A stretch of 64,000 nt of DNA from positions 930,001 to 994,000 of the forward strand of contig NC_016472.1 in the NCBI RefSeq assembly GCF_000226095.1, read 5' to 3'. Both the position numbers and the translations under genes were made by a program. The notes below the pieces were generated by a model. It had not been told where the DNA came from and made no database searches. It was given only the letters and a program-made list of their open reading frames with translations. The DNA comes from Thermothelomyces thermophilus ATCC 42464. Lineage: Eukaryota > Ascomycota > Sordariomycetes > Sordariales > Chaetomiaceae. Positions 1 through 64,000 of this stretch are shown here, piece after piece. Position 1 is the stretch's first letter; each line of letters begins with the position of its first letter.

Positions 1-925
1 TCTTAGAGAAGATAAATATATTATCAAGATAATATACCGTAAATTTGTCGAGAAAGGGTCGGATAGCTTGATTAATTAGGGCTTAGAACGTTACTAACGT
101 ATTTATAAGTCCGAATAGCATGACAAAGTACTTATAATAGCTATAAGGTATCCTAAAGGCCGTTTTCTACTTATCGCCTTCTTTGATCTATATATAGTTA
201 TAGGCCGATAGTAAGTCAAGACGTATAAAATATTAGGCTCCTACTAACTAATCTTAGAGCTATAAGATTAGTAGTAATAGGTATTAGTCTTTTATAGTCT
301 ATTTGTTAAGTTACTAATAGTCGATATATAACTATAGCTTTCTATCTTTCTTGGATATAAATAGGATTAGGTAGCCTACTAGCAATATCAATAGGCAGAT
401 ATATTCTCTTCGAAGGTTCTTCTCTAAATATCGCTTAAGTTCTTTATTCTATATCTAGCTCGTATAGTAAATCTTAAAGAACTTTAGTCATGCTCCTTCC
501 TTAAGCTTAATCTTGTAATCCTATAGGCCGTGTTCTAGTAATCCTTCTAGATGCTTTGGTTTAAATGCTAGGTATCCTTTGTATTCCTTCGGTACTTCCC
601 TAGTCTTGTCTCGTCTCTCGGTTTTCTGATAGTATGCGAACTTAGTTCCGTTTATAGCGATGCTAGCGATTTCTCCTATCTTAGCTTACTACTCTAATTG
701 TAGTGTTTTACATTTGTTAACAGAGAGAATAGCTATTAGCGGTTCGGCTCGTTCCTTCTATTACGATATCGATATCGTTATACCGCCTCTTCTAGAGTCT
801 ATAGTAGTCTATCTGCCACTATCTATCTCTTATAGTAGATCTATAGGACATGCCTTCCCTTAAGTATCATCTGCTTACGATCCTTGTATACTCCCCATCT
901 TGCTAGTCAAATACGACTCTATTTA
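1..925 (-). mobile_element. Older family 1 gypsy copy, left half (reverse transcriptase part)
   Basis: This is the left half of a family 1 Ty3/gypsy element, read on the minus strand and cut by the window edge. It aligns base for base with 4327-5240 of element A and covers the reverse transcriptase domain and the linker towards protease. The catalytic box, YLDD in element A, reads YLDN here (plus bases about 16-35), and many in-frame stops are present, so the copy is dead. The homology stops exactly where element A begins and resumes at 8417, which shows that A was inserted into this copy. Bases 921-925 (ATTTA) are the left target-site duplication of A. The rest of pol and the 3' LTR of this copy must lie to the left of the window. 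Confidence 0.88.
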
Positions 926-1344
926 TATAACAAACCTAACTTAGACTTCTTCTAAAAGGGTCCAGACGGAGGTAGGTAAAGCGGGACAAGCGTGCAGGTC
1001 GTCTGAGGGATTCGGTAAAGCCAAAGGGTTCATAACAACACTTAGAGTTGTCTCTCACAGTAGTTAGCAATGCTTGGTATAAGTACTGTGATTGTGATTG
1101 TTACCACTGGTGAACTCCTAGAGTCTACCATAACAAGTGACTATCTACATGTATATATAATCCTAGTGATCATTCCTGATTACGGTGATCGTGAGTGATC
1201 GCATGGCGGTGATCACCCTGATCACTGGTGAGCGTAGTAATCACTATGCTTCCTATGCTATAATTGGTCCTTTCGTTCCTTCGACTTGATTAGCCCATTC
1301 GTGCTAGTGGCTTAGGCAGCATCTACATGTATATTTCCGTGATA
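926..1344 (-). repeat. 3' LTR of element A (type-A U3)
   Basis: A 419-bp long terminal repeat that begins TATAACAAACC and ends CCGTGATA; the unmutated ends would be TGTAACGAACC and CGTGACA. In element orientation U3 is the right-hand part (about 1145-1344) and R/U5 the left-hand part. The U3 contains a dense set of GTGATCA/GTGATCG words (about 1168-1235), several of them palindromic. Compared with the partner at 7997-8416, the differences I could see are C/T or G/A transitions. Confidence 0.93.
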
Positions 1345-1361
1345 CGATGCCCTCCCTCCGA

Positions 1362-1380
1362 GGCTTTCGACCCGAAAGCC
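1362..1380. other. Perfect hairpin beside the polypurine tract of element A
   Basis: GGCTTTCG, three spacer bases, then CGAAAGCC: an 8-bp perfect inverted repeat, 17 bp inside the 3' LTR of A and next to the purine-rich primer tract. The equivalent site in element B (about 13325-13343) keeps the structure with one C-to-T mismatch. Retention in both elements suggests a structural role in the transcript or in plus-strand priming; this is inference. Confidence 0.6.
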
Positions 1381-1473
1381 CTCTTTAGGCCGTCTTAAAT
1401 AGCGCTAACATCCCTTGTGTTCCTTGTACGTGTTTTTCTCCTTAGCCTCTTGTTGCCCTTCGTACTGTCAGTC

Positions 1474-2084
1474 ATGCTATCTAACGCGCGTAGATCCCTA
1501 GTATCTATTCGTCGTGAGCGTTTAGCTTAGTTTATTTCCGATTACAGGTTTATAGTGATAGCGTGTTCTCATTGCGCAGAGCATAACCAAGTGTACAAGA
1601 TGATTGAAAAATCTCGTCGCTACAAGGCTTACGTATATCGGGGTCGTGCTTACGATAGTTCCGGCGTTCTAGTTTCTTCTTGTAAGTTCCTATTTCCTTG
1701 CGAGAGCACATCTCTGATTGTAATGTAGTAGATCGTATTATACGCGAGCAATATCGTTTGAAGGCTAAAGAGAAAGAGGCCGAAGCCTTGTTATAAGAAT
1801 ATTAACGTAAAGCTTCTAAGGCATTAGCCCGTCTGACTTGGGTCCGTAAATAACGAGAGTTCCTAGTAGAGAAGGGGGCAGACATGGTTATATAGGGTTT
1901 GTCGAATCTAGACGAATTAGAGGCAGTAGAACAGTAAGAATCGGGGGCCGTTATATAGCTTAACGGTGGCGTCGACGTTATTAACTAGGGCGCTATTTTC
2001 GGTTCTATCCTAGATTTGCCTTTAGCCGATCCGGGTTCTGCCGATAGAACTATTCTAGTTTCTTAGGGTAGTTCAAATTCTTAA
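1474..2084 (+). pseudogene. Opposite-strand Cys-rich ORF of element A, RIP-broken
   Basis: A degraded plus-strand ORF lying opposite to gag-pol, between the end of pol and the 3' LTR. Residues at 1564-1653 follow C-x2-C-x6-Y-x8-Y-x2-Y-x6-Y; each Tyr is one G-to-A transition from Cys, so the ancestral spacing was C-x2-C-x6-C-x8-C-x2-C-x6-C, formally that of a fungal Zn2Cys6 cluster. A Glu/Lys/Ala/Leu-rich, coiled-coil-like stretch follows (about 1745-1900), then a conserved tail containing ADRTILVS. A frameshift near 1690-1745 and several TAG/TAA codons break it. Its last 104 bp overlap the end of pol (stop at 1981) tail to tail. The loop between the second and third Cys lacks the basic residues usual in GAL4-type proteins, so DNA binding is not assured. 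Confidence 0.65.
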
Positions 2085-5000
2085 CTAGTTCCTATGAGTT
2101 GTCTTCTAGTCTGAAATCAAGCCACTTGACCAGATACTATAGTTCCCTATCGATAATATGTGAATCTAGAATTTCTTTAACGTCCTATTCTTCCTCTTCG
2201 TCCTCTGCTTCGATGTACGTGGCAACCTTAGCGCTCTTTGGTACTAGTTCGAGAAGTGAAATATAAAAAACATCTGTCTGTAGTTGTATAGATAATAGTA
2301 ATGATAGTTGGTAGTTAGATGTCGAAATTTGTTCTTTGATAATAAAGGGTCTAACCTTCTTGAAGTCTAGCTTCATGCTTAGTCGTTTGGTTCGTAAGTT
2401 TCGTGCAATTAGGTAGACTTTATCTCCCCTCTCTAGGCAAGGTCCCTCGAGCCTGTGTCTGTCGTAGTAGTTCTTCATTCTGGTCTTGACAAACTCGAGT
2501 TCCTTTTTAAGCTTTTCATATAGTATGTACATTTGTTCCGCTTTGACTACTACTCTTAGCACTATAGCCTCTAGTCCTTACCTAAGGTCTACTTTATATC
2601 TGTAGTTTGTAAAGAACGGTATGACTTTAGTCATTTCTATTGGCATCGTATTGTAAGCGAGTTATACTGTTAGCAATAGCATGACCTAGTCGTTTTGCTA
2701 GTAGTTAACGTAAGAACAGAGATACTGCTCGACAACTTGGTTTAGTCGCTCCGTTTGTCTATCAGTCTGTAGGTGATATGCTATTGACAGCTTACTGTTA
2801 ACGCCTAATTGTTGTATTAACGCTTGCTAGAACTTCGACGCGAACTTCGTGTCTCTGTCGGTGATCCATTCTTATAGCCAAGCATATACTAATGCTACTT
2901 GCTAATAGATTACGTCTGCTAACTGTTCTGCTATCTAGGACTCCTTGTAGGGAAAGAAGTATACCCACTTAGTTAGGCGATCTATTATAGTAAGAATACT
3001 ATCGTAGGTCACTCTTATAGCTATATCCTTAGATTCTAGTAGCTTTGTGATAAAGTCTATCGTAACTAAACTCTATAGTTTGTCAGCTGTCGGCAGTGGC
3101 TAAAGTAGCCTATATGGCTTATGTCATACCGTTTTACTCCGATTACAGATGTCATAGTTCCGTACGACTTCCTTAACTCGTACCGTTAACTATAGAAAGT
3201 CGTAGTGTTTCTTGACTTGTGCGACAGTCTTCGTAACTCTTTTATATCCTCCGAGTTTCGACTCGTGGAGTTCTCGAATCATCTGTAGCTATTGATCTTT
3301 GTCGTAGATATACGCTTTGCCTTGGTACTAGAGTTTCCTATCTCTTTCTTCTACTCCGTTAGGTACTAGTGGTCTAGGTGCTACTTAATACTATACCTTA
3401 TTAATCCTTTCTTCTTAAAAGATTATATAGCATTCTAGGAACAAGTCAAATAGATTATCTTCTATAGGTATCTACGTTTTATAATATAGTATTCCGTCTG
3501 TTCGTTCCTTAAACAATAGTAGTGTTATTCCCGTTTGTCCTTTCGTATGATCCGTTCGTCGGCTTAAAATGTCCGCTTATACGTTCTCTTTGCCCTTCTT
3601 ATAGCAGATCTCAAAGTTGAATTCTACGAGGAATTCTGCCCATTGTATTTGTCGTCTGTTAAGCTCCTTCGTTATTATAAAGTATCGCAAATTCTTATAA
3701 TCCGTATATACTTATACTAGTTTAATCGTACCGCTAAGGTATGGCCGCCATTCCTTAAAAGCTTCGACAATCGTAAGTAGTTCCTTGTCGTAGATTAGAT
3801 AATTAAGACGTGGTCTATCAAGCTTCTTTGAAAAGAAGGCTACAGGATGTAGCTTTCCTTGTCTATCTCGTTATCCTAATTGTCCTCCGATGGCATAGTC
3901 TAAAGCGTCTATTTCTATCTCAAATAGCTTCTTAGGGTCCGGTAGTACTAGTACTAGGTCTTCAGTAATGGCGTTACGAATCTACGTAAATGCTTACTTG
4001 TATTATTCTTCCCATTGGAATTTAGTATTCTTCCTAGTAAGTTTGTATAAAGGTCGTACGATCGCTCTAAAGTTCCTAATGAACATCCAGTAGAAGTTTG
4101 TAAATCCGATAAAGCTTTGTACTTCCGTAACTAACGTCGGTCGTGGCTAATTCTTGATAGCTTTAACCTTTAAAGGTTCTATCCGAATTTGTCCTAGGGA
4201 TATCTCGTATCCTAAAAAGACTATCTTCCTAACATGGAATTCGCTCTTTTCCTTATTAACTAATAGCTTGTATATGTATAGCGCGTCTAGCACTACTTTT
4301 ACGTACTTCCGGTGTTTGTCTATCGTCTTAGAGAAGATAAGTATGTCGTCGAGATAACATACTACGAATTTATCGAGAAAGGGTCGGATAGCTTGATTAA
4401 TTAGGGCTTAGAACGTTGCCGGCGCGTTTGTAAGTCCGAATGGCATAACAAGGTACTTGTAATAGCTATAAGGTATCCTAAAGGCCGTTTTCCACTTGTC
4501 GCCTTCTTTGATCCGTATATGGTTATAGGCTAATGGTAAGTCAAGACACGTGAAATATTAGGCTCCTGCTAACTAATCTTAGAGCCGTGAGATTAGCGGT
4601 AACGGGTATCGGTTTTTCACGGTCTATTCGTTAAGTTGCTAATAGTTGACATATAACTATAGCTTTCCGTCTTTCTTAGGTATAAACAGGATTAGGTAGC
4701 CTGCTAGTAATGTTGATAGGTAGATATATCCTCTTCGAAGGTTCTCCTTTAAATATCGTTTAAGTTCTTCGTTTTATATCTAGCTCGTGTAGTAAATCTT
4801 AAAGAACTTTAGTTATGCTCCTTCCTTAAGCTTGATCTTGTGATCTTATAGGCCGTGTTCTGGTAGTCCTTCCAGATGCTTCGGTTTGAATGCTAGGTAT
4901 CCTTTGTATTCCTTCGGTACTTCCCTAGTCTTGTCTCGTCTCTCGGTTTTCTAGTAGTATACAAACTTGGTTCTATCTATAGCGATGCTAGCGATTTCTC

Positions 5001-5640
5001 CTGTCTTAACCTACTACTCCTATTATAGTGCTCCGTATTCGTCAACGGAGAGAACAGCTATTAGTGATTTAGCTCGTTCCTCCTATTGCGATATCGATAT
5101 TATTATATCGCCTCTTCTAGAGTCCGTAGTAGTCTACCTGCCACTATCCGTCTCTTGTGGTAAATCTATAGGATATGCCTTTCCTTAAGCATTGTCTACT
5201 TACGATCCTTGTACGCTCCCTATCTTACTAGTCAAATACGACTCTATTTGGGGTCGTAGGTAGCTACCATTCTTCTAGCTAATATCTAGGTCGTAATCTT
5301 CATGCCATAGTAACCCTAATATTATGTCTTTGTCATTGCCTATGTCTACGATGCTAAATATAACTACTATAGTCTTCCCTACCATAGTGATGTCGATCGG
5401 TTTAGTCTCCCTACGTACCTATTACGTCGGAAATGGCCCTTTGACTATACTATACTTCTACTTCATTCTCTAGGGTATCCGTAGCTAATTTACAAGCGTC
5501 GGCGAAATCAGATTCATCTCTGCTCCACTATCTACTAGTACGAGCATTTCGTACTGTTTCCACTATGCTGTTATCTACAATCGCTTGTCTTGCCGCCGTC
5601 GTCCAAAGATTGCGGCGATTTCCTATGTTTCTGCCGGGAG
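1981..5640 (-). pseudogene. pol: pol of element A: PR-RT-RNaseH-IN-chromodomain, broken
   Basis: This is the degenerate pol of element A. On the minus strand from the right: aspartic protease around VDSGA (5521-5536), reverse transcriptase with intact YLDD (4345-4356) followed by ILIFSKT, RNase H (about 3560-3900), integrase (about 2600-3400), a post-integrase module (2185-2562, includes LERGDKVYL) and a chromodomain (about 2050-2190, with VKEILDSHII and YLVKWLDF). In-frame TAG codons interrupt it throughout, mostly at expected Trp or Gln positions. The last codons run into the opposite-strand ORF at 1474-2084. A chromodomain places the element among the chromoviruses, whose integrases are thought to target chromatin with particular histone marks. 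Confidence 0.85.
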
Positions 5641-6985
5641 GTCTTGATATAGTGGTCTCTTACGCCAGTCCCTCCTATACTATGCTACTACTCGCCACTA
5701 CGCGGGCGTTAATGGTTTCCGGGCCCCTCGAAGGGCCCTAACCCGTTTCCCAGGTCAGTGCTAACCTCTTCGGTTATTTGGCTAATAATGGCTTTGTCGA
5801 TTGTGCTCATTTCCGTAAGCCATTTAGTGCTTGTAGCTTCCTACTATTAGGTCCGTTCTGCTTTCTATCATATGTGCTATAGCTTTATCTAAAGCTCTCA
5901 AATTCGTAATTTCTTTTCGTCTATATAATAAAGGTAATCGTTACTTTAGCACAAGTCCTATATATCTCGTCCAATTCTATAGTACCTAGGCTAGGCTGGT
6001 CTTAGAACTATCGTAATGCTTTCTAAATCGCAGGCTTCGATCTTCCAGAGCAATTCGGCCGCTCTATTTCCTATATCGTAGACCTATTCCACAGGGCATA
6101 AGCTTCCGTCCTCATTTCCTTGCCGGGTCGGCTAGTAATTATTTTCGAATTTGTCGCGGAAGTGGTATCGGCATTCGTGTACCATACACTGGAACCAGGG
6201 CACTTGTGTATATGCCTCGTGTCAAGGGTATAGTCGCGTAGCGTTACCTAGGAGGTATTAGAATTCTTTCCCAAATCCTTCCTATTGTACGTAGACTATA
6301 GGTACTCTAGTGCTAATATAGGAGTGTTTCTTCTAGTAGCTTTCCTACGTACGCTTGTCTTTTCCGTGGTTCGCTCGCATGAACTAGTATTCTAGGTTCC
6401 ATATGTCGTTACTAAGTTGTTAGCCGTTAAGATACTCGGCGTAGCTATCAGGCCTATCGTATATTATAGGCTATTCTCCTTTGATAGTTTCTACAATACA
6501 TCGGAGTTCCCTTATTTCGTCCCTCATTCTATCGCTCTAGTAGGCGAGTCAAATCAAGCATCTATCCCGTTCGCGTAGTTCCGCGTTAAGCCGAAAAACT
6601 TCGTTACGATATTATTCGATTCGTTCCTAGAGGAATAGAACATTAGGTCCGGGTCTTCCGATTCCTTAGGTATTAGTTGTCTACAATCTATCCCGCCTCT
6701 ATATAACTGTAAAACCCCACTGCCTCAAGACTAGGAGAATCGAAACTAGCGGTATATATTTTCCTGCCATGTCCTATTTGGCAAGACCTGTCTCTGGGTC
6801 CATAGTGACCAGTTTAGAGTACGATGCTTGTTCGTCTTCGCCATCGCCGTCGTATCTGAGACTATCCGTGTCACTGCCCTTATCTTCGTAGCTTGTGGCC
6901 GTTACTTCGATAACGTCCTTAGTAGTTTCGTTAATAGTCGTAATTTCCTTTCTAGGGGTTAGTTTCCATTCTTTCTTTGGGCTCT

Positions 6986-7960
6986 AGCATTCTCGCTTAT
7001 AATGCCCTTTCTTTCTATAGTTATAATAGGTAATATTAGACTTATCTTTAGTTATCTTCTTCTAGTCCTGCTTCTACGTTACATCTATATCTATAGCTCT
7101 AGGGTACGTCCTATATAAGGTACTAACATACGCTTGCTTTTTCTTATCGTTAGCCTTAACTATAGTTCTGTTCATTTGACCTCGTTTCTATTACTCTCGT
7201 ATATAGAGTCGATTATCGATTCTAATAGCCTATATAATATATTCGTCCAAGGTCTCAGGCTGATTATACTTATATAGCTCGTCCTTAACCTTTTCCTTTA
7301 AGCTATTATAGAACAATTACATTAACGCCTTGTCATTAAGCTAAGACTTGAGCATATCCTGTCTAAACTATATGGCATAGGAGGCTACTAACTTGGTCTA
7401 TCGGAGATTGGCGAGTCTTTCTTACGTATAAATCTTCTCGTCCTTATTGCCAAAAACTTTCCAAAGCTCTTCTTCGAAACGGTCGTAAGATCGAAAGACT
7501 ACTTACGTAAACGCGTCTCGGTTGTCTTCGTCTTCCTTAGTGAGATAGTCGTTCTATATAGGCTTAAACCATCTAAGTGCCTTGCCCTCTAGTCTCGTAG
7601 CTATATAGAGGACTTTAGCTTTATCGTCTAGAAACTTGTTATTATTAAGCCAGAAGTAGGATCAGAGGTTTGTTAGGAATCCTACAAGATCCTCCTTAGT
7701 TCCTCCGTATTTACTAGGTAGTTCGATCTTAATACGGCTTGCTTTAGCGGTCTCGAGCGTCTCGATTTTGGCGTAGGCCTCGTTAACCAACTTCTACAAG
7801 TACTTTTCGCGATTCTCGAGTTCCTTGATTCGAGCTTAAGCAGCCTTATCTCTCTAGTCCAACTCCTGAATTCGCTACTAGAGTTGACCAAGCTAAGTAA
7901 GCAGCTATTCGGCTATAATGTTGGTAGCTATGTCGATATCGAGGTCGAAGTCACCTCCGT
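6986..7960 (-). pseudogene. gag: gag of element A, broken
   Basis: Minus-strand gag remnant next to the 5' LTR. The frame contains a coiled-coil-like start (IKELENREKYL), the capsid-type stretch with GFLTNL, LEGKALRWF and YLTKEDEDN, then a basic region and a CCHC zinc knuckle (about 6986-7035). The knuckle reads YYNYRKKGHYKREC, with the first two Cys mutated to Tyr. Several in-frame TAG/TAA codons destroy it. A linker of about 1.3 kb, with few recognisable motifs, separates the knuckle from protease. Confidence 0.8.
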
Positions 7961-7996
7961 TCTAAACTATAATAGAATAAAGGGAGTAGTAATAAT

Positions 7997-8416
7997 ATGT
8001 AACGAACCTAACTCAGACTTCTTCTGAAAGGGTCTAGACGGAGGTAGGTAAAGCGGGACAAGCGTATAGGTCGTCTAAGGGATTTGGTGAAGCTAAAGGG
8101 TTTATAACAACACTTAGAGTTGTCTCTTATAGTAGTTAGCAATGCTTGGTATAAGTACTGTGATTGTAATTGTTACCACTGGTGAACTCCTAGAGTCTAC
8201 TATAACGAGTGACTATCTATATGTATATATAATCCTAGTGATCATTCCTGATCACGGTGATCGTGAGTGATCGCATGGCGGTGATCACCCTGATCACTAG
8301 TGAGCGTAGTGATCACTATGCTTCCCATGCTGTAATTGGTCCTTTCGTTCCTTCGACTTGATTGGCCTATTCGTGCCAGTGGCTTAGGCGGCATCTGCAT
8401 ACATATTTCCGTAACA
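7997..8416 (-). repeat. 5' LTR of element A (type-A U3)
   Basis: A 420-bp LTR starting TGTAACGAACC and ending CCGTAACA, directly followed by the duplication ATTTA (8417-8421). It is less mutated than its partner at 926-1344. The U3 part (about 8215-8416) has the same GTGATCA-rich cluster, including GTGATCACC. Confidence 0.93.
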
Positions 8417-11400
8417 ATTTAGGGTTGTAGGTAGCTATTATTCTTTTAGCTAATATCTAGATTATAATCTTTATACTATAATAACCCTAATATTATATCT
8501 TCATTATTACCTATATTTATAATACTAAATATAATTATTATAGTCTTCCTTATTATAGTAATATTAATTAGTTTAGTCTCTTTATATATTTATTACATTA
8601 GAAATAGCCCTTTAACTATACTATACTTCTACTTTATTCTCTAGGGTATCTATAGCTAATTTATAAGTGTCGGCAAAATTAGGTTTATCTCTACTCTACT
8701 ATCTACTAGTACAAGCATTTTGTACTATTTCTATTATACTATTATCTATAGTCGCTTGTCTTGCTACTATTGTCTAAAGATTATAGCGATTTCTCATATT
8801 TCTGCTAGGAGGTCTTGATATAGTAGTCTCTTATACTAGTTCCTCTCATACTATGCTACTACTCGCCGTTATATAGGTATTAATAGTTTCCGGGCCCCTC
8901 GAAAGGCCCTAACCCGTTTCCTAGGTTAGTGCTAACCTCTTCGGTTATTTAGCTAATAGTAGCTTCGTCGATCGTGCTTATTTCCGTAAGCTATTAAGTG
9001 CTTACGGCTTCCTACTATTAAGTCTGTTCTACTTTTCGTCATATATACTATAGCTTTATCTAAAGTTCCTGAATTCGCGATTTCTTTTCGTCTATATAAT
9101 AAAGGCAGTCGTTACTCTAGCACGAGTCCTATATATCTTGTCCTATTCCGTAATGCCTAAGCTAGGCTTGTCTTAGAACTATCGTAATACCTTCTAGATC
9201 GCGGGCTTTAATCTTCTAGAGCAATTCGGCCGCTCTATTTCCCATATTATAGACCTATTCTATAAGGTAGAGGCTTCCGTCCTTATTTCCTTGTCGGGTC
9301 GGCTAGTGATTGTTTTCGAATTTATCGTAGAAGTGATATCAGCATTTATATACTATATACTAGAACTAGGGTACTTATATATATACCTCGTATTAGGGGT
9401 ATAGTTATATAGCGTTACTTAGGAAGTATTAGAATTCTTTCCCAAATCTTTCCTATTATATGTAGACTGTAAGTACTCTAATGCTAAAGTAAGAGTATTT
9501 CTTCTAGTAGCTTTCCTATATACGTTTGTCTTTTTTACGGTTTATATATATAAACTAGTATTCTAGGTTCTATACGTTATTACTAAGTTGCTAGTCATTA
9601 AGGTACTCGGTATAGCTATTAGGCCTATTATATGTTATAGGCTATTCTCCTTTGATAGTTTCCATAATACGTCGGAGTTCCCTTATTTCGTCCCTTATCT
9701 TATCGCTCTACTAGGTAAGTCGAGTCAAGCGTCTATCCCGTTCGTGTAGTTCTATATTAAGTCGGAAAACTTCATTATAGTACTATTCGATTTATTCCTA
9801 GAGGAATAGAACATTAGGTCCAGGTCTTTCGATTCCTTAGGTATTAGTTATCTACGATCTATCCTACCTCTATATAACTATAAAACCCTATTACCTTAAG
9901 GCTAGGAGAATCGAAATTAATGGTATATATTCTCCTACCATGTCTTATTTAGCAAGACCTATCTCTAGGTCTATAGTAACTAGTTTAGAATATAGTGCTT
10001 ATTCGTCTTTACTATTACCGTTATATCTAAGACTGTCCGTATTACTACCCCTGTCTTTGTAGCTTGTAGCCGCTACTTTGATAACATCCTTAGTAGTTTC
10101 GTCGATAACTATAATTTCCTTTCTAGGGACTATCTTCTATTCTTTCTTCGGGCTTCGACATTTTCACTTATAGTGCCCTTTCTTTCTATAGTTATAGTAA
10201 GTAATATTAGACTTGTCTCTAGTTATCTTCTTCTAATCTTGCTTTTACGCTATATCTATATCTATAGCTCTAGGGTATATCCCGTACAAGGTACTAACGT
10301 ACGCTTGCTTTTTCTTGTTATTAGCCTTAACCGTAGTTCTATTTATTTGGCCTTATTTCTACTACTCTTATATATAAAGTCGATTATTAATTCTAATAAC
10401 CTATATAATATATTTGTCTAGAGTCTTAGGCTAATCGTACTTATATAGCTTATCTTTAACCTTTTCCTTTAAGCCGTTATAGAATAATTATATTAATACC
10501 TTATCGTTAAGCTAAGACTTAAGTATATCCTATTTAAACTATATAGTATAGGAGGCTATTGACTTAGTCTATTAGAGATTAGCAAGTCTTTCTTACGTAT
10601 AAATCTTCTTGTCTTTATCGCTAAAAACCTTCTAAAGCTCTTCTTCGAAACGGTCATAGGATCGAAAGACTGCCTATATAAATGCGTCTTAGTCGTCTTC
10701 GTCTTCCTTAGTAAGGTAGTCATTCTATATAAGCTCGAACTATCTAAATGCCTTACCCTCTAGTCTTATAGCTATATAGAGGACTTTAGCTTCATCGTCC
10801 GGAAACTTATCGTTATTAAGCTAGAAGTAAGATTGAAGATTTGTTAGGAATCCTATAAGATCTTCCTTAGTTCCTTTATATTTGCTAGGTAGTTCGATCT
10901 TAATATGGCTTACTTTAGTGGTTTCGAGTGCTTTAATTTTAGTATAGGCCTTATTAACCAACTTCTACAAGTACTTTTCGCCGTTCTCAAGTTCCTTAAT
11001 TTAGGCTTAAGTAGTCTTATCTCTCTAATCTAATTCCTAGATCTACTAATAGAGTTAACTAAGCTAAGCGAGTAACTATTTAGCTATAATATTAGTAGCT
11101 ATATCGATATTAAGGTCAAAGTCACCTCCGTTCTAAACTATAATAGAACAAAGGGAGTGATAGCAACATATAACGAACCTAACTTAGACTTCTTCTAAAA
11201 GGGTTTAGACAAAGGTAGATTAAGCAGGACAAGTAGGTAGGTCGTCTAAGGGATTCGGTAAAGCCAAAGGGTTTACAATAACACTAGAGTTATCTCTTAT
11301 AGTAATTAGCAATGCTTGGTATAAGTACTGTGATTGTAGGTTACTATTACTAGTAAACTCTTAGAGTCTACCTAACGAGTGACTATCTATATGTATATAT

Positions 11401-11586
11401 AATCCTAGTGATCACTCCTAATTACGGTGATCGTGAGTGATCGTATGGTGGTGATTACCCTGATTGCTAGTAAGCGTAGTGATTACTATGCTTCCTATGT
11501 TATAATTGGTCCTTTCGTTCCTTTGGCTTGATTGGCCTATTTGTGCCGGTAGTCTAGGCGGCATCTGTATGTATATTTCCGTGATA
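8417..11586 (-). mobile_element. Older family 1 copy, right half (protease, gag, 5' LTR)
   Basis: The homology interrupted at 920 resumes here: 8422 onward aligns with 5238-7996 of element A and runs through the protease and gag regions into an LTR at 11169-11586. This half is more AT-rich and more heavily mutated than A, as expected of an older insertion exposed to more RIP. The protease box reads VDSR (about 8690-8712) instead of VDSG. With 1-920 it forms one original element split by A. Confidence 0.9.
11169..11586 (-). repeat. 5' LTR of the older family 1 copy
   Basis: A 418-bp LTR with the degraded start TATAACGAACC and end CGTGATA. It has the type-A U3 with GTGATCA-like words, strongly eroded by transitions. 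It directly abuts family 2 sequence at 11587, so this copy too appears to be inserted in family 2. Its target duplication cannot be checked because the other LTR lies outside the window. Confidence 0.9.
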
Positions 11587-12860
11587 TTTGCCTATGTATG
11601 TATAATGGTTTATGGATTAGCTATTATGACTATATTTCTCTTATTATTATACGTTTATTGATAATATCGTTATCTTCTCGAATATAGCTAAGAATTATAT
11701 ATAGCACTTAAGAATGATCTTTACCTTATTTTAGAAGAAGAATATCGCTATCTTACCTACCAAATTATATATCGGCTACCTAAACGTAGAACTACTTGGC
11801 TTCTATATAGATAGTCTTAGCCTTACTAATACGGATTAATGTATTAATACGTTTAAGTAGTTATCCTTTCTATATACGTTAAAGGCATTAGAATAGTACT
11901 TAGGTGCTACTAGTTTTCTATAACATTTGATTCTATACTATATAAAAATCGCTAAGCTACTCTAGAAACGCAAAACTAACCTACTTATATATAGCCATAA
12001 GACTAGCGAACTAGAAGTCAGAAACCGTACTAGGAGGATAGGCTATTATAGCCGTACTTCCTTCGACCTAACCAATCAGGAAAAAGCGTCCTTTGCCGCC
12101 CTATAAGAGGCCATTTATCACGAGAATCCGACTATCCTCTACCACTTTATTCCTAACAAGTAGCTATATATTTAACCTAATAGCTATTTAGAACGCGGAT
12201 TTAGCGTCATAGTCTTCTATACTCGCGATAGATATAACTAGCGCCTAGGTAATCCTATCCTAGCTAATTAAGTGCTACCGGTTATATTTCTAAGCTGCCT
12301 ATTGACGAAGGCTGAAATGCGATACAGACCTTCCGAATAGGAAGTCGCTTGTTTGGTCTAGGCAATTCGTAAACTACATACGATAGTCTATTTAGCGTAT
12401 ACGCTAGTCATCGTTCTAACTAATTACACTGCTATACGTGGTATTATAGAATAAACTAACCTAGATACGAGTTTAACTGACCGCGCTAACCGTCACCTGA
12501 TCAACATATCTATCCACCTATCGTAGTACGACCTTAAAGTCTACTACCTGCCTAGAAGACTTAACTTTATACCGGATGCCTTAAGCAGATTAAGCGCCTT
12601 AGAGAACCCCGAACCTTCTAAACGCCTAGATAGACTAGCCGTACTTAACGACATTTAGTTCGCTTTCGCTAAGGCATAGATAGATCTAGAGCTTAAGGCA
12701 AAGTTCGTTAACGGCTATAAGGCTAATGCTAAGTATACCCTTATTATAGAAGATTTGAAAAATAACCGTATAGATAGAACTATCGACGATAAGGGTATCG
12801 CTGTTTTCTTGCGCTATAGGCTACCGTTCGTCCTAATTAACGAGCTCCTCTATTATATCC
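11587..12860 (+). mobile_element. Family 2 chromovirus, first half (RT end and RNase H)
   Basis: Plus-strand remnant of a second gypsy family. Translation with stops read through shows the RT end (DNIVIFSNIAKN near 11655), a thumb/connection region with LKALE and YLGATSFL, and an RNase H domain that includes RGFSVIVFYTRD, LTKAEMRYRPSE and FIPDALSRL (about 12180-12600). It is riddled with TAG/TAA codons. It is interrupted at 12860 by element B and continues at 20448; bases 12856-12860 (TATCC) are the target duplication. The 5' half of the element is not in the window, because family 1 DNA adjoins it at 11586. Confidence 0.85.
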
Positions 12861-13307
12861 TGTGACGAACCCAACTCAGACTTCTTCTGAAAGGGTTCAG
12901 ACAAAGGTGGATCGAGCGGGACAAGTAGGCAGGTCGTCTGAGGGATTCGGTAAAGCCAAAGGGTTCATAACAACACTTAGAGTTATCTCTCACAGTAATT
13001 AGCAATACTTGGTATAAGTACTGTGATTGTAATTGTTACCACTGGTAAACTCTTAGAGTCTACCTAACGAGTGACTAGCTAGCTATATATATACAATTGT
13101 CTATCCCTCTTCAATAGTTATCACTAGTACCATTTCTCCTTTTACTCCGTGATTCCACGTTATCGACGGTGACATGTTATTATCACTAGTGAAGACCTTA
13201 GCCTTGGCGGTGATAATCTTCTGATTGGTCTGTCAAGTGATTGGCTGTCGGAATGTCCTACGTCCTGGCTGTAGCCTGCCAGGCTATCTATATGCTTATC
13301 TGTAACA
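12861..13307 (-). repeat. 3' LTR of element B (type-B U3)
   Basis: A 447-bp LTR from TGTGACGAACC to TGTAACA. The first 216 bp align with the LTRs of A; from about 13077 to the end (U3) the sequence is unrelated in ordinary alignment, except for short words such as GGCGGTGAT. Confidence 0.93.
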
Positions 13308-13433
13308 CGATGCCCCTTCTCTAAGGCTTTTGACCCGAAAGCCCTCTTAGGCCGTTTCAAATAGTGCTAACACCCTTCGCTTGTAAGTACTACATTCTTT
13401 CTGTTTCCATATTATAGTCGCTATGTTGATAAG

Positions 13434-14087
13434 ATGCTAATAGAGAAACGGAAGTCGTATTCTACACGTTACCATGCTTCCCTTGCTTAGAACATCGCTA
13501 AGAACGGTTTTATCATTATGCCTTGCTCTTGGTACGCGTCACAAGGTCTTGTCTGTAAAATGATCGCGTGTATAAAGCGTTATAAGGCCTGTGTTCGTTA
13601 AGGTCGTTCTTATAATGGCTTAGGCATCTCGTTTTCTTCTTATAAGCTTGTCTTTCTTTTTTTTTTTCAAGTATAATTCCTGATGTTTGTTCTAGTAGAT
13701 TATATTCTCTAGGAGTAGTATCGTATTAAGGATGCTAAATGTCGTGCTAAGCTTAAGCTAGATAAATCCTAATACTATCTAGAAGAAGCTTAGCACAAGT
13801 TGTCCGAAAAGCTTACGTAGCTCCGGTGTCTTCGTTAGTAGAAGGAGTTTTTGGTAGAGAAAGGTACTAATATAGTGGCGTGTGGTCTATCGACCTTAGA
13901 CAAGTTAGAGGCGGTTGAGCGGCAAGAGCAGTAAGAGGCGCCTGCTATACCCTTATCAGAGATTAATGATGCCGCCAATGCTATCGACTAGGGCATTGTC
14001 TTTGGTTCTGTCTTGGGTTTCCCTTTGGTCGATCTAGGTTCTGCCGGTAGAACTATTCTAGTTTCTTAGGGTAGTTTAAGTTCTTGA
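13434..14087 (+). pseudogene. Opposite-strand Cys-rich ORF of element B, RIP-broken
   Basis: The counterpart of the ORF at 1474-2084. It can be read in one frame of 217 codons interrupted only by TAG/TAA codons that RIP could have made from CAG, CAA or TGG. At 13524-13613 it keeps exactly the same spacing, C-x2-Y-x6-C-x8-Y-x2-C-x6-Y, so different Cys positions survive in the two copies and together give all six. Outside the Cys frame (shared VCKMI, KAC, GR) the N-terminal halves of A and B are strongly diverged although pol is nearly identical. A Leu/Lys/Glu-rich stretch follows (13730-13900). The end overlaps pol of B (stop at 13981) by 107 bp. Function unknown; a zinc-binding nucleic-acid protein is the simplest reading. 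Confidence 0.68.
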
Positions 14088-17000
14088 CTAGCTCTTATAA
14101 GTTATCCTCTAGTCCAAAATTAAGCTATTTGACTAGATACTATAGTTCCCTATTAATAATGTATAAATCTAGAATTTCTTTAACGTCCTATTCTTCCTCT
14201 TTATCTTCTACTTCGATGTGTATAGCAACCTTAGCATTCTTTAGTACTAGTTCGAGAAGTGAAATATGAAAAATATCTATCTATAGTCGTATAGATAATA
14301 GTAACGATAATCGGTAGTTAGATGTCAAAATTTGTTCTTTGATAACGAAGGGTCTGACCTTCTTAAAGTCTAGCTTCGTGTTTAGTCGTTTGGTTTGTAA
14401 ATTTCGTATAATTAGGTAGACTTTGTCTCCCCTCTCTAGGCAAGGTCCCTCGAGCCTATATTTGTTATAGTAGTTCTTTATTCTAGTCTTGACAAACTCG
14501 AGTTCCTTTTTAAGCTTTTTATATAGTACGTACATTTGTTCCGCTTTGACTGCTACTCTCGGCACTATGACCTCTAGTCCTTGCCTAAGGTCTGCTTTAT
14601 ATCCGTAGTTTGCGAAGAACGGTGTGACTTTGGTCGTTTCCGTTAGTGTTATGTTATAAGCGAGTTATGCTATTGGCAATAGTATGACCTAGTCGTTTTG
14701 CTAGTAGTTAATGTAAGAGTAGAGGTATTGCTTAATAACTTAGTTTAGTCGCTCTGTTTGTCCGTTAGTCTGTAGGTAATATGCCGTTAATAGCTTGCTA
14801 TTAATGCCTAATCATTGTATTAATGCTTGCTAGAACTTCGACACGAACTTTGTATCTCTATTAGTGATCTATTCTTATGGCTAAGCATATACTAATGTAA
14901 CTTGCTAATAGATTACGTCTGCTAACTGTTCTGCTGTCTAGGACTCCTTGTAAGGAAAGAAGTATACCTACTTAGTCAGGCGATCTACTATAGTAAGAAT
15001 ACTATCGTAGGTTACTCCTATAGCTGTGTCCTTAGATTCTAGCAGCTTCGTAATAAAGTCTATCGTAACTAAACTCCATAGTTTGTCAGCTATCAGTAGT
15101 AGCTAAAGTAGCCTATATAGCTTATATCGTGCCGTTTTACTCCAATTACAGATGTCGCAGTTCCGTACGACTTCCTTAACTTATACTGTTAATTATAGAA
15201 AGTCATAGTGTTTCTTGACTTGTGTAACAGTCTTCGTAACTCCTTTGTGTCCTCCGAGTTTCGACTCGTAGAGTTCTCGAATTATCTACAGCTATTGATC
15301 TTTGTCGTAGATATACGCTTTGCCTTGGTACTAGAGTTTTCTATCTCTTTCTTCTACTCTATTAGGTACTAGTAGTCCGGGTGCTGCTTAATACTATGCC
15401 TTGTTAATCCTTTCTTCTCGAAAGATTGTATAGTATTCTAGGAACGAGTTAAGTAGATTATCTTCTACGGGTGTCTGCGTTTTGTGATGTAGCGTTCTGT
15501 CTGTTCGTTCCTTGAATAATGGTAGTATTATTCCTGTTCGTCCTTTCGTATGATCCGTTTGTCGGCTTAAAATGTCTGCTTGTATATTCTCTTTGCCCTT
15601 CCTATAGTAGATCTTAAAGTTAAATTCCGCGAGGAATTTTGCCTATTGTATTCGTCGTCTGTTAAGCTCCTTTGTCGTTATAAAGTATCGTAAATTCTTA
15701 TAATCTATATATACTTGTACCAGTTTAATCGTGCTACTAAGGTATGGCCGCTATTCCTTAAAAGCTTTAATAATCGCAAGTAGTTCCTTGTTATAGATTA
15801 GATAATTAAGACGTGGTCTGTCGAGCTTCTTTGAAAAGAAGGCTATAGGATGTAGTTTTCCTTGTCTGTCTTGTTATCCTAATTGTCTTCCGATGGTGTA
15901 GTCTAAAGCGTCTGTTTCTACCTCGAATGGTTTCTTAGGGTCCGGTAGTACTAGTACTAGATCTTTGATAATGGCATTACAGATTTATATAAATGCTTGC
16001 TTGTATTATTCTTCCCATTAGAATTTAGCATTCTTCTTAGTAAGTTCGTATAAAGGTTGTATGATCGCTCTAAAGTTCCTAATGAACATCCGGTAGAAGT
16101 TTGTAAATCTGATGAAGCTTCGTACTTCCGTGACTGACGTCGGTCGGGGCTAATTCTTGATGGCTTTAATCTTTGAAGGTTCTATCTGGATTTATCCTAG
16201 GGATATCTTATATCTTAGAAACACCGTTTTCCTAACGTGGAATTCGCTCTTTTCCTTGTTAACTAATAGTTTGTATATATATAGCGCGTCTAACACTGCT
16301 TTTATATACTTCTGGTGTTCGTCTACCGTCTTAGAGAAGATAAGTATGTCGTTAAGATAATATACTATAAATTTGTCGAGAAAGGGTCGGATAGCTTGAT
16401 TAATCAAGGCTTAGAACGTTGCTGGCGCGTTCGTAAGTCCAAATGGCATGACGAGGTATTTATAGTGGCTATAGGGTGTCCTAAAGGCCGTTTTCCACTC
16501 GTTGCCTTCTTTGATCTATATATAGTTATAGGCCGATGGCAAGTCAAGACGCGTGAAATATTAGGCTCCTGCTAACTGATCTCGGAGCCATAAGATCAGC
16601 GGTAATAGGTATCGGTTTTTTACAGTCTGTTCGTTAAGTTGCCGATAGTTAACGTATAACCGTAGCTTTCCGTCTTTCTTAGGCATGAATAGAATTAGGT
16701 AGCCTGCTAGCGATGTTAACAGGCAGATATATTCTCTTCGAAGGTTCTCCTCCAAATATCGCTTAAGTTCTTCGTTCTATATCTAGCTTGTATAGTAAAT
16801 CTTAAAGAACTTTAGTCATGCTTCTTCCTTGAGCTTGATCTCGTAATCCTATAGGCCGTATTCTAGTAGCCCTTCTAGATGTTTCGGTTCGAATGCTAGG
16901 TGTCCTTTGTATTCCTTTGGTACTTCCCTAGTCTTGTCTCGTCTCTCGGTTTTCTAGTAGTATACAAACTTGGTTCTATCTATGGCGATGCTAGCGATTT

Positions 17001-17640
17001 CTCCTGTCTTAACCTACTACTCTAGTTACAGTGCTCCGTATTCGTTAACGGAGAGAATAGCTATCAGCGGTTTAGCTCGTTTCTCCTATTGTAATGTCGA
17101 TGTCGTTATACCGCTTCTTCTAGAGTCTATAGTGGTCTGCCTGCCACTGTCTATCTCTTGCGGTAGATCTATAGGATATGCCTTCCCTTAAGCATCGTCT
17201 GCTCGCGATCCTTGTATGCTCCCTATCTTGCTAGTTAAATATGACTCCATTCGGGGTCGTAGGTAGCTACTATTTTTCTAGCTAATGTCTAGGTCGTAGT
17301 CTTTATACTATAGTAACCCTAATATTATATCTTTGTCGTTACCTATATCTATAATACTAAATACGACTACTATAGTCTTCCTTACTATAGTGATATCGAT
17401 CGGTTTGGTCTCCCTATATACCTATTATATTAGAAATGGCCCTTTGACTATACTATACTTCTGCTTTATTCTCTAGGGTATCTGTAGCTAATTTACAAGT
17501 GTTAGCGAAATTAGGTTTATCTCTGCTCTACTATCTACTAGTACGAGCATTTCGTGCTATTTCTACTATGCTATTATCTATAATTGCTTGTCTTACCGCC
17601 ATCGTCTAAAGATTGTAGCAATTTCCTATATTTCTGCCGG
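13981..17640 (-). pseudogene. pol: pol of element B, broken
   Basis: Minus-strand pol with the same domain order as in element A. Longer open stretches remain at 14281-14565 (post-integrase module) and 16192-16755 (RT palm, containing DILIFSKTVDEHQKY and the preceding YLND, and upstream KLRLYVNYRQLNEQT). The protease motif near 17530 reads VDSR. The chromodomain is at about 14053-14195 (VKEILDLYII, YLVK). Stops are frequent. B ends one codon beyond the A stop, at a TAG. Confidence 0.83.
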
Positions 17641-18979
17641 GAGGTCTCGATATGGTAGTCTCTTGCGCCAGTCCTTCCTATACTATGCTACTACCCGCCG
17701 CTACACAGGCGTTAATGGCTTCTAGGCCCCTCGAAGGGCCCTGACCCGTTTCCTAGGTTAGTGCTAACCTCTTCGGTTGTTCGGCTGCTAGTAGCTTTAT
17801 CAATCGTACTTATTTCTATAAGCCATTAAGTGCTTATAGCTTCCTACTATTAGGTCTATTCTACTTTCTGTCGTATATACTATAGCTTCGTCTAAAGCTC
17901 CTAAATTCGCAATTTCTTTTCGTCTACGTGATAGAGGCAATCGTTACTCTAGCACAAGTCCTATATGTCTCGTCTAGTTCCGTAGTACCTAGGCTAGGCT
18001 CGTCTTAGAACTATTGTAATGCCTTTTAGATTGTAGGCTTCGATCTTCTAAAGCAATTCGGCCGCTCTGTTTCCTGTATTATAGACCTATTCTATAGGGT
18101 GTAAGCTTCTGTCCTCATTTCCTTGTCAAGTCGGCCAGTGATTGTTTTCGAATTTGTCGTGGAAGTGGTATCGGCATTTGTATGCCACACACTAGAACCA
18201 GGGCACTTGCGTATGTGCCTCGTATCGAGGGTATAGTCGTGTAGCGTTGCCTAGGAGGTATTGGAATTCTTTCCCGAATCCTTCCTATTGTATATAGACC
18301 ATAGATACTCTAGTACTAACATAGGAGTATTTCTTCTAGTAGCTTTCCTATATACACTCGTCTTTTCTACGGTTTACGTATATAAACTAGTATTCTAGGT
18401 TCTATATGTTGTTGCTAAGTTGCTAGCCATTAAGATACTTAGTATAGCTATCGGGCCTATCGTATATTACAGGCTGTTTTCCTTTGATAGTTTCCATGAT
18501 ATATTAGAGTTCCCTCATTTTATCCCTCATTCTATCACTCTAGTAGGCAAGTCAAATCAAGCGTCTATCCCGTTCGTGTAGTTCCGTGTTAAGCCGAAAA
18601 ACTTCATTATAGTACCATTTGATTCGTTCCTAGAGGAATAGAATATTAGGTCTAGGTCTTTCGATTCCTTAGGTGTCGGTTGTCTACAATCTATCCTACC
18701 TCTATATAACTGTAAAACCCTACTACCTCAAGGCTAGGAGAATCGAAACTAGCGGTATATACTCTCCTGCCATATCCTATTTGGCAAGACCTATCTCTAG
18801 GTCTATAGTGACCAGTTCGGAGTACGGTGCTTGTTTATCTTTACTATTGTCATCATGTCTAAGACTATCTATGTCATTACCCCTATCTTTATAGCTCGTA
18901 GCCGCTACTTCGATAACGTCCTTAGTAGTTTCGTTAATAGCTATAATTTTCTTTCTAGGGACTATCTTCTACTCTTTCT

Positions 18980-19965
18980 TCAAGCTATAACATTCTTGCT
19001 TGTAGTACCCTTTCTTCCCGTAGTTATAGTAGGTAACATTCGACTTGTCTTTGGTCGTCTTCTTCTAGTCCTACTTCTATACTACGTCTATATCTATAGC
19101 TCTAAGGTACATCCCGTACGAGGTACTAACATACACTTGCTTTTTCTTGTCGTTAGCTTTAACTATAGTTCCGTTCATTTGACCTCGTTTCTACTACTCT
19201 TATATATAGAGTTAATTATCGATTCTAATAGCCTATATAATGTATTTATCTAGGGTCTTAGGCTGATTATACTTATATAGCTTGTCTTTAACCTTTTCCT
19301 TTAAGCCATTATAGAATAGTTATATTAATGCCTTATTATTAAGCTAAGACTTAAGTATGTCCTATCTAAACTATATAATATAGGAGGCTACTAACTTAGT
19401 CTATTAGAGATTAGCGAGTCTTTCTTACGTATAAATCTTCTTGTCTTTATCGCTAAAAACCTTCTAAAGCTCTTCTTCGAAACGGTCATAAGATCGGAAG
19501 ACTGCCTATATAAACGCGTCTTAGTCGTCTTCGTCTTCCTTAGTGAGATAGTCATTTTATATAGGCTCAAACCATCTAAGTACCTTGCCCTCTAGTCTCG
19601 TAGCTATATAGAGGACTTTAGCTTTATCGTCTAGAAACTTGTTATCATTAAGCCGGAAGTAGGATTAGAGGTTCGTTAGGAATCCTATAAGATCTTCCTT
19701 AGTTCCTCTGTATTTGCCAGGTAGTTTAATCTTAATATGGCTCGCTTTGGTAGTCTCGAGCGCCTCGATTTTAGCGTAGGCCTCGTTAACCAACTTCTAC
19801 AAGTACTTTTCGCGGTTCTCGAGTTCCTTGATTTGAGCTTGAGCAGCCTTGTCTCTCTAGTCTAACTCCTAGATCTGCTACTAGAGTTAACCAAGCTAAG
19901 TAAGCAGCTGTTTGGCCGTGACATTAGTAGCTATATCGATGTTAAGGTCAAAGTTACCTCCGTTC
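18980..19965 (-). pseudogene. gag: gag of element B, broken
   Basis: Minus-strand gag remnant aligned with 6986-7960 of element A: coiled-coil start, capsid-type region and a CCHC knuckle near 18987-19040. RIP stops interrupt it. The linker from about 17640 to 18980 corresponds to the poorly recognisable gag-protease linker of A. Confidence 0.78.
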
Positions 19966-20000
19966 TGAACTATAACAGAACAAAGGGAGTGGTAATAACG

Positions 20001-20447
20001 TGTAACGAACCTAACTTAGACTTCTTCTAAAAGGGTTCAGACGAAGGTAGATCGAGCGGGACAAGTAAGCAGGTCGTCTAAGGGATTCGGTGAAGCTAAA
20101 GGGTTTATAATAACACTTAGAGTTATCTCTTACAGTAATTAGCAATGCTTAGTATAAGTACTGTAATTGTAATTGTTACTACTAGTAAACTCTTAGAGTC
20201 TATCTAACGAGTGACTAGCTAGCTATATATATATAATTATCTATCCCTCTTTAATAGTTATTACTAGTACTATTTCTCCTTTTACTCTGTAATTCTGCGT
20301 TGTTAACGGTGACATGTTATTATCACTAGTGAAGACCTTAGCCTTGGCGGTGATAATCTTCTGATTGGTCCGTCAAGTGATTGGCTGTTGGAATGTCCTG
20401 CGTCCTGGCTGCAGCCTGCCAGGCCGTCTATGTGCTTATCCGTGACA
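20001..20447 (-). repeat. 5' LTR of element B (type-B U3)
   Basis: A 447-bp LTR from TGTAACGAACC to CCGTGACA, followed by the duplication TATCC (20448-20452). It has the same length as its partner at 12861-13307; the differences seen are transitions. Confidence 0.93.
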
Positions 20448-22370
20448 TATCCGCCTAGATAGTATACGTACACTATATGTTCTGTCGAGCCTCGTGTAAT
20501 ATATCCTAAGCTTAGCCTATAATGAGAAGTATTACTTTGGAACTAATAGGATAATATACGACTTGTATAGTATCGTAATCGATAGAAAAACTAGGTATAT
20601 ATAGGACTACGTGAAATATTACCTTATCTGTCAAGTTAATGCCACAAATCGTAACCTTCCTATAGGTAACTACTAGCTAATCTATCTATTAGATACGCTA
20701 CCTATATAGGTAATCGCTATCGATTTTATAGTAGTGTTACTATTAGTTCTTTTAGCTAGAACTCCTTAGCACTTGAACGGATATAACAAATTTAATTCGA
20801 TATTAACCATGTCTTGTAAATCGTCTAAAAGAATACTCCTTATACTAGGTCACTCTAACTATACCGCTATAGACTAGGGCTATATATTAATATAATAACT
20901 GCTCCTATCCGACTAAGGAGTACTAACTGCCGTTATATCTAACCGTAACTATAAATTTATATCCGAATTATAGACTAGTATATAGAAAGCGTTAGGTACG
21001 AAGTTATTAATAACTACTACATATTACCTATAGGGAGATAGTCTTATAGAACAAAAGAACTAGACGGTAGAAATCGCTCTACGTTTCTTCGTTTATAAGA
21101 AGCTAGATAACAATTAGACTACAATACTTCTATAGCTTTAGTAGCATTTAAATAGCGTATATACTGCCTCTATTAGCGTATCTCCCTATAAGTTACTATA
21201 TGGTTTCAAACTAGCTAGGCCATTAGAAGCACTAATAGCGCCGTTGTCAAAAACGGTATAGGATATCCTAGTTCTATATAAATATCTACGCTAAGATACC
21301 TAAATAGCAATAGACTTTATAGCAGCCAGAGCTAAATACAGATACAATGCTAGCCATTATAACATTAAATTTAAGCTAGGTAACTAAGTATATCTATACC
21401 TATACTATAGCTACTACCTACTAGGTTAACTATTGTATAAGTTATCCTAATAGTACATTAGACCTTTTAAAGTCATTAAACGTATTAGCTACCTAGCTTA
21501 TTATCTTTATTTATTACCAAATATAGATATCTATCCCATAATATTAGTAATATACTTATTACCTATACCTCTAGGCACTAACCTATACAACCATGCCATA
21601 CCACCTCCTAACCCTATTAAGGATAGCTATACTAATAGTAGTTTAGAATCTAGAGACAAGTACAAACTTAAGCGTATCTAGAATTACAAGCTTATATACG
21701 GCAAGTATAAATATCTAGTCAAATAGAAAGGACTCGGCTACGAATACGACATTTAGAAGACTAACTTCTAGCTATACTATATACGTAAGATGATCAACGA
21801 ATACTAGGCACGCTAGGGAGGTCAACCTATAACGGCTCAAGCCACGCCAAGGACTCCTACGAAGAAAACCATAAGTGGTAAACGCCAACATAGACGCCCT
21901 CGCAAAAAGGCATCGAAGACTCCCCCGGAAGGAGCCATAGATAGAAGACGCCAAAGTAAGGCTATAGATAGCCAAGAGGAAGATATATAGGACACTATAA
22001 TAGTAAGATAACGCTACTACTTTCTGTTACAATGTTGCTACGGAAAGAAGGCACGTTTAAGAGCTATTTAGAGCTATAGTATAGGCACTACGTTTTTTTT
22101 TCTAGGCAGGGGACTTGATGTAGTACGTTATCTACGGACATGTCTATCATGTAAGGCTAGATAAGATAAGACCTGTAGATCTGGTAAACGGGCTGGTAAA
22201 CGGAGGGTTCTTTGTTCCTATCCTCTACTTATACAGAGCTATAGGGCTAGTAAACGTAGGAAGAAGACATCGCACTTTTGAACTATTTATAACTTACCAA
22301 CTTTTCCATCAATTGGAACTATCTTCCATCTATTGGAAACCATCCTCTATCAGTTTCCTTAACGGAGTTG
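20448..22370 (+). mobile_element. Family 2 chromovirus, second half (integrase, chromodomain, 3' end)
   Basis: Continues 11587-12860 after the excursion of element B. On the plus strand, with stops read through, the integrase zinc-binding end (ICQVNATNR near 20630), the catalytic core (VIAIDFIVV, then VISNRNYKF where the expected Asp is changed to Asn, then ALGTKLLITT), and the post-core region (HLNSVYTASISVSPYKLLYG) are readable. A chromodomain follows (about 21670-21810, GKYKYLVK and GLGYEYDI) and a basic tail rich in Arg, Lys and Thr (to about 21990). A 3' LTR may start at TGTAGTACG (22119), but the partner LTR is absent, so its end near 22,370 is only set by the change in base composition. 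Confidence 0.82.
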
Positions 22371-25300
22371 CTAGCATTCCGTTTGCTTCTGAGCCGAATG
22401 GTTGGACAGTATAAGGCCCTTTTGTCGAGCTTGGAAAGGCGGTCAAGCTCGGTGGCTCAGGATGAGTGCTCTACAAATGTGGAAAAAATGACCAGTCACA
22501 GTGGCTTCTACCTGCCCAAGATGGCGGTATTATTCGCATGTAGAGCAGCCTCTCAGGTGATCATTTGGGCGGGCCGTCGAGCTAGCCACCGTATGCCCTG
22601 TGCTGTGCGATGGGGCTGGAGAAGGCCACACTAAGGCTAGGTCACTGGCGTCAACTAACAGTGCGGTGGCAGACTGCCAGGTCATGCATGAGATACTGAT
22701 TCCGGGAGGGTGCTGGGCTGTTGTGCATTGCTGAGACATTGGAACACATGAACCTCATCCTGCCTCGGCGACACGCCCACGATGTGGCGCAACGGGAGAC
22801 TCGTCTGCCCGCGGCCACGTCCCTTCAGAAGGGTGGGGAGAGGGGAGGGGAAGGGGGAGGTTGCCAGGTTTCAGGTTGCATCTGTGGACATGGCCGACAA
22901 GGCCTATGGCTCTTCCTTTCACCTCTACCAACATATCCCTAGCCAGGCTTTACCTCTCCCTTTCTCTCCTCTCGCTCGAGGCGGTGGTCGATAAGGGCGG
23001 TGCGGCAGTGTGTGTGATTTGCATGCAGTCTCAGCCGCTGCGGCGGCATGAATGAAGGCTATATCTGAAGTTCTGCGTCGCCTTCTTGTTAGACTCGCCC
23101 CCCCCCCCCAGGATCAGCCTCGATCAAGGACATGAGGTACAATGTGGCGTGAGGTATCCTTCCACAGTTCCAGAGTGTCGGAGCGGCAGGCTGCAGCAAG
23201 GCAGACCAAGCCGAAAGACTGGGTGAACGCGGCAGCAATGAAAGTCCACAGGAATGGGAACCAGAGGCGCGCAGACAGTGCTGAGTGAGCCAACAGCAAC
23301 CGGGCGGTGGGACGCGGACAGCTCTCGGTCCACAGACAGCAAATCGAACGGAACTGAAAAGAGCTGAGAATCAGTATTCTAAGCGCCTCAGTCCCACTGG
23401 CAGCCTTCTTTTCTCTATCTCTCCCTCCCCCCCCCAATAAGTTGCGTGTGGGCGTGTGCGCGCCTGTATGCGCCTCTGCCGAAAATAGATCAGACGGTCG
23501 AATTGTTTTGCACGTCTTTTTTGATCTTAGTTGATCCCTTCTATTGCTGGTCGGTTTCCGCACCTCTTTCGCTACTGTCTGCCTGGCCGAAAGATTTCGG
23601 CGATTTGATGCCGGAGGGTCCGAGACACCTGGCTACTGGACCGAAAGCGGGAACGAGAACGTGGCGGCAACATAATAATAACCGAAAACTTGAAACTCTT
23701 GCGAGGGGGACCAGGGGCCCAGGATACCGTTTTATTTCGGAATATACGAGCAGAGACACTCAATCGATAGCAGTGGCAGCGTTCGAGTCGAAGTAGTAAG
23801 AGGTGTGGAGTGTAGAATCAATGGCGCGGATCACGTGGCGATGGTGACTTCCGCTCGGCAGAAACCGAGTGTACCTTTGTTGTTATTCAACATCGTGAAG
23901 CCCTCAACGATGCTCAAGGGAGCCCGTCGCCAATCACGAGTGTATAAACTTTCGGCGATTGGTGCTGCAGGCGCCTGCCTAGGGCGCCGAATGTCATTTT
24001 TGGGCGGCTGCGCTGAGGTTGCCAGCAGCCCTCCAGCTCCTTCCGATTTGAGAAGCGTGAATTTTACTCGCCATTCAGCACGGAAATATGGGACCCGCAT
24101 ACTTGACCCGAACGGTTCCCTTAAAAGCTCGATTCTGATTGCGGCAAAACAGGGAGCCGCTCACACCTCAGCTTCGTGACGGGCCATAAGGCATCACCGG
24201 CGTGATAGAGAGGAGGAACCTGCGCGTGGAGGTGTGGAACGTGCCGTCCCTGCGCGCAAGCTCTGCTGCACCGTTTCTCTGCTGCGGACTCTTGTATGAC
24301 GTGGCATTCGATGGAATGCATTCTCCGTTGCTCTCGACTCCGCTGGGACCAGATCGTTGAAACGATGGCTAGAAAAGGCAACGGGGCCGACATGACAAAT
24401 CCTGTTAATTCCAACGCCGCCGCTTAACAAAGAAGCCAGACAGACGGGAACAAGATATCCCGAGCTTTGGAGATCCGCAGAACCTTGCGCACAAAACGGT
24501 TGTCCTAATGAAGGATTTCCCAATCACTTGTCCAAAAAATTGCGCCAGCCAGATTCAGCCCTTCCTCCCTTGACCCCCTTGGCCGCGGCCCTTGAGCTTC
24601 GCGCCCCCGCAGGGTCCACGCAAGCCGCACCCAATCAGCCGTCGTGCATGGTCCCGACAGAGCGGTAACACAGTGCAAAACTGTGTACTCGAGCAAACAA
24701 CGTGATGTGGTTCGTTGCCAAGGTGGCGCCAAGAAGCTGTTGGTCGGACAGATTTTGGGGCCTGCTACTTTCATAGGCCGCAGGTCACCCCTCGCGCCTG
24801 CACAAGACCTCGTTGAGGGGTTCATGCCCTTCAATTGTAACGTGCAGTGCTATTCCCGTGGTATGCCCTCCTTGGCTCTTTCTCTCCCGTTTCGGTCGAA
24901 CAAAATTGCTCACGGAGAGTGGAAGGTACATACATGTACCTACTAGTACAGAGAGGTACGCGACAGCATTCCGGTTCCTCCATCCATATACCCCCTCCCA
25001 TGCATGTGTCGTAATATTTCTTCACTCCTAGCTAAGGTAAGGGGCGCCTTGGAAAACTACACTATAACGAGGTATCCAAGTGTAAGGAAAGTGCGAGCTG
25101 CTGATGTGAAGCACATTTGTATGACTGCGCTAGCCGTACAGTACTACTCTGCAGAACCGGATCGAGATGTCCCTGCTTGAGACGGATGGAAGAAGGGGCA
25201 ATGGATTGAGCCAAGTTAGGCTAGCAGCGCAGGCAGATCTCCATCCGACTCGCCCCGGTGCTCCCCCTCCCTCGCCAACCCCTGTCAGACCCGCCTGGGA

Positions 25301-26776
25301 GAGAAGATCGGCTACAAGGACCGTGTGTGATAAACGAGCTTCCCTCAGGCTGCTCCGATAATGCCGGGAACCGGGAATTGTGTAACGCAGGCACACAAAG
25401 CACCTCTGTAATCACAAAGGCACATGAGCAGGTCAAAAGACTGCCACCTAGATAGATACTGGCCAGAGGCGCTAGTTCGGCTACGCAGGGTAGTGTAAAG
25501 TATGTAACTACCTTAATTACCGGAGGCATCCCCGAGTGTCACGGCAAAGTGCCAAAGTGCCAAAATAACATAGTACACACATGATGCAGTACCAGTACTT
25601 AAGTGTGCATTACTACTACTTGTACAGTACCTTACGCAGATTAAGTACACCTTCCAGGGCGGCCCTTCCCCGACGAAGATTTCTTCCCCCACACGTTTCT
25701 CTTCCTAAAGCCCGAGCTCTCAAAAAAGATTGTCCTTCATTTCTTTCGTCTCCGTCTGCCCTCGATATCTATTTCCCCGTCATACTCGCCTGAGACCTTT
25801 GCTACGACTACACACCACATGGAACACCCTTGAAAAAGCACAATTGCGACGAGCATATCCGTCCCGAATTCTCGAGCCCGGGTGCCGGCACGCAGTAACT
25901 ATATTGCATGAACAAAACGGTTAGATCTTCACAGTCTCGCGAGCCATACATTCACCGTTTATTTCATTTCGTTTAGTTTTGTTTTTCAGAATATTCCCAG
26001 GCATACCCTTTGTTGTCTCCCCATCGGTTTGGGCACTGTACTGTACGTAGTAGCTTCCGCCACCAGTGGGGATCTGGCCAACGGCGACATCCCCGGGACT
26101 CGCTCCGGCAACGTTACCCCCTTGGTCGCGTCGATTCGCTCCTGCAAGTCTTGGAGGGCGTTGCTAATCGAGGCGTGAACGCAGGTGGGCCACGCCCCCC
26201 CCCCCCACCCCCTCTCCGACAAGGGCAGCTTAAGCTCGCGGGCGCTTCTTCCGGCCATCCAGGGGCCCTTGAGCTCGGGGTACCTGCACTCGAGTCGACG
26301 TACGCAGTAAACTCCGGGTGGCCGCGTTCCGTTTTTGTCAGATGATCAGAGCCAAGTCTCGGCTTGTCTCCCGCCCCGGATCACCAAGCAAGCAATCAGT
26401 GGTTATATCGAGTCATCTCCAGGCGCTCGATTGTCATCGCTGGCTCTTTTGCACGCCGCAGCGGAATCTTTGCAAAACCTTCGTCTCTCAGTCTCTGCTA
26501 TTGCGCTCCCAGAAGAATTCCACACAGATCGATTCTCCCAGGGAGCTGCTAGACCTCATCAAATTCCCCGTGAGCTCAGCCATCCCGCCTGGCAGTACCT
26601 TTCCCCGCGGTTAAGATCGTGCCGTTCGAGACAGGCACGGCGCCTCCCAGATCGGCCCTGATAAGCGATTGGTCTTTCTCAAATATTCAGCCTAGTCTGT
26701 CACCGCTTCCGGGACCAGGCCAACAATATCCTACCGTTTCTCTCTTGCGCAACAACAACTCTTTGCCGACTGGGCG
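22371..26776. other. GC-rich intergenic region with no supportable gene
   Basis: Unique, GC-rich DNA that starts abruptly after the AT-rich repeat island. Open frames here are short, overlap on both strands and show no known motif. There are poly-C runs (about 23099-23109 and 26198-26207) and an 8-bp-arm palindrome AGGTACAT-AC-ATGTACCT at 24924-24941. It could hold regulatory DNA or noncoding transcripts of the gene at 26877; nothing in the sequence decides this. Confidence 0.6.
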
Positions 26777-26783
26777 TATAAAA
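26777..26783 (+). promoter_or_regulatory. TATA box of the F-box-like gene
   Basis: TATAAAA, 94 bp before the start codon at 26877, preceded by a GC-rich block and followed by a CT-rich stretch (26812-26835) typical of fungal transcription starts. Confidence 0.65.
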
Positions 26784-26837
26784 GGTCCAGACCCGGGGGT
26801 CTTAAGTCGCTTGCTCTCCCCTCCCTCCACTTGTCTC

Positions 26838-26852
26838 ATGAACATCTGCTAG
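26838..26852 (+). promoter_or_regulatory. Four-codon upstream ORF
   Basis: ATG AAC ATC TGC TAG lies between the TATA box and the main start; its stop is 24 bp before the main ATG at 26877. If the transcript starts near the CT-rich block, ribosomes meet this ATG first, so it may lower or condition translation of the main ORF. The transcript start is not known. Confidence 0.5.
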
Positions 26853-26876
26853 CCACATTCTTCCACGACTGAGAGA

Positions 26877-28325
26877 ATGACCGAAGTTACCACCTATTCC
26901 CAAAGGCATCCCTTTGAAGCCTCCAACCCACGACTGCTCGCGCCAGCCCCTGGCTTTCAGACCCTTAGCATCTCCAACCCGAACAGCGAAATGGTCTACC
27001 ACAGCGAAGGTTACTACGCATTCCAAGCACCGCCCAGGCCTCCGTTGGAGCCGCGCTCATCCTCCGTCTCATCCGCCTCTTCTTCCGGATCCTCTTCGGT
27101 GCCATACAGCACCGTTCCGCCCGACAATGTCGGCGCCGTCCGTACCGTGTCACCCGCATCCAGCACTTCTTCCGATTCGGGGACGGGCGCCATGGTATAT
27201 TCGAGAAATCATTGCCCGGCAATCGCCCACGAGCAGCCGTTTGCGTTCCGTGCGCATCCGCTGCCGTCACAACTCCTCCAAGCACAAGCTCCTTCTTCGC
27301 TTCCCTTCTACCCGTCAACGTACCAGACTTCGAGGGATGTCTCGCGGCCGTCGCCCTACGGCGCCTACTCCGTCGATGCTCTGCACCACCAACCGCCGTC
27401 GTTCTCCTACGAGACCTGGCATCCCATGTTTGCTTCGACCGCGCCATGCCACTCCTCTCAACCCTCGACTTCATATCAGGTCCGACCGCGGAACAACGAT
27501 GCGAACTGGTTTCTCAACGGTATGCGAAGGCTCCCGCCCGACGTCATCCGCCGCATCCAGAAGTATGTGACGTGGTACCACTGCTGGAAGGCCACCAGAA
27601 TCTGCCAGTGGTTCTTGCACAACTTCCACCCGGATAACTTCAGTCATGAATGGAAAGTGGCCGAAATATTGAACACCGAGAGGAACAGAGGCCACGAACC
27701 TTTGGATGACGAACCTGGGGACACGCCTGAGCAGAAGAAACCCGGCAAAGACTTCAATTTCTTCGCGTGTTACCATTGTTTCCGTTTCAAGGGATTCGAT
27801 CAGTTCGAGGCCCAAAAACACACTCCATTGGTCTTCAGAGAAGAGGACGACTCTGAAGAAGCCAGCGGTACTACGAATGCCTTAACAACAACAAAGAAGC
27901 GAGAGCAGTCCTCAACCCTTTCGTCACCAAGCCGGTCGCCGCCCGCCAACCCACACTACGACCCCAGCCTGACGCGGAGCAGCCTGCGAGCTGCCTCCTC
28001 CTCCTCATCATCATCGTCGTCTTCCTCCTCTACAGCCGGCCGAGGTCGCCGTGCAGTAGGCGGTGGCGGCAGCCCCGCCGCGAGCGACGACCCATTCGCA
28101 CACATGCACCCGCGCGCAAAGAGGACGTACGGCCAGCGGCGCTTCTGCGTCGACTGCGGCCTCAAGGCGGGTTTCTACGAGCCGGGGGACTTGATTGAGC
28201 TGCAGAAACCGCGCAAGAAGGGCGACGCCATGTGGGTATGTCGGTGCAGGAAACTTCACTCCCGCATGGACAGCGCTCAGTGCCACGTGTGCAACTCGAT
28301 CGCGCCGCTGTCGGTACCGAGGTGA
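26877..28325 (+). CDS. F-box-like protein with a C-terminal cysteine-rich domain
   Basis: An intronless gene of 482 residues. The N-terminal 210 residues are Pro/Ser/Thr-rich and probably disordered. Residues about 216-250 (RRLPPDVIRRIQKY...) resemble a degenerate F-box, which in other proteins recruits Skp1 and so the SCF ubiquitin ligase. Downstream come CYHC (about 297), a Ser-rich tract (about 372-385), CVDC (about 423), CRC (about 454) and CHVC (about 468), a set of paired cysteines that probably binds zinc; similar F-box plus Cys-rich proteins are common in filamentous ascomycetes. The start is the first ATG in frame, with a good context, 94 bp after a TATA box. It stands alone in about 12 kb of gene-poor DNA beside the repeat island. 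The F-box call is tentative. Confidence 0.75.
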   Translation: MTEVTTYSQRHPFEASNPRLLAPAPGFQTLSISNPNSEMVYHSEGYYAFQAPPRPPLEPRSSSVSSASSSGSSSVPYSTVPPDNVGAVRTVSPASSTSSDSGTGAMVYSRNHCPAIAHEQPFAFRAHPLPSQLLQAQAPSSLPFYPSTYQTSRDVSRPSPYGAYSVDALHHQPPSFSYETWHPMFASTAPCHSSQPSTSYQVRPRNNDANWFLNGMRRLPPDVIRRIQKYVTWYHCWKATRICQWFLHNFHPDNFSHEWKVAEILNTERNRGHEPLDDEPGDTPEQKKPGKDFNFFACYHCFRFKGFDQFEAQKHTPLVFREEDDSEEASGTTNALTTTKKREQSSTLSSPSRSPPANPHYDPSLTRSSLRAASSSSSSSSSSSSTAGRGRRAVGGGGSPAASDDPFAHMHPRAKRTYGQRRFCVDCGLKAGFYEPGDLIELQKPRKKGDAMWVCRCRKLHSRMDSAQCHVCNSIAPLSVPR

Positions 28326-31300
28326 AAACGCCATGTCGTCAAGGCCCCGGCTCTCTCTGTCCGTGTTACTCCATAATACCCGGATAGGGATCTGAGGGCG
28401 AAGACAATTTCGGTTCGGAAGGGTACTCTACTACTTCTTTTTTCTTTATCTTTCTACTCTTGCTGACCATCTTGTGGGATCGCTCAATCTGTTGTCGCTA
28501 CCTCTCTGATACACTTCGCTGGGATCTATTGAGACATATTATTTACATATGAATTATACCCTTGATTTCACGGGGTTGTGTGGTCTTTTTTCTGGTACAA
28601 AATAGTCTACCTGGCCTTGTAAATGGATTCGAGCACTTATTACGATATCTCCAACTCACACCGAGTTCGCGGCCTGTCGCTTTGTTCCATCTTGGGCAGC
28701 TCCCCGCATGTCGTTGTCCTCGAGACATTGTCTTAGAATGATGCCAAGAAATGTGCGGCGCACAATTAGCAACCGAAGGATCAGATCAAAGGAGTCAGGC
28801 CACGACTGACAAAAACGGGTTGCGAACTCGAATGATTGCCGAGGTGAAGGCGACATCGAGAAAAAAAAATGAGCTGTCATGGCAGTCTCCCCTGCCCTTG
28901 TCTCGCGGCGCTTCACAGATACAACGATCAAGGGAATCACGGCCGATCAGGGGGGGGCCAAAGGGAAAGGAAAGGGGGGAGAGGGAAGGAAGTGAGGAAC
29001 GGAGGGTTTGGGGAAAGGGGGGCAAAAGTCGCACGCTGACCGTCCGACTGACCGACCGACCGAAATGCTGTCTGCTTTGGTCTCGACCCGACAGTCTGGG
29101 ACGCAATCAGAACGCGCCGTTGGTCGCTGCTCTGCAGTTGGCGCGGCCGACCGGGAGGTAGGGAAAAAGGGACTGGTCATATTTTCTTCTCCCTTCCCAA
29201 ACATTGTGTGCTGCTGTGGTGGTGGGCTGGTCGGTTCAGTAGGTTCCTCCCTCGGCATTGGGCTGCGCTAGGCGGTACGATGTGCATAGACTACGGTGTT
29301 GTCCGTATAACTGGCTGGCGTCTCTCTTGCATCTGCATAAACGGCGCTTAATTATTTAACGGCACGCTGTTGCTCGACAATTCTTATGTATTTTTGTTTG
29401 AAAATTCCGCCATTCTTGGCTTCACTTACTTTGTGAGAAATGCATTCTCAAGTCGGGATGCCAGCATTAATTATCAAACACGATCGGCAAGACAAGCCGA
29501 GAAAGAGGGAGGTTTGGTGAACTGAGAAGATGGACTCTGAGGGAAGGGGCGGAGTGAGGGAGACGAGAGATGATTTGGCTTAGTGTAATCCGTAGTAATT
29601 TGGGTGGCGCCGAGACAGCCCACCACTGACCGTAATTATCAAATATGTCATTCATCGGCTACCCACGCCGAATCTACGTATCTTCTTCGACCAGGACAGT
29701 GGACCATCTTTATTCGTTAAAGCGGAGGATACCCCGGAGCGGAAGGTCAACTGGCTCTCCCTAGTATCTATTATTATCATATGTACATACATACATCTAC
29801 ATGGATCACTGTCAGATTAGTGCTTCTGACAATCACGTACGTGAAAATACAAGGTACCTACCTATACGAGGTTACTTGTATAGGTTTTCGTCGCAGGTTC
29901 AAGGAGCGAGAAGCGGGAATAATACGCAAATGTTGTAAAGGGGAGTAACGGAGCACTCCCGGTTGCATCAAGTCATCTTGGTACTTCGAGGGGCGAAGGG
30001 GGGGAGACAGGGGTGAAGGTCGATGGTCAACGGGGAGCATCCGCGAGCTTGACGACGAGAGAGTGTGGAGGCACCATGCTCAGGGGTACGGAGTTATGCC
30101 GTTTCTGAAAACGGGGCCAAGCGGGGCGAACATTGACCTTTTTTTTTTTTTCCTTCCTTGTCTCCCCGGCATGCCAGCTACACTACACTAGTGTACACTA
30201 GCATGACACAGCACCACGCTAATAACCAGAGCGGCATGGTGCCGCGGCTGTTTGCGCGCGGTGTTGGTGTTCGTGGGGGAGTGCGCAAACAATCGAATCC
30301 CTCCCTCTCTCCACCGCGGCCAAGATTGACCCTGCCAACGGCAGCTAACTGTAGATCCGCGGATACGCTATCCTAGCCTGGTTGATCCCGGCCACGGCCT
30401 GGGGGTCTGACTCCGACGAAGCCCAGTGGCGTCGACGGCGAGGCCGACGAGAGCTTCCCTGAGTCCGTTGAATGACCAACTCGTTTGTCAGAATCGGCAG
30501 AACAAAGATTCGTCCAGAAGCCGATGGCGGTGTGCCGCCGAGGGAAGGCGAGCCAGTCAGCCAGCCAGCCGGCGGTGGAGTTTCAAAGAAAACAGGGTTG
30601 ACTTCGGCGACCTGACCAGACCACCGGAACCCAATCGAATCCAGGCGCAGCCGAGCCATCCAGTCAGTCTGCACCCCGGCGCGATACTCATCTGCAGCGA
30701 AGAAGCGAACAGCGGCCGTTAGGCGGAGTCGCAACAACTCTTGGAACGCGCGGAGAGATGGGCTGACTAATTACGCTAATTATTACCTATAAGCGCTGAA
30801 ATGTATTGGCGCGCTTATTCTCGCGACCAAGAGCACGGTCAGTTCGAGAGCTTAGGACGGTTCAGCAGCGCTGTTGGTAGCGCTGACACCACCGTGCTGG
30901 GGTAGGAAAATCCTGCCGCCCACTGTTGTAGAGTAATTATGATTAATTAGCTGGATATTTTAGGATCCCCCCACGGTGTCTGCTCGGGAACGGGACCCGA
31001 ACGCAAGTCGAACAAGGCCAGGAACAGCCAGCCCAAGTCTGCCGTGTGGCCGTTGGTGACGTGGTTTGATCTGAAGTGCCTGCAGGGCGAAGGCTCCCTC
31101 TCGGACCAAGATTACTACCACGCCGAAAACATGTGCGAGGGCGGTTGTCTCTCTCCCCGGATACCTTGCCACGGTGTAGGATGTGTGGCTGTGGGAGGAT
31201 CCGGGCAAAAGGCGGGCGCGTGGGTTGATTGCGAGTCGACCAACATTCAACGAGAGGAAATGAGGCCCAGAACGCTGGGACGACATCCTGGAAGGCCGGG

Positions 31301-34300
31301 TCATGCGAAGTCGCGGGGTTAGACACACGAGGCAGCAATTCTTGCGAACTTGAGGCGAAGTCAGACTCCGTGACTGCTATTCAGGCTCTTGTGTGGTACC
31401 GGGCATCTTGCTTGAACCTAGCTTGAATTTGCAAAGCGAATCCCGACTTCAAAATCAACGAGCATGACAATAGGGGGCGATGAGCCTGCCTCGGACCTAT
31501 AATTATGTACAGTACATACAACCGAGGCGTTCACGCTAACTCTGTTTCTGATGAGAGCCTAAGGGGGTCCGTTGACCACCAACCTACAACACTCACAACG
31601 GTTATTAATTTGTTCCGCTGTTGGCCAAAACTCAAACCTGGCGGGAAGAAGGCAGAATCTGGATTGAAGAGAGACCCAGGTACTCAAGTTATCCCGAGGT
31701 GCCCAAGGTAGCTCAAGGAAGGTGGTAGGTACCAGGGGTTGCCAACTGGGAAGGTCACGGTTGTGGCGCTTTCCGCACCTCCGCACCTACAACCGTACCT
31801 TCCAGAGAGACAACCATTTCACGCGGACGCACCATGCCATTAGCTACTGGCTGCAGGCAGCGCCATTTCCCAACGGGTGGAAGCGACGAGATAGTTGGGC
31901 TGATATTCCTGGAAAGTGCAGGGATCCGGCCGTTCCCTGCTGCAGTTAAATAACTCAAAAGTCACGGCCTGCGACTTTTGATGGTTCCAGACTGCCAGGC
32001 TTCCAAGTCCTCCGCATTAACGGTGAATGCCAGAGCACCGATTCTGTACCCGCCTCCATCTTAAGTGTTTCAAACGCGGCAGTACGCCAACTGCCGCCAA
32101 TGAGGGCCTGGTTCTAACCGAGCCGCCGCTCCGCTCTCCCTCACCTTCCATGCCTTAGAACTCTGGATGGCTTCTGGTATCCGAGTGGTTGGCCGCTTTG
32201 CACAGCGCCACACTTCGGCCCCAGGCAGCTTCAACTCCGGGCTTGGAAATATCCGCCACGCGTCGAGTCCCTCATTGGCTGTCACTGACGTCTGTCGCGC
32301 GCCTTTCCCGAGGTCTGCTATTGGCCATGACCTGCACCGCGATGATCTTCCCCCATATGACACGGTTGTTGCTGTATCCCGAGACCCCGATAGCAGCCTC
32401 AGAGGGCGCCTCTGGGTCGTCAATCCCACGCGTTCAATCCTAACATTGGCTTGCTCGCAAGGTCAGAAGGACTGTCATCCACATCACCATACCGTCCTGG
32501 CGCAGCGGCCGAGTAGGCGGGAACACCTCCTTTTGTTCGCCTCTCCATGTGACACGCTTGAAACAAGACGCCGCAGCTGTCCGCTCCTGGTCGCGCCAGA
32601 TGCCACTCCCTCACACCCGAGGATGGGCATGGTGATTCGGTACGTGCTTTAACCACACCCCGTTGGTCATAGCTAAGTCTCACTCCCCACCTTCAGGCCT
32701 AGTAACGCTCGTGTGTTGGCCCCCCCTATAGGTACAGTATGCGCCTCCAGTTCAAGAACCTACAAGGAACCAACCTCGCAAACATGAGCCCACTCTTTAG
32801 ATTTCCGCCACAGATGACACACTGCGCCAAGCGATACGATGAAGCAAGCCTCCCCAACCGCATGCAATCGCATACTGTCAGGGCTAGGGGAATAGATCAA
32901 TGCCCGAATACCTGCAGCCCATGAAGGTTGAGAAAACCAACAGGAAACGGTGATTTCTGCTCAACCAACTGCTCTGAGAGGTATGTTGGGCCGGCCTCAT
33001 TTCAACATCCCTACAGCCGGGACCTCACCAACCTGCTCCTGGTTATTGGCCCTGGCGGATCCTGACCTGCCCAACCTGACCACAATCCGGGAAGTGAGCA
33101 GGGGTTTACACGCAGGTGGTCACACCGGCAATTCGATCACCAGATGTGCCACGACACCTTAGGCAGGGAGTGGCTGTCAATCAATCAAGGAAAGTTTTAT
33201 AATTTCTACTGGAGAATGCTTGAGCGTCATCATGTCCATCACTGACGTCGTGTACATGTTCCGGTGATCACATGCGACTTCCTACAGGCAAAAGCTCGGT
33301 GGATGACTGAGAACCGACGATTGGCTGCGGACTTTGATGACCGGAACTGTAGCGGAGCCTTTCATTCTGCAAACTCACAGGATAAATATCCCTGTGGTTT
33401 CAAAGGCGGGAGAGGATAATATGTTGGGGCGTCGGGTTCACCAACGGGTGGGTGGCAAGTCTTGACGCATTAGGAACAACGCTGGTCTCCGCTACGATCC
33501 GTTAAACCAGTTAGATCAGGACAGGCTTCTCCAATGAGACCGGTAATTGGTGTCATATTCTACGATCGAGCATTGATGTACGAAAGGCAGCTTCTCAGTC
33601 AGCCCTGGAGGATCTCTCTCTAATTAATTAGAACTTGGACATGCGCCAGAAACTGATGGTGTTTGATTGATCCAGACTATTGCAAACCTTCCCAGGCGCA
33701 ACTACAACTTCCGAGTTACATACCCCAGGCTTGAATCAAATCTGCAGTGAAGTTTTTAGGCAAGGGGCCATAACGTGTATGTACAGTGCCAGAGATACCT
33801 TCCACTCGCGCAAGTCGACTTGATTAATTACGGGGAGTAAATAATAATTAATTAATGATCATGATAAACGGGGCGTCCCATGTTACAGCACGCAGGTTCG
33901 CACTGTCAACGCCAGGAAACAAATAACTATCTTGTCACACGTATAAATTTGGTCATTTGTCATACGGTTGAGCACAAGAACCTATGCAAGTAATGCTCAC
34001 TGCCACCGTTTTATCCTGATCCTCTGATGATTTGTGATTAATTATACATTCCGTTGCCGAGTCATCGGGGTTGTGGTCCGTGCACATATTTACCTTTGCC
34101 GCCTCTCCCCCTTTTTCCAACTTTCCGCTAGATCATCACACACACCTCCCACCGCTTGTCGAAACCAGCGTAGAACGGAAAACAAGCTGGAAGTCATATA
34201 ATGATCTCATCGTCAATGAGACAATGATATCGTCTGCCAGTTGTATCTGGATATTGGGGTTTCGTGGAATGAGAACCTTCTCATTCGTAGCGAAGTTGTA

Positions 34301-34684
34301 GTAGAACTACCAGACCCATCACTAACACCGCCTTCAATAATGATTACAATGCCTTTTATCTCTTTACACAACAGGCCCCTTTTGATAAGGTAAAGGACGA
34401 CGATGCACACATTCTCGCTCTGTTTTCTCTCTCTTTTTTTTTTCCCTCCCTTCCGAACCCGTCCAAGCAAAGCCTCGCATCACGCTCCGCATACCATGCC
34501 GCCGCTCTGCTCTGTACCAATGTACCAGCGCGCACCATATCCCACTGCATCAACCCGTCAAATACTACTACCGCTCATTTTCCCCTCGTACGCCCAACTT
34601 TCGAGTAAAGTCCGCGGTGAAGCTCGACCGTCGCTCCAGGTCTACTGACCGCTACCAACGGCAACGCCGGCCTCTCTTCCCGTC
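28326..34684. other. 6.4-kb gene-free region
   Basis: No open frame here has a recognisable motif, and open frames on both strands overlap without preference. The left part is G/C-rich with low-complexity stretches (28950-29060, including repeated CCGA near 29035-29062). The right part (33,600-34,100) is more AT-rich with TTAATTAATT words (33620-33630, 33845-33860). A short GTAC palindrome lies at 31505-31517. It may contain eroded repeats or noncoding transcripts; I see no proof of either. Confidence 0.55.
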
Positions 34685-37573
34685 TTACGTCGACGGGATG
34701 CAAAAGTCGATCCACGTGCCCAGGTAGTCCAGCCGGTTGCCGCGGGCCTCGGCGCTCTTGTAGATGCGCTCGAACTCGTCGTAGCTCAGCCGGCCCCACC
34801 CGCCGCGCTCCTTGGCCTCCTGCTCGGCCAGGTCGAGACGCTTCCAGTTGACCAGCGTGGTGCGCGGGATCGGCTGCTTGGGTGCGGCGGCGGCGGCGGC
34901 GGCGGCGGCTGGTTTCTTCCCGTCCCCGGCCGCTGTTTTTCCGGCTGCTTTGGCGCTTGATTTCCGGGAGGAGGCAGGTGGCGGGTTCGGCTCGGCTCGG
35001 CGGCCCTCGCTCGTCGAGGCTGTCGCCGCCGCCTGGTGTGGTGGGTTCTGCTGGGTTCGGCCCGCCCGGGATGCTGCTGCCTCGGAATTGGGCCGGAACT
35101 GCGGCAGGGTCGGGTCGCGGTACGTATCGACTTCGGCAGACGAGGAGGAGGACCCGTCGGCGGACCCTTCCTCTGGAACTGGAGGCGGCAATGATGAATC
35201 GTCGTCGCCCCCCTCATCGCTGGTCTCGTCCTCTTCGGGCTTGGGGGTGTCATTCTGGGTGTCATTCTGGGTGCCCTCGTCGATGGTATAGCCGCTCCTG
35301 GCGAGCAACTCCTGCAATTCGGGGTCTTCGGTCGCCTTGGACTTTGCGGGGGTTGCGCCGTCCTTTTCATCGTCTTCGTCGGGGTTTATCGACTCGAACA
35401 AGGGCCTGTACTGGTCGCGCAGCGCTTTCGTCTCGGCAGCCTGCACGGCTAGGTCCTCTTTCGCCTTGAACAGCGTGTCTAGGATCTCGTTGAAGGCTTG
35501 CTGGCTGACTTGGTAGAAGATCTCTTTGCCCAAGTCTCGCTCGGCATCGGGGATCTCAATGCCGCCCCATCTCTCGGGGATGCTCCTTGAGGAAGTCGAA
35601 GGGTTGGATCTGACCTCGAAGTCATCGGTATCTTGGGCAAATCTGACTTTGGAGGACGAGCGAGACCGAGAGGATAAGGGTGGCTGGGCAGATTTGGATT
35701 CGTCAACTGGGCCGTTGTTGAGGTTGGCAAGGATGTCGTCGTCCTCGCTCCAATCCTCCGGCGGCAGCATTCCTTCCTCTTCGTCCAGGTAGAACTGCCT
35801 CCTCTTCCAACGGTCAAACAACTTTCTCCGCGCGTTCACCCTCAGGCGACGGCTCGAGGCGACCCGGTACGACGGCCGGCGCTGATTCCCATCGCCGGAT
35901 GCGGATCCTGAGGACCTATCTGCGCTGCCGCGATTATCGCCACTGTCGTCGCCGGAGCCGGAAGCACCGCCGTTTTCTCTCGCGCTCGACGAGTTGTCGT
36001 CCCCGCTGCGGCCGTCCTGGCCACCGCTGCCATTGACCACGACGACAAAGTCATCGCCATCACGAGTCTCGCCGAGGAGAAGCGCGGGCAGGTCGCCGAT
36101 CCGCGTCGGCGGGTTGAGCAACCCGTTCAGATACTCCAGGCCCGAGGTCCTCTCGCCGGTCGACCGCGGGTGGTCCATGACGGGCATGAAGAGGCTCTCG
36201 GCAACGTGTGCCTGCCGGGTGAAGACGTTGGTCAGGATGGACCGGCGGTCGTCAGTGTCGGGGGTGTCCTCGCTGACGGCCCTGTTTGAACCATCCGTGA
36301 TGTGGACCTCGCCGGTGTTCAGGTTGACCACCTTGCCCTCCATGGGGCGGTCCGTGTCGGCGTGGGAGAAGCCGCCCTCGCGGCCGAAGAGACTGCTCAG
36401 GGGCTGCCTGCTGGTCACCAGCTGCTCGACCTCGGTGGAGCTCATAACCTGGTCGTCGAGGCCGTCGAGGATGTCCCTGTGCATGTGCTTGAAGATGGCG
36501 TAATAGGCCCGGAACAAGCGCAAGCAGTCGCGGCGGCTGATGTAGCCGTCGCCGTCGATGTCGTAGCCCTTGAACACCTTGCGGAGCCTGTCCTTCCTCT
36601 TGCGGTACGCGGTGCCGCGCAGGAACTCGGAGAAGCCGATGAGGTCGTCGTTGTTGTCGTCGTAGAAGGCGAACATGCGGTCGTGCAACAGGTTCGGGCC
36701 GATGTGGCGGTAGCCGCCGGACGGAACCAGGTAGCGCTCAAACGTCTTGCGGTCCATGGCCAGGCCGAGCTCGTCCGGGTCCTCGCGCCACTCGGTGCTG
36801 GCCATGAAGGTCCACTGCTCCCAGAGGGCTTCCAGCTCGGGGCGCTCGAAGCCCGTCTCCTTGGAGAGCTTGGCCATCAGGTGCTTGGGCAGCAGCCGGA
36901 CGCAGTTCTCGGGGTCGCCGGGGTACCAGACGGGCTGCAGCGGGCGGGAGCCGAGACGCGGGACGGGGACGCGGATCTTGTAGAAGATGTGGGTCTTTGT
37001 GTGAAGCCCTTGGGACTCGCACGTCTCGCAGAGGTCAAAGTCGGTGCAGTTGGCGCAGCGGTAGCGGATGCCGCGGATCGGAGTGACGCCACAGCCGTTG
37101 CACAGGCAGCCCCGGTGGACATAGGCGTTGCGGCGCGCATTATCCTCGGAGACGCGGAACAGCAGGCTGACAATGTTCTGGCCGGCGCGCTGCTGCTGGC
37201 CGCCGAACTGGTTGTTGTTGGCGTCATCATCGTACCAGTTGTCCTCCATGACATGGTCGTCGGCGACCGTCTCGGCGTCGTTCAAGGGCTGCACGTTGCC
37301 GAGGTGGGCGTTCTCGTCGGCGTTGGACTCGACCGAGGTGGTGGACGCCTCCGAGGGCTCGCGGCTGTGGGCGCGGACGACATCGGGAATCGAGCGCCGG
37401 CGGTGGCGGACGGCGTTGCTCCGGTGCAGCCGACGGTCCGGGGGGGGCTCGGGGAGCGGCGGGTGGTAGATGCGGTAGCAGAAGTAGCCCACGGTCGCGG
37501 TTGCAGCAAGCGACAAAAAGGCGACGCTGAGGCGCTGCCTGGTCAGCGTCGACGCTGCGGCAGAGGAGTCCAT
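34685..37573 (-). CDS. Membrane-anchored ZZ zinc finger and EF-hand protein
   Basis: An intronless gene of 962 residues. Residues about 14-34 form one hydrophobic segment near the N terminus, a likely membrane anchor. Residues 153-199 are a ZZ-type zinc finger (CNGC, CANC, CETC with a terminal His pair), a protein-interaction module. Two EF-hands follow: 305-316 (DDNNDDLIGFSE) and 338-349 (DIDGDGYISRRD), both with good calcium ligands. The second half is acidic, Ser/Gly/Pro-rich and probably disordered, with a 15-bp tandem repeat coding NDTQ units (about 35247-35280) and an Ala run (about 34880-34912). The last 55 residues (including GGWGRLSYDEFE) look folded again. A calcium-responsive scaffold on an organelle membrane is a reasonable inference; the exact role is unknown. 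It diverges from VPS53 across 669 bp. Confidence 0.88.
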   Translation of the reverse strand: MDSSAAASTLTRQRLSVAFLSLAATATVGYFCYRIYHPPLPEPPPDRRLHRSNAVRHRRRSIPDVVRAHSREPSEASTTSVESNADENAHLGNVQPLNDAETVADDHVMEDNWYDDDANNNQFGGQQQRAGQNIVSLLFRVSEDNARRNAYVHRGCLCNGCGVTPIRGIRYRCANCTDFDLCETCESQGLHTKTHIFYKIRVPVPRLGSRPLQPVWYPGDPENCVRLLPKHLMAKLSKETGFERPELEALWEQWTFMASTEWREDPDELGLAMDRKTFERYLVPSGGYRHIGPNLLHDRMFAFYDDNNDDLIGFSEFLRGTAYRKRKDRLRKVFKGYDIDGDGYISRRDCLRLFRAYYAIFKHMHRDILDGLDDQVMSSTEVEQLVTSRQPLSSLFGREGGFSHADTDRPMEGKVVNLNTGEVHITDGSNRAVSEDTPDTDDRRSILTNVFTRQAHVAESLFMPVMDHPRSTGERTSGLEYLNGLLNPPTRIGDLPALLLGETRDGDDFVVVVNGSGGQDGRSGDDNSSSARENGGASGSGDDSGDNRGSADRSSGSASGDGNQRRPSYRVASSRRLRVNARRKLFDRWKRRQFYLDEEEGMLPPEDWSEDDDILANLNNGPVDESKSAQPPLSSRSRSSSKVRFAQDTDDFEVRSNPSTSSRSIPERWGGIEIPDAERDLGKEIFYQVSQQAFNEILDTLFKAKEDLAVQAAETKALRDQYRPLFESINPDEDDEKDGATPAKSKATEDPELQELLARSGYTIDEGTQNDTQNDTPKPEEDETSDEGGDDDSSLPPPVPEEGSADGSSSSSAEVDTYRDPTLPQFRPNSEAAASRAGRTQQNPPHQAAATASTSEGRRAEPNPPPASSRKSSAKAAGKTAAGDGKKPAAAAAAAAAPKQPIPRTTLVNWKRLDLAEQEAKERGGWGRLSYDEFERIYKSAEARGNRLDYLGTWIDFCIPST

Positions 37574-38242
37574 GATGTCCGGCGCGGCATCCTGGTCCGG
37601 TGGTGCTGTCGTGGGAGTCTCCCTCTAGAGGGGGGGGGGGGAGCGGCGAGCACGAAATGGAGTTTTTAGAGTTTTGGGCGTTGTCGGTGTCAAACTGGCG
37701 ATAAACCGCGTTGGATGTTTCCTTATCGAGGCCACAAAGCTAACCGGGCAGGGGTCGAACGTGCACTTGCTTAAGTATTTAGCAGTGTAGGGGTAGGGTG
37801 CGTAGGGTACTGCAAGTACTGTACGGATTACTGTACAGTGCTTTACTCTACACTGCGGAAGTGCTCCGTAGTGCAGGTGGGCCTAGCTTAATTACAGTAA
37901 AGTTAGTTACTGGCCTGCCAAGCCTGCCGCTGGGCTCAAACTCCAGGCTTCCATTCCTGCTGCCAATTGGTCATTGACCACTTATTATTACCTACGGAGT
38001 AGAGAGGGGACCTTGACCTCAACTTGCAGCCGTTAATCTGTAACTTCTTAGTTGTATCCTCTACTTGGCATCCAACCTTTAAACAACCCTTGACAATCAC
38101 AACCTGGGAAACACGAGGCTGCAACTGTCCAAGTAATAAATTCGTTCAGCACGGAGGCGCTGGTTCGCCAAGGCCGATCAGTGAGATAATTAACGTTAGA
38201 TAACTAACTGCTCGGGACACTTCGTTCGCAAACGAGAGCACC
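37574..38242. promoter_or_regulatory. Divergent intergenic region, ZZ/EF-hand gene and VPS53
   Basis: 669 bp between two outward-facing start codons. It contains a run of G on the left (37630-37640) and an inverted repeat ACTGTAC / GTACAGT at 37818-37839 within a GTAC-rich block (37800-37880). No TATA box is evident. Confidence 0.55.
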
Positions 38243-41112
38243 ATGAACATCATCTCCGTTGCAGAATCCCCGTCTCTCGATTCAGGTGAGTACTGTACCG
38301 ACCAACCACCCAACCACCCAGCCACCCAACCACCCAACCGACGGACCGGCCGACGACCTTGGCGATGTGGCTCCGGGATACGGGCTCGCTGTCCGCGCGA
38401 GGGGCAGGCCGCAAGGATAAAGGATAACGTCACTGACCTATCCCATGTCTGGCAGTGGAGTACGACCCGATCGCACACCTGAACCTCCTCTTCTCGCACC
38501 CCTCGACGGTCTCGTCGGTATCCCGCGTCTCGTCGGCCATCCGGCGCCACAAGGATGACTTGTCCCGCTCGATCGCGTCCCTCGAGGCCGCCCAGGCCTA
38601 CGGGCCCGACTCGTCGCTCGAGCGCATGCAGTCGGCCCAGGCCGAGCTGGCCTCGCTCTTCCAGCGCATCGAGAGCGTGCGCAGCCGCGCCCTGCAGACG
38701 GAGCGGGACATCACCACCATGACGGCCGACATCAAGCGCCTCGACGGCACCAAGCGCAACCTGACCCTCAGCATGACCGCCCTGAAGCGGCTCCAGATGC
38801 TGACCACGGCCTACGAACAGCTCCGCGGCCTCGCCCGGACCCGCCAGTATCGCGAGTGCGCCGGCCTCCTGCAGGCGGTGCTGCAGCTGATGCGCCACTT
38901 CAATAGCTATCGCAGCATCGAGCAGATCGCCGTCCTGAGCCGCAACGTCAGCGAGCTGCAGCGCGAGCTGCTCGAGCAGGTCTGCGAGGACTTTGAGCTG
39001 GCCTTTGCAAAGGGAGAGGTGGCCGCCCGCCGCGCCGTCCTGGTCGAGGCTTGCCTCGTCATGGACGCTCTGGGGGAGCACGCCAAGACGAGGTTGGTGA
39101 CGTGGTACGTCAACACGGAGCTGCGAGAGTACCGCCAAGTCTTCCGGGGCAACGACGAGGCCGGCAGCCTCGACAACATCGGTCGCCGCTACGCCTGGTT
39201 CAGGCGGATGCTCAAGACGCACGAGGAGGAGCACGCCTCCATCTTTCCACCCCACTGGCGGGTCGGCGAGACGCTGGCCATGGCCTTTTGCGACGGCACG
39301 CGGGAGGACTTCAAGGGCATCCTGGAGAAGAGCATGCGCCGCATCGACGGGGCCAAGCTCGACGTGAACCTGCTGCTCAGCTGCCTGCAGGAGACCATGG
39401 ACTTTGAGCAGAGCCTGGAACGGCGGTTCGCGAGCGAGCCCCGGCTAAGCATCGACACCCTGAGCTCGGCGGACGACCGGGTCCAGAACTTCAACGGCTC
39501 CATATCCGTCGCCTTCGAGCCGTACCTGAGCCTGTGGGTGGAGCTGCAGGACAAGGCGTTGGCGGCCATGATTCCAAAGTACAAGACACAACCGCTCATT
39601 CCGGCCGACGAGGAGTTCTCTCCACAGGCCGTCATCCCCTCGGCAATCGAACTCTTCCACTTTTATAAACTCACCCTCTCGCAGTGCGCCAAGCTGTCCA
39701 CCGGGGAGCGGCTCCTCGAGCTCAGCAAGACGTTCGCAAAGTACCTCGACGAGTATGCCCAGCAGGTCCTCGTTGCCTTCCTGCAGCGCGGCGGGCCGCA
39801 GGGACCACCGGTCCAAGAGGTCATCCTGGTCCTGAACTCGGCCGACTTTTGGTACACCAACACCGGCCAGCTGGAGGAGAGCATAAAGAAGAGGATCGAT
39901 CCGGACATGGCTTCCAACGTGGACCTCTCGTCGCAGTCCGACGCTTTCATGGGGGTCGCCAGCGCCGCCGTCATGACCCTGGTGGCCAAGGTCGAGCTCG
40001 ACTGCGAGGGTGCTTGGCGGGAAATGAGGAACACGAACTGGAGTCGCATGGAGAGCGTCAGCGACCACAGCTCATACGTCGGCGAGCTGCTCAAGCGCCT
40101 AAACGGGAAGGCCCGAGAGATCCTCCCGCTAGTCATCAAGCAGCAGTACGCCCGCGCCTTTTGCGACAACCTGGTCGAGCACCTCGCCACAGCCTACATT
40201 AACAACGTCGTCCAATGCCGCCCCGTCGGCGAGGTCGGCGCGGAGCAGATGCTCCTTGACAAATACGTCCTGACCAAATCGCTCGAGAACCTGCTCTCCT
40301 ACCACAACACTTCTGCCTCCACCACCACTACCACCACCACCACCACCGCTACCACTTCCTCCTCCACCTCGTCCCCCGCTGGCCCGGGATCCGCCCCGCC
40401 GTCGCAGCACCCACCTCCGGCCGCCTTCCTCAAGCGGGTCAACCAAGCGATGGGGCGCATCGACCCGCTACTCAAGACGCTCCAGGTCCGCCCGTCGCCG
40501 CCAGAGGGGCTCGTACAGGCCTACCTGATCCACATCGGCGACCGCTCCGACACCAACTTCCGCAAGATCCTGGAGCTCAAGGGCGTGCGCAAGCAGGACC
40601 AAGCCCACCTGATGGAGCTGTTTGCCATCCACCGCGACGCCGCCTCGAGCGCCGCCGGCGGACAGCAGCAGCAGCAGCTGGTGCAGAGCTCGCCGCTGCT
40701 GACGCCCCTCATGGCCGGGCCGGGCTCGTCGTCGACCTCGTCCTCGTCGATGGGGCTAGGCGGAGGCGGAGGCGGCGGCGGTGGTGGTGGCGGCATGTCC
40801 GGTCTTGCGGTCGGGGGCGGTGGCGGGTCGACCACGTCGGGGGGTGCGACGGGCCTGCAGGGCCGGTTCGACGCCGCGTCGCTCGGCGAGAAGCTGCTAA
40901 ACGCGGCCCGGGACGGTGTCGAGCGGATGGGAACCACGGCGGGCGCGAGCGGGCCGGGGGCTGGCGGCGGGGCCGGCACCGGCGCGCAAGAGAAGGCGAC
41001 CATCAACGAGAACCTCAAGAATATCGGCAAGTTCTTCCGCAGGGATATTGGCGGGTTCGGCGCGCGGTTTGGAAAGAGGGACATCACGCCGACCGGAGGG
41101 TCAGAGTCTTAG
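38243..41112 (+). CDS. VPS53: VPS53, GARP tethering complex subunit
   Basis: Subunit of the Golgi-associated retrograde protein complex, which tethers endosome-derived vesicles at the trans-Golgi. Two exons: 38243-38285 and 38456-41112; the 170-bp intron has GTGAGT, a CTGAC branch site and GCAG. The product has 899 residues. The short first exon gives MNIISVAESPSLDS, joined through a split Val codon to EYDPIAHLNLLFSHP, the normal Vps53 start. The coiled N-terminal region follows (TERDITTMTADIKRLD, RNLTLSMTALKRLQML), then the family-typical EYRQVFRGNDEAGSLDN and RRYAWFRRML. A Thr/Ser-rich insert (about residues 633-655), a Gln run and Gly-rich tracts lie in the C-terminal quarter. The direct repeat of CCACCCAA words at 38305-38340 is in the intron. 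Confidence 0.93.
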
Positions 41113-41823
41113 TAGAGATATATATGCGCTAGTATACAGTGGTTTTACCGTTGCGAAACAAGCAATCCTTCTGTGAAGCGGTCCTGGTTCCTGGGTTTAG
41201 GGAGGCTCGTAAATATGTAGCTACGAAGTGGACGGAGTGATTAATCCGTTTTCTTCGAAGCATTTGTTTCATGTGTTAACTACTACTCTCTGTACGAAGG
41301 ACTTGACTCTGAATCAAAGGAGGAAGCACTGGCAACGCAGGCAATTGATACCCGAATAAATCTGAGGTAGTTGCCGACGACAGCTTCTACATAGATCGCA
41401 AACCCAATGAACGACCTAAAAAGGAAAGACTTGAAGCTAAGGTAGGTAGTAGGTCAGGGTACCCGAGGTGCCATCGTCTCTCCAAACCAGGTGAAACACA
41501 GATATGAGGGTTAGGGTATTTATTAGTCGGCATGCCCCTCCTAGGCTGATTTTCAGTCGCCAAGTTCCTTCAACTTCCAACACTGATAATAATAGTCCAT
41601 TCACATCAGTCATCAACCACTCACTCACTAGTGCCCGATTTGGGGCATTAGCATCATCCAGATACACCCGGATGTGCGATTGACTCGACAATCTGTTCCT
41701 CTGATGGAACTACATTGAGCCTTCTTTCGACTGCCACTCCCCCTCGATGAGCTCGATCGGAGCGGCATGAAGGGCTCGTGAAACGCCCCACTTTCATATG
41801 TGAGGAAAGAAGAGATTGGGAAA
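41113..41823. other. Intergenic region, VPS53 to NPR2
   Basis: 711 bp between two genes on the same strand. It must hold the VPS53 terminator and the NPR2 promoter. No coding sequence or clear repeat is seen; the middle (41210-41450) is moderately AT-rich. Confidence 0.55.
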
Positions 41824-42849
41824 ATGATCCAGGGGATATTCTACGCCCGCTTCTTTCCCCAGGAAGGTATGTAATTTCCTACCTCGCTCAGACAGACCAC
41901 CGCATCGCTAAGCTCTGCGGCAGGGACCAAGATTGTGGCCCAGAGCCCGCCAGGCTGCATCGTCCCTGATCCCGATGCCCCGACGACGAAGCCGCCGCTG
42001 TTCGACTACAGCGTGCTGCAGGAGTACATCATCCCGCGCCAGGCCTTCTGCAACCGTTACATCACCGTCGCCGACCCCGAAGGCAAGTACTTTGTCCTCG
42101 GCTTTCCCGTCTCCATCCCCAGCCCCCGGTACGACCGCAACGAGTTCATCTTCAACTTCGGCCTCGTCGTCGACCATGACGTCGACCAGGTCCCCTACGA
42201 GCGCGTCGTCCGCCGGCTGGCCGTCACCTTTGCCGAGATGGAGAAGCAGAGCGGCTTCCTCAGCCAGGACGCCGACGCTTCTGGTACCCGCCGCCCGATC
42301 GGGTCGTTGCTGGAGATCATCAAAGAGGACCTCAACAACTACGGCGAGTGCATGATCCCAGTCGGTGAGTAACCCCCCCCCCCTTCCCTCCCTTTCTGCG
42401 ATTTCTATCTCTCATCTCATCATGCTGACGCCGACTCCCCTCCTTATTTCCTCCCTTGTCAAGACGATGCCAACACGATCAATATGAAGCTCTTCCCATA
42501 CCATCCCACACCCCCGGAAGTCAAAGGCTGGCACGTACCCGTGGCCAAGATGAAGTTCGATGAGGTGGTCGACTCGACCTGGGACCTGACGCTGCAGCGC
42601 GTCGTCAAGCACATCGACGGCGTCTCGGACGTGCGGCGCATCGCCATCCTCGCCGACGTCTCTCTCGAGCTGACGCAGCTGGCCCTGCGCCACCTGCTCT
42701 ACTACGACACCATCCTGCTGCTCGACATGTTCTTCTTCGGCGCCTGCTACGCGCCACGGCCCGGCATCCACGACTTCATCGCGAACGTCGACGGCATGGT
42801 CGACGAGTGCGCCAACTACGTCTGCGTCGGCCTCGGCAGCGCCGCCTAC

Positions 42850-42881
<32 letters not shown>

Positions 42882-43533
42882 TCAGCAACAATCCGCAACC
42901 CGACCGGGCGGGTCCGTCCGGCGGGACGACCCCGGTGCACGGCCCGGCGACGGCGACGGTCTTGTCGAGACGTACACCGACCACGACCCCAACGACAACC
43001 ACACCGCCGGCGGTCACCACCACCACCACCACCACCATCACCACCACCTCCACCAAAACCACCACCATCACCACCACCATCACCACCTTCATCATCATCA
43101 TCATCATCAACATCAACATCAACCCCACCATCATCACCCCAACCAGCCCTACCGCGTCTCCAACTACATGCTCATCAAGCTCATGACGACCTTTTGCGTG
43201 GGCAAGACGGTGATGGAGTGGCTCAAGGGCCACATGGACGCGGGCTTCGACGTGCTGCGGTACGTCGACGTGCGGCGGCTGGTCCAGTTCGGCGTCATCA
43301 AGGGGTGCCTGTACCGCGTGCACAAGTACGTCGTGTCCAAGCAGTACCTGGCGGCGCTGGCGACCGGCCAGGCCCGGCCCGTCGCCGGCGGCGACCCGCT
43401 GCAAAAGTACACCGACGGCGCCCACCCTTTCGACCAGATCATCACGGAGCAGAACCTGACCGACGCCGAGATCATGGAGAAGCTCAAGAGCTTCCCCGCC
43501 CCTGCGGGCGACCTGACCGTCTTGTATAGGTGA
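41824..43533 (+). CDS. NPR2: NPR2, SEACIT/GATOR1 subunit
   Basis: Nitrogen permease regulator 2, part of the SEACIT (GATOR1) complex that inhibits TORC1 at the vacuole when amino acids are scarce. Three exons: 41824-41866, 41924-42364, 42464-43533; introns of 57 and 99 bp with GTATGT/GCAG and GTGAGT/CAAG. The product has 517 residues. The first exon MIQGIFYARFFPQE joins through a split Gly codon to TKIVAQSPPGCIVPDP, the normal start of the family; the longin-like N-terminal domain continues with YFVLGFPVSIP, and conserved INMKLFPYHP and LLYYDTILLLDMFFFG follow. The middle holds a Gln run (about residue 291) and a very His-rich tract (about residues 346-387), unusual in a conserved regulator. 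The C-terminal domain resumes with YRVSNYMLIKLMTTF. Confidence 0.93.
43015..43140 (+). repeat. CAC/CAT trinucleotide tract coding poly-His in NPR2
   Basis: About 126 bp of CAC and CAT codons with a few Leu, Gln, Asn and Pro breaks, giving roughly 33 His in 44 residues. Codon mixing shows it is not a fresh single-codon expansion. Confidence 0.85.
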
Positions 43534-43901
43534 CGGGGGAGCCGGCACGTACATACATACATACATACACTCGTACTGCTCGTACACACACACGAACACG
43601 CACACACATGGATAACTTATACGCGCATGTAGTATATATATATATAGTCATGTGTGCCGTTGTTGAATATATATATATAAGGAAGGTATAATACAATGGT
43701 TGTTGCCCCGGGCACCTAGGGGGTCCTTTTCTATATTGGTACAGAACAAGGGTTTTTTAGTTATACAGAGCTGCTTGACGCGGCAAGACAAGGTCTACAT
43801 CTTACAAGGACAGCCGAGAAGCCGGCTCTCCATCCTGTCCCTCTCCGGTTTTTGTTTCTCTCTCTGTCTCTCTCTCTCCCGGGCTATTCCTCGCACTGTA
43901 A
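43534..43901. terminator. Convergent 3' region, NPR2 and cyt-18
   Basis: 368 bp between two stop codons facing each other. It contains a CATA microsatellite (about 43551-43568) and two TA-dinucleotide runs (about 43634-43647 and 43665-43679). The TA-rich stretch would suit polyadenylation signals for both genes; no exact cleavage site can be called. Confidence 0.5.
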
Positions 43902-46041
43902 TCACGAGGAAGTTCCGGGCTTCGTCTCGGCAGACTCCTCCTTCTCCTCCTTCTCCTTCTCCTTCTCCTTCTTCTCCTTTTCCTCGGCCTCCTTTAGCAG
44001 CTCCTCGAGTTGCGCCTCGAGCTTGGTCTGCTCGGGGTTCTTTTCCTTGGGGAACTTGAGGATCGCCCCGTCGTCCTCCTCGGTCGGCTGCTGCATGGCC
44101 TCCCTCACCTCCCGGGGCGTCATCTTGCCGGCCTTGAGCGCCGCCATGTGCTCCCGGAGGGCGCGGAGCCGGCCCGTGTACGGCTGGCCCGGGTAGTGCT
44201 GGCCCGAGGCCTTGTACTCCTCGTCGCTCACCATCTGGATGACCCGCACGTTGTGCTTGCCCTTGCGGAGAATGAGGATCTTGCCGTCGATCAGGTACTT
44301 CTGGGTCTCCTGCGGGAACCAGAGCTTGACCGGGTTCCACGTCAGCTGGGCCGGGTTCATGGGCTCGCCCTTGCCGGGGCTGCGGCCGGGCATCCCGCCG
44401 ACGTAGGCGGCCTGCTGCGCGGCGAGCCGGTGGCCCTCCTTTGCGCTGCTGGCGAGGCCGGCCGCGTACAAGATGCGGCCGATCGACTTGCCCATGATCA
44501 GGGACTCGGGGAGGATCATGTCGATCCGCGGAGCGTTGTTCGGCGTGATCGGCTCCCCCGACGGGGCCGCATACTCGTCACCCGGCGCTTTCGTCGTCGT
44601 CGTGAACTGGATGATCGGGCCGCCCTTGCCGTACATCATCCGGTGTTGCTCCTGTGCCTCCTTGGCGGCGGCCTCGCCGTGCACCAACGTCACGACCTCG
44701 TAGGCGAGGCGGTGCTGCGCGACACGCTTGGCCGGGTCCTCCACCTGCTCCGCCATGACCTTCTTGATCTCCTCCAGCGGCATGAAAGTGAAGAGCTTGA
44801 GCAGCTTCTCCACGTCCGCGTCCGGCCGGCGGACGAAGTAGCCATACAGATCGAACGTGGGGGTCATGTACTGGTCAAGCCACACCGCATTCCCGGCGCT
44901 CTTGCCGAACTTGGCACCGGACGAGTCCGTCAGGAGCGGGACGGTGAAACCGACGGGGTCGTCGAGCGGGCCCTCGGCAGGCAGGCGCCTGGAGGGATCC
45001 GGCTCGCTGTCGCGGGCGGCCTTGACGAGCTCGACGCCGGTCACGATGTTTCCGTACTGGTCGGACCCGCCGATCTGCATCTGCACCTTGTTCCTGCTGA
45101 AGAGCATCCACCAGTCCCAACCCTGCATGATCGGGTACGAGAACTCGGCAAACGAGACGCCGTTCCCCTCCGTCATCTTGCGCTTGACGCTGTGCAATGA
45201 GAGTGTCAGTCAAGAGGATGAGAAAGAGAGAGTGTGTGTGAGTATGAGAGCAGGTGTTCTGCAGGCCGAGCTCGTTTGTTTACTTACGTGTCGCGAGACA
45301 GCATCGGCCCGATCCTCATGAAGGCGCCCACCCTCTTCAAGACCTCGAGCATGGGGACCGAATTCCACCAGGTGTTGTTGTTGACCAGCCCGCGTTTCCA
45401 AGCCCATTCCTTCTGGTAGCCGAACCTCCTCGCCTGCAGCTCCACGTTGGCCCACAGCTTCTTCATCTGGAAATGCATCTTGGTGACGTTCATGGCCAGG
45501 TCGGCCTTGCTGATGGGGTCGCGGTCTTTGATGCGGTCGGTGGGGTCGCCGATCTTGACGGTCGACCCGCCGAGGAGGGTATAGGCGCCGTATCCGTGCA
45601 TGTACATCCAGAAGAGCGGCATGAGGGGGAGGAGGTGGCCGACGTGCATCGAGCTCGCCGTGGGGTCAACGCCGACGTAGGCGCCTATCCTCTTTGTCCT
45701 CATGAGCTCGCGGATCGTCTCTCTCGACCTGCACCAGTCCCGACGCGTTAGAACGAATGGCTGCGGCCCTTCGGAGTAAGTACGCGCAAAATGCACCCTG
45801 CCTACCCAGCAGTGTCCTTGACGTAGCCCCGTTCTTCCAGCATGTCCCAGAAATTCTGCCGCTTCCCCTCCTGGATCTCCCGCGCTCGTTGCTCCCATTG
45901 CGCCCTCGCCTCTTCGGTCTTCTTCAGCCAGCTGGTCGAGATGTCCCTGCGCTGGGTGGGCGCGATGTTCGTGGCGTAGGCGAGGACGCAGCTGCGGCAG
46001 ACGGCGCCCCTGCGGACGAGGAGCGCCATTGACGACGCCAT
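43902..46041 (-). CDS. cyt-18: Mitochondrial tyrosyl-tRNA synthetase and group I intron splicing factor
   Basis: Class I TyrRS of the mitochondrion; in Neurospora and Podospora the same protein also folds group I introns. Three exons on the minus strand: 46041-45806, 45728-45288, 45189-43902; introns of 77 and 98 bp with CTAAC/CTGAC branch sites. The product has 654 residues. The N terminus is a mitochondrial presequence (Arg-rich, no acidic residues), followed by a charged helix ([16 protein letters not shown]) like the extension that CYT-18 uses in intron binding. HVGH (107-110) is the HIGH motif, GSDQYGN (about 267-273) the tyrosine/adenylate site, KFGKS (319-323) the KMSKS equivalent. A C-terminal S4-like RNA-binding domain ([15 protein letters not shown]) and a Lys/Glu-rich tail end the protein. 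The intron-splicing role is inferred from family membership. Confidence 0.95.
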
Positions 46042-46698
46042 TTCCGGCCCCCCCGCGTGTCTCCCTGGAAGTGACTCGGTAAATTCTGGAACCGAGCCAC
46101 GAGCATACTACGGTGCCAAAGGCAGCCGGCCGGTCGAGTTATCAGTCCGAGGTTGTCGTGGGGTCGTCGCCGGGGTCGACTGCGCCGAAGATGATCGCTT
46201 TCGTTTTCGTTGCCCACGCGATGCGCGCTCGAGCTTCCCCAAATTTTTGGCCAGGGTTGCCGAGTTGCCAAGCCATTCTCATCGACCTCTTGCAGCTACA
46301 GTGGTGCTGTGGAGCTCCCCTCAAGCTTAAGGTGGTATGTACGGATTACAGTATGTACTGTACTGTACATACATACAGAAGTACCTCGGTACTTTGGGCG
46401 CGCTAGGAACTAAAGAAATTCCCACTCCGAACCGGTGTCTTCTCGGGTGGGGTTCTTCGGCTGACATCAACGTCGAAGGCGATTGGTAGGCGCTGGTCCC
46501 GATTGCCGAGGAATCAGCAGCCGCGCCGCTTCGGCAACCATTTTCGCGGGCCTCTCTGCCGTTGTTCCGTCGCCCCTTGTCGTCGACGTCGTCCAAGTTG
46601 CTCTTCCCATCCCAGGGCAGTCCAAATTCCGAAGCAACCAACCACTTAGCCACCCGCAAGCAGCGTGCAGCCGGATCAATTGACTGCAGCACATCGCC
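46042..46698. promoter_or_regulatory. Shared divergent promoter of cyt-18 and SDH4
   Basis: 657 bp between the start codons of two nuclear genes for mitochondrial proteins. At 46351-46372 lies GTATGTAC-TGTACT-GTACATAC, an inverted repeat with 8-bp arms and internal GTAC words. Coordinate expression of the pair is an inference from the layout. Confidence 0.6.
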
Positions 46699-47500
46699 AT
46701 GGCTTCGATCGCTCGCTCCTCCCTGCTGCGCCAGGTTGCTTCGGCTCGCCCGAGCTTCCAACAAAGCGTCATCACCAATGCCGCCCGCGCAACCGCATTC
46801 CACACCACCGCCCGGAGGAACCTCCTGCCCCCTCTTCCCCGTGCGTGAAACAAGTCCCGGCTTCCTTTAGCTTTGCTTTTTTTTTCTCTTTTTTTTCTTT
46901 TTTTTTGCTAACTGGAGATGAGAGCAGAGCGCGTTGAAGGCACAGGTACGATATGAGCGCATTTCCCTCCCCGCCAAAGCCCCCGACGAGACGAGACGAT
47001 ATTCCGGCGGTTCCCCCTGCTTCGTCCCTCCCCTTTCTCCCCGTTTGCTCAGAACAGGCAGGGAATGCACATCCCTGCGAGCCCGCTCCATCACTCATTG
47101 CCCCGGTCTTCCTCGTGTTCAATCTAACCCCAAGCTCTTAAATTCAGTGAACGACGCCGCCCCGGTACCCGAGCCGTCGCCGTCGCACGGGTCCTACCAT
47201 TGGACCTTCGACCGGCTGGTGGCCGCGTCGCTGGTCCCGCTCACCGTCGCCCCCTTCGCGGCCGGCTCGCTGAACCCGACGCTCGACGCGATCCTGTGCG
47301 CCACCATCCTCATCCACTCGCACACGGGCTTCCAGAACATCATCATCGACTACGTCCCCAAGTACCGCGTCCCCCGCGCCCGCAAGCTCTTCATGTGGGG
47401 CCTCAACGCCGCCACCGCCGTCGTCGGCCTGGCCCTCTACGAGTTCGAGACCACCGATGTCGGTATCACCGAGACCATCAAGCGCATCTGGACAGCGTAA
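46699..47500 (+). CDS. SDH4: SDH4, succinate dehydrogenase membrane anchor (CybS)
   Basis: Small membrane subunit of respiratory complex II, helping to bind heme b and ubiquinone in the inner mitochondrial membrane. Three exons: 46699-46840, 46928-46945, 47148-47500. The middle exon is only 18 nt; introns of 87 and 202 bp both have CTAAC branch sites. Product 170 residues. Exon 1 is an Arg/Ser/Ala-rich mitochondrial presequence ending LLPPLP; the microexon supplies QRVEGT and joins to VNDAAPVPEPSP, giving the LLPPLPQ..EGTVND..PVP pattern known from fungal CybS. Skipping it would keep frame but drop six residues. Three hydrophobic helices follow, with HSHTGFQNIIIDYVP carrying the conserved His and Asp-Tyr. 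The start is the first ATG of a frame with a clear targeting peptide. Confidence 0.92.
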
Positions 47501-49430
47501 GAGGAGTGGAGGACGAAGGAGGCGCAGATGTTTGTTTTGGGGGGGGGGGGGGGGTTGGCGGATAAAGGAAGAGTGCCGGGTGTTGGGTTTCATAGAGAGT
47601 GCTGGTTAAAGGGCTGGCGGGGGAAACATGGGTTGTACTTGTTAACACTGACCCGCTACGGCGACCACAATATCTCTCTTTGTTTTGTGTGCGTGTTTGG
47701 GTTGATGCTGAAGCCTCTTCTTCCGCTTCGTGTCTCGGTGCTCCCCATGTCGGCTTGCTCGTTGTCACAGGTTGAAGTACGGAATGCAGAAAGTCGTGGG
47801 AAGGGGAGTCGGCGGCGGAGGAAGAGAGAACCGTCAACAAGCCGTCAGCGGCGCTACGGGTTGTGCTGCGTTGTAGGACTAAAACAGGGATAATATAGGT
47901 CAACCGATTCTGACAGAGCGCACCCTTACTTCGAGTATGCTGCCGCACCGCAGCAGATAATGGCATGTGCTAGCAGTAGCTCGGGTCCTGTCGGCCGAAA
48001 CATGCAGCATTCCCGTCCGATCGGGTCCGTGGCTCATCGGGGAGCTGACGGACCCGGGCACGGGCACCGCTGGCCAGCCGGGCATTTCCCCCGTCCTGCG
48101 ATGGATGACCTGCCTCAGAACCGACCCAGTGATTGCAGTAGATTTCGCCTGTTTTGCAGCCCACCCGCTCGCTTTCAGAGCTTATCGCTCTGCCTCTCGG
48201 GTATGGTTCTCCCCCTCTTCAAGTATTCAACCTGGTCTTCATGATTCTGCTGGTGTCTAGCCCAATCGCGCACAGCAAGCTCATCCGCTGGCAGCTTAGG
48301 CGTTGCAGCTGATGTGTTCCAGTTCCTCATCACGGTCCTTGCTTTTCATCATGGCTGCACTTCCATTCCATGGTCTGAGACACCGCCTTGTGTGCTCACG
48401 TTGAAGCACCTTCTTTTCACCTCTCTTCATTTTTCTATCCCCGCCTGGTCTCAATGTCTCGCTCTCGCGCATGCTTCCGAAGCGCCCCCCCCCCCCCCCC
48501 CGCCGGGTGGCTTGGGCTCCCACCCCCTCGAGCTGATCCTGTCGACCTCGACTAGCGGACGCCAGTATACTAGAGCACACTTAAGGGTGTTGAAGTATCT
48601 GCGATGGGAATCAGCTTGGTTCCTCGCCATTCCCGGCGTGCCAGACTGGCAAAGGTCTTCGCACGGAACTGTGCTTTTTGACCTCACGACCTAAGCGACT
48701 AGCATCGACTTCGCTTCATGAGGCATGGGTGGAAGTAGGATGTTTCTTGATGACAACGAGTAAGCTCAATAGGCCACTGATAATGTCGAGCTAGGAAATA
48801 GGAACCTTGGCAAACAGAAGTGCAACCGCGCCTCCATCTATCCCCAAATAGCGTGCGCCGTAACCCATCTGGAACTACTTCGTACATGAGCCGAAGCGAA
48901 GAAGTGGACATCAAGCGGAACCAGCAACCAAAAAGGGAGAGATAGATGGCGCGGGGGGGAAACCAAAGAGTGGGTTATGATATAAAAACAGGAAAAGAGG
49001 ACAAAATGAAGAAAGAGGAAGGACGAAGTTGGGAGTAGCGACATTGAGAAGGCGGGTACAGGAGAAGGTCCGGGCAGGGTCCAATACAGCGGGCATCCAA
49101 ACCGCTCCTTGTCGAGAACGAAGGCGACTGTAGGTCCGTGGCGAGACTTGGAGCGAGTTCTTGCCCATAACTTGCCTGATATAATCGCCCATCAACCAAG
49201 GATGGGTATTTGCGATGGATCCCGTCCTTCCTGAAATCGAACTCCCATAACCCCTTTTTTCCCGTAACACGATGTCAGAGGTATCTCAAACGCCAGAATA
49301 TCCCGAAAACGCCAACCAGGGACTCCATACTCCGTCAGCATCCGAAACCTTAAAAAAACCAACTCCGATCCATATGTATATCGTTTCAAACCTTGTTGTC
49401 CCGCTTGGGTTCCGTTTTCCTGCCCCGCCA
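47501..49430. other. Intergenic region, SDH4 to the Zn2Cys6 gene
   Basis: 1.9 kb between two convergent genes. A run of G (47537-47553) sits just after the SDH4 stop and a run of C at about 48485-48501. No open frame has a recognisable motif. Confidence 0.55.
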
Positions 49431-51113
49431 TCAGTTAACAAACCCGGCAGCAAGGCGGTTGTCTAGGTCGATTGTGACCTGTCTGCAGTATTGTTCTGCA
49501 ATCTTCCACCTCCTCGATACTCTCTCGAGAGCAGCCCTGAGGTCGGCAACCTTCTGGAGCCAATTGAGGTCCTGGAGGGTGTTGTAACCGTACGAGATGA
49601 GCAGCTGCGATGCGTAGCACATGGCAAAGGCCCAAGAAGGGTCGACGGCACCTCTGTCCAGCTCCTCAATCTGGGTTACTTTCCCGGCCTTGCCGTGGAT
49701 CACGTCGATGACAGTACGCATCCTCGTGGTATCCTCAGCGTGACTCGGGTCGATCATCATAGTCAGAGGGTCGGGCATCCCTGCGAGATGAGGCTGGTGA
49801 AGTTTCATTAGCGCTCTAGATGTATGTACAAGGCGGGTCAGATCGTCCGAGACAAGTTTGGCATAGGGGACCCGCGGCGGGGTGGGGGCTTAACTTACAT
49901 CAAATCCGTGCCTATTGCACGGTCACAGGCCCTCCACCTCGATCTCCCCGTGGCTTTCATGTGTCGGAAGATGTGGTTGGAGAGCTCCCTGCGACTATCG
50001 TTGTCCTGCACTGCGGGATTCGATAGGTGTTGCAGGACCTGAAAGAGGTACCAGGCACTAACAGCTTCGGGAAAGACGACTCCAGCCATTTGGTCGCTGT
50101 TGGCGTCCCGAAATCCCTGGTTTTGGCCTCCGATCTGAAATGGAGAACCGGGAAAGAACTGGTCGAGCGCGTCTGGGCCGGGAATCGGAAATCCCAGATT
50201 GAGCCCCATCGTGTTCATCGGATACCCTTGTGTCGCAGGGTCTTGGTAAGCGACATTCAGGAGGCTGTCTTGCCGTCAGTCGCCAGGTATTAGGACTCGC
50301 CGAGAGGAGCGTGCTCACCAGTCGACATAAACGATTGCCCACCACAAGATGGAGCAAAGCTTCAGGTCGGCCGGCCTGGATATCTGCTTCTCGAGGGCCC
50401 AGAACGTCGGGTCGTGCCAACCCATTGCCTTGGTCATCTGGAGGCAGCGTCCCAGGGAGAGGTAGGCTTGCTGGGGCATCGAGTGAGAGAATTCGTACAT
50501 GGCGACAAGGAGCTCGGCCTGCAGCATCTTGGTCGAGATGGGAACCTTGCTCTGCACGAGGCTCAGGATGGCCTTGGTGGAGGGATAGACGGTGTCTCCC
50601 ATGCCCTTGCTCGACTTTTGGTTTGGCGGACGGGCGATGAGGGCCATGCAGAGGGCCATGGCGCTGGTCTCGGCCTGGAGATTATCCCAGTTGGCCTCGA
50701 GCTCCCTCTCGAAAGCGGCCCTTTCGACGACAGTGAACCAAGTGTTGACGCCATCGAAGTAGGACGAGATGGCTTCCTTGATGCCCTGCTTGTGTACCAA
50801 AATGTCAAGGAGAGTGCCAAAGGCCAGCGAGTGAATGTCCCTCGCAGCCGAGATGGGTCCAAACACGCCATCGTCGCCAGAGTCTCTGTACTCGCAGTTG
50901 CGGCCTGCCCTAGTGAGACGAAGATGGGGCGGGTTAGGTTCCTAGCCACCGCGCGACTGTAAGGAAGTGGCAAGCTTACTTCTCGCATTTGCCGCAAGGG
51001 AGTTTCTTATCGCAGGCTCTCTTGAGCCTCTTGCACTCGAGGCAGTTGTGTTGTGGCCTTGGGAAATGCGGTTTTACCGGGGATGTAGTAGGGGAGGATG
51101 ATGTCGCTGACAT
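49431..51113 (-). CDS. Zn2Cys6 transcription factor
   Basis: Fungal-specific binuclear zinc cluster regulator. Four exons: 51113-50980, 50909-50319, 50264-49899, 49815-49431; introns of 70, 54 and 83 bp. The product has 491 residues. The cluster is C24-x2-C27-x6-C34-x5-C40-x2-C43-x6-C50, with the sixth Cys (AGRNC) coming from exon 2; the basic loop is KRLKRA. A short N-terminal tail precedes it. The middle part, with helices such as LSLGRCLQMTKAMGW and LKLCSILWWAIVYVD, resembles the regulatory domain of many Zn2Cys6 factors. Target genes are unknown; it is followed on the same strand by nothing and preceded by BTA1, so regulation of the lipid gene is possible but unproved. The acceptor of exon 4 (TCTAG) was chosen because it alone keeps the frame. 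Confidence 0.85.
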
Positions 51114-52785
51114 GTCGTTGTTGTGTTCTAAGGAAGGACGGCGTTAACCAACGCCGTGGTTATAACAAGACGACTTGGGACGTCGGTGGACGGCGACCTT
51201 GTTGGTCATGGTGAGACGGAGAGCCAGCGTCTTGTTAAGTACGGTCTCGCAAGTGAGGGAACCCTTCACCCTCTCCGTTGAAAACCCCCCTGTTAGTAGA
51301 GGAAAAGTTTTTGGTGCAGCTGTCAGAACCCTAACAGGAGGGAAGAGGCGTTGACGCAGAGTTCGCACACAACCGGGAGCTGGGCCCGGTCCAGGCGGGG
51401 AGCCCATCCAGACTTGGCTCTGGAGTTGGGCTCCCACCACCTGTTCCTCCAATCGCTGGGGCGGAACTCAGGTGCTCAGCCACCGAAAGGTGCATATTGC
51501 CGTTTCTGGCAGGCGCCAGGGGGGGCCGCGGTTACTGCGTTTACAGCGCCAGATCGACCAAGGAAACAAAACATGGACTGTACTTTCGTCATACCAAGGC
51601 TAAAGCATGAACCTAGCTCGAAGCCAAGGGCATAACTACTTCGTACACCTAACCTCGAACGAGGAAAGAAGCTCCTAGACGACATCCTCTACCATCAATC
51701 ATCTCTACGATTGACTGCTCGTGTTGTGGATTGGAACATGGCCGATTCTCGTGTGTCGAAAACGATGAGTAGGCGGGGCCACACCAACCCCGCGCCAGAG
51801 GAGAAATGTCAAGTATGTATGTATGTACAGAACGAAAAAGTTTTTAGTCTGTGGGTGTGTGTGGGATAAGATGATAAGACGTTGGAACCAGGAACAAGCA
51901 GCGGACGATGTCCCAGAGCGGGCGAGACCTCGCGGTTAACGCGGGGCTGGGGAGCTTTGACGCGCCGGATCTTCCCGCGGATTCGACTGGGCCAACAACT
52001 GGGCCACAGCCCGTGCGTTTTCAAAAGCGGTGGCCGCTGCAACTGGCCTTGCAGAACATCCAAGCCACAGGCCGAGAGCCTCCCTCGGGGATAACGTTAG
52101 CGACTTCGTTCTCGCCTCTGCCATTGTACGTACATACGCATTACTACTATGCAGGAGGCCATAGGCGGCCTCGGGGACAACGGTCGACAGCGGCGCCACA
52201 CCAACATGCGACCAAATTCTGGATCTGGGATAACCGGTGTACTGTACTCCGTACGTCCGTACAGTACATACGAAACACTACACGGTAGTATTACACTGCT
52301 CGCAGAGGGCACGTGCACCTCGCGAGTTTGAGCCTTGTGATGCCGAAACGTCGAGCGGCCGGGAGGCTGAAGCCCGCATCAAGTCTTGTTGGTTGGAAAC
52401 ATTGCAGCAAATGCAAATTCAGGCGAGGAACTAGCAATCAGAGGTTCTAGTACCCAATGTTGGATTTCATAGATGCTTTGTTTTCTACCTGACACCGCTT
52501 CAGGTCAGTGCCTGCCAACTCTCCGACTAATAAATAGTACCCGAGACGCCCTGGAACGGGTTGGGCTCGCATTCGCCCTACGGCGTGAGACGTTCACACC
52601 TTCCAAAACGCGTCGAAAGTTTGGCCTCGAACCTGGACTCACCAATAACACGAAATCCACCTTGTCGCTTTCAGTACTTTCCCCCCCCCCCCCCTACCGA
52701 TCATCGTCCGCCGTTTTGTTTTACACAACAAGCCGGCAGAAAAAAAAAAAACCACCCGCACAACCTCAGCAGGCATATTCCCCCC
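51114..52785. other. Intergenic region between BTA1 and the Zn2Cys6 gene
   Basis: 1.7 kb that serves as the promoter of the Zn2Cys6 gene and the 3' region of BTA1. It holds a perfect inverted repeat TGTACTGTAC / GTACAGTACA (52238-52268, 11-nt spacer), a GTATGTATGTATGTAC stretch (about 51814-51830) and a C run then an A run (52680-52752). A CCTTAG acceptor-like site just before the start codon leaves room for an intron in the 5' UTR. Confidence 0.5.
52238..52268. repeat. Perfect 10-bp inverted repeat
   Basis: TGTACTGTAC at 52238-52247 and its exact complement GTACAGTACA at 52259-52268; the 11-nt spacer also contains GTAC. It is the longest of several GTAC-rich palindromes in the intergenic DNA of this window. 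Confidence 0.85.
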
Positions 52786-55644
52786 TTACTCCCCGATCAT
52801 CGTCATGGCCGCCAGACCGCCCTCGCCCTCGCCCTCGCCCTCACCCTCGCTTGCCCCGAGGGTCGCCTCCAGCTCCGGTGTGGGTGGTGGCAGGTTCGTC
52901 ACCTTCTCGCACACCCAGCAGCTCGCGTACATGTTGACTCGGTCGATGCAGGCGCCGGGGGCGCGGTCGCCCGCCCGCGTCGCCGCGAACCCGTGCGCCT
53001 CGAACTCGCGCAGGTACCACGGCTCGCGGGCCGCGCTGCGCAGCAGCACGCGCCCGCCCATGCGCAGCGCGCGGTTCAGCTTGCGGATCTGCGCGGCCGC
53101 CGGGTTACTACTGCTACTACTGCTGCTGCTGCTGCTGCTGCTCTGCTGGGTTGTTTTTGTTTTCGTCGTCGTCGTCGTCGTCCGGGGAAACCAGTCCATG
53201 CTGTCCATGATGATGGCAACCGTCAGGGTGCCCGGGGCGATGCGCGCGATGACCTCGTCGATCTCGTCCGTGTGGATGCGCAGGCCGTCAAAGGCGCCCG
53301 GCTTGCTCAGGATGGCGTGGGCCTCGCGGGAGAGGTAATTCGGGTGACAACGCGGCGAGAAGGCGCCGGTTAGGCAGACGTGATAGTACGGGTTGTCGGT
53401 GGCGATGTGGGTGGTTTCGATGACCGGGTCGAGCGTGTTGACCATGTAGTGCCAGATGGCGTGTGCGCGGGTGTTTTTGGCGGTCGGCGAAGGCCCCCGG
53501 ACGGCGGGGCTGACCGCGTGGTCGGCCTCGATCATGGCGAGCTGGTTCTTGGGCACGCCCAGGGCCGCCCAGAGGAAAGCTTCAGAGCTGACCACGAGGT
53601 TGCTCACGAGTGGGCTGAGCAGGGCCGGGCGGATCTTGGAGTGCCAGATCCGCCGCTGCTCCGCGAGGGTCTCAGCCGCGAGCAGCTCCCCGACCGCCTT
53701 GCGGCAGCCAAAAATGCGCGAGATCCACCGGAACACTCGGATCGCGTGCTTGCTCCCGCCCGTGTCGTAGAGGCCTCGGCCGCCGGCCTTGGTGAAGACG
53801 CTGACGTTGTCGAGCCAGTACTGGAACGCGCGGCTGGACAGGTGCGGAGAGAGCTTGGACAGGAGCAGCGAGCGGAACTCGGGATGCTTGCCCTCGCCAA
53901 ATATCTTCCAAAAGTCCTCGTAGGGAAGAGCGGTGAGGGAGGCTACCTTGAGTTCCAGTAGATGGTTCTGGTTCGGGTTGAGGTCGACGGCGTGGATCCT
54001 GGCGGGGCTCTGCATGGCGTACGAGAGGATATTGTCACCGGCGCTCGTAATGGCCAGCACGACGTCGTCGGGGCCAAGTTTCAGCAGCGACGCGTCGACC
54101 TTGGAGTCCTCCCACGTGAAGGCGTAGATGTATTCGTCCTTGAACTGCGTGTGCTTCTCCAGCTGGTCGTCGTAGTAGATGCGCCAGTGGTGGTTCTGGT
54201 AAAAGAAGGAGGGCAGAGGCAGGTTGGCGGACAGGTTCCCCACGGCGGCATCGAACGCCTTGGACCGCAGCTCTGGTGCCGTCCTCTCGACGGCCCGGGT
54301 CAGGGCGTCCGAGCCCTTGGGCTTGTTCGACGGTAACAGGTAGGGAGACTCGGTTGCCAGGGCGTCGATCCGCTCGATGATTTCGTGGGGCAGACTCGAC
54401 GACGAAAATGGCTTCTTGTGGCATCCCAGCCAGATGTAGTACGGGATCGACCCCAGGGCCTTGTTACGCAGGTTAGCCGTCAGGATGGTTCCCAGCCGGT
54501 ACTCCAGGTAGTCCCGGCGGCCGGGCTCCAGAGAGACCCGGTCCAGGTCGAACCAGGCGCGCCAAAAGGTGCGCGCGAGATAGTGGACGTGGCGGCCGAT
54601 CATGCCGCCCGTGTGGTTGCGAAAACGGACGTCGACCTGGGACTGAGCGTAAAAGTCGACGACTCCCATAATGCCGTGCGGCGAGAGAAGCGAAGTCAGA
54701 GAGTCAATCGCCGAGTAGTAGTCGGGCTGTCGACCAGTCTGTCAGTTGCTGGTACGGCCCAATGCTTGCGCTTCGTCGCGGAGTTCACCCACAATCATGG
54801 ACAGGCTGTAGGACATGGTGATGAGGTCTGCTCCCCCGTGATCCGGCCGGGCCTCGAAGTAGCTCGTGGGCGAGCGGGTGAGACTTGTCCGGCGCCCGGA
54901 GAGACCATCCTCATAGTCCTCGAGGCGGAACTTCCTGGCGTCCTCGCAGATCACCTTGACATTGGCCCAGCCGAGCCGGGCAAACCGCTTGCGGGCCACT
55001 TCGCAGAGGGAAGGAGACAGGTCGACCAGGTACACGCTGGAGAAGAACTCGGGGACGTTGACAAATTCGGACATGGCCTCGATGTTCCAGCCCGTCCCGC
55101 CGCCAACCTGAGCGCATGTTAGGCTTGCTTAGGGGCACGAGAAGGGAGGCGGGGGGAGGGAGAGGGAGCCCACGTCAACCCAGATACGCTTCTTCCCGGC
55201 GCCGCCATCCTGCTTCTCGGCCTTGAGGCGGAGCTGCGCCGCAGCGAGCGCCAGCATGTCCTCGCGGCCTTTGAGGAGCACCTTTCTGGTCACGTCGTAC
55301 TGGTCATTCCGTCAGCGGTTTTTGGCGCTGGAGCCCGGGTCTCCAACAAGAGCGGGACGTACCGCATCCGCCTGGCTGGCGTAGAACGATTCCAGAGCAC
55401 CCTGCTGGCCTCCATTGGCGGTACGCGAATGCGGCTTCAAGAAGCAAGAATAGCAGAACAGCAAGATCGACCTGACGATGCCCGGCTCGTCGTCGCCGCC
55501 ATCCCGCGGACGTCTCTCAGAGGGCTTGGCCGAGAGCTGGCAGAAGCCAATGGTAAACAATACCACGCCGGCAAGGCCAGCAACAAAGACTTGGGGGCTA
55601 ATGATGTTCTCAGGGGGCGAAGTGTTACCACCAAGAGAAGCCAT
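52786..55644 (-). CDS. BTA1: Betaine lipid (DGTS) synthase
   Basis: Makes diacylglyceryl-trimethylhomoserine, a phosphorus-free membrane lipid that can replace phosphatidylcholine, from diacylglycerol and S-adenosylmethionine. Four exons: 55644-55363, 55299-55174, 55107-54793, 54726-52786; all introns are 63-66 bp and phase 0. The product has 887 residues. A hydrophobic segment (about 18-37) anchors it, probably to the ER. The N-terminal BtaB-like methyltransferase domain has the SAM motif VDVGGGTG (135-142) and follows ESFYASQADAYD. The C-terminal BtaA-like domain, which transfers the aminobutyrate part of SAM, contains AITSAGDNILSY (about 466-477) and HAVDLNPNQ. Near the end a Thr then Ser/Gln-rich insert (about 53100-53190) interrupts a conserved region. 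In other fungi the gene is induced by phosphate starvation; no such site was verified here. Confidence 0.93.
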
Positions 55645-57573
55645 GATATTCTCTCATACTGGGGGTGAGAGAATTGGGATGCTGAAGTGAGTCAAGAATA
55701 TGGAGAGCGAGGCCGATTGAAGATAGCAGCTTGGGAAGGAAGAGGAGCAGCTGGGAATATTGGGTTGGCTTAAGTAGATCATAGCTGTGTGTATTTGCCC
55801 CCCCTGTGTCTCTCCATGCTCCCCTCCCCTCCCTCTCCCCCTCCCCCTCACGCTCTCCCTCACGCGCTCCCTCAGGGAACATCCTGTTTGAAGTCAAGAC
55901 AAACACGCCGACTCTCCTCGTCCCCAAGGGTCTTCTGATCGGTAACGTGGTCCCTTGAGGGCACTCCGACGTTGGAGCCGGCAGCCGCTCGACACGGGGC
56001 CTTGTGAATCCCGGCCCACCGGATCCAGGAATATCTCGACCAATCGCTTGACCACATGCCACGGCGCTGCACATCAACGGCAAGACGTCCAATGTACGTA
56101 AAGACCCTCATACCTGGTACTCCTAATAGTACTCACTACAGACTGCAGAAATGGCGAATTGGGTATGCGGGTAGGTACCCTTGGGTTTTGGAACCGTCAA
56201 TCGCCTTCTCGCCCCACAATCTTGCTAACTCGAGGTTTCGAACAAGGCGGCGCCACGCCCGGCAAGGATGTATCGTACAGGTCGGTGTATGTATCTGTCG
56301 TGAAACGCGATCTCGAGGCCGGCAGGTAAGCTCAGGGCGCGGGTTTGGCAAGGCAATCAACTCAGCCGAGCATGCAACGTTCAGGGACTCGTTATCTTGA
56401 CGTTCGGGGCCAACGTCGTCGCTGTGCAGTGATGCAGTTTGTTGTATGTAGTCGCAGCTACCGCTTACCCTGGTTGCCCCTCGCGCCTGCCTCGTCTGTA
56501 CTCTGCCGCAGTAGTTGATCGATGCGATGCTCCGTAGATGGTGGGGCCCTTGCTGAAGCCAATCGGGCAGTAGCATGGGGCCACGGGAAGGGGGAAGCCG
56601 CATCATAGGGTGCTCTACTTATCCGTATGTACATCCGTACAGTGCACCAGATCCTAAATGGTCTACTTAAGTAAGTACCTACCTCAGCTATATCCTTGCG
56701 TTGTCTTACACCGCTCCCTAGTTGAAGACGGTTCTTGAACGCCGTCTTGGCCGGTCACCCTCCCGTAAATGTCGCAGATTCCCGAGCGTTGAGGCCGCAA
56801 GGAGAGAATCCGGCAGAAACAACGATCGGGTGCGCACACGACCTCGGAAAGGAGCTTGTCGAATGGGTAAGGAGGGATAGAGGAAGGTTTCGGCCTCAAA
56901 CTTAACAGTGCAAAGACCATTCTTGCTGCCTTCCCACGTGCTTCACAATTCAGGCATCGGTGGTGTGGCGAATACCCTTGAGCTTGGGACATGGTATCTT
57001 ACCTAATCCAATCAGTGCCTGATCGAGAGGCAATGCATGCTTAGCTAATAGGCAAAGGACGGATTAGTTAAATAGTGTAGGAAAGGAACAAAACTAATCC
57101 GGTATCTCCCATTTTCAGTTCGTTCTCCGGAGTTGAACTCTTCGGGAAAACGACCCGCTTCTACAAGTAGAGGGGCCTCGCAACGAGCCCAAGCTTGCTT
57201 GCTGATGAGTTGTAATCCGCAACAGACACAAACTGAGCATCCCGACGCTTTCCATCGCCCTCGATTAGTCATTGGCCGATCCCCCACGGCCCGGCAAACC
57301 CCGGCCTCGGGTTTCACAACATCCCTGGAGCGCCGAGACCAACAGGGGTGCGGCGGCGTCTAGCAGCCAAGCCCATCATTGGATGTGACGTGCATGCTTT
57401 GGTGAGCCTCCAGCAACGACCGAACCTCGCGACCGTTGGGGGAAAGTGACGTGACGCGCCGGGACGCGCCATCTGTAGCCACACACACACACACACACAC
57501 GAAGGACGGGACGCAAGTTGTGTGCAGAGACAGTCCGACGCGCGAAGGAGAAGCCGGCTCAGGACTGCCCAGG
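55645..57573. promoter_or_regulatory. Divergent intergenic region, BTA1 and ADA3
   Basis: 1.9 kb between divergent start codons. It contains a CT-rich stretch (55800-55870) before BTA1, a GTATGTAC...GTAC block (56623-56643) and a CA microsatellite (57480-57500) 74 bp before the ADA3 start. No gene is recognisable. Confidence 0.55.
57480..57500. repeat. CA microsatellite in the ADA3 leader
   Basis: Uninterrupted CA dinucleotides, about ten units, in the probable 5' UTR of ADA3. A non-ATG frame runs through it but the first in-frame ATG is at 57574. Confidence 0.8.
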
Positions 57574-60014
57574 ATGGCTCCGTCATCGAGCCAGAAGGGA
57601 ACAGGGAAGAAGGGAGGCGCCGGCGCAATCCGCCAGCAGCAGCACCAGCAGCAGCACCAGCAGCGGAGCCGCAACACCACTCCCGGCCCCGCGCCCCCGT
57701 CCGCCAGTCTCCCGCCCTTCGAGACCGTCGAGACCGAGACGATCGAGCTGCGCTTCGATGTCTTCCGCGACCTGACCTTCGAGGACATGGTGGATCCCGC
57801 CGCCTCTAGTTCGCTGATCCCGGACTCCAAAAGCCTCGACGGTCTCCTCACCCGACTACAACGGCTCGGCGATGTCATAGAGAAGAGAAGCACCTACTGC
57901 GACCGCGGAATGAGGCTGCTCGCCCAGAACCGGCGCCAGCGCATGGACGATCTGGCCCTGGAGCGGGACAGGGAAGAGGAGAGGAGGCAGCGCGAAGCCG
58001 AAGATGGGGAGCGCGAGCGAAAATCAAACAAGAAGAAGCGCAAGGGCACAGACACCTTGACACCCCATGGCGGAAATACCGGTCAGTCGCCCCTCGTGTT
58101 TTGCCCGCCCTCCTGGCCCTTTGATCCGGTCTGTGTGTGGGTGTGGGTGTTTGTGTGTGCGCGTGTGATTATTTGTGCACACCGAGTGAAGCGGCCTAGA
58201 AAATGCTGCTCGCTTGCATACCCACCCACTTCCAGGATGGAATCCTGCATCGAAACCCAGACCTTATGGAAGTCCCGACCGGTCGCTGACTTTTTGTTTT
58301 CTTGCAACCAGAGCGCTCATCTCCCCTCCGCGAATCGACGGGAAAAGCTAGGAAACTATCTCGCGAAGACTCGGCTAGCTCGTCCCTCTCTCCCGTTGCG
58401 CCAGGAACACCGGGCAACATGGACGTTGACGACAAAGCCAAGGCCGAGGCGAACGACTCCGACTCCGACTCGAGTTCCGACGATGGCCGTCCGCCGCCGC
58501 CAGCGCGGCCGCAGGCCAACACATTCGGCGATGACCCGTCCACGTTCCCCGACCCGACCGTCTACGAAATCCTACCGGTGAAACCTGGCATGTCCGAGGA
58601 GGAGATCAAGAAGATATACTCCGTCGCCAGCTACCCCAAGAGCGATCTCTCGCACCTCATCGCTGGCGATCCGCCAGACAAGGACTTTAGCAACGCCAAG
58701 CCCAGCAATCAGATCAGCTTTAGCACCTTCAATAGCTACATCGAGCCATACTTTCGCCCCTTTACGGAAGAAGACCTCGCGTTTCTCCGCGAGCGAGGCG
58801 ACCGCGTGACGCCCTTCATCATGCCGAAACGGGGGAAGAGGCACTACACCGAGATTTGGGCCGAGGAGGACGGCGGCATGGCTCTCGACTCGTCGCCGCC
58901 GGGAAAGCTGCCCCCGAACCAACCGCGAGGCAACATCGAGAACATGGACGACGAAGTGGCCGAGACGGATAAGCTCTCGGTAGGCCCGCTCCTCGCGCGG
59001 CTTCTGCAGGCCATGCGGCCTGAGAACCGCGCACCGCCCGCCGACGACAAGCAGCAGGGCAACGCCAACGGCGTGAACGGCGAAGCCGACAACAACGCGA
59101 ACGGCATCGCGACCTTCGACTTTAGCTCGGGTGATAACCAACCGGCAGGCCAGACCAACGGCGCCAACGGCGTCAACGGCGCTTCTTCCCAACCCGCTAA
59201 CCCAGATCAACCCCCACAACCACAGACTCTCCCCCCTGCGACCTTCATGCCCGAATCCAACTCGGATTCCTGGAAGAAGGCGACCCACCCGAAACTCGAC
59301 TACACCCAGGTCGACGAGCGCATCAAGCAGGAGCTCCGCCACATCGGCTTCCTCCCGCTGCCCCCGCACCAAGACCCCTCCAACCCCGCCGGCGCCAACT
59401 CGTCCGCCTCGGCCTCCAACCCCGGGGGAGCACCTTCCAACAGCAACGCCTCCGCCGCCTCCGCCGCGGCCGGCACCATCCAGCCGGATCCGGCATCTCA
59501 GGCCGAATACGACGGCCACTACGACGACGAGGTTGCCGCCCGCTTGCGCCTGCTCCAGGCCCGCCTGCGCGAGCAGGCCCTCCTCAACGGCGCGCGCAAG
59601 GCCCGCCTGACGGAGCTCGTCAAGGAGCGCATGGCGTACCAGGAGTACCAGACCATCCTCGAGGACCTCGACTCGCAGGTGCAGGCCGCCTACCTCAAGC
59701 GCACGCGCACCATGGGCAAGAAGCTCAAGAAGGCGCGCCCGGGCCAGTCGGCCGCCGCCGCCGCCGCCGCCGCCGCCGCTGCCGCTGCCGCCTCGGGCCC
59801 CGTCGCCCGGCCCGGCATCGGCGACCTCACGCGGACGCTGATGGAGCGCCGCCGCCGCTGGATCGAGAGCATCGGCACCGTCTTTGACGACGAGTCGGTG
59901 GCCAAGGTCCCCAGGGTCCAGGACGGCGATACCTCCATCTTCAAGCCCGCCGTGATGGCCGAGCTGCTGAAGCGGGAGAGGGAGGCGTGGGACGAAGAGG
60001 TTGAGGAGGAGTGA
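57574..60014 (+). CDS. ADA3: ADA3/NGG1, SAGA and ADA histone acetyltransferase subunit
   Basis: Linker subunit that joins Gcn5 and Ada2 in the nuclear histone acetyltransferase module. Two exons: 57574-58081 and 58312-60014; the 230-bp intron has GTCAGT, a CTGAC branch site and CCAG. The product has 736 residues. The N terminus has a Gln/His run (residues about 23-33), then a conserved helix ([16 protein letters not shown]) and a Lys/Arg/Glu-rich coil. Exon 2 has [35 protein letters not shown], a family hallmark, and an Asn/Gly-rich disordered part. The C-terminal Ada3 domain follows ([31 protein letters not shown]) with a 16-residue Ala run at about 59752-59800. The first in-frame ATG is used; the frame upstream has no ATG. 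It converges with the RING gene. Confidence 0.9.
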
Positions 60015-60832
60015 AAGGGGGAGGAGGAAAGGAAAAAAAAAAAAGGAAAAGAAAACTAGGAAATACGCGACAGAGAAAAGCAAAGACAAGCAAGCAAGCA
60101 AGGAATGGGGTGAAGAAGAAACAGACGAGTCGGTCTCAGCTCTCTCTCTTCCCTTGAGACTGTGTTTATTTGGCTATTATCTCTGGAGGGATAGGAGTGG
60201 GAGAAGAGACGTTAGGCGTCAGGTGATTTTGCTTAGGACGTATCTTTTGCTTTGGGCTTTCTTTGGGCGTTTTAGCTTAGGGCAGACGGGGTGGTATCGC
60301 CACATGTGTATCCGATGGGCTTCTCGGTGGTGTTTCGTGGCGTCAATGACCGGTTATGTACGATCTGACACCCTCTGTCTAGTGATTTTTTGCAGCGGGG
60401 TTTCAAGTTGTAGGTAAATATGCAGTCAGTTCTGCTTGGTTACGGAAAGGCCCGTTCCGGTGCGTCTCGTTGATAAGTGACTCGGAGGGAGCTTGCAGGG
60501 TCCGTGGCAACGGAACTCAGGTGTTTTATCCAGCTCAAGTTGGTAGGTACGTGCAGAGAAGCCCGATTTCCTCTATTGCATCCAGGACTCCTTACGACAT
60601 GCAACAAAGTAGATCCAACAAACATAAAAAAAAAGTAGAATCTAAAAGGGTATCTCGCATTCCTTGCTGTCTTGCACAAGCTTTGCAAAGCAGGTCCCAT
60701 CATCTAGTGATCGCCAAAACAGGCCGGTGTCATTCAATCAAAGCCTGGGAAGATCCTCGTGCGTAACCGTTGCCCTGCATGCACGTTGGTTAGCGAGAGA
60801 CATCTAAATTAGCTTGGGAGAAAAGGGGGGGA
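60015..60832. terminator. Convergent 3' region, ADA3 and RING gene
   Basis: 818 bp between facing stop codons. It starts with a purine-rich run just after the ADA3 stop (60016-60120) and has an A run at 60627-60636. No coding motif is present; the exact polyadenylation sites are not clear. Confidence 0.45.
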
Positions 60833-63044
60833 TTAAGCATATAGCTTACACATAGTCAAACTGGCGTCCTCATCGTCCGGCCCGAACCCGGCTAACTCGC
60901 GCATCCGCTCCCTCGCCAGGGCCGTGGGTGATCCTCCTCGAGGGTCCGTATCTGGCCGGTTATCGGGTCGCGGCTGTGGCTGACTGCGCTGCGATCCTCT
61001 CGTTTCGGGCTTTGGCCTATTGTCCTCGAGCTCGGTTGAGAAAGACGACGGCGTGCCGCGTCTTGCCACGCTGAATAGCCGGCTCTTAGTGGCCATCCAC
61101 CGGCCTGGAAGATCCCCGGGGGTTGAGTCCTCGCCGTCGTCCTGGATCTCCACACGGCCACGCAGCCGCCGAATGGCGCGTTCCCGGCGCACCATGGCGT
61201 TTGTGACCTTGGGGCAGTACCCCTTTGGGAGCATGCTCGCTTTGCAAACGGGGCAGAGGGAGCTGATCTCCTGAAGGAACTCATCGATGCACTCGGGATG
61301 GAAGATGTGGCCGCAGGGGAGTTCGCGGATGATCGTCACTCGATTTTGATAGCTCTCGAGACAGATCTCGCAGTTGGGCTGGTAATCCGTAGCGGTGGTG
61401 GACACCGTGAACGGCCCACCGAGGCCCGGCCCGGTAATTGCGTCGAACCGTGCCGCCTGGCTCGCCACAGAGCTGTCTCCGAAACTTACACTGCCGGTTC
61501 TCGTCCCGGTCTGAGTCCGAGCCCTGGTTGCTCTAACCGGTGGTGGGGAGACTGGTGAGCTCATGGCCTCGGGCTCGTAATGGTACGTAAACAAGGGAAA
61601 CTGCTTGATGTGGCTCACTGGCACCGTGAGACGCCGGATACCCATGGCTTCCAGGTTGACCTCTCCAGATATGACCCGGCGTCGCAAGCTCACCCGCCGC
61701 CAGGCCTGGACGCAGTGCATAAGCAGCGACGTGGCGGTAATGACGGTGAGGAGCACGGCGAGGATGATGAGAACGTAGACCCAGGTCTCGAAGCCCGACG
61801 GCGGCGTGCGAATCTCTAGCTCGGTCCAGATTCGGAGGTAGTCGGCGGGGTCAGCCAGATAGCGTTCGGTAAGGTTACGGCCGTACGGCACCTCGGTGAT
61901 GTTCCCCGAGTACAGACTCAGATGCTGCATCACAATTTCGCCAACCGTGCCGGATACGGCGAAGACGGGGAAGCTGGCTCGCTTCATCCAGTTGGACCCG
62001 CCGCTGATGTGCCAGTCATCGGCGTCGGCGGGCGGCGGCGAATCAGAACCAGTTCCCGGCTGGTAGAACAGGAAGGCTCGCACCGGAGTGGTCCGAGCGG
62101 CGTTCAAGTATGCTTCTGAACAATGGCCATTCACCCAGGGTGCAATAGCGATCAAGTGTAAATTCATCGGTGGAAGATCGGCCAGTCTGACCGCGGACGC
62201 GGGCACGTGGGACGCTGTCTCCGAGTTACAGGAGTCGCCATCGGGAAGGTTGGGGACAAACAACAAGCCCGAGATGACGCCATTCTCGACGGAGGCAAAC
62301 CTCGAGGAAAGTGTCGTGGTATTCCCGAAGAACTGAGCTGAGTAGGACAAGTCGCGCTAATATTTTCCACGTCAGAGGAGACCGCTAATAGCTGCGTTCC
62401 GGCCACTTGGACTTACCGATAACGCGGTGATGTTCCTGATGACGGTGCTCGTGACCGTGCCGCCGCCCTTCCATGATGGGTTGCTGAACAACAGACTGCA
62501 GAATCATCAGCCGAGCCGCATTCGATCGTCGCGCGTGGCGGGGCCAAGAGTGTATGCTGCGTTTGAAGAATGACAAGAGAAGAAGAGGGAAAGAAGGAAG
62601 GGAAAATAAAATATAAAATAAGTAAAAAGGTGATGAAAATGAATGATTTGAAAAATGATTGGGAGAGGACGGTGACAAGGAAAATGGACGAGCCCTCAAG
62701 GGTCGACAACGCTCCGCGCGCAGACTTGACGATGGCGGCGGTTGGCGCGGTCGGCCGCAAACAGGCGCGCGGCCGCATCTACGCATTGAGAGGCAGAGCT
62801 AGCCAGCAACGTTAGGGGTTCCATAAAAGGAAAAAAAAAAACACACATACACGACATTGCGAATCTCATTGAGGACTGCGAGACGTTAGCGGTTGGGGTT
62901 GGAGACAATCTACCGGGGCTTGGCAGAAGGCTTGGCTCGGCGACGGGGCGAGCCCCCCGGAGGCTGGAACCATCGCCAAGCTGCCCGGAGGATGGAGGCC
63001 ACCGAAACTCACACATAGGCATTGTCGGACATGTCGAGGAGCAT
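60833..63044 (-). CDS. PA-TM-RING-like E3 ubiquitin ligase
   Basis: Likely membrane RING-H2 ubiquitin ligase of the endosome/vacuole or secretory route. Firm exons: 62495-62417 and 62356-60833, joined across a 60-bp intron so that VTSTVIRNITALS runs into RDLSYSAQFFGN. A first exon ending at 63013 (GT|GTGAGT) with LLDMSDNAYV fits phase and sense, which implies a 517-bp intron; from the ATG at 63044 the product would have 544 residues. That frame stays open upstream to about 63180 (FPALARRAND...), so the true start may be in another exon with a signal peptide. The lumenal part resembles a protease-associated domain and has Asn-x-Thr sites; one membrane helix (WVYVLIILAVLLTVITAT) and a RING follow (CEIC, CGHIFH, CIDEF, CPVC). 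The C terminus is basic and disordered. Confidence 0.8.
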
Positions 63045-63180
63045 TAGCGCGGGCCCTGGGGCATGACGGTTGCAGGCATCATTCGCCCGCCGAGCCAATG
63101 CTGGGAAAATTGACGAAAACGGGCCTTTGATCCGATCAAAAGCCTGATCAAAAGCCCTAGCAAAGGGTTATTTTTGAAAG

Positions 63181-64000
63181 AAAAGGGGAGATCATGAAAA
63201 TTCTTTGGGGAGCTTCGTCCGCCTTCCCTGAGGCCCAGGTCTCTCGGAACGCACGGTGCGGAAACAACCTGGAAACCCAGAAAAGGCTCCCAGGCGGGCC
63301 GCCGGGGGTTAAGAGTGCCAAGAGGTCTTGTCGCGGATGACGGCCCTGGCACGATTCGGGCATCAGTGGGTGCTTCGTCTGTATTCGGAATCTGCAGGGT
63401 CGAAAGATGAACTACCAAAGTAAGGTTTAGCGTCGCTTATTACAGGGGTCCATGTCCGACTTGCTGGAACACCACTCACGGTCCACAGCAGTGTAATCCG
63501 TATGTATGTGCGTACCTACAAGTATGTGGGATGTATGTATGTACATGCCGCAGTACAAATTACAAAGCTCATTTACGAATTTCATAAGCTAACTAACTGC
63601 TGCGAAACGGTCCAAAGGGCGACGTAGTTAGATGGGGTTGTCTCGGGTTTTTTTTATTTTTTTTTTATTTTTATTCTTTCAGATCTTCTCCCCGTCATGA
63701 TCATCAGTGTGAAGTACGGAGTACATGTGCACACCCCCCAAATTTCACGCTGGTGCTCTCATTCGATAGGAGAACCAGGAAACTGGTCGCTGCCTGCCGA
63801 GACCGCGCTGATGATTCGATTCATTGGCCCCAATCGAACCGTTGCCCCGATTATGGGACTGGCAGCCAGCCAAACAGATCTTTCCGTTCCACGATCCACC
63901 GACTCGGGCTTGCAAATCTGCCTTGTATTTGGACAAGTTCAACCTCAGGCAACAAGCCCATCTCCGTCGAATTCTCTTGATTGGCGCACCGCCCCACTCC
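63181..64000. other. Right edge, no supportable gene
   Basis: About 800 bp beyond the possible N-terminal exon of the RING gene. It has GTATGTAC-like words (63500-63548) and a T-rich run (63648-63680). It may contain the promoter and first exon of the RING gene, or the edge of a gene outside the window; neither is shown by the sequence. Confidence 0.5.

What the first reader, a model, noticed from the sequence alone, without database searches (positions are those of the whole stretch)
1474..2084. Opposite-strand ORF with Zn2Cys6-like cysteine spacing in a chromovirus
Between the end of pol and the 3' LTR, element A has a plus-strand ORF (1474-2084) and element B its counterpart (13434-14087). 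Both show C-x2-C-x6-C-x8-C-x2-C-x6-C once each Tyr at a Cys position is counted as a RIP product (TGY to TAY). Different Cys are lost in A and B, yet the spacing is the same. The B copy is one frame of 217 codons. Outside this pattern the N-terminal halves differ strongly while pol is nearly identical, which suggests selection on the cysteines before RIP. Typical Ty3/gypsy elements encode only gag and pol. The spacing fits the fungal binuclear zinc cluster, but the basic loop is not typical, so nucleic-acid binding is a hypothesis.
Basis: partly seen in the sequence, partly recalled or inferred. Interest (0 to 1): 0.82.

Follow-up and report, generated by a model that had tools for sequence, protein, structure and literature searches.

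The report
Antisense zinc-cluster gene in fungal retrotransposon
A fungal jumping gene carries, on the strand opposite to its usual genes, a split gene for a protein that looks like a fungal DNA-binding switch; that gene travels as a swappable unit with its own control region, as if each version brings its own on/off switch.

Summary
The window lies in Thermothelomyces thermophilus ATCC 42464. Over 60 genomic copies 359 of 360 codons at the six cysteine positions are TGY or TAY. The genome also holds 18 loci with both parts of the frame stop-free, and relatives in Chaetomium, Corynascus, Verticillium, Metarhizium and Colletotrichum keep all six cysteines. The frame is two exons around a phase-1 intron, so it needs an antisense transcript. 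A relative folds as a Zn2Cys6-like module plus an 83-residue helix. New: types A, B, C and D share gag-pol where compared (0-1.5% transversions) but carry different 'U3 + antisense gene' cassettes (13-29%). Each U3 holds GTGATNN repeats beside a TATA box, commonest GTGATCA in A, GTGATAA in B, GTGATCC in C and D. Most likely the protein regulates its own LTR promoter. No transcript, zinc or DNA binding has been shown. Antisense genes are known in plant elements and in Botrytis Boty (brtn); the Zn-cluster family and the swapped operator-like cassette were not found in ten literature searches.

The parts
926..8416 (-). Element A, a chromovirus (Ty3/gypsy with chromodomain), full length, RIP-mutated; TSD ATTTA at 921-925 and 8417-8421
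   Evidence: LTR pair, ends and TSD read from sequence; chromodomain PF00385 52.4 bits in the pol end of the stop-free B-type copy L061
926..1344 (-). 3' LTR of A; U3 half about 1160-1344, R-U5 about 926-1160 (border inferred from the jump in A/B divergence)
1166..1244 (.). 7 GTGAT sites in U3 (next two bases CA in 4, CG in 2, TA in 1), on the sense-upstream side of TATATA at 1152
1474..1681 (+). exon 1 of antisense gene, copy A: six Cys positions (2 Cys, 4 Tyr)
1682..1728 (+). intron of antisense gene, copy A (47 nt, GTAAGT...TGTAG, phase 1), predicted
1729..2084 (+). exon 2 of antisense gene, copy A: long-helix part and C-terminal tail; 3' end overlaps the pol end on the other strand
8238..8316 (.). 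9 GTGAT sites (7 CA, 2 CG) in U3 of the 5' LTR of A
12861..20447 (-). Element B, full length, RIP-mutated, same gag-pol body as A; TSD TATCC at 12856-12860 and 20448-20452
12861..13307 (-). 3' LTR of B; U3 half about 13095-13307 (border inferred)
13120..13241 (.). 5 GTGAT sites in U3 of B (3 GTGATAA, 2 GTGATT)
13434..13641 (+). exon 1 of antisense gene, copy B (3 of six Cys positions still Cys)
13642..13695 (+). intron of antisense gene, copy B (54 nt; T-tract of variable length among B copies), predicted
13696..14087 (+). exon 2 of antisense gene, copy B

Best explanation
The frame is a real antisense accessory gene of a fungal chromovirus. SHOWN by sequence: it lies between pol and the 3' LTR on the opposite strand, has two exons and an intron-like stretch in phase 1, and encodes about 195 residues: an N-terminal helix, a six-cysteine Zn2Cys6-like module, a long helix and a variable tail. 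Members with all six Cys are widespread in Sordariomycetes. The gene is inherited as one block with U3 of the LTR, and at least four block types (A-D) sit on one gag-pol lineage. Each U3 holds a promoter-proximal set of GTGATNN repeats, commonest suffix CA in A, AA in B and CC in C and D. INFERRED: antisense transcription starts in or next to U3 of the 3' LTR and is spliced; the protein dimerises through the long helix, binds the GTGATNN repeats through the zinc module, and thereby sets transcription of gag-pol from the 5' LTR (repressor or activator not decided; copy-number control is the likelier use). Cassettes are exchanged when reverse transcriptase switches template near the 3' end of pol, which would swap the antisense gene and U3 together and leave gag-pol and R-U5 in place.
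For: Cys columns 359/360 in 60 copies; 18 loci with exon 1 and exon 2 stop-free, two read, with all six Cys, the element part of L061 having un-RIPed indices 0.66 and 1.07; 94 relatives at E<=0.01, a capped list; exact spacing in 56 of 101 proteins held; intron signals at one place and phase in A, B and L061, whose removal by my reading gives the Ser-Ser-Leu-Asp-Arg-Ile type junction of annotated relatives; all 61 loci with an exon-1 match have pol on the opposite strand downstream and an LTR upstream (58 of them were found with a query that reached into pol, so only L061-L063 there and the C and D loci are free of that bias); annotated tails of P0002, P0009, P0011 and P0020 are the antisense of pol; in-frame transversion constraint; model of relative P0022 pLDDT 86, pTM 0.47, with an 83-residue helix, structural matches to Pho7, HAP1 and PUT3, PF00172 the most frequent Pfam match; cassette swap, gene and U3 type agreeing in 63 of 63 typed loci; GTGATNN repeats, seen again in six more C copies and in D loci fetched after the motif was defined.
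Confidence: 0.6

Rival explanations
1. The gene is real, but its protein acts elsewhere in the life cycle: it binds the element's own RNA or cDNA, or guides integration, and the GTGAT repeats are sites of a host transcription factor.
For: The GTGAT core is common to all four cassettes, as expected for one host factor; no binding has been measured; plant antisense ORFs are of unknown role, some proteins nuclear (PMC7264820).
Against: The commonest suffix differs by cassette (A CA, B AA, C and D CC), and U3 changes together with the gene and not with gag-pol; the architecture resembles dimeric Zn2Cys6 DNA binders.
Confidence: 0.25
2. The main product is the antisense RNA (silencing by double-stranded RNA); the protein is secondary or a passenger.
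For: Antisense transcripts of LTR elements can feed small-RNA pathways (reviewed in PMC7264820).
Against: In-frame constraint, cysteines conserved over Sordariomycetes and an intron at one place and phase point to a protein.
Confidence: 0.08
3. Chance opposite-strand frame made visible by RIP, with Cys/Tyr counted generously (the sceptical reading).
For: Copies A and B have many stops.
Against: Stop-free copies in the same genome and relatives with all six Cys; 359/360 TGY or TAY.
Confidence: 0.01
4. The gene is a captured or nested host gene unrelated to the element's own life.
For: Zn2Cys6 proteins are a large fungal host family (recalled); Canariomyces and Parathielavia members are annotated as ordinary genes.
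Against: Same place between pol and LTR in the loci examined, tails of annotated relatives are antisense pol, and four cassette types share the pol lineage.
Confidence: 0.04

Closest known systems
brtn antisense gene of Boty-like chromoviruses, Botrytis cinerea (Zhao et al. 2011, Virology 417:248; seen only as a title in reference lists and as mentions in PMC8365987, PMC4227169, PMC5987419)
   Same: Additional antisense gene in a fungal Gypsy element with a chromodomain
   Different: Its protein sequence was not in reach, so homology could not be tested; no protein with a Botrytis name is among the 94 matches (most carry no name); what I saw says nothing of a zinc cluster, intron or swapped U3
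Plant Retand/Grande antisense ORFs (aORF-3R, TRP28 domain PF04195; PMC11963269, PMC7264820)
   Same: Antisense gene between pol and 3' LTR, predicted DNA-binding, unknown function
   Different: Different domain and lineage (Retand is not a chromovirus); PMC11963269's main text has no occurrence of 'intron' or 'zinc'
HBZ of HTLV-1 (antisense promoter in the 3' LTR of HTLV mentioned in PMC7264820; the protein is recalled)
   Same: Antisense spliced gene whose protein regulates the viral LTR (recalled)
   Different: bZIP factor, not a zinc cluster; no swapped cassette known to me
Fungal Zn2Cys6 transcription factors (GAL4 recalled; HAP1, PUT3, Pho7; PF00172)
   Same: Six-cysteine spacing, predicted fold, zinc module followed by a long helix
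   Different: mostly below the Pfam cut-off, very small protein, encoded antisense in a retrotransposon; repeats GTGAT, not CGG
VdLTRE2/3/4 of Verticillium dahliae (PMC3441728) and crapaud of Podospora (PMC10787394)
   Same: Nearly identical GAG and POL with LTRs of differing length (Verticillium), or variants in the 5' half of the LTR with mostly homologous internal regions (crapaud), as cassette swaps would leave
   Different: Neither describes an antisense gene in the passages read
Tcn1-like chromoviruses of fungi and plants (PMC2864245)
   Different: Strand and sequence not given in the passages seen; not compared
Immunity regions of lambdoid phages (recalled)
   Same: Repressor gene and its operators exchanged as one block on a common body
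   Different: DNA phage; here regulation is not shown

Membership tests
Zn2Cys6 binuclear cluster (PF00172) | C-x2-C-x6-C-x5..12-C-x2-C-x6..8-C | tested here: met
   56 of 101 proteins held have C-x2-C-x6-C-x8-C-x2-C-x6-C, 58 the general form; stop-free copies L061 and L062 too
Zn2Cys6 binuclear cluster (PF00172) | score above Pfam gathering cut-off (21 bits) | tested here: inconclusive
   2 of 9 typed 38-residue pieces pass (23.4 and 21.7), 5 score 12.5-17.9, 2 have no match; 35 of 54 whole members match at E<=10, best 0.001 (only P0022's bits shown, 16); L061 13.6 bits, L065 none; 0 of 9 first relatives at E<=1
Zn2Cys6 binuclear cluster (PF00172) | zinc-cluster fold | tested here: inconclusive
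Zn2Cys6 binuclear cluster (PF00172) | binds two zinc ions and DNA | not testable with these tools
   needs purified protein
Antisense accessory genes of LTR retrotransposons | frame between pol and 3' LTR on the strand opposite to gag-pol | tested here: met
   61 of 61 loci with an exon-1 match, 2 of 63 without one (L001-L060 were found with a query reaching into pol); L064-L068 found by protein also have pol sequence downstream and R-U5 upstream; four relatives in three other genera by their antisense-pol tails
Antisense accessory genes of LTR retrotransposons | protein conserved and under selection | tested here: met
   transversion dN/dS 0.42 raw vs 0.95 and 1.75 in shifted frames; six Cys columns Cys in 48-52 of 54 aligned relatives, the rest mostly gaps
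Antisense accessory genes of LTR retrotransposons | antisense transcript | not testable with these tools
   no RNA data in reach; the intron is indirect
brtn of Boty | sequence homology to BRTN | not tested
   BRTN sequence not held
TRP28 (PF04195) antisense proteins of plants | PF04195 match | tested here: inconclusive
   not among the 25 families shown of 114
Chromovirus (Ty3/gypsy) | chromodomain at pol C-terminus | tested here: met
   PF00385 52.4 bits (cut-off 25.1) and Tf2-1-like SH3 domain in the L061 pol end

The most novel reading that the evidence does not exclude
The element has interchangeable 'immunity' cassettes: each U3 + antisense gene unit encodes a dimeric zinc-cluster regulator and its own operator repeats (GTGATCA, GTGATAA or GTGATCC half-sites beside the gag-pol TATA box), so that a copy with a new cassette escapes the control set by resident copies. 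This would be the retrotransposon counterpart of heteroimmunity in lambdoid phages, with cassette swaps driven by reverse-transcriptase template switching.
Probability: 0.33. Interest if true: 0.9.

Novelty: new variant of a known kind. Interest (0 to 1): 0.74.

Why it matters
If the reading holds, a widespread group of fungal retrotransposons carries its own transcription factor, made antisense and spliced, and swaps this factor together with its target sites. This would explain why related fungal elements can have near-identical gag-pol but different U3 regions, give a handle on how retrotransposons control their own copy number, and identify many hypothetical or 'Zn(2)-C6 domain' proteins in fungal annotations as transposon genes. 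The stop-free copies in a well-studied industrial fungus and the simple sites make it directly testable.

Tried and rejected
Chance frame: rejected by stop-free copies. 'One frame of 217 codons': replaced by two exons with an intron. Pfam on RIP-mutated pieces: no PF00172 match, uninformative because cysteines are lost there; PF00172 was also absent from the first nine relatives at E<=1, most of which lack the Cys part. Profile against solved structures: the whole protein gives only weak matches (best E 0.047, mostly to the helix), with CBF3 subunit B at E 7.7; the zinc piece alone gives LEU3, Pho7 and CBF3B at E 1.2-3.7, ranked below an eggshell membrane protein (1e-6, short Cys-rich stretch) and a lectin (0.23). 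IMG/VR viral contigs: 82 pattern matches, no relative. Rfam and tRNA scans of the window: nothing. CGG or CCG in U3: 1-6 each, not striking. Repeated 8-mers in A's 3' LTR stretch: not significant (179/200 shuffles), unlike its 5' LTR (0/200). B-type group against L062: too few transversions for a dN/dS. Papers: ten searches found no description of a zinc-cluster antisense gene or of a U3 cassette swap; one term of one search could not match as written; the library holds open-access PubMed Central papers only, most listed papers were seen as listings, and Zhao 2011 (brtn) could not be read. Corrected on checking: one search did not test L064 and L065 (they were not in the database used), so its count is 63 of 63, not 63 of 65.

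Full report
WHERE. The window is G000:C1:930001-994000. Proteins P0003, P0007 and P0026, named Thermothelomyces thermophilus ATCC 42464, lie on contigs of 4,127,677, 5,454,242 and 10,931,058 bases, the lengths of G000 C6, C2 and C1, so the genome is that strain. The first 22 kb are AT-rich repeats.

OBSERVATION. I aligned 60 genomic copies, 30 like A and 30 like B: the best 30 of 40 scored matches each, from about 800 first-look candidates per query, so a sample chosen for likeness. At the six positions 359 of 360 codons are TGY or TAY and one is CGT.

STOP-FREE COPIES. I read L061 (2.5 kb) and L062 (1.2 kb), and the partly mutated L063. L061 and L062 have all six Cys. RIP indices TA/AT and (CA+TG)/(AC+GT) are 0.66 and 1.07 for the element part of L061 and 0.54 and 1.18 for L062, against 1.39-2.00 and 0.44-0.77 in the 60 RIP-mutated copies. 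So the Tyr codons of A and B stand where intact family members have Cys.

INTRON. The stretch between the exons is 47 nt in A, 54 in B and 68 in L061, all phase 1. It has a GTAAGT or GTAAGC-type donor (mutated in some copies), a CTRAT-like branch and a YAG end, and in B a T-tract of variable length. Joining the exons there gives, by my reading, Ser-Ser-Leu-Asp-Arg-Ile, like SSLSRI in P0011 and SQLDRI in P0002. Of 56 relatives with the exact Cys pattern, 8 carry an in-frame insert of similar length there, 37 do not and 11 were not scored; the 37 may be spliced models, transcripts or intron-less lineages. An antisense intron is not removed from the sense genomic RNA, so it survives retrotransposition; this is an inference.

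PLACE. Of 63 loci (L001-L063), 61 had an exon-1 match; all 61 have pol on the opposite strand downstream and an LTR upstream. L001-L060 were found with queries that reached about 150 bases into pol, so for them this is partly built in; L061-L063, the C loci L064-L065 and the D loci L066-L068 were found by protein and show the same. In L061 pol ends at 857 and the antisense gene at 733, tail to tail with about 120 nt overlap; pol ends in a chromodomain (PF00385, 52.4 bits). The annotated tails of P0002 (Chaetomium), P0009 and P0011 (Corynascus) and P0020 (Staphylotrichum) are the antisense of the pol end (E 6e-7 to 1e-15): the arrangement holds in three other genera.

FAMILY AND SELECTION. A search with four natural B-type rows gave 9 proteins, with P0002 16, with nine relatives 94 at E<=0.01 (only the 7995 candidates sharing most words were scored). 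Names include Verticillium, Colletotrichum, Metarhizium, Fusarium, Apiospora, Xylariaceae, Neoarthrinium and Chaetomiaceae; many have none. 56 of the 101 proteins held show the exact spacing; of the other 45 those I read are exon-2 pieces, truncated models, or P0026 with one Cys lost, but I did not read all. RIP makes only transitions, so I counted transversions: A-type copies against L062, pol overlap left out, give 30, 18 and 41 at codon positions 1, 2 and 3 and a raw dN/dS of 0.42; shifted frames give 0.95 and 1.75. The 30 copies share one divergence. B against C gives 45, 27, 66 and 0.50. In the 42 codons that overlap pol there are about 3 transversions per copy.

CASSETTES. Along A and B, gag-pol shows 0-1.2% transversions per 250-bp block, while U3 (in both LTRs) and the antisense gene show 20-26%, falling to 4% in the block at the pol end. 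Type C (L064, L065) has the same pol (0-0.3% over about 790 bp) and R-U5 (about 2%), but U3 differs by 17-29% and the gene by 20-28% from A and B. Type D shares R-U5 (85-90% identity) and pol (0.2-0.3% transversions over 1.28 kb for one copy, 1.4-1.5% for another), while its U3 differs by 20% from A, 25% from B and 13% from C, and its gene by 23-29%. For C and D only these parts of gag-pol were looked at. Purifying selection on pol cannot explain near-zero change at its silent sites, so the block was exchanged or gag-pol homogenised. In 63 of 63 loci typed with A and B probes gene and U3 types agree (30 A, 33 B), which adjacency alone could give. One template switch near the pol end would do the swap, since U3 and R form the 3' end of the RNA (established retroviral biology).

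SITES. U3 of each type holds repeats of GTGATNN: A GTGATCA 3.9 per copy (30 copies; also GTGATCG 1.4 and GTGATT 1.4), B GTGATAA 2.2 (33; also GTGATT 1.6), C GTGATCC 4.5 (2); GTGATCA, GTGATAA and GTGATCC hardly occur in the other types' U3 (0-0.03), in R-U5 (0-0.03) or in the gene (0-0.07). GTGAT counts against 2000 Markov shuffles: A 5' LTR 9 (0 reach it), C 6 (3), B 5 (7); the motif was chosen on these same sequences. Six further C copies show 2-5 GTGATCC; in six of the eight C copies now held all six sites alternate in direction, 15 bp apart within a 34-bp period, and the other two have lost one or two sites. D, fetched after the motif was defined, shows 3-4 GTGATCC (GTGAT count reached by 14-28 of 5000 shuffles), but its U3 is partly alike to C's. 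Copies within a type share ancestry. The sites lie about 14-155 bp on the sense-upstream side of a TATATA at the inferred U3/R border, a place for operators or activating sites. Everted pairs in C suit a dimer. This is correlation; no binding is shown.

LITERATURE. [quoted passage not shown] PMC7264820, passages and two sections) and Boty brtn in Botrytis (title only; mentions in passages of PMC8365987, PMC4227169, PMC5987419). PMC3441728 (passages): VdLTRE2/3/4 of Verticillium have nearly identical GAG and POL but LTRs of 476, 433 and 455 bp. PMC10787394 (start of abstract, passages, one section): crapaud varies in the 5' half of its LTRs and is drawn with two ORFs. PMC2864245 (passages): a legend names an additional ORF of unknown function in Tcn1-like elements. 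PMC5408684 (passages) on rotifers: nothing close. None of these passages describes a zinc-cluster antisense gene.

Noticed in passing
window 1-925 and 8417-11589: Element A is nested in another copy of the same family: 1-925 matches 4326-5250 at 86% with 0.1% transversions, and repeats of the region after A continue that copy to an LTR at about 11168-11586.
   Followed up: partly
window 20448-22026: Remnants that look like a different element (pol-like and chromodomain-like pieces by eye) directly after element B, AT-rich up to a sharp GC jump near 22 kb.
   Followed up: no
genome-wide: 18 stop-free loci in two score classes stand beside many RIP-mutated copies: the family seems to have been active after RIP last acted on it in this strain (inference).
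   Followed up: partly
L061 733-857: The antisense gene and pol overlap tail to tail by about 120 nt; the overlapped codons change hardly at all between A and B types, so the overlap may fix the C-terminal tail of the antisense protein.
   Followed up: partly
P0002, P0011, P0009, P0020: Annotated gene models of these relatives run past the likely stop into antisense pol; such transposon genes sit in fungal protein sets as hypothetical or 'Zn(2)-C6 fungal-type' proteins.
   Followed up: partly
inner LTR ends of A (window), C (L064, L065) and D (L066-L068): A second TATA-like stretch (TATATTT) lies at the inner LTR edge, roughly 130-150 bp before the antisense start in A and C and also present in D; it could serve the antisense promoter; the B sequences shown lack it.
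   Followed up: no
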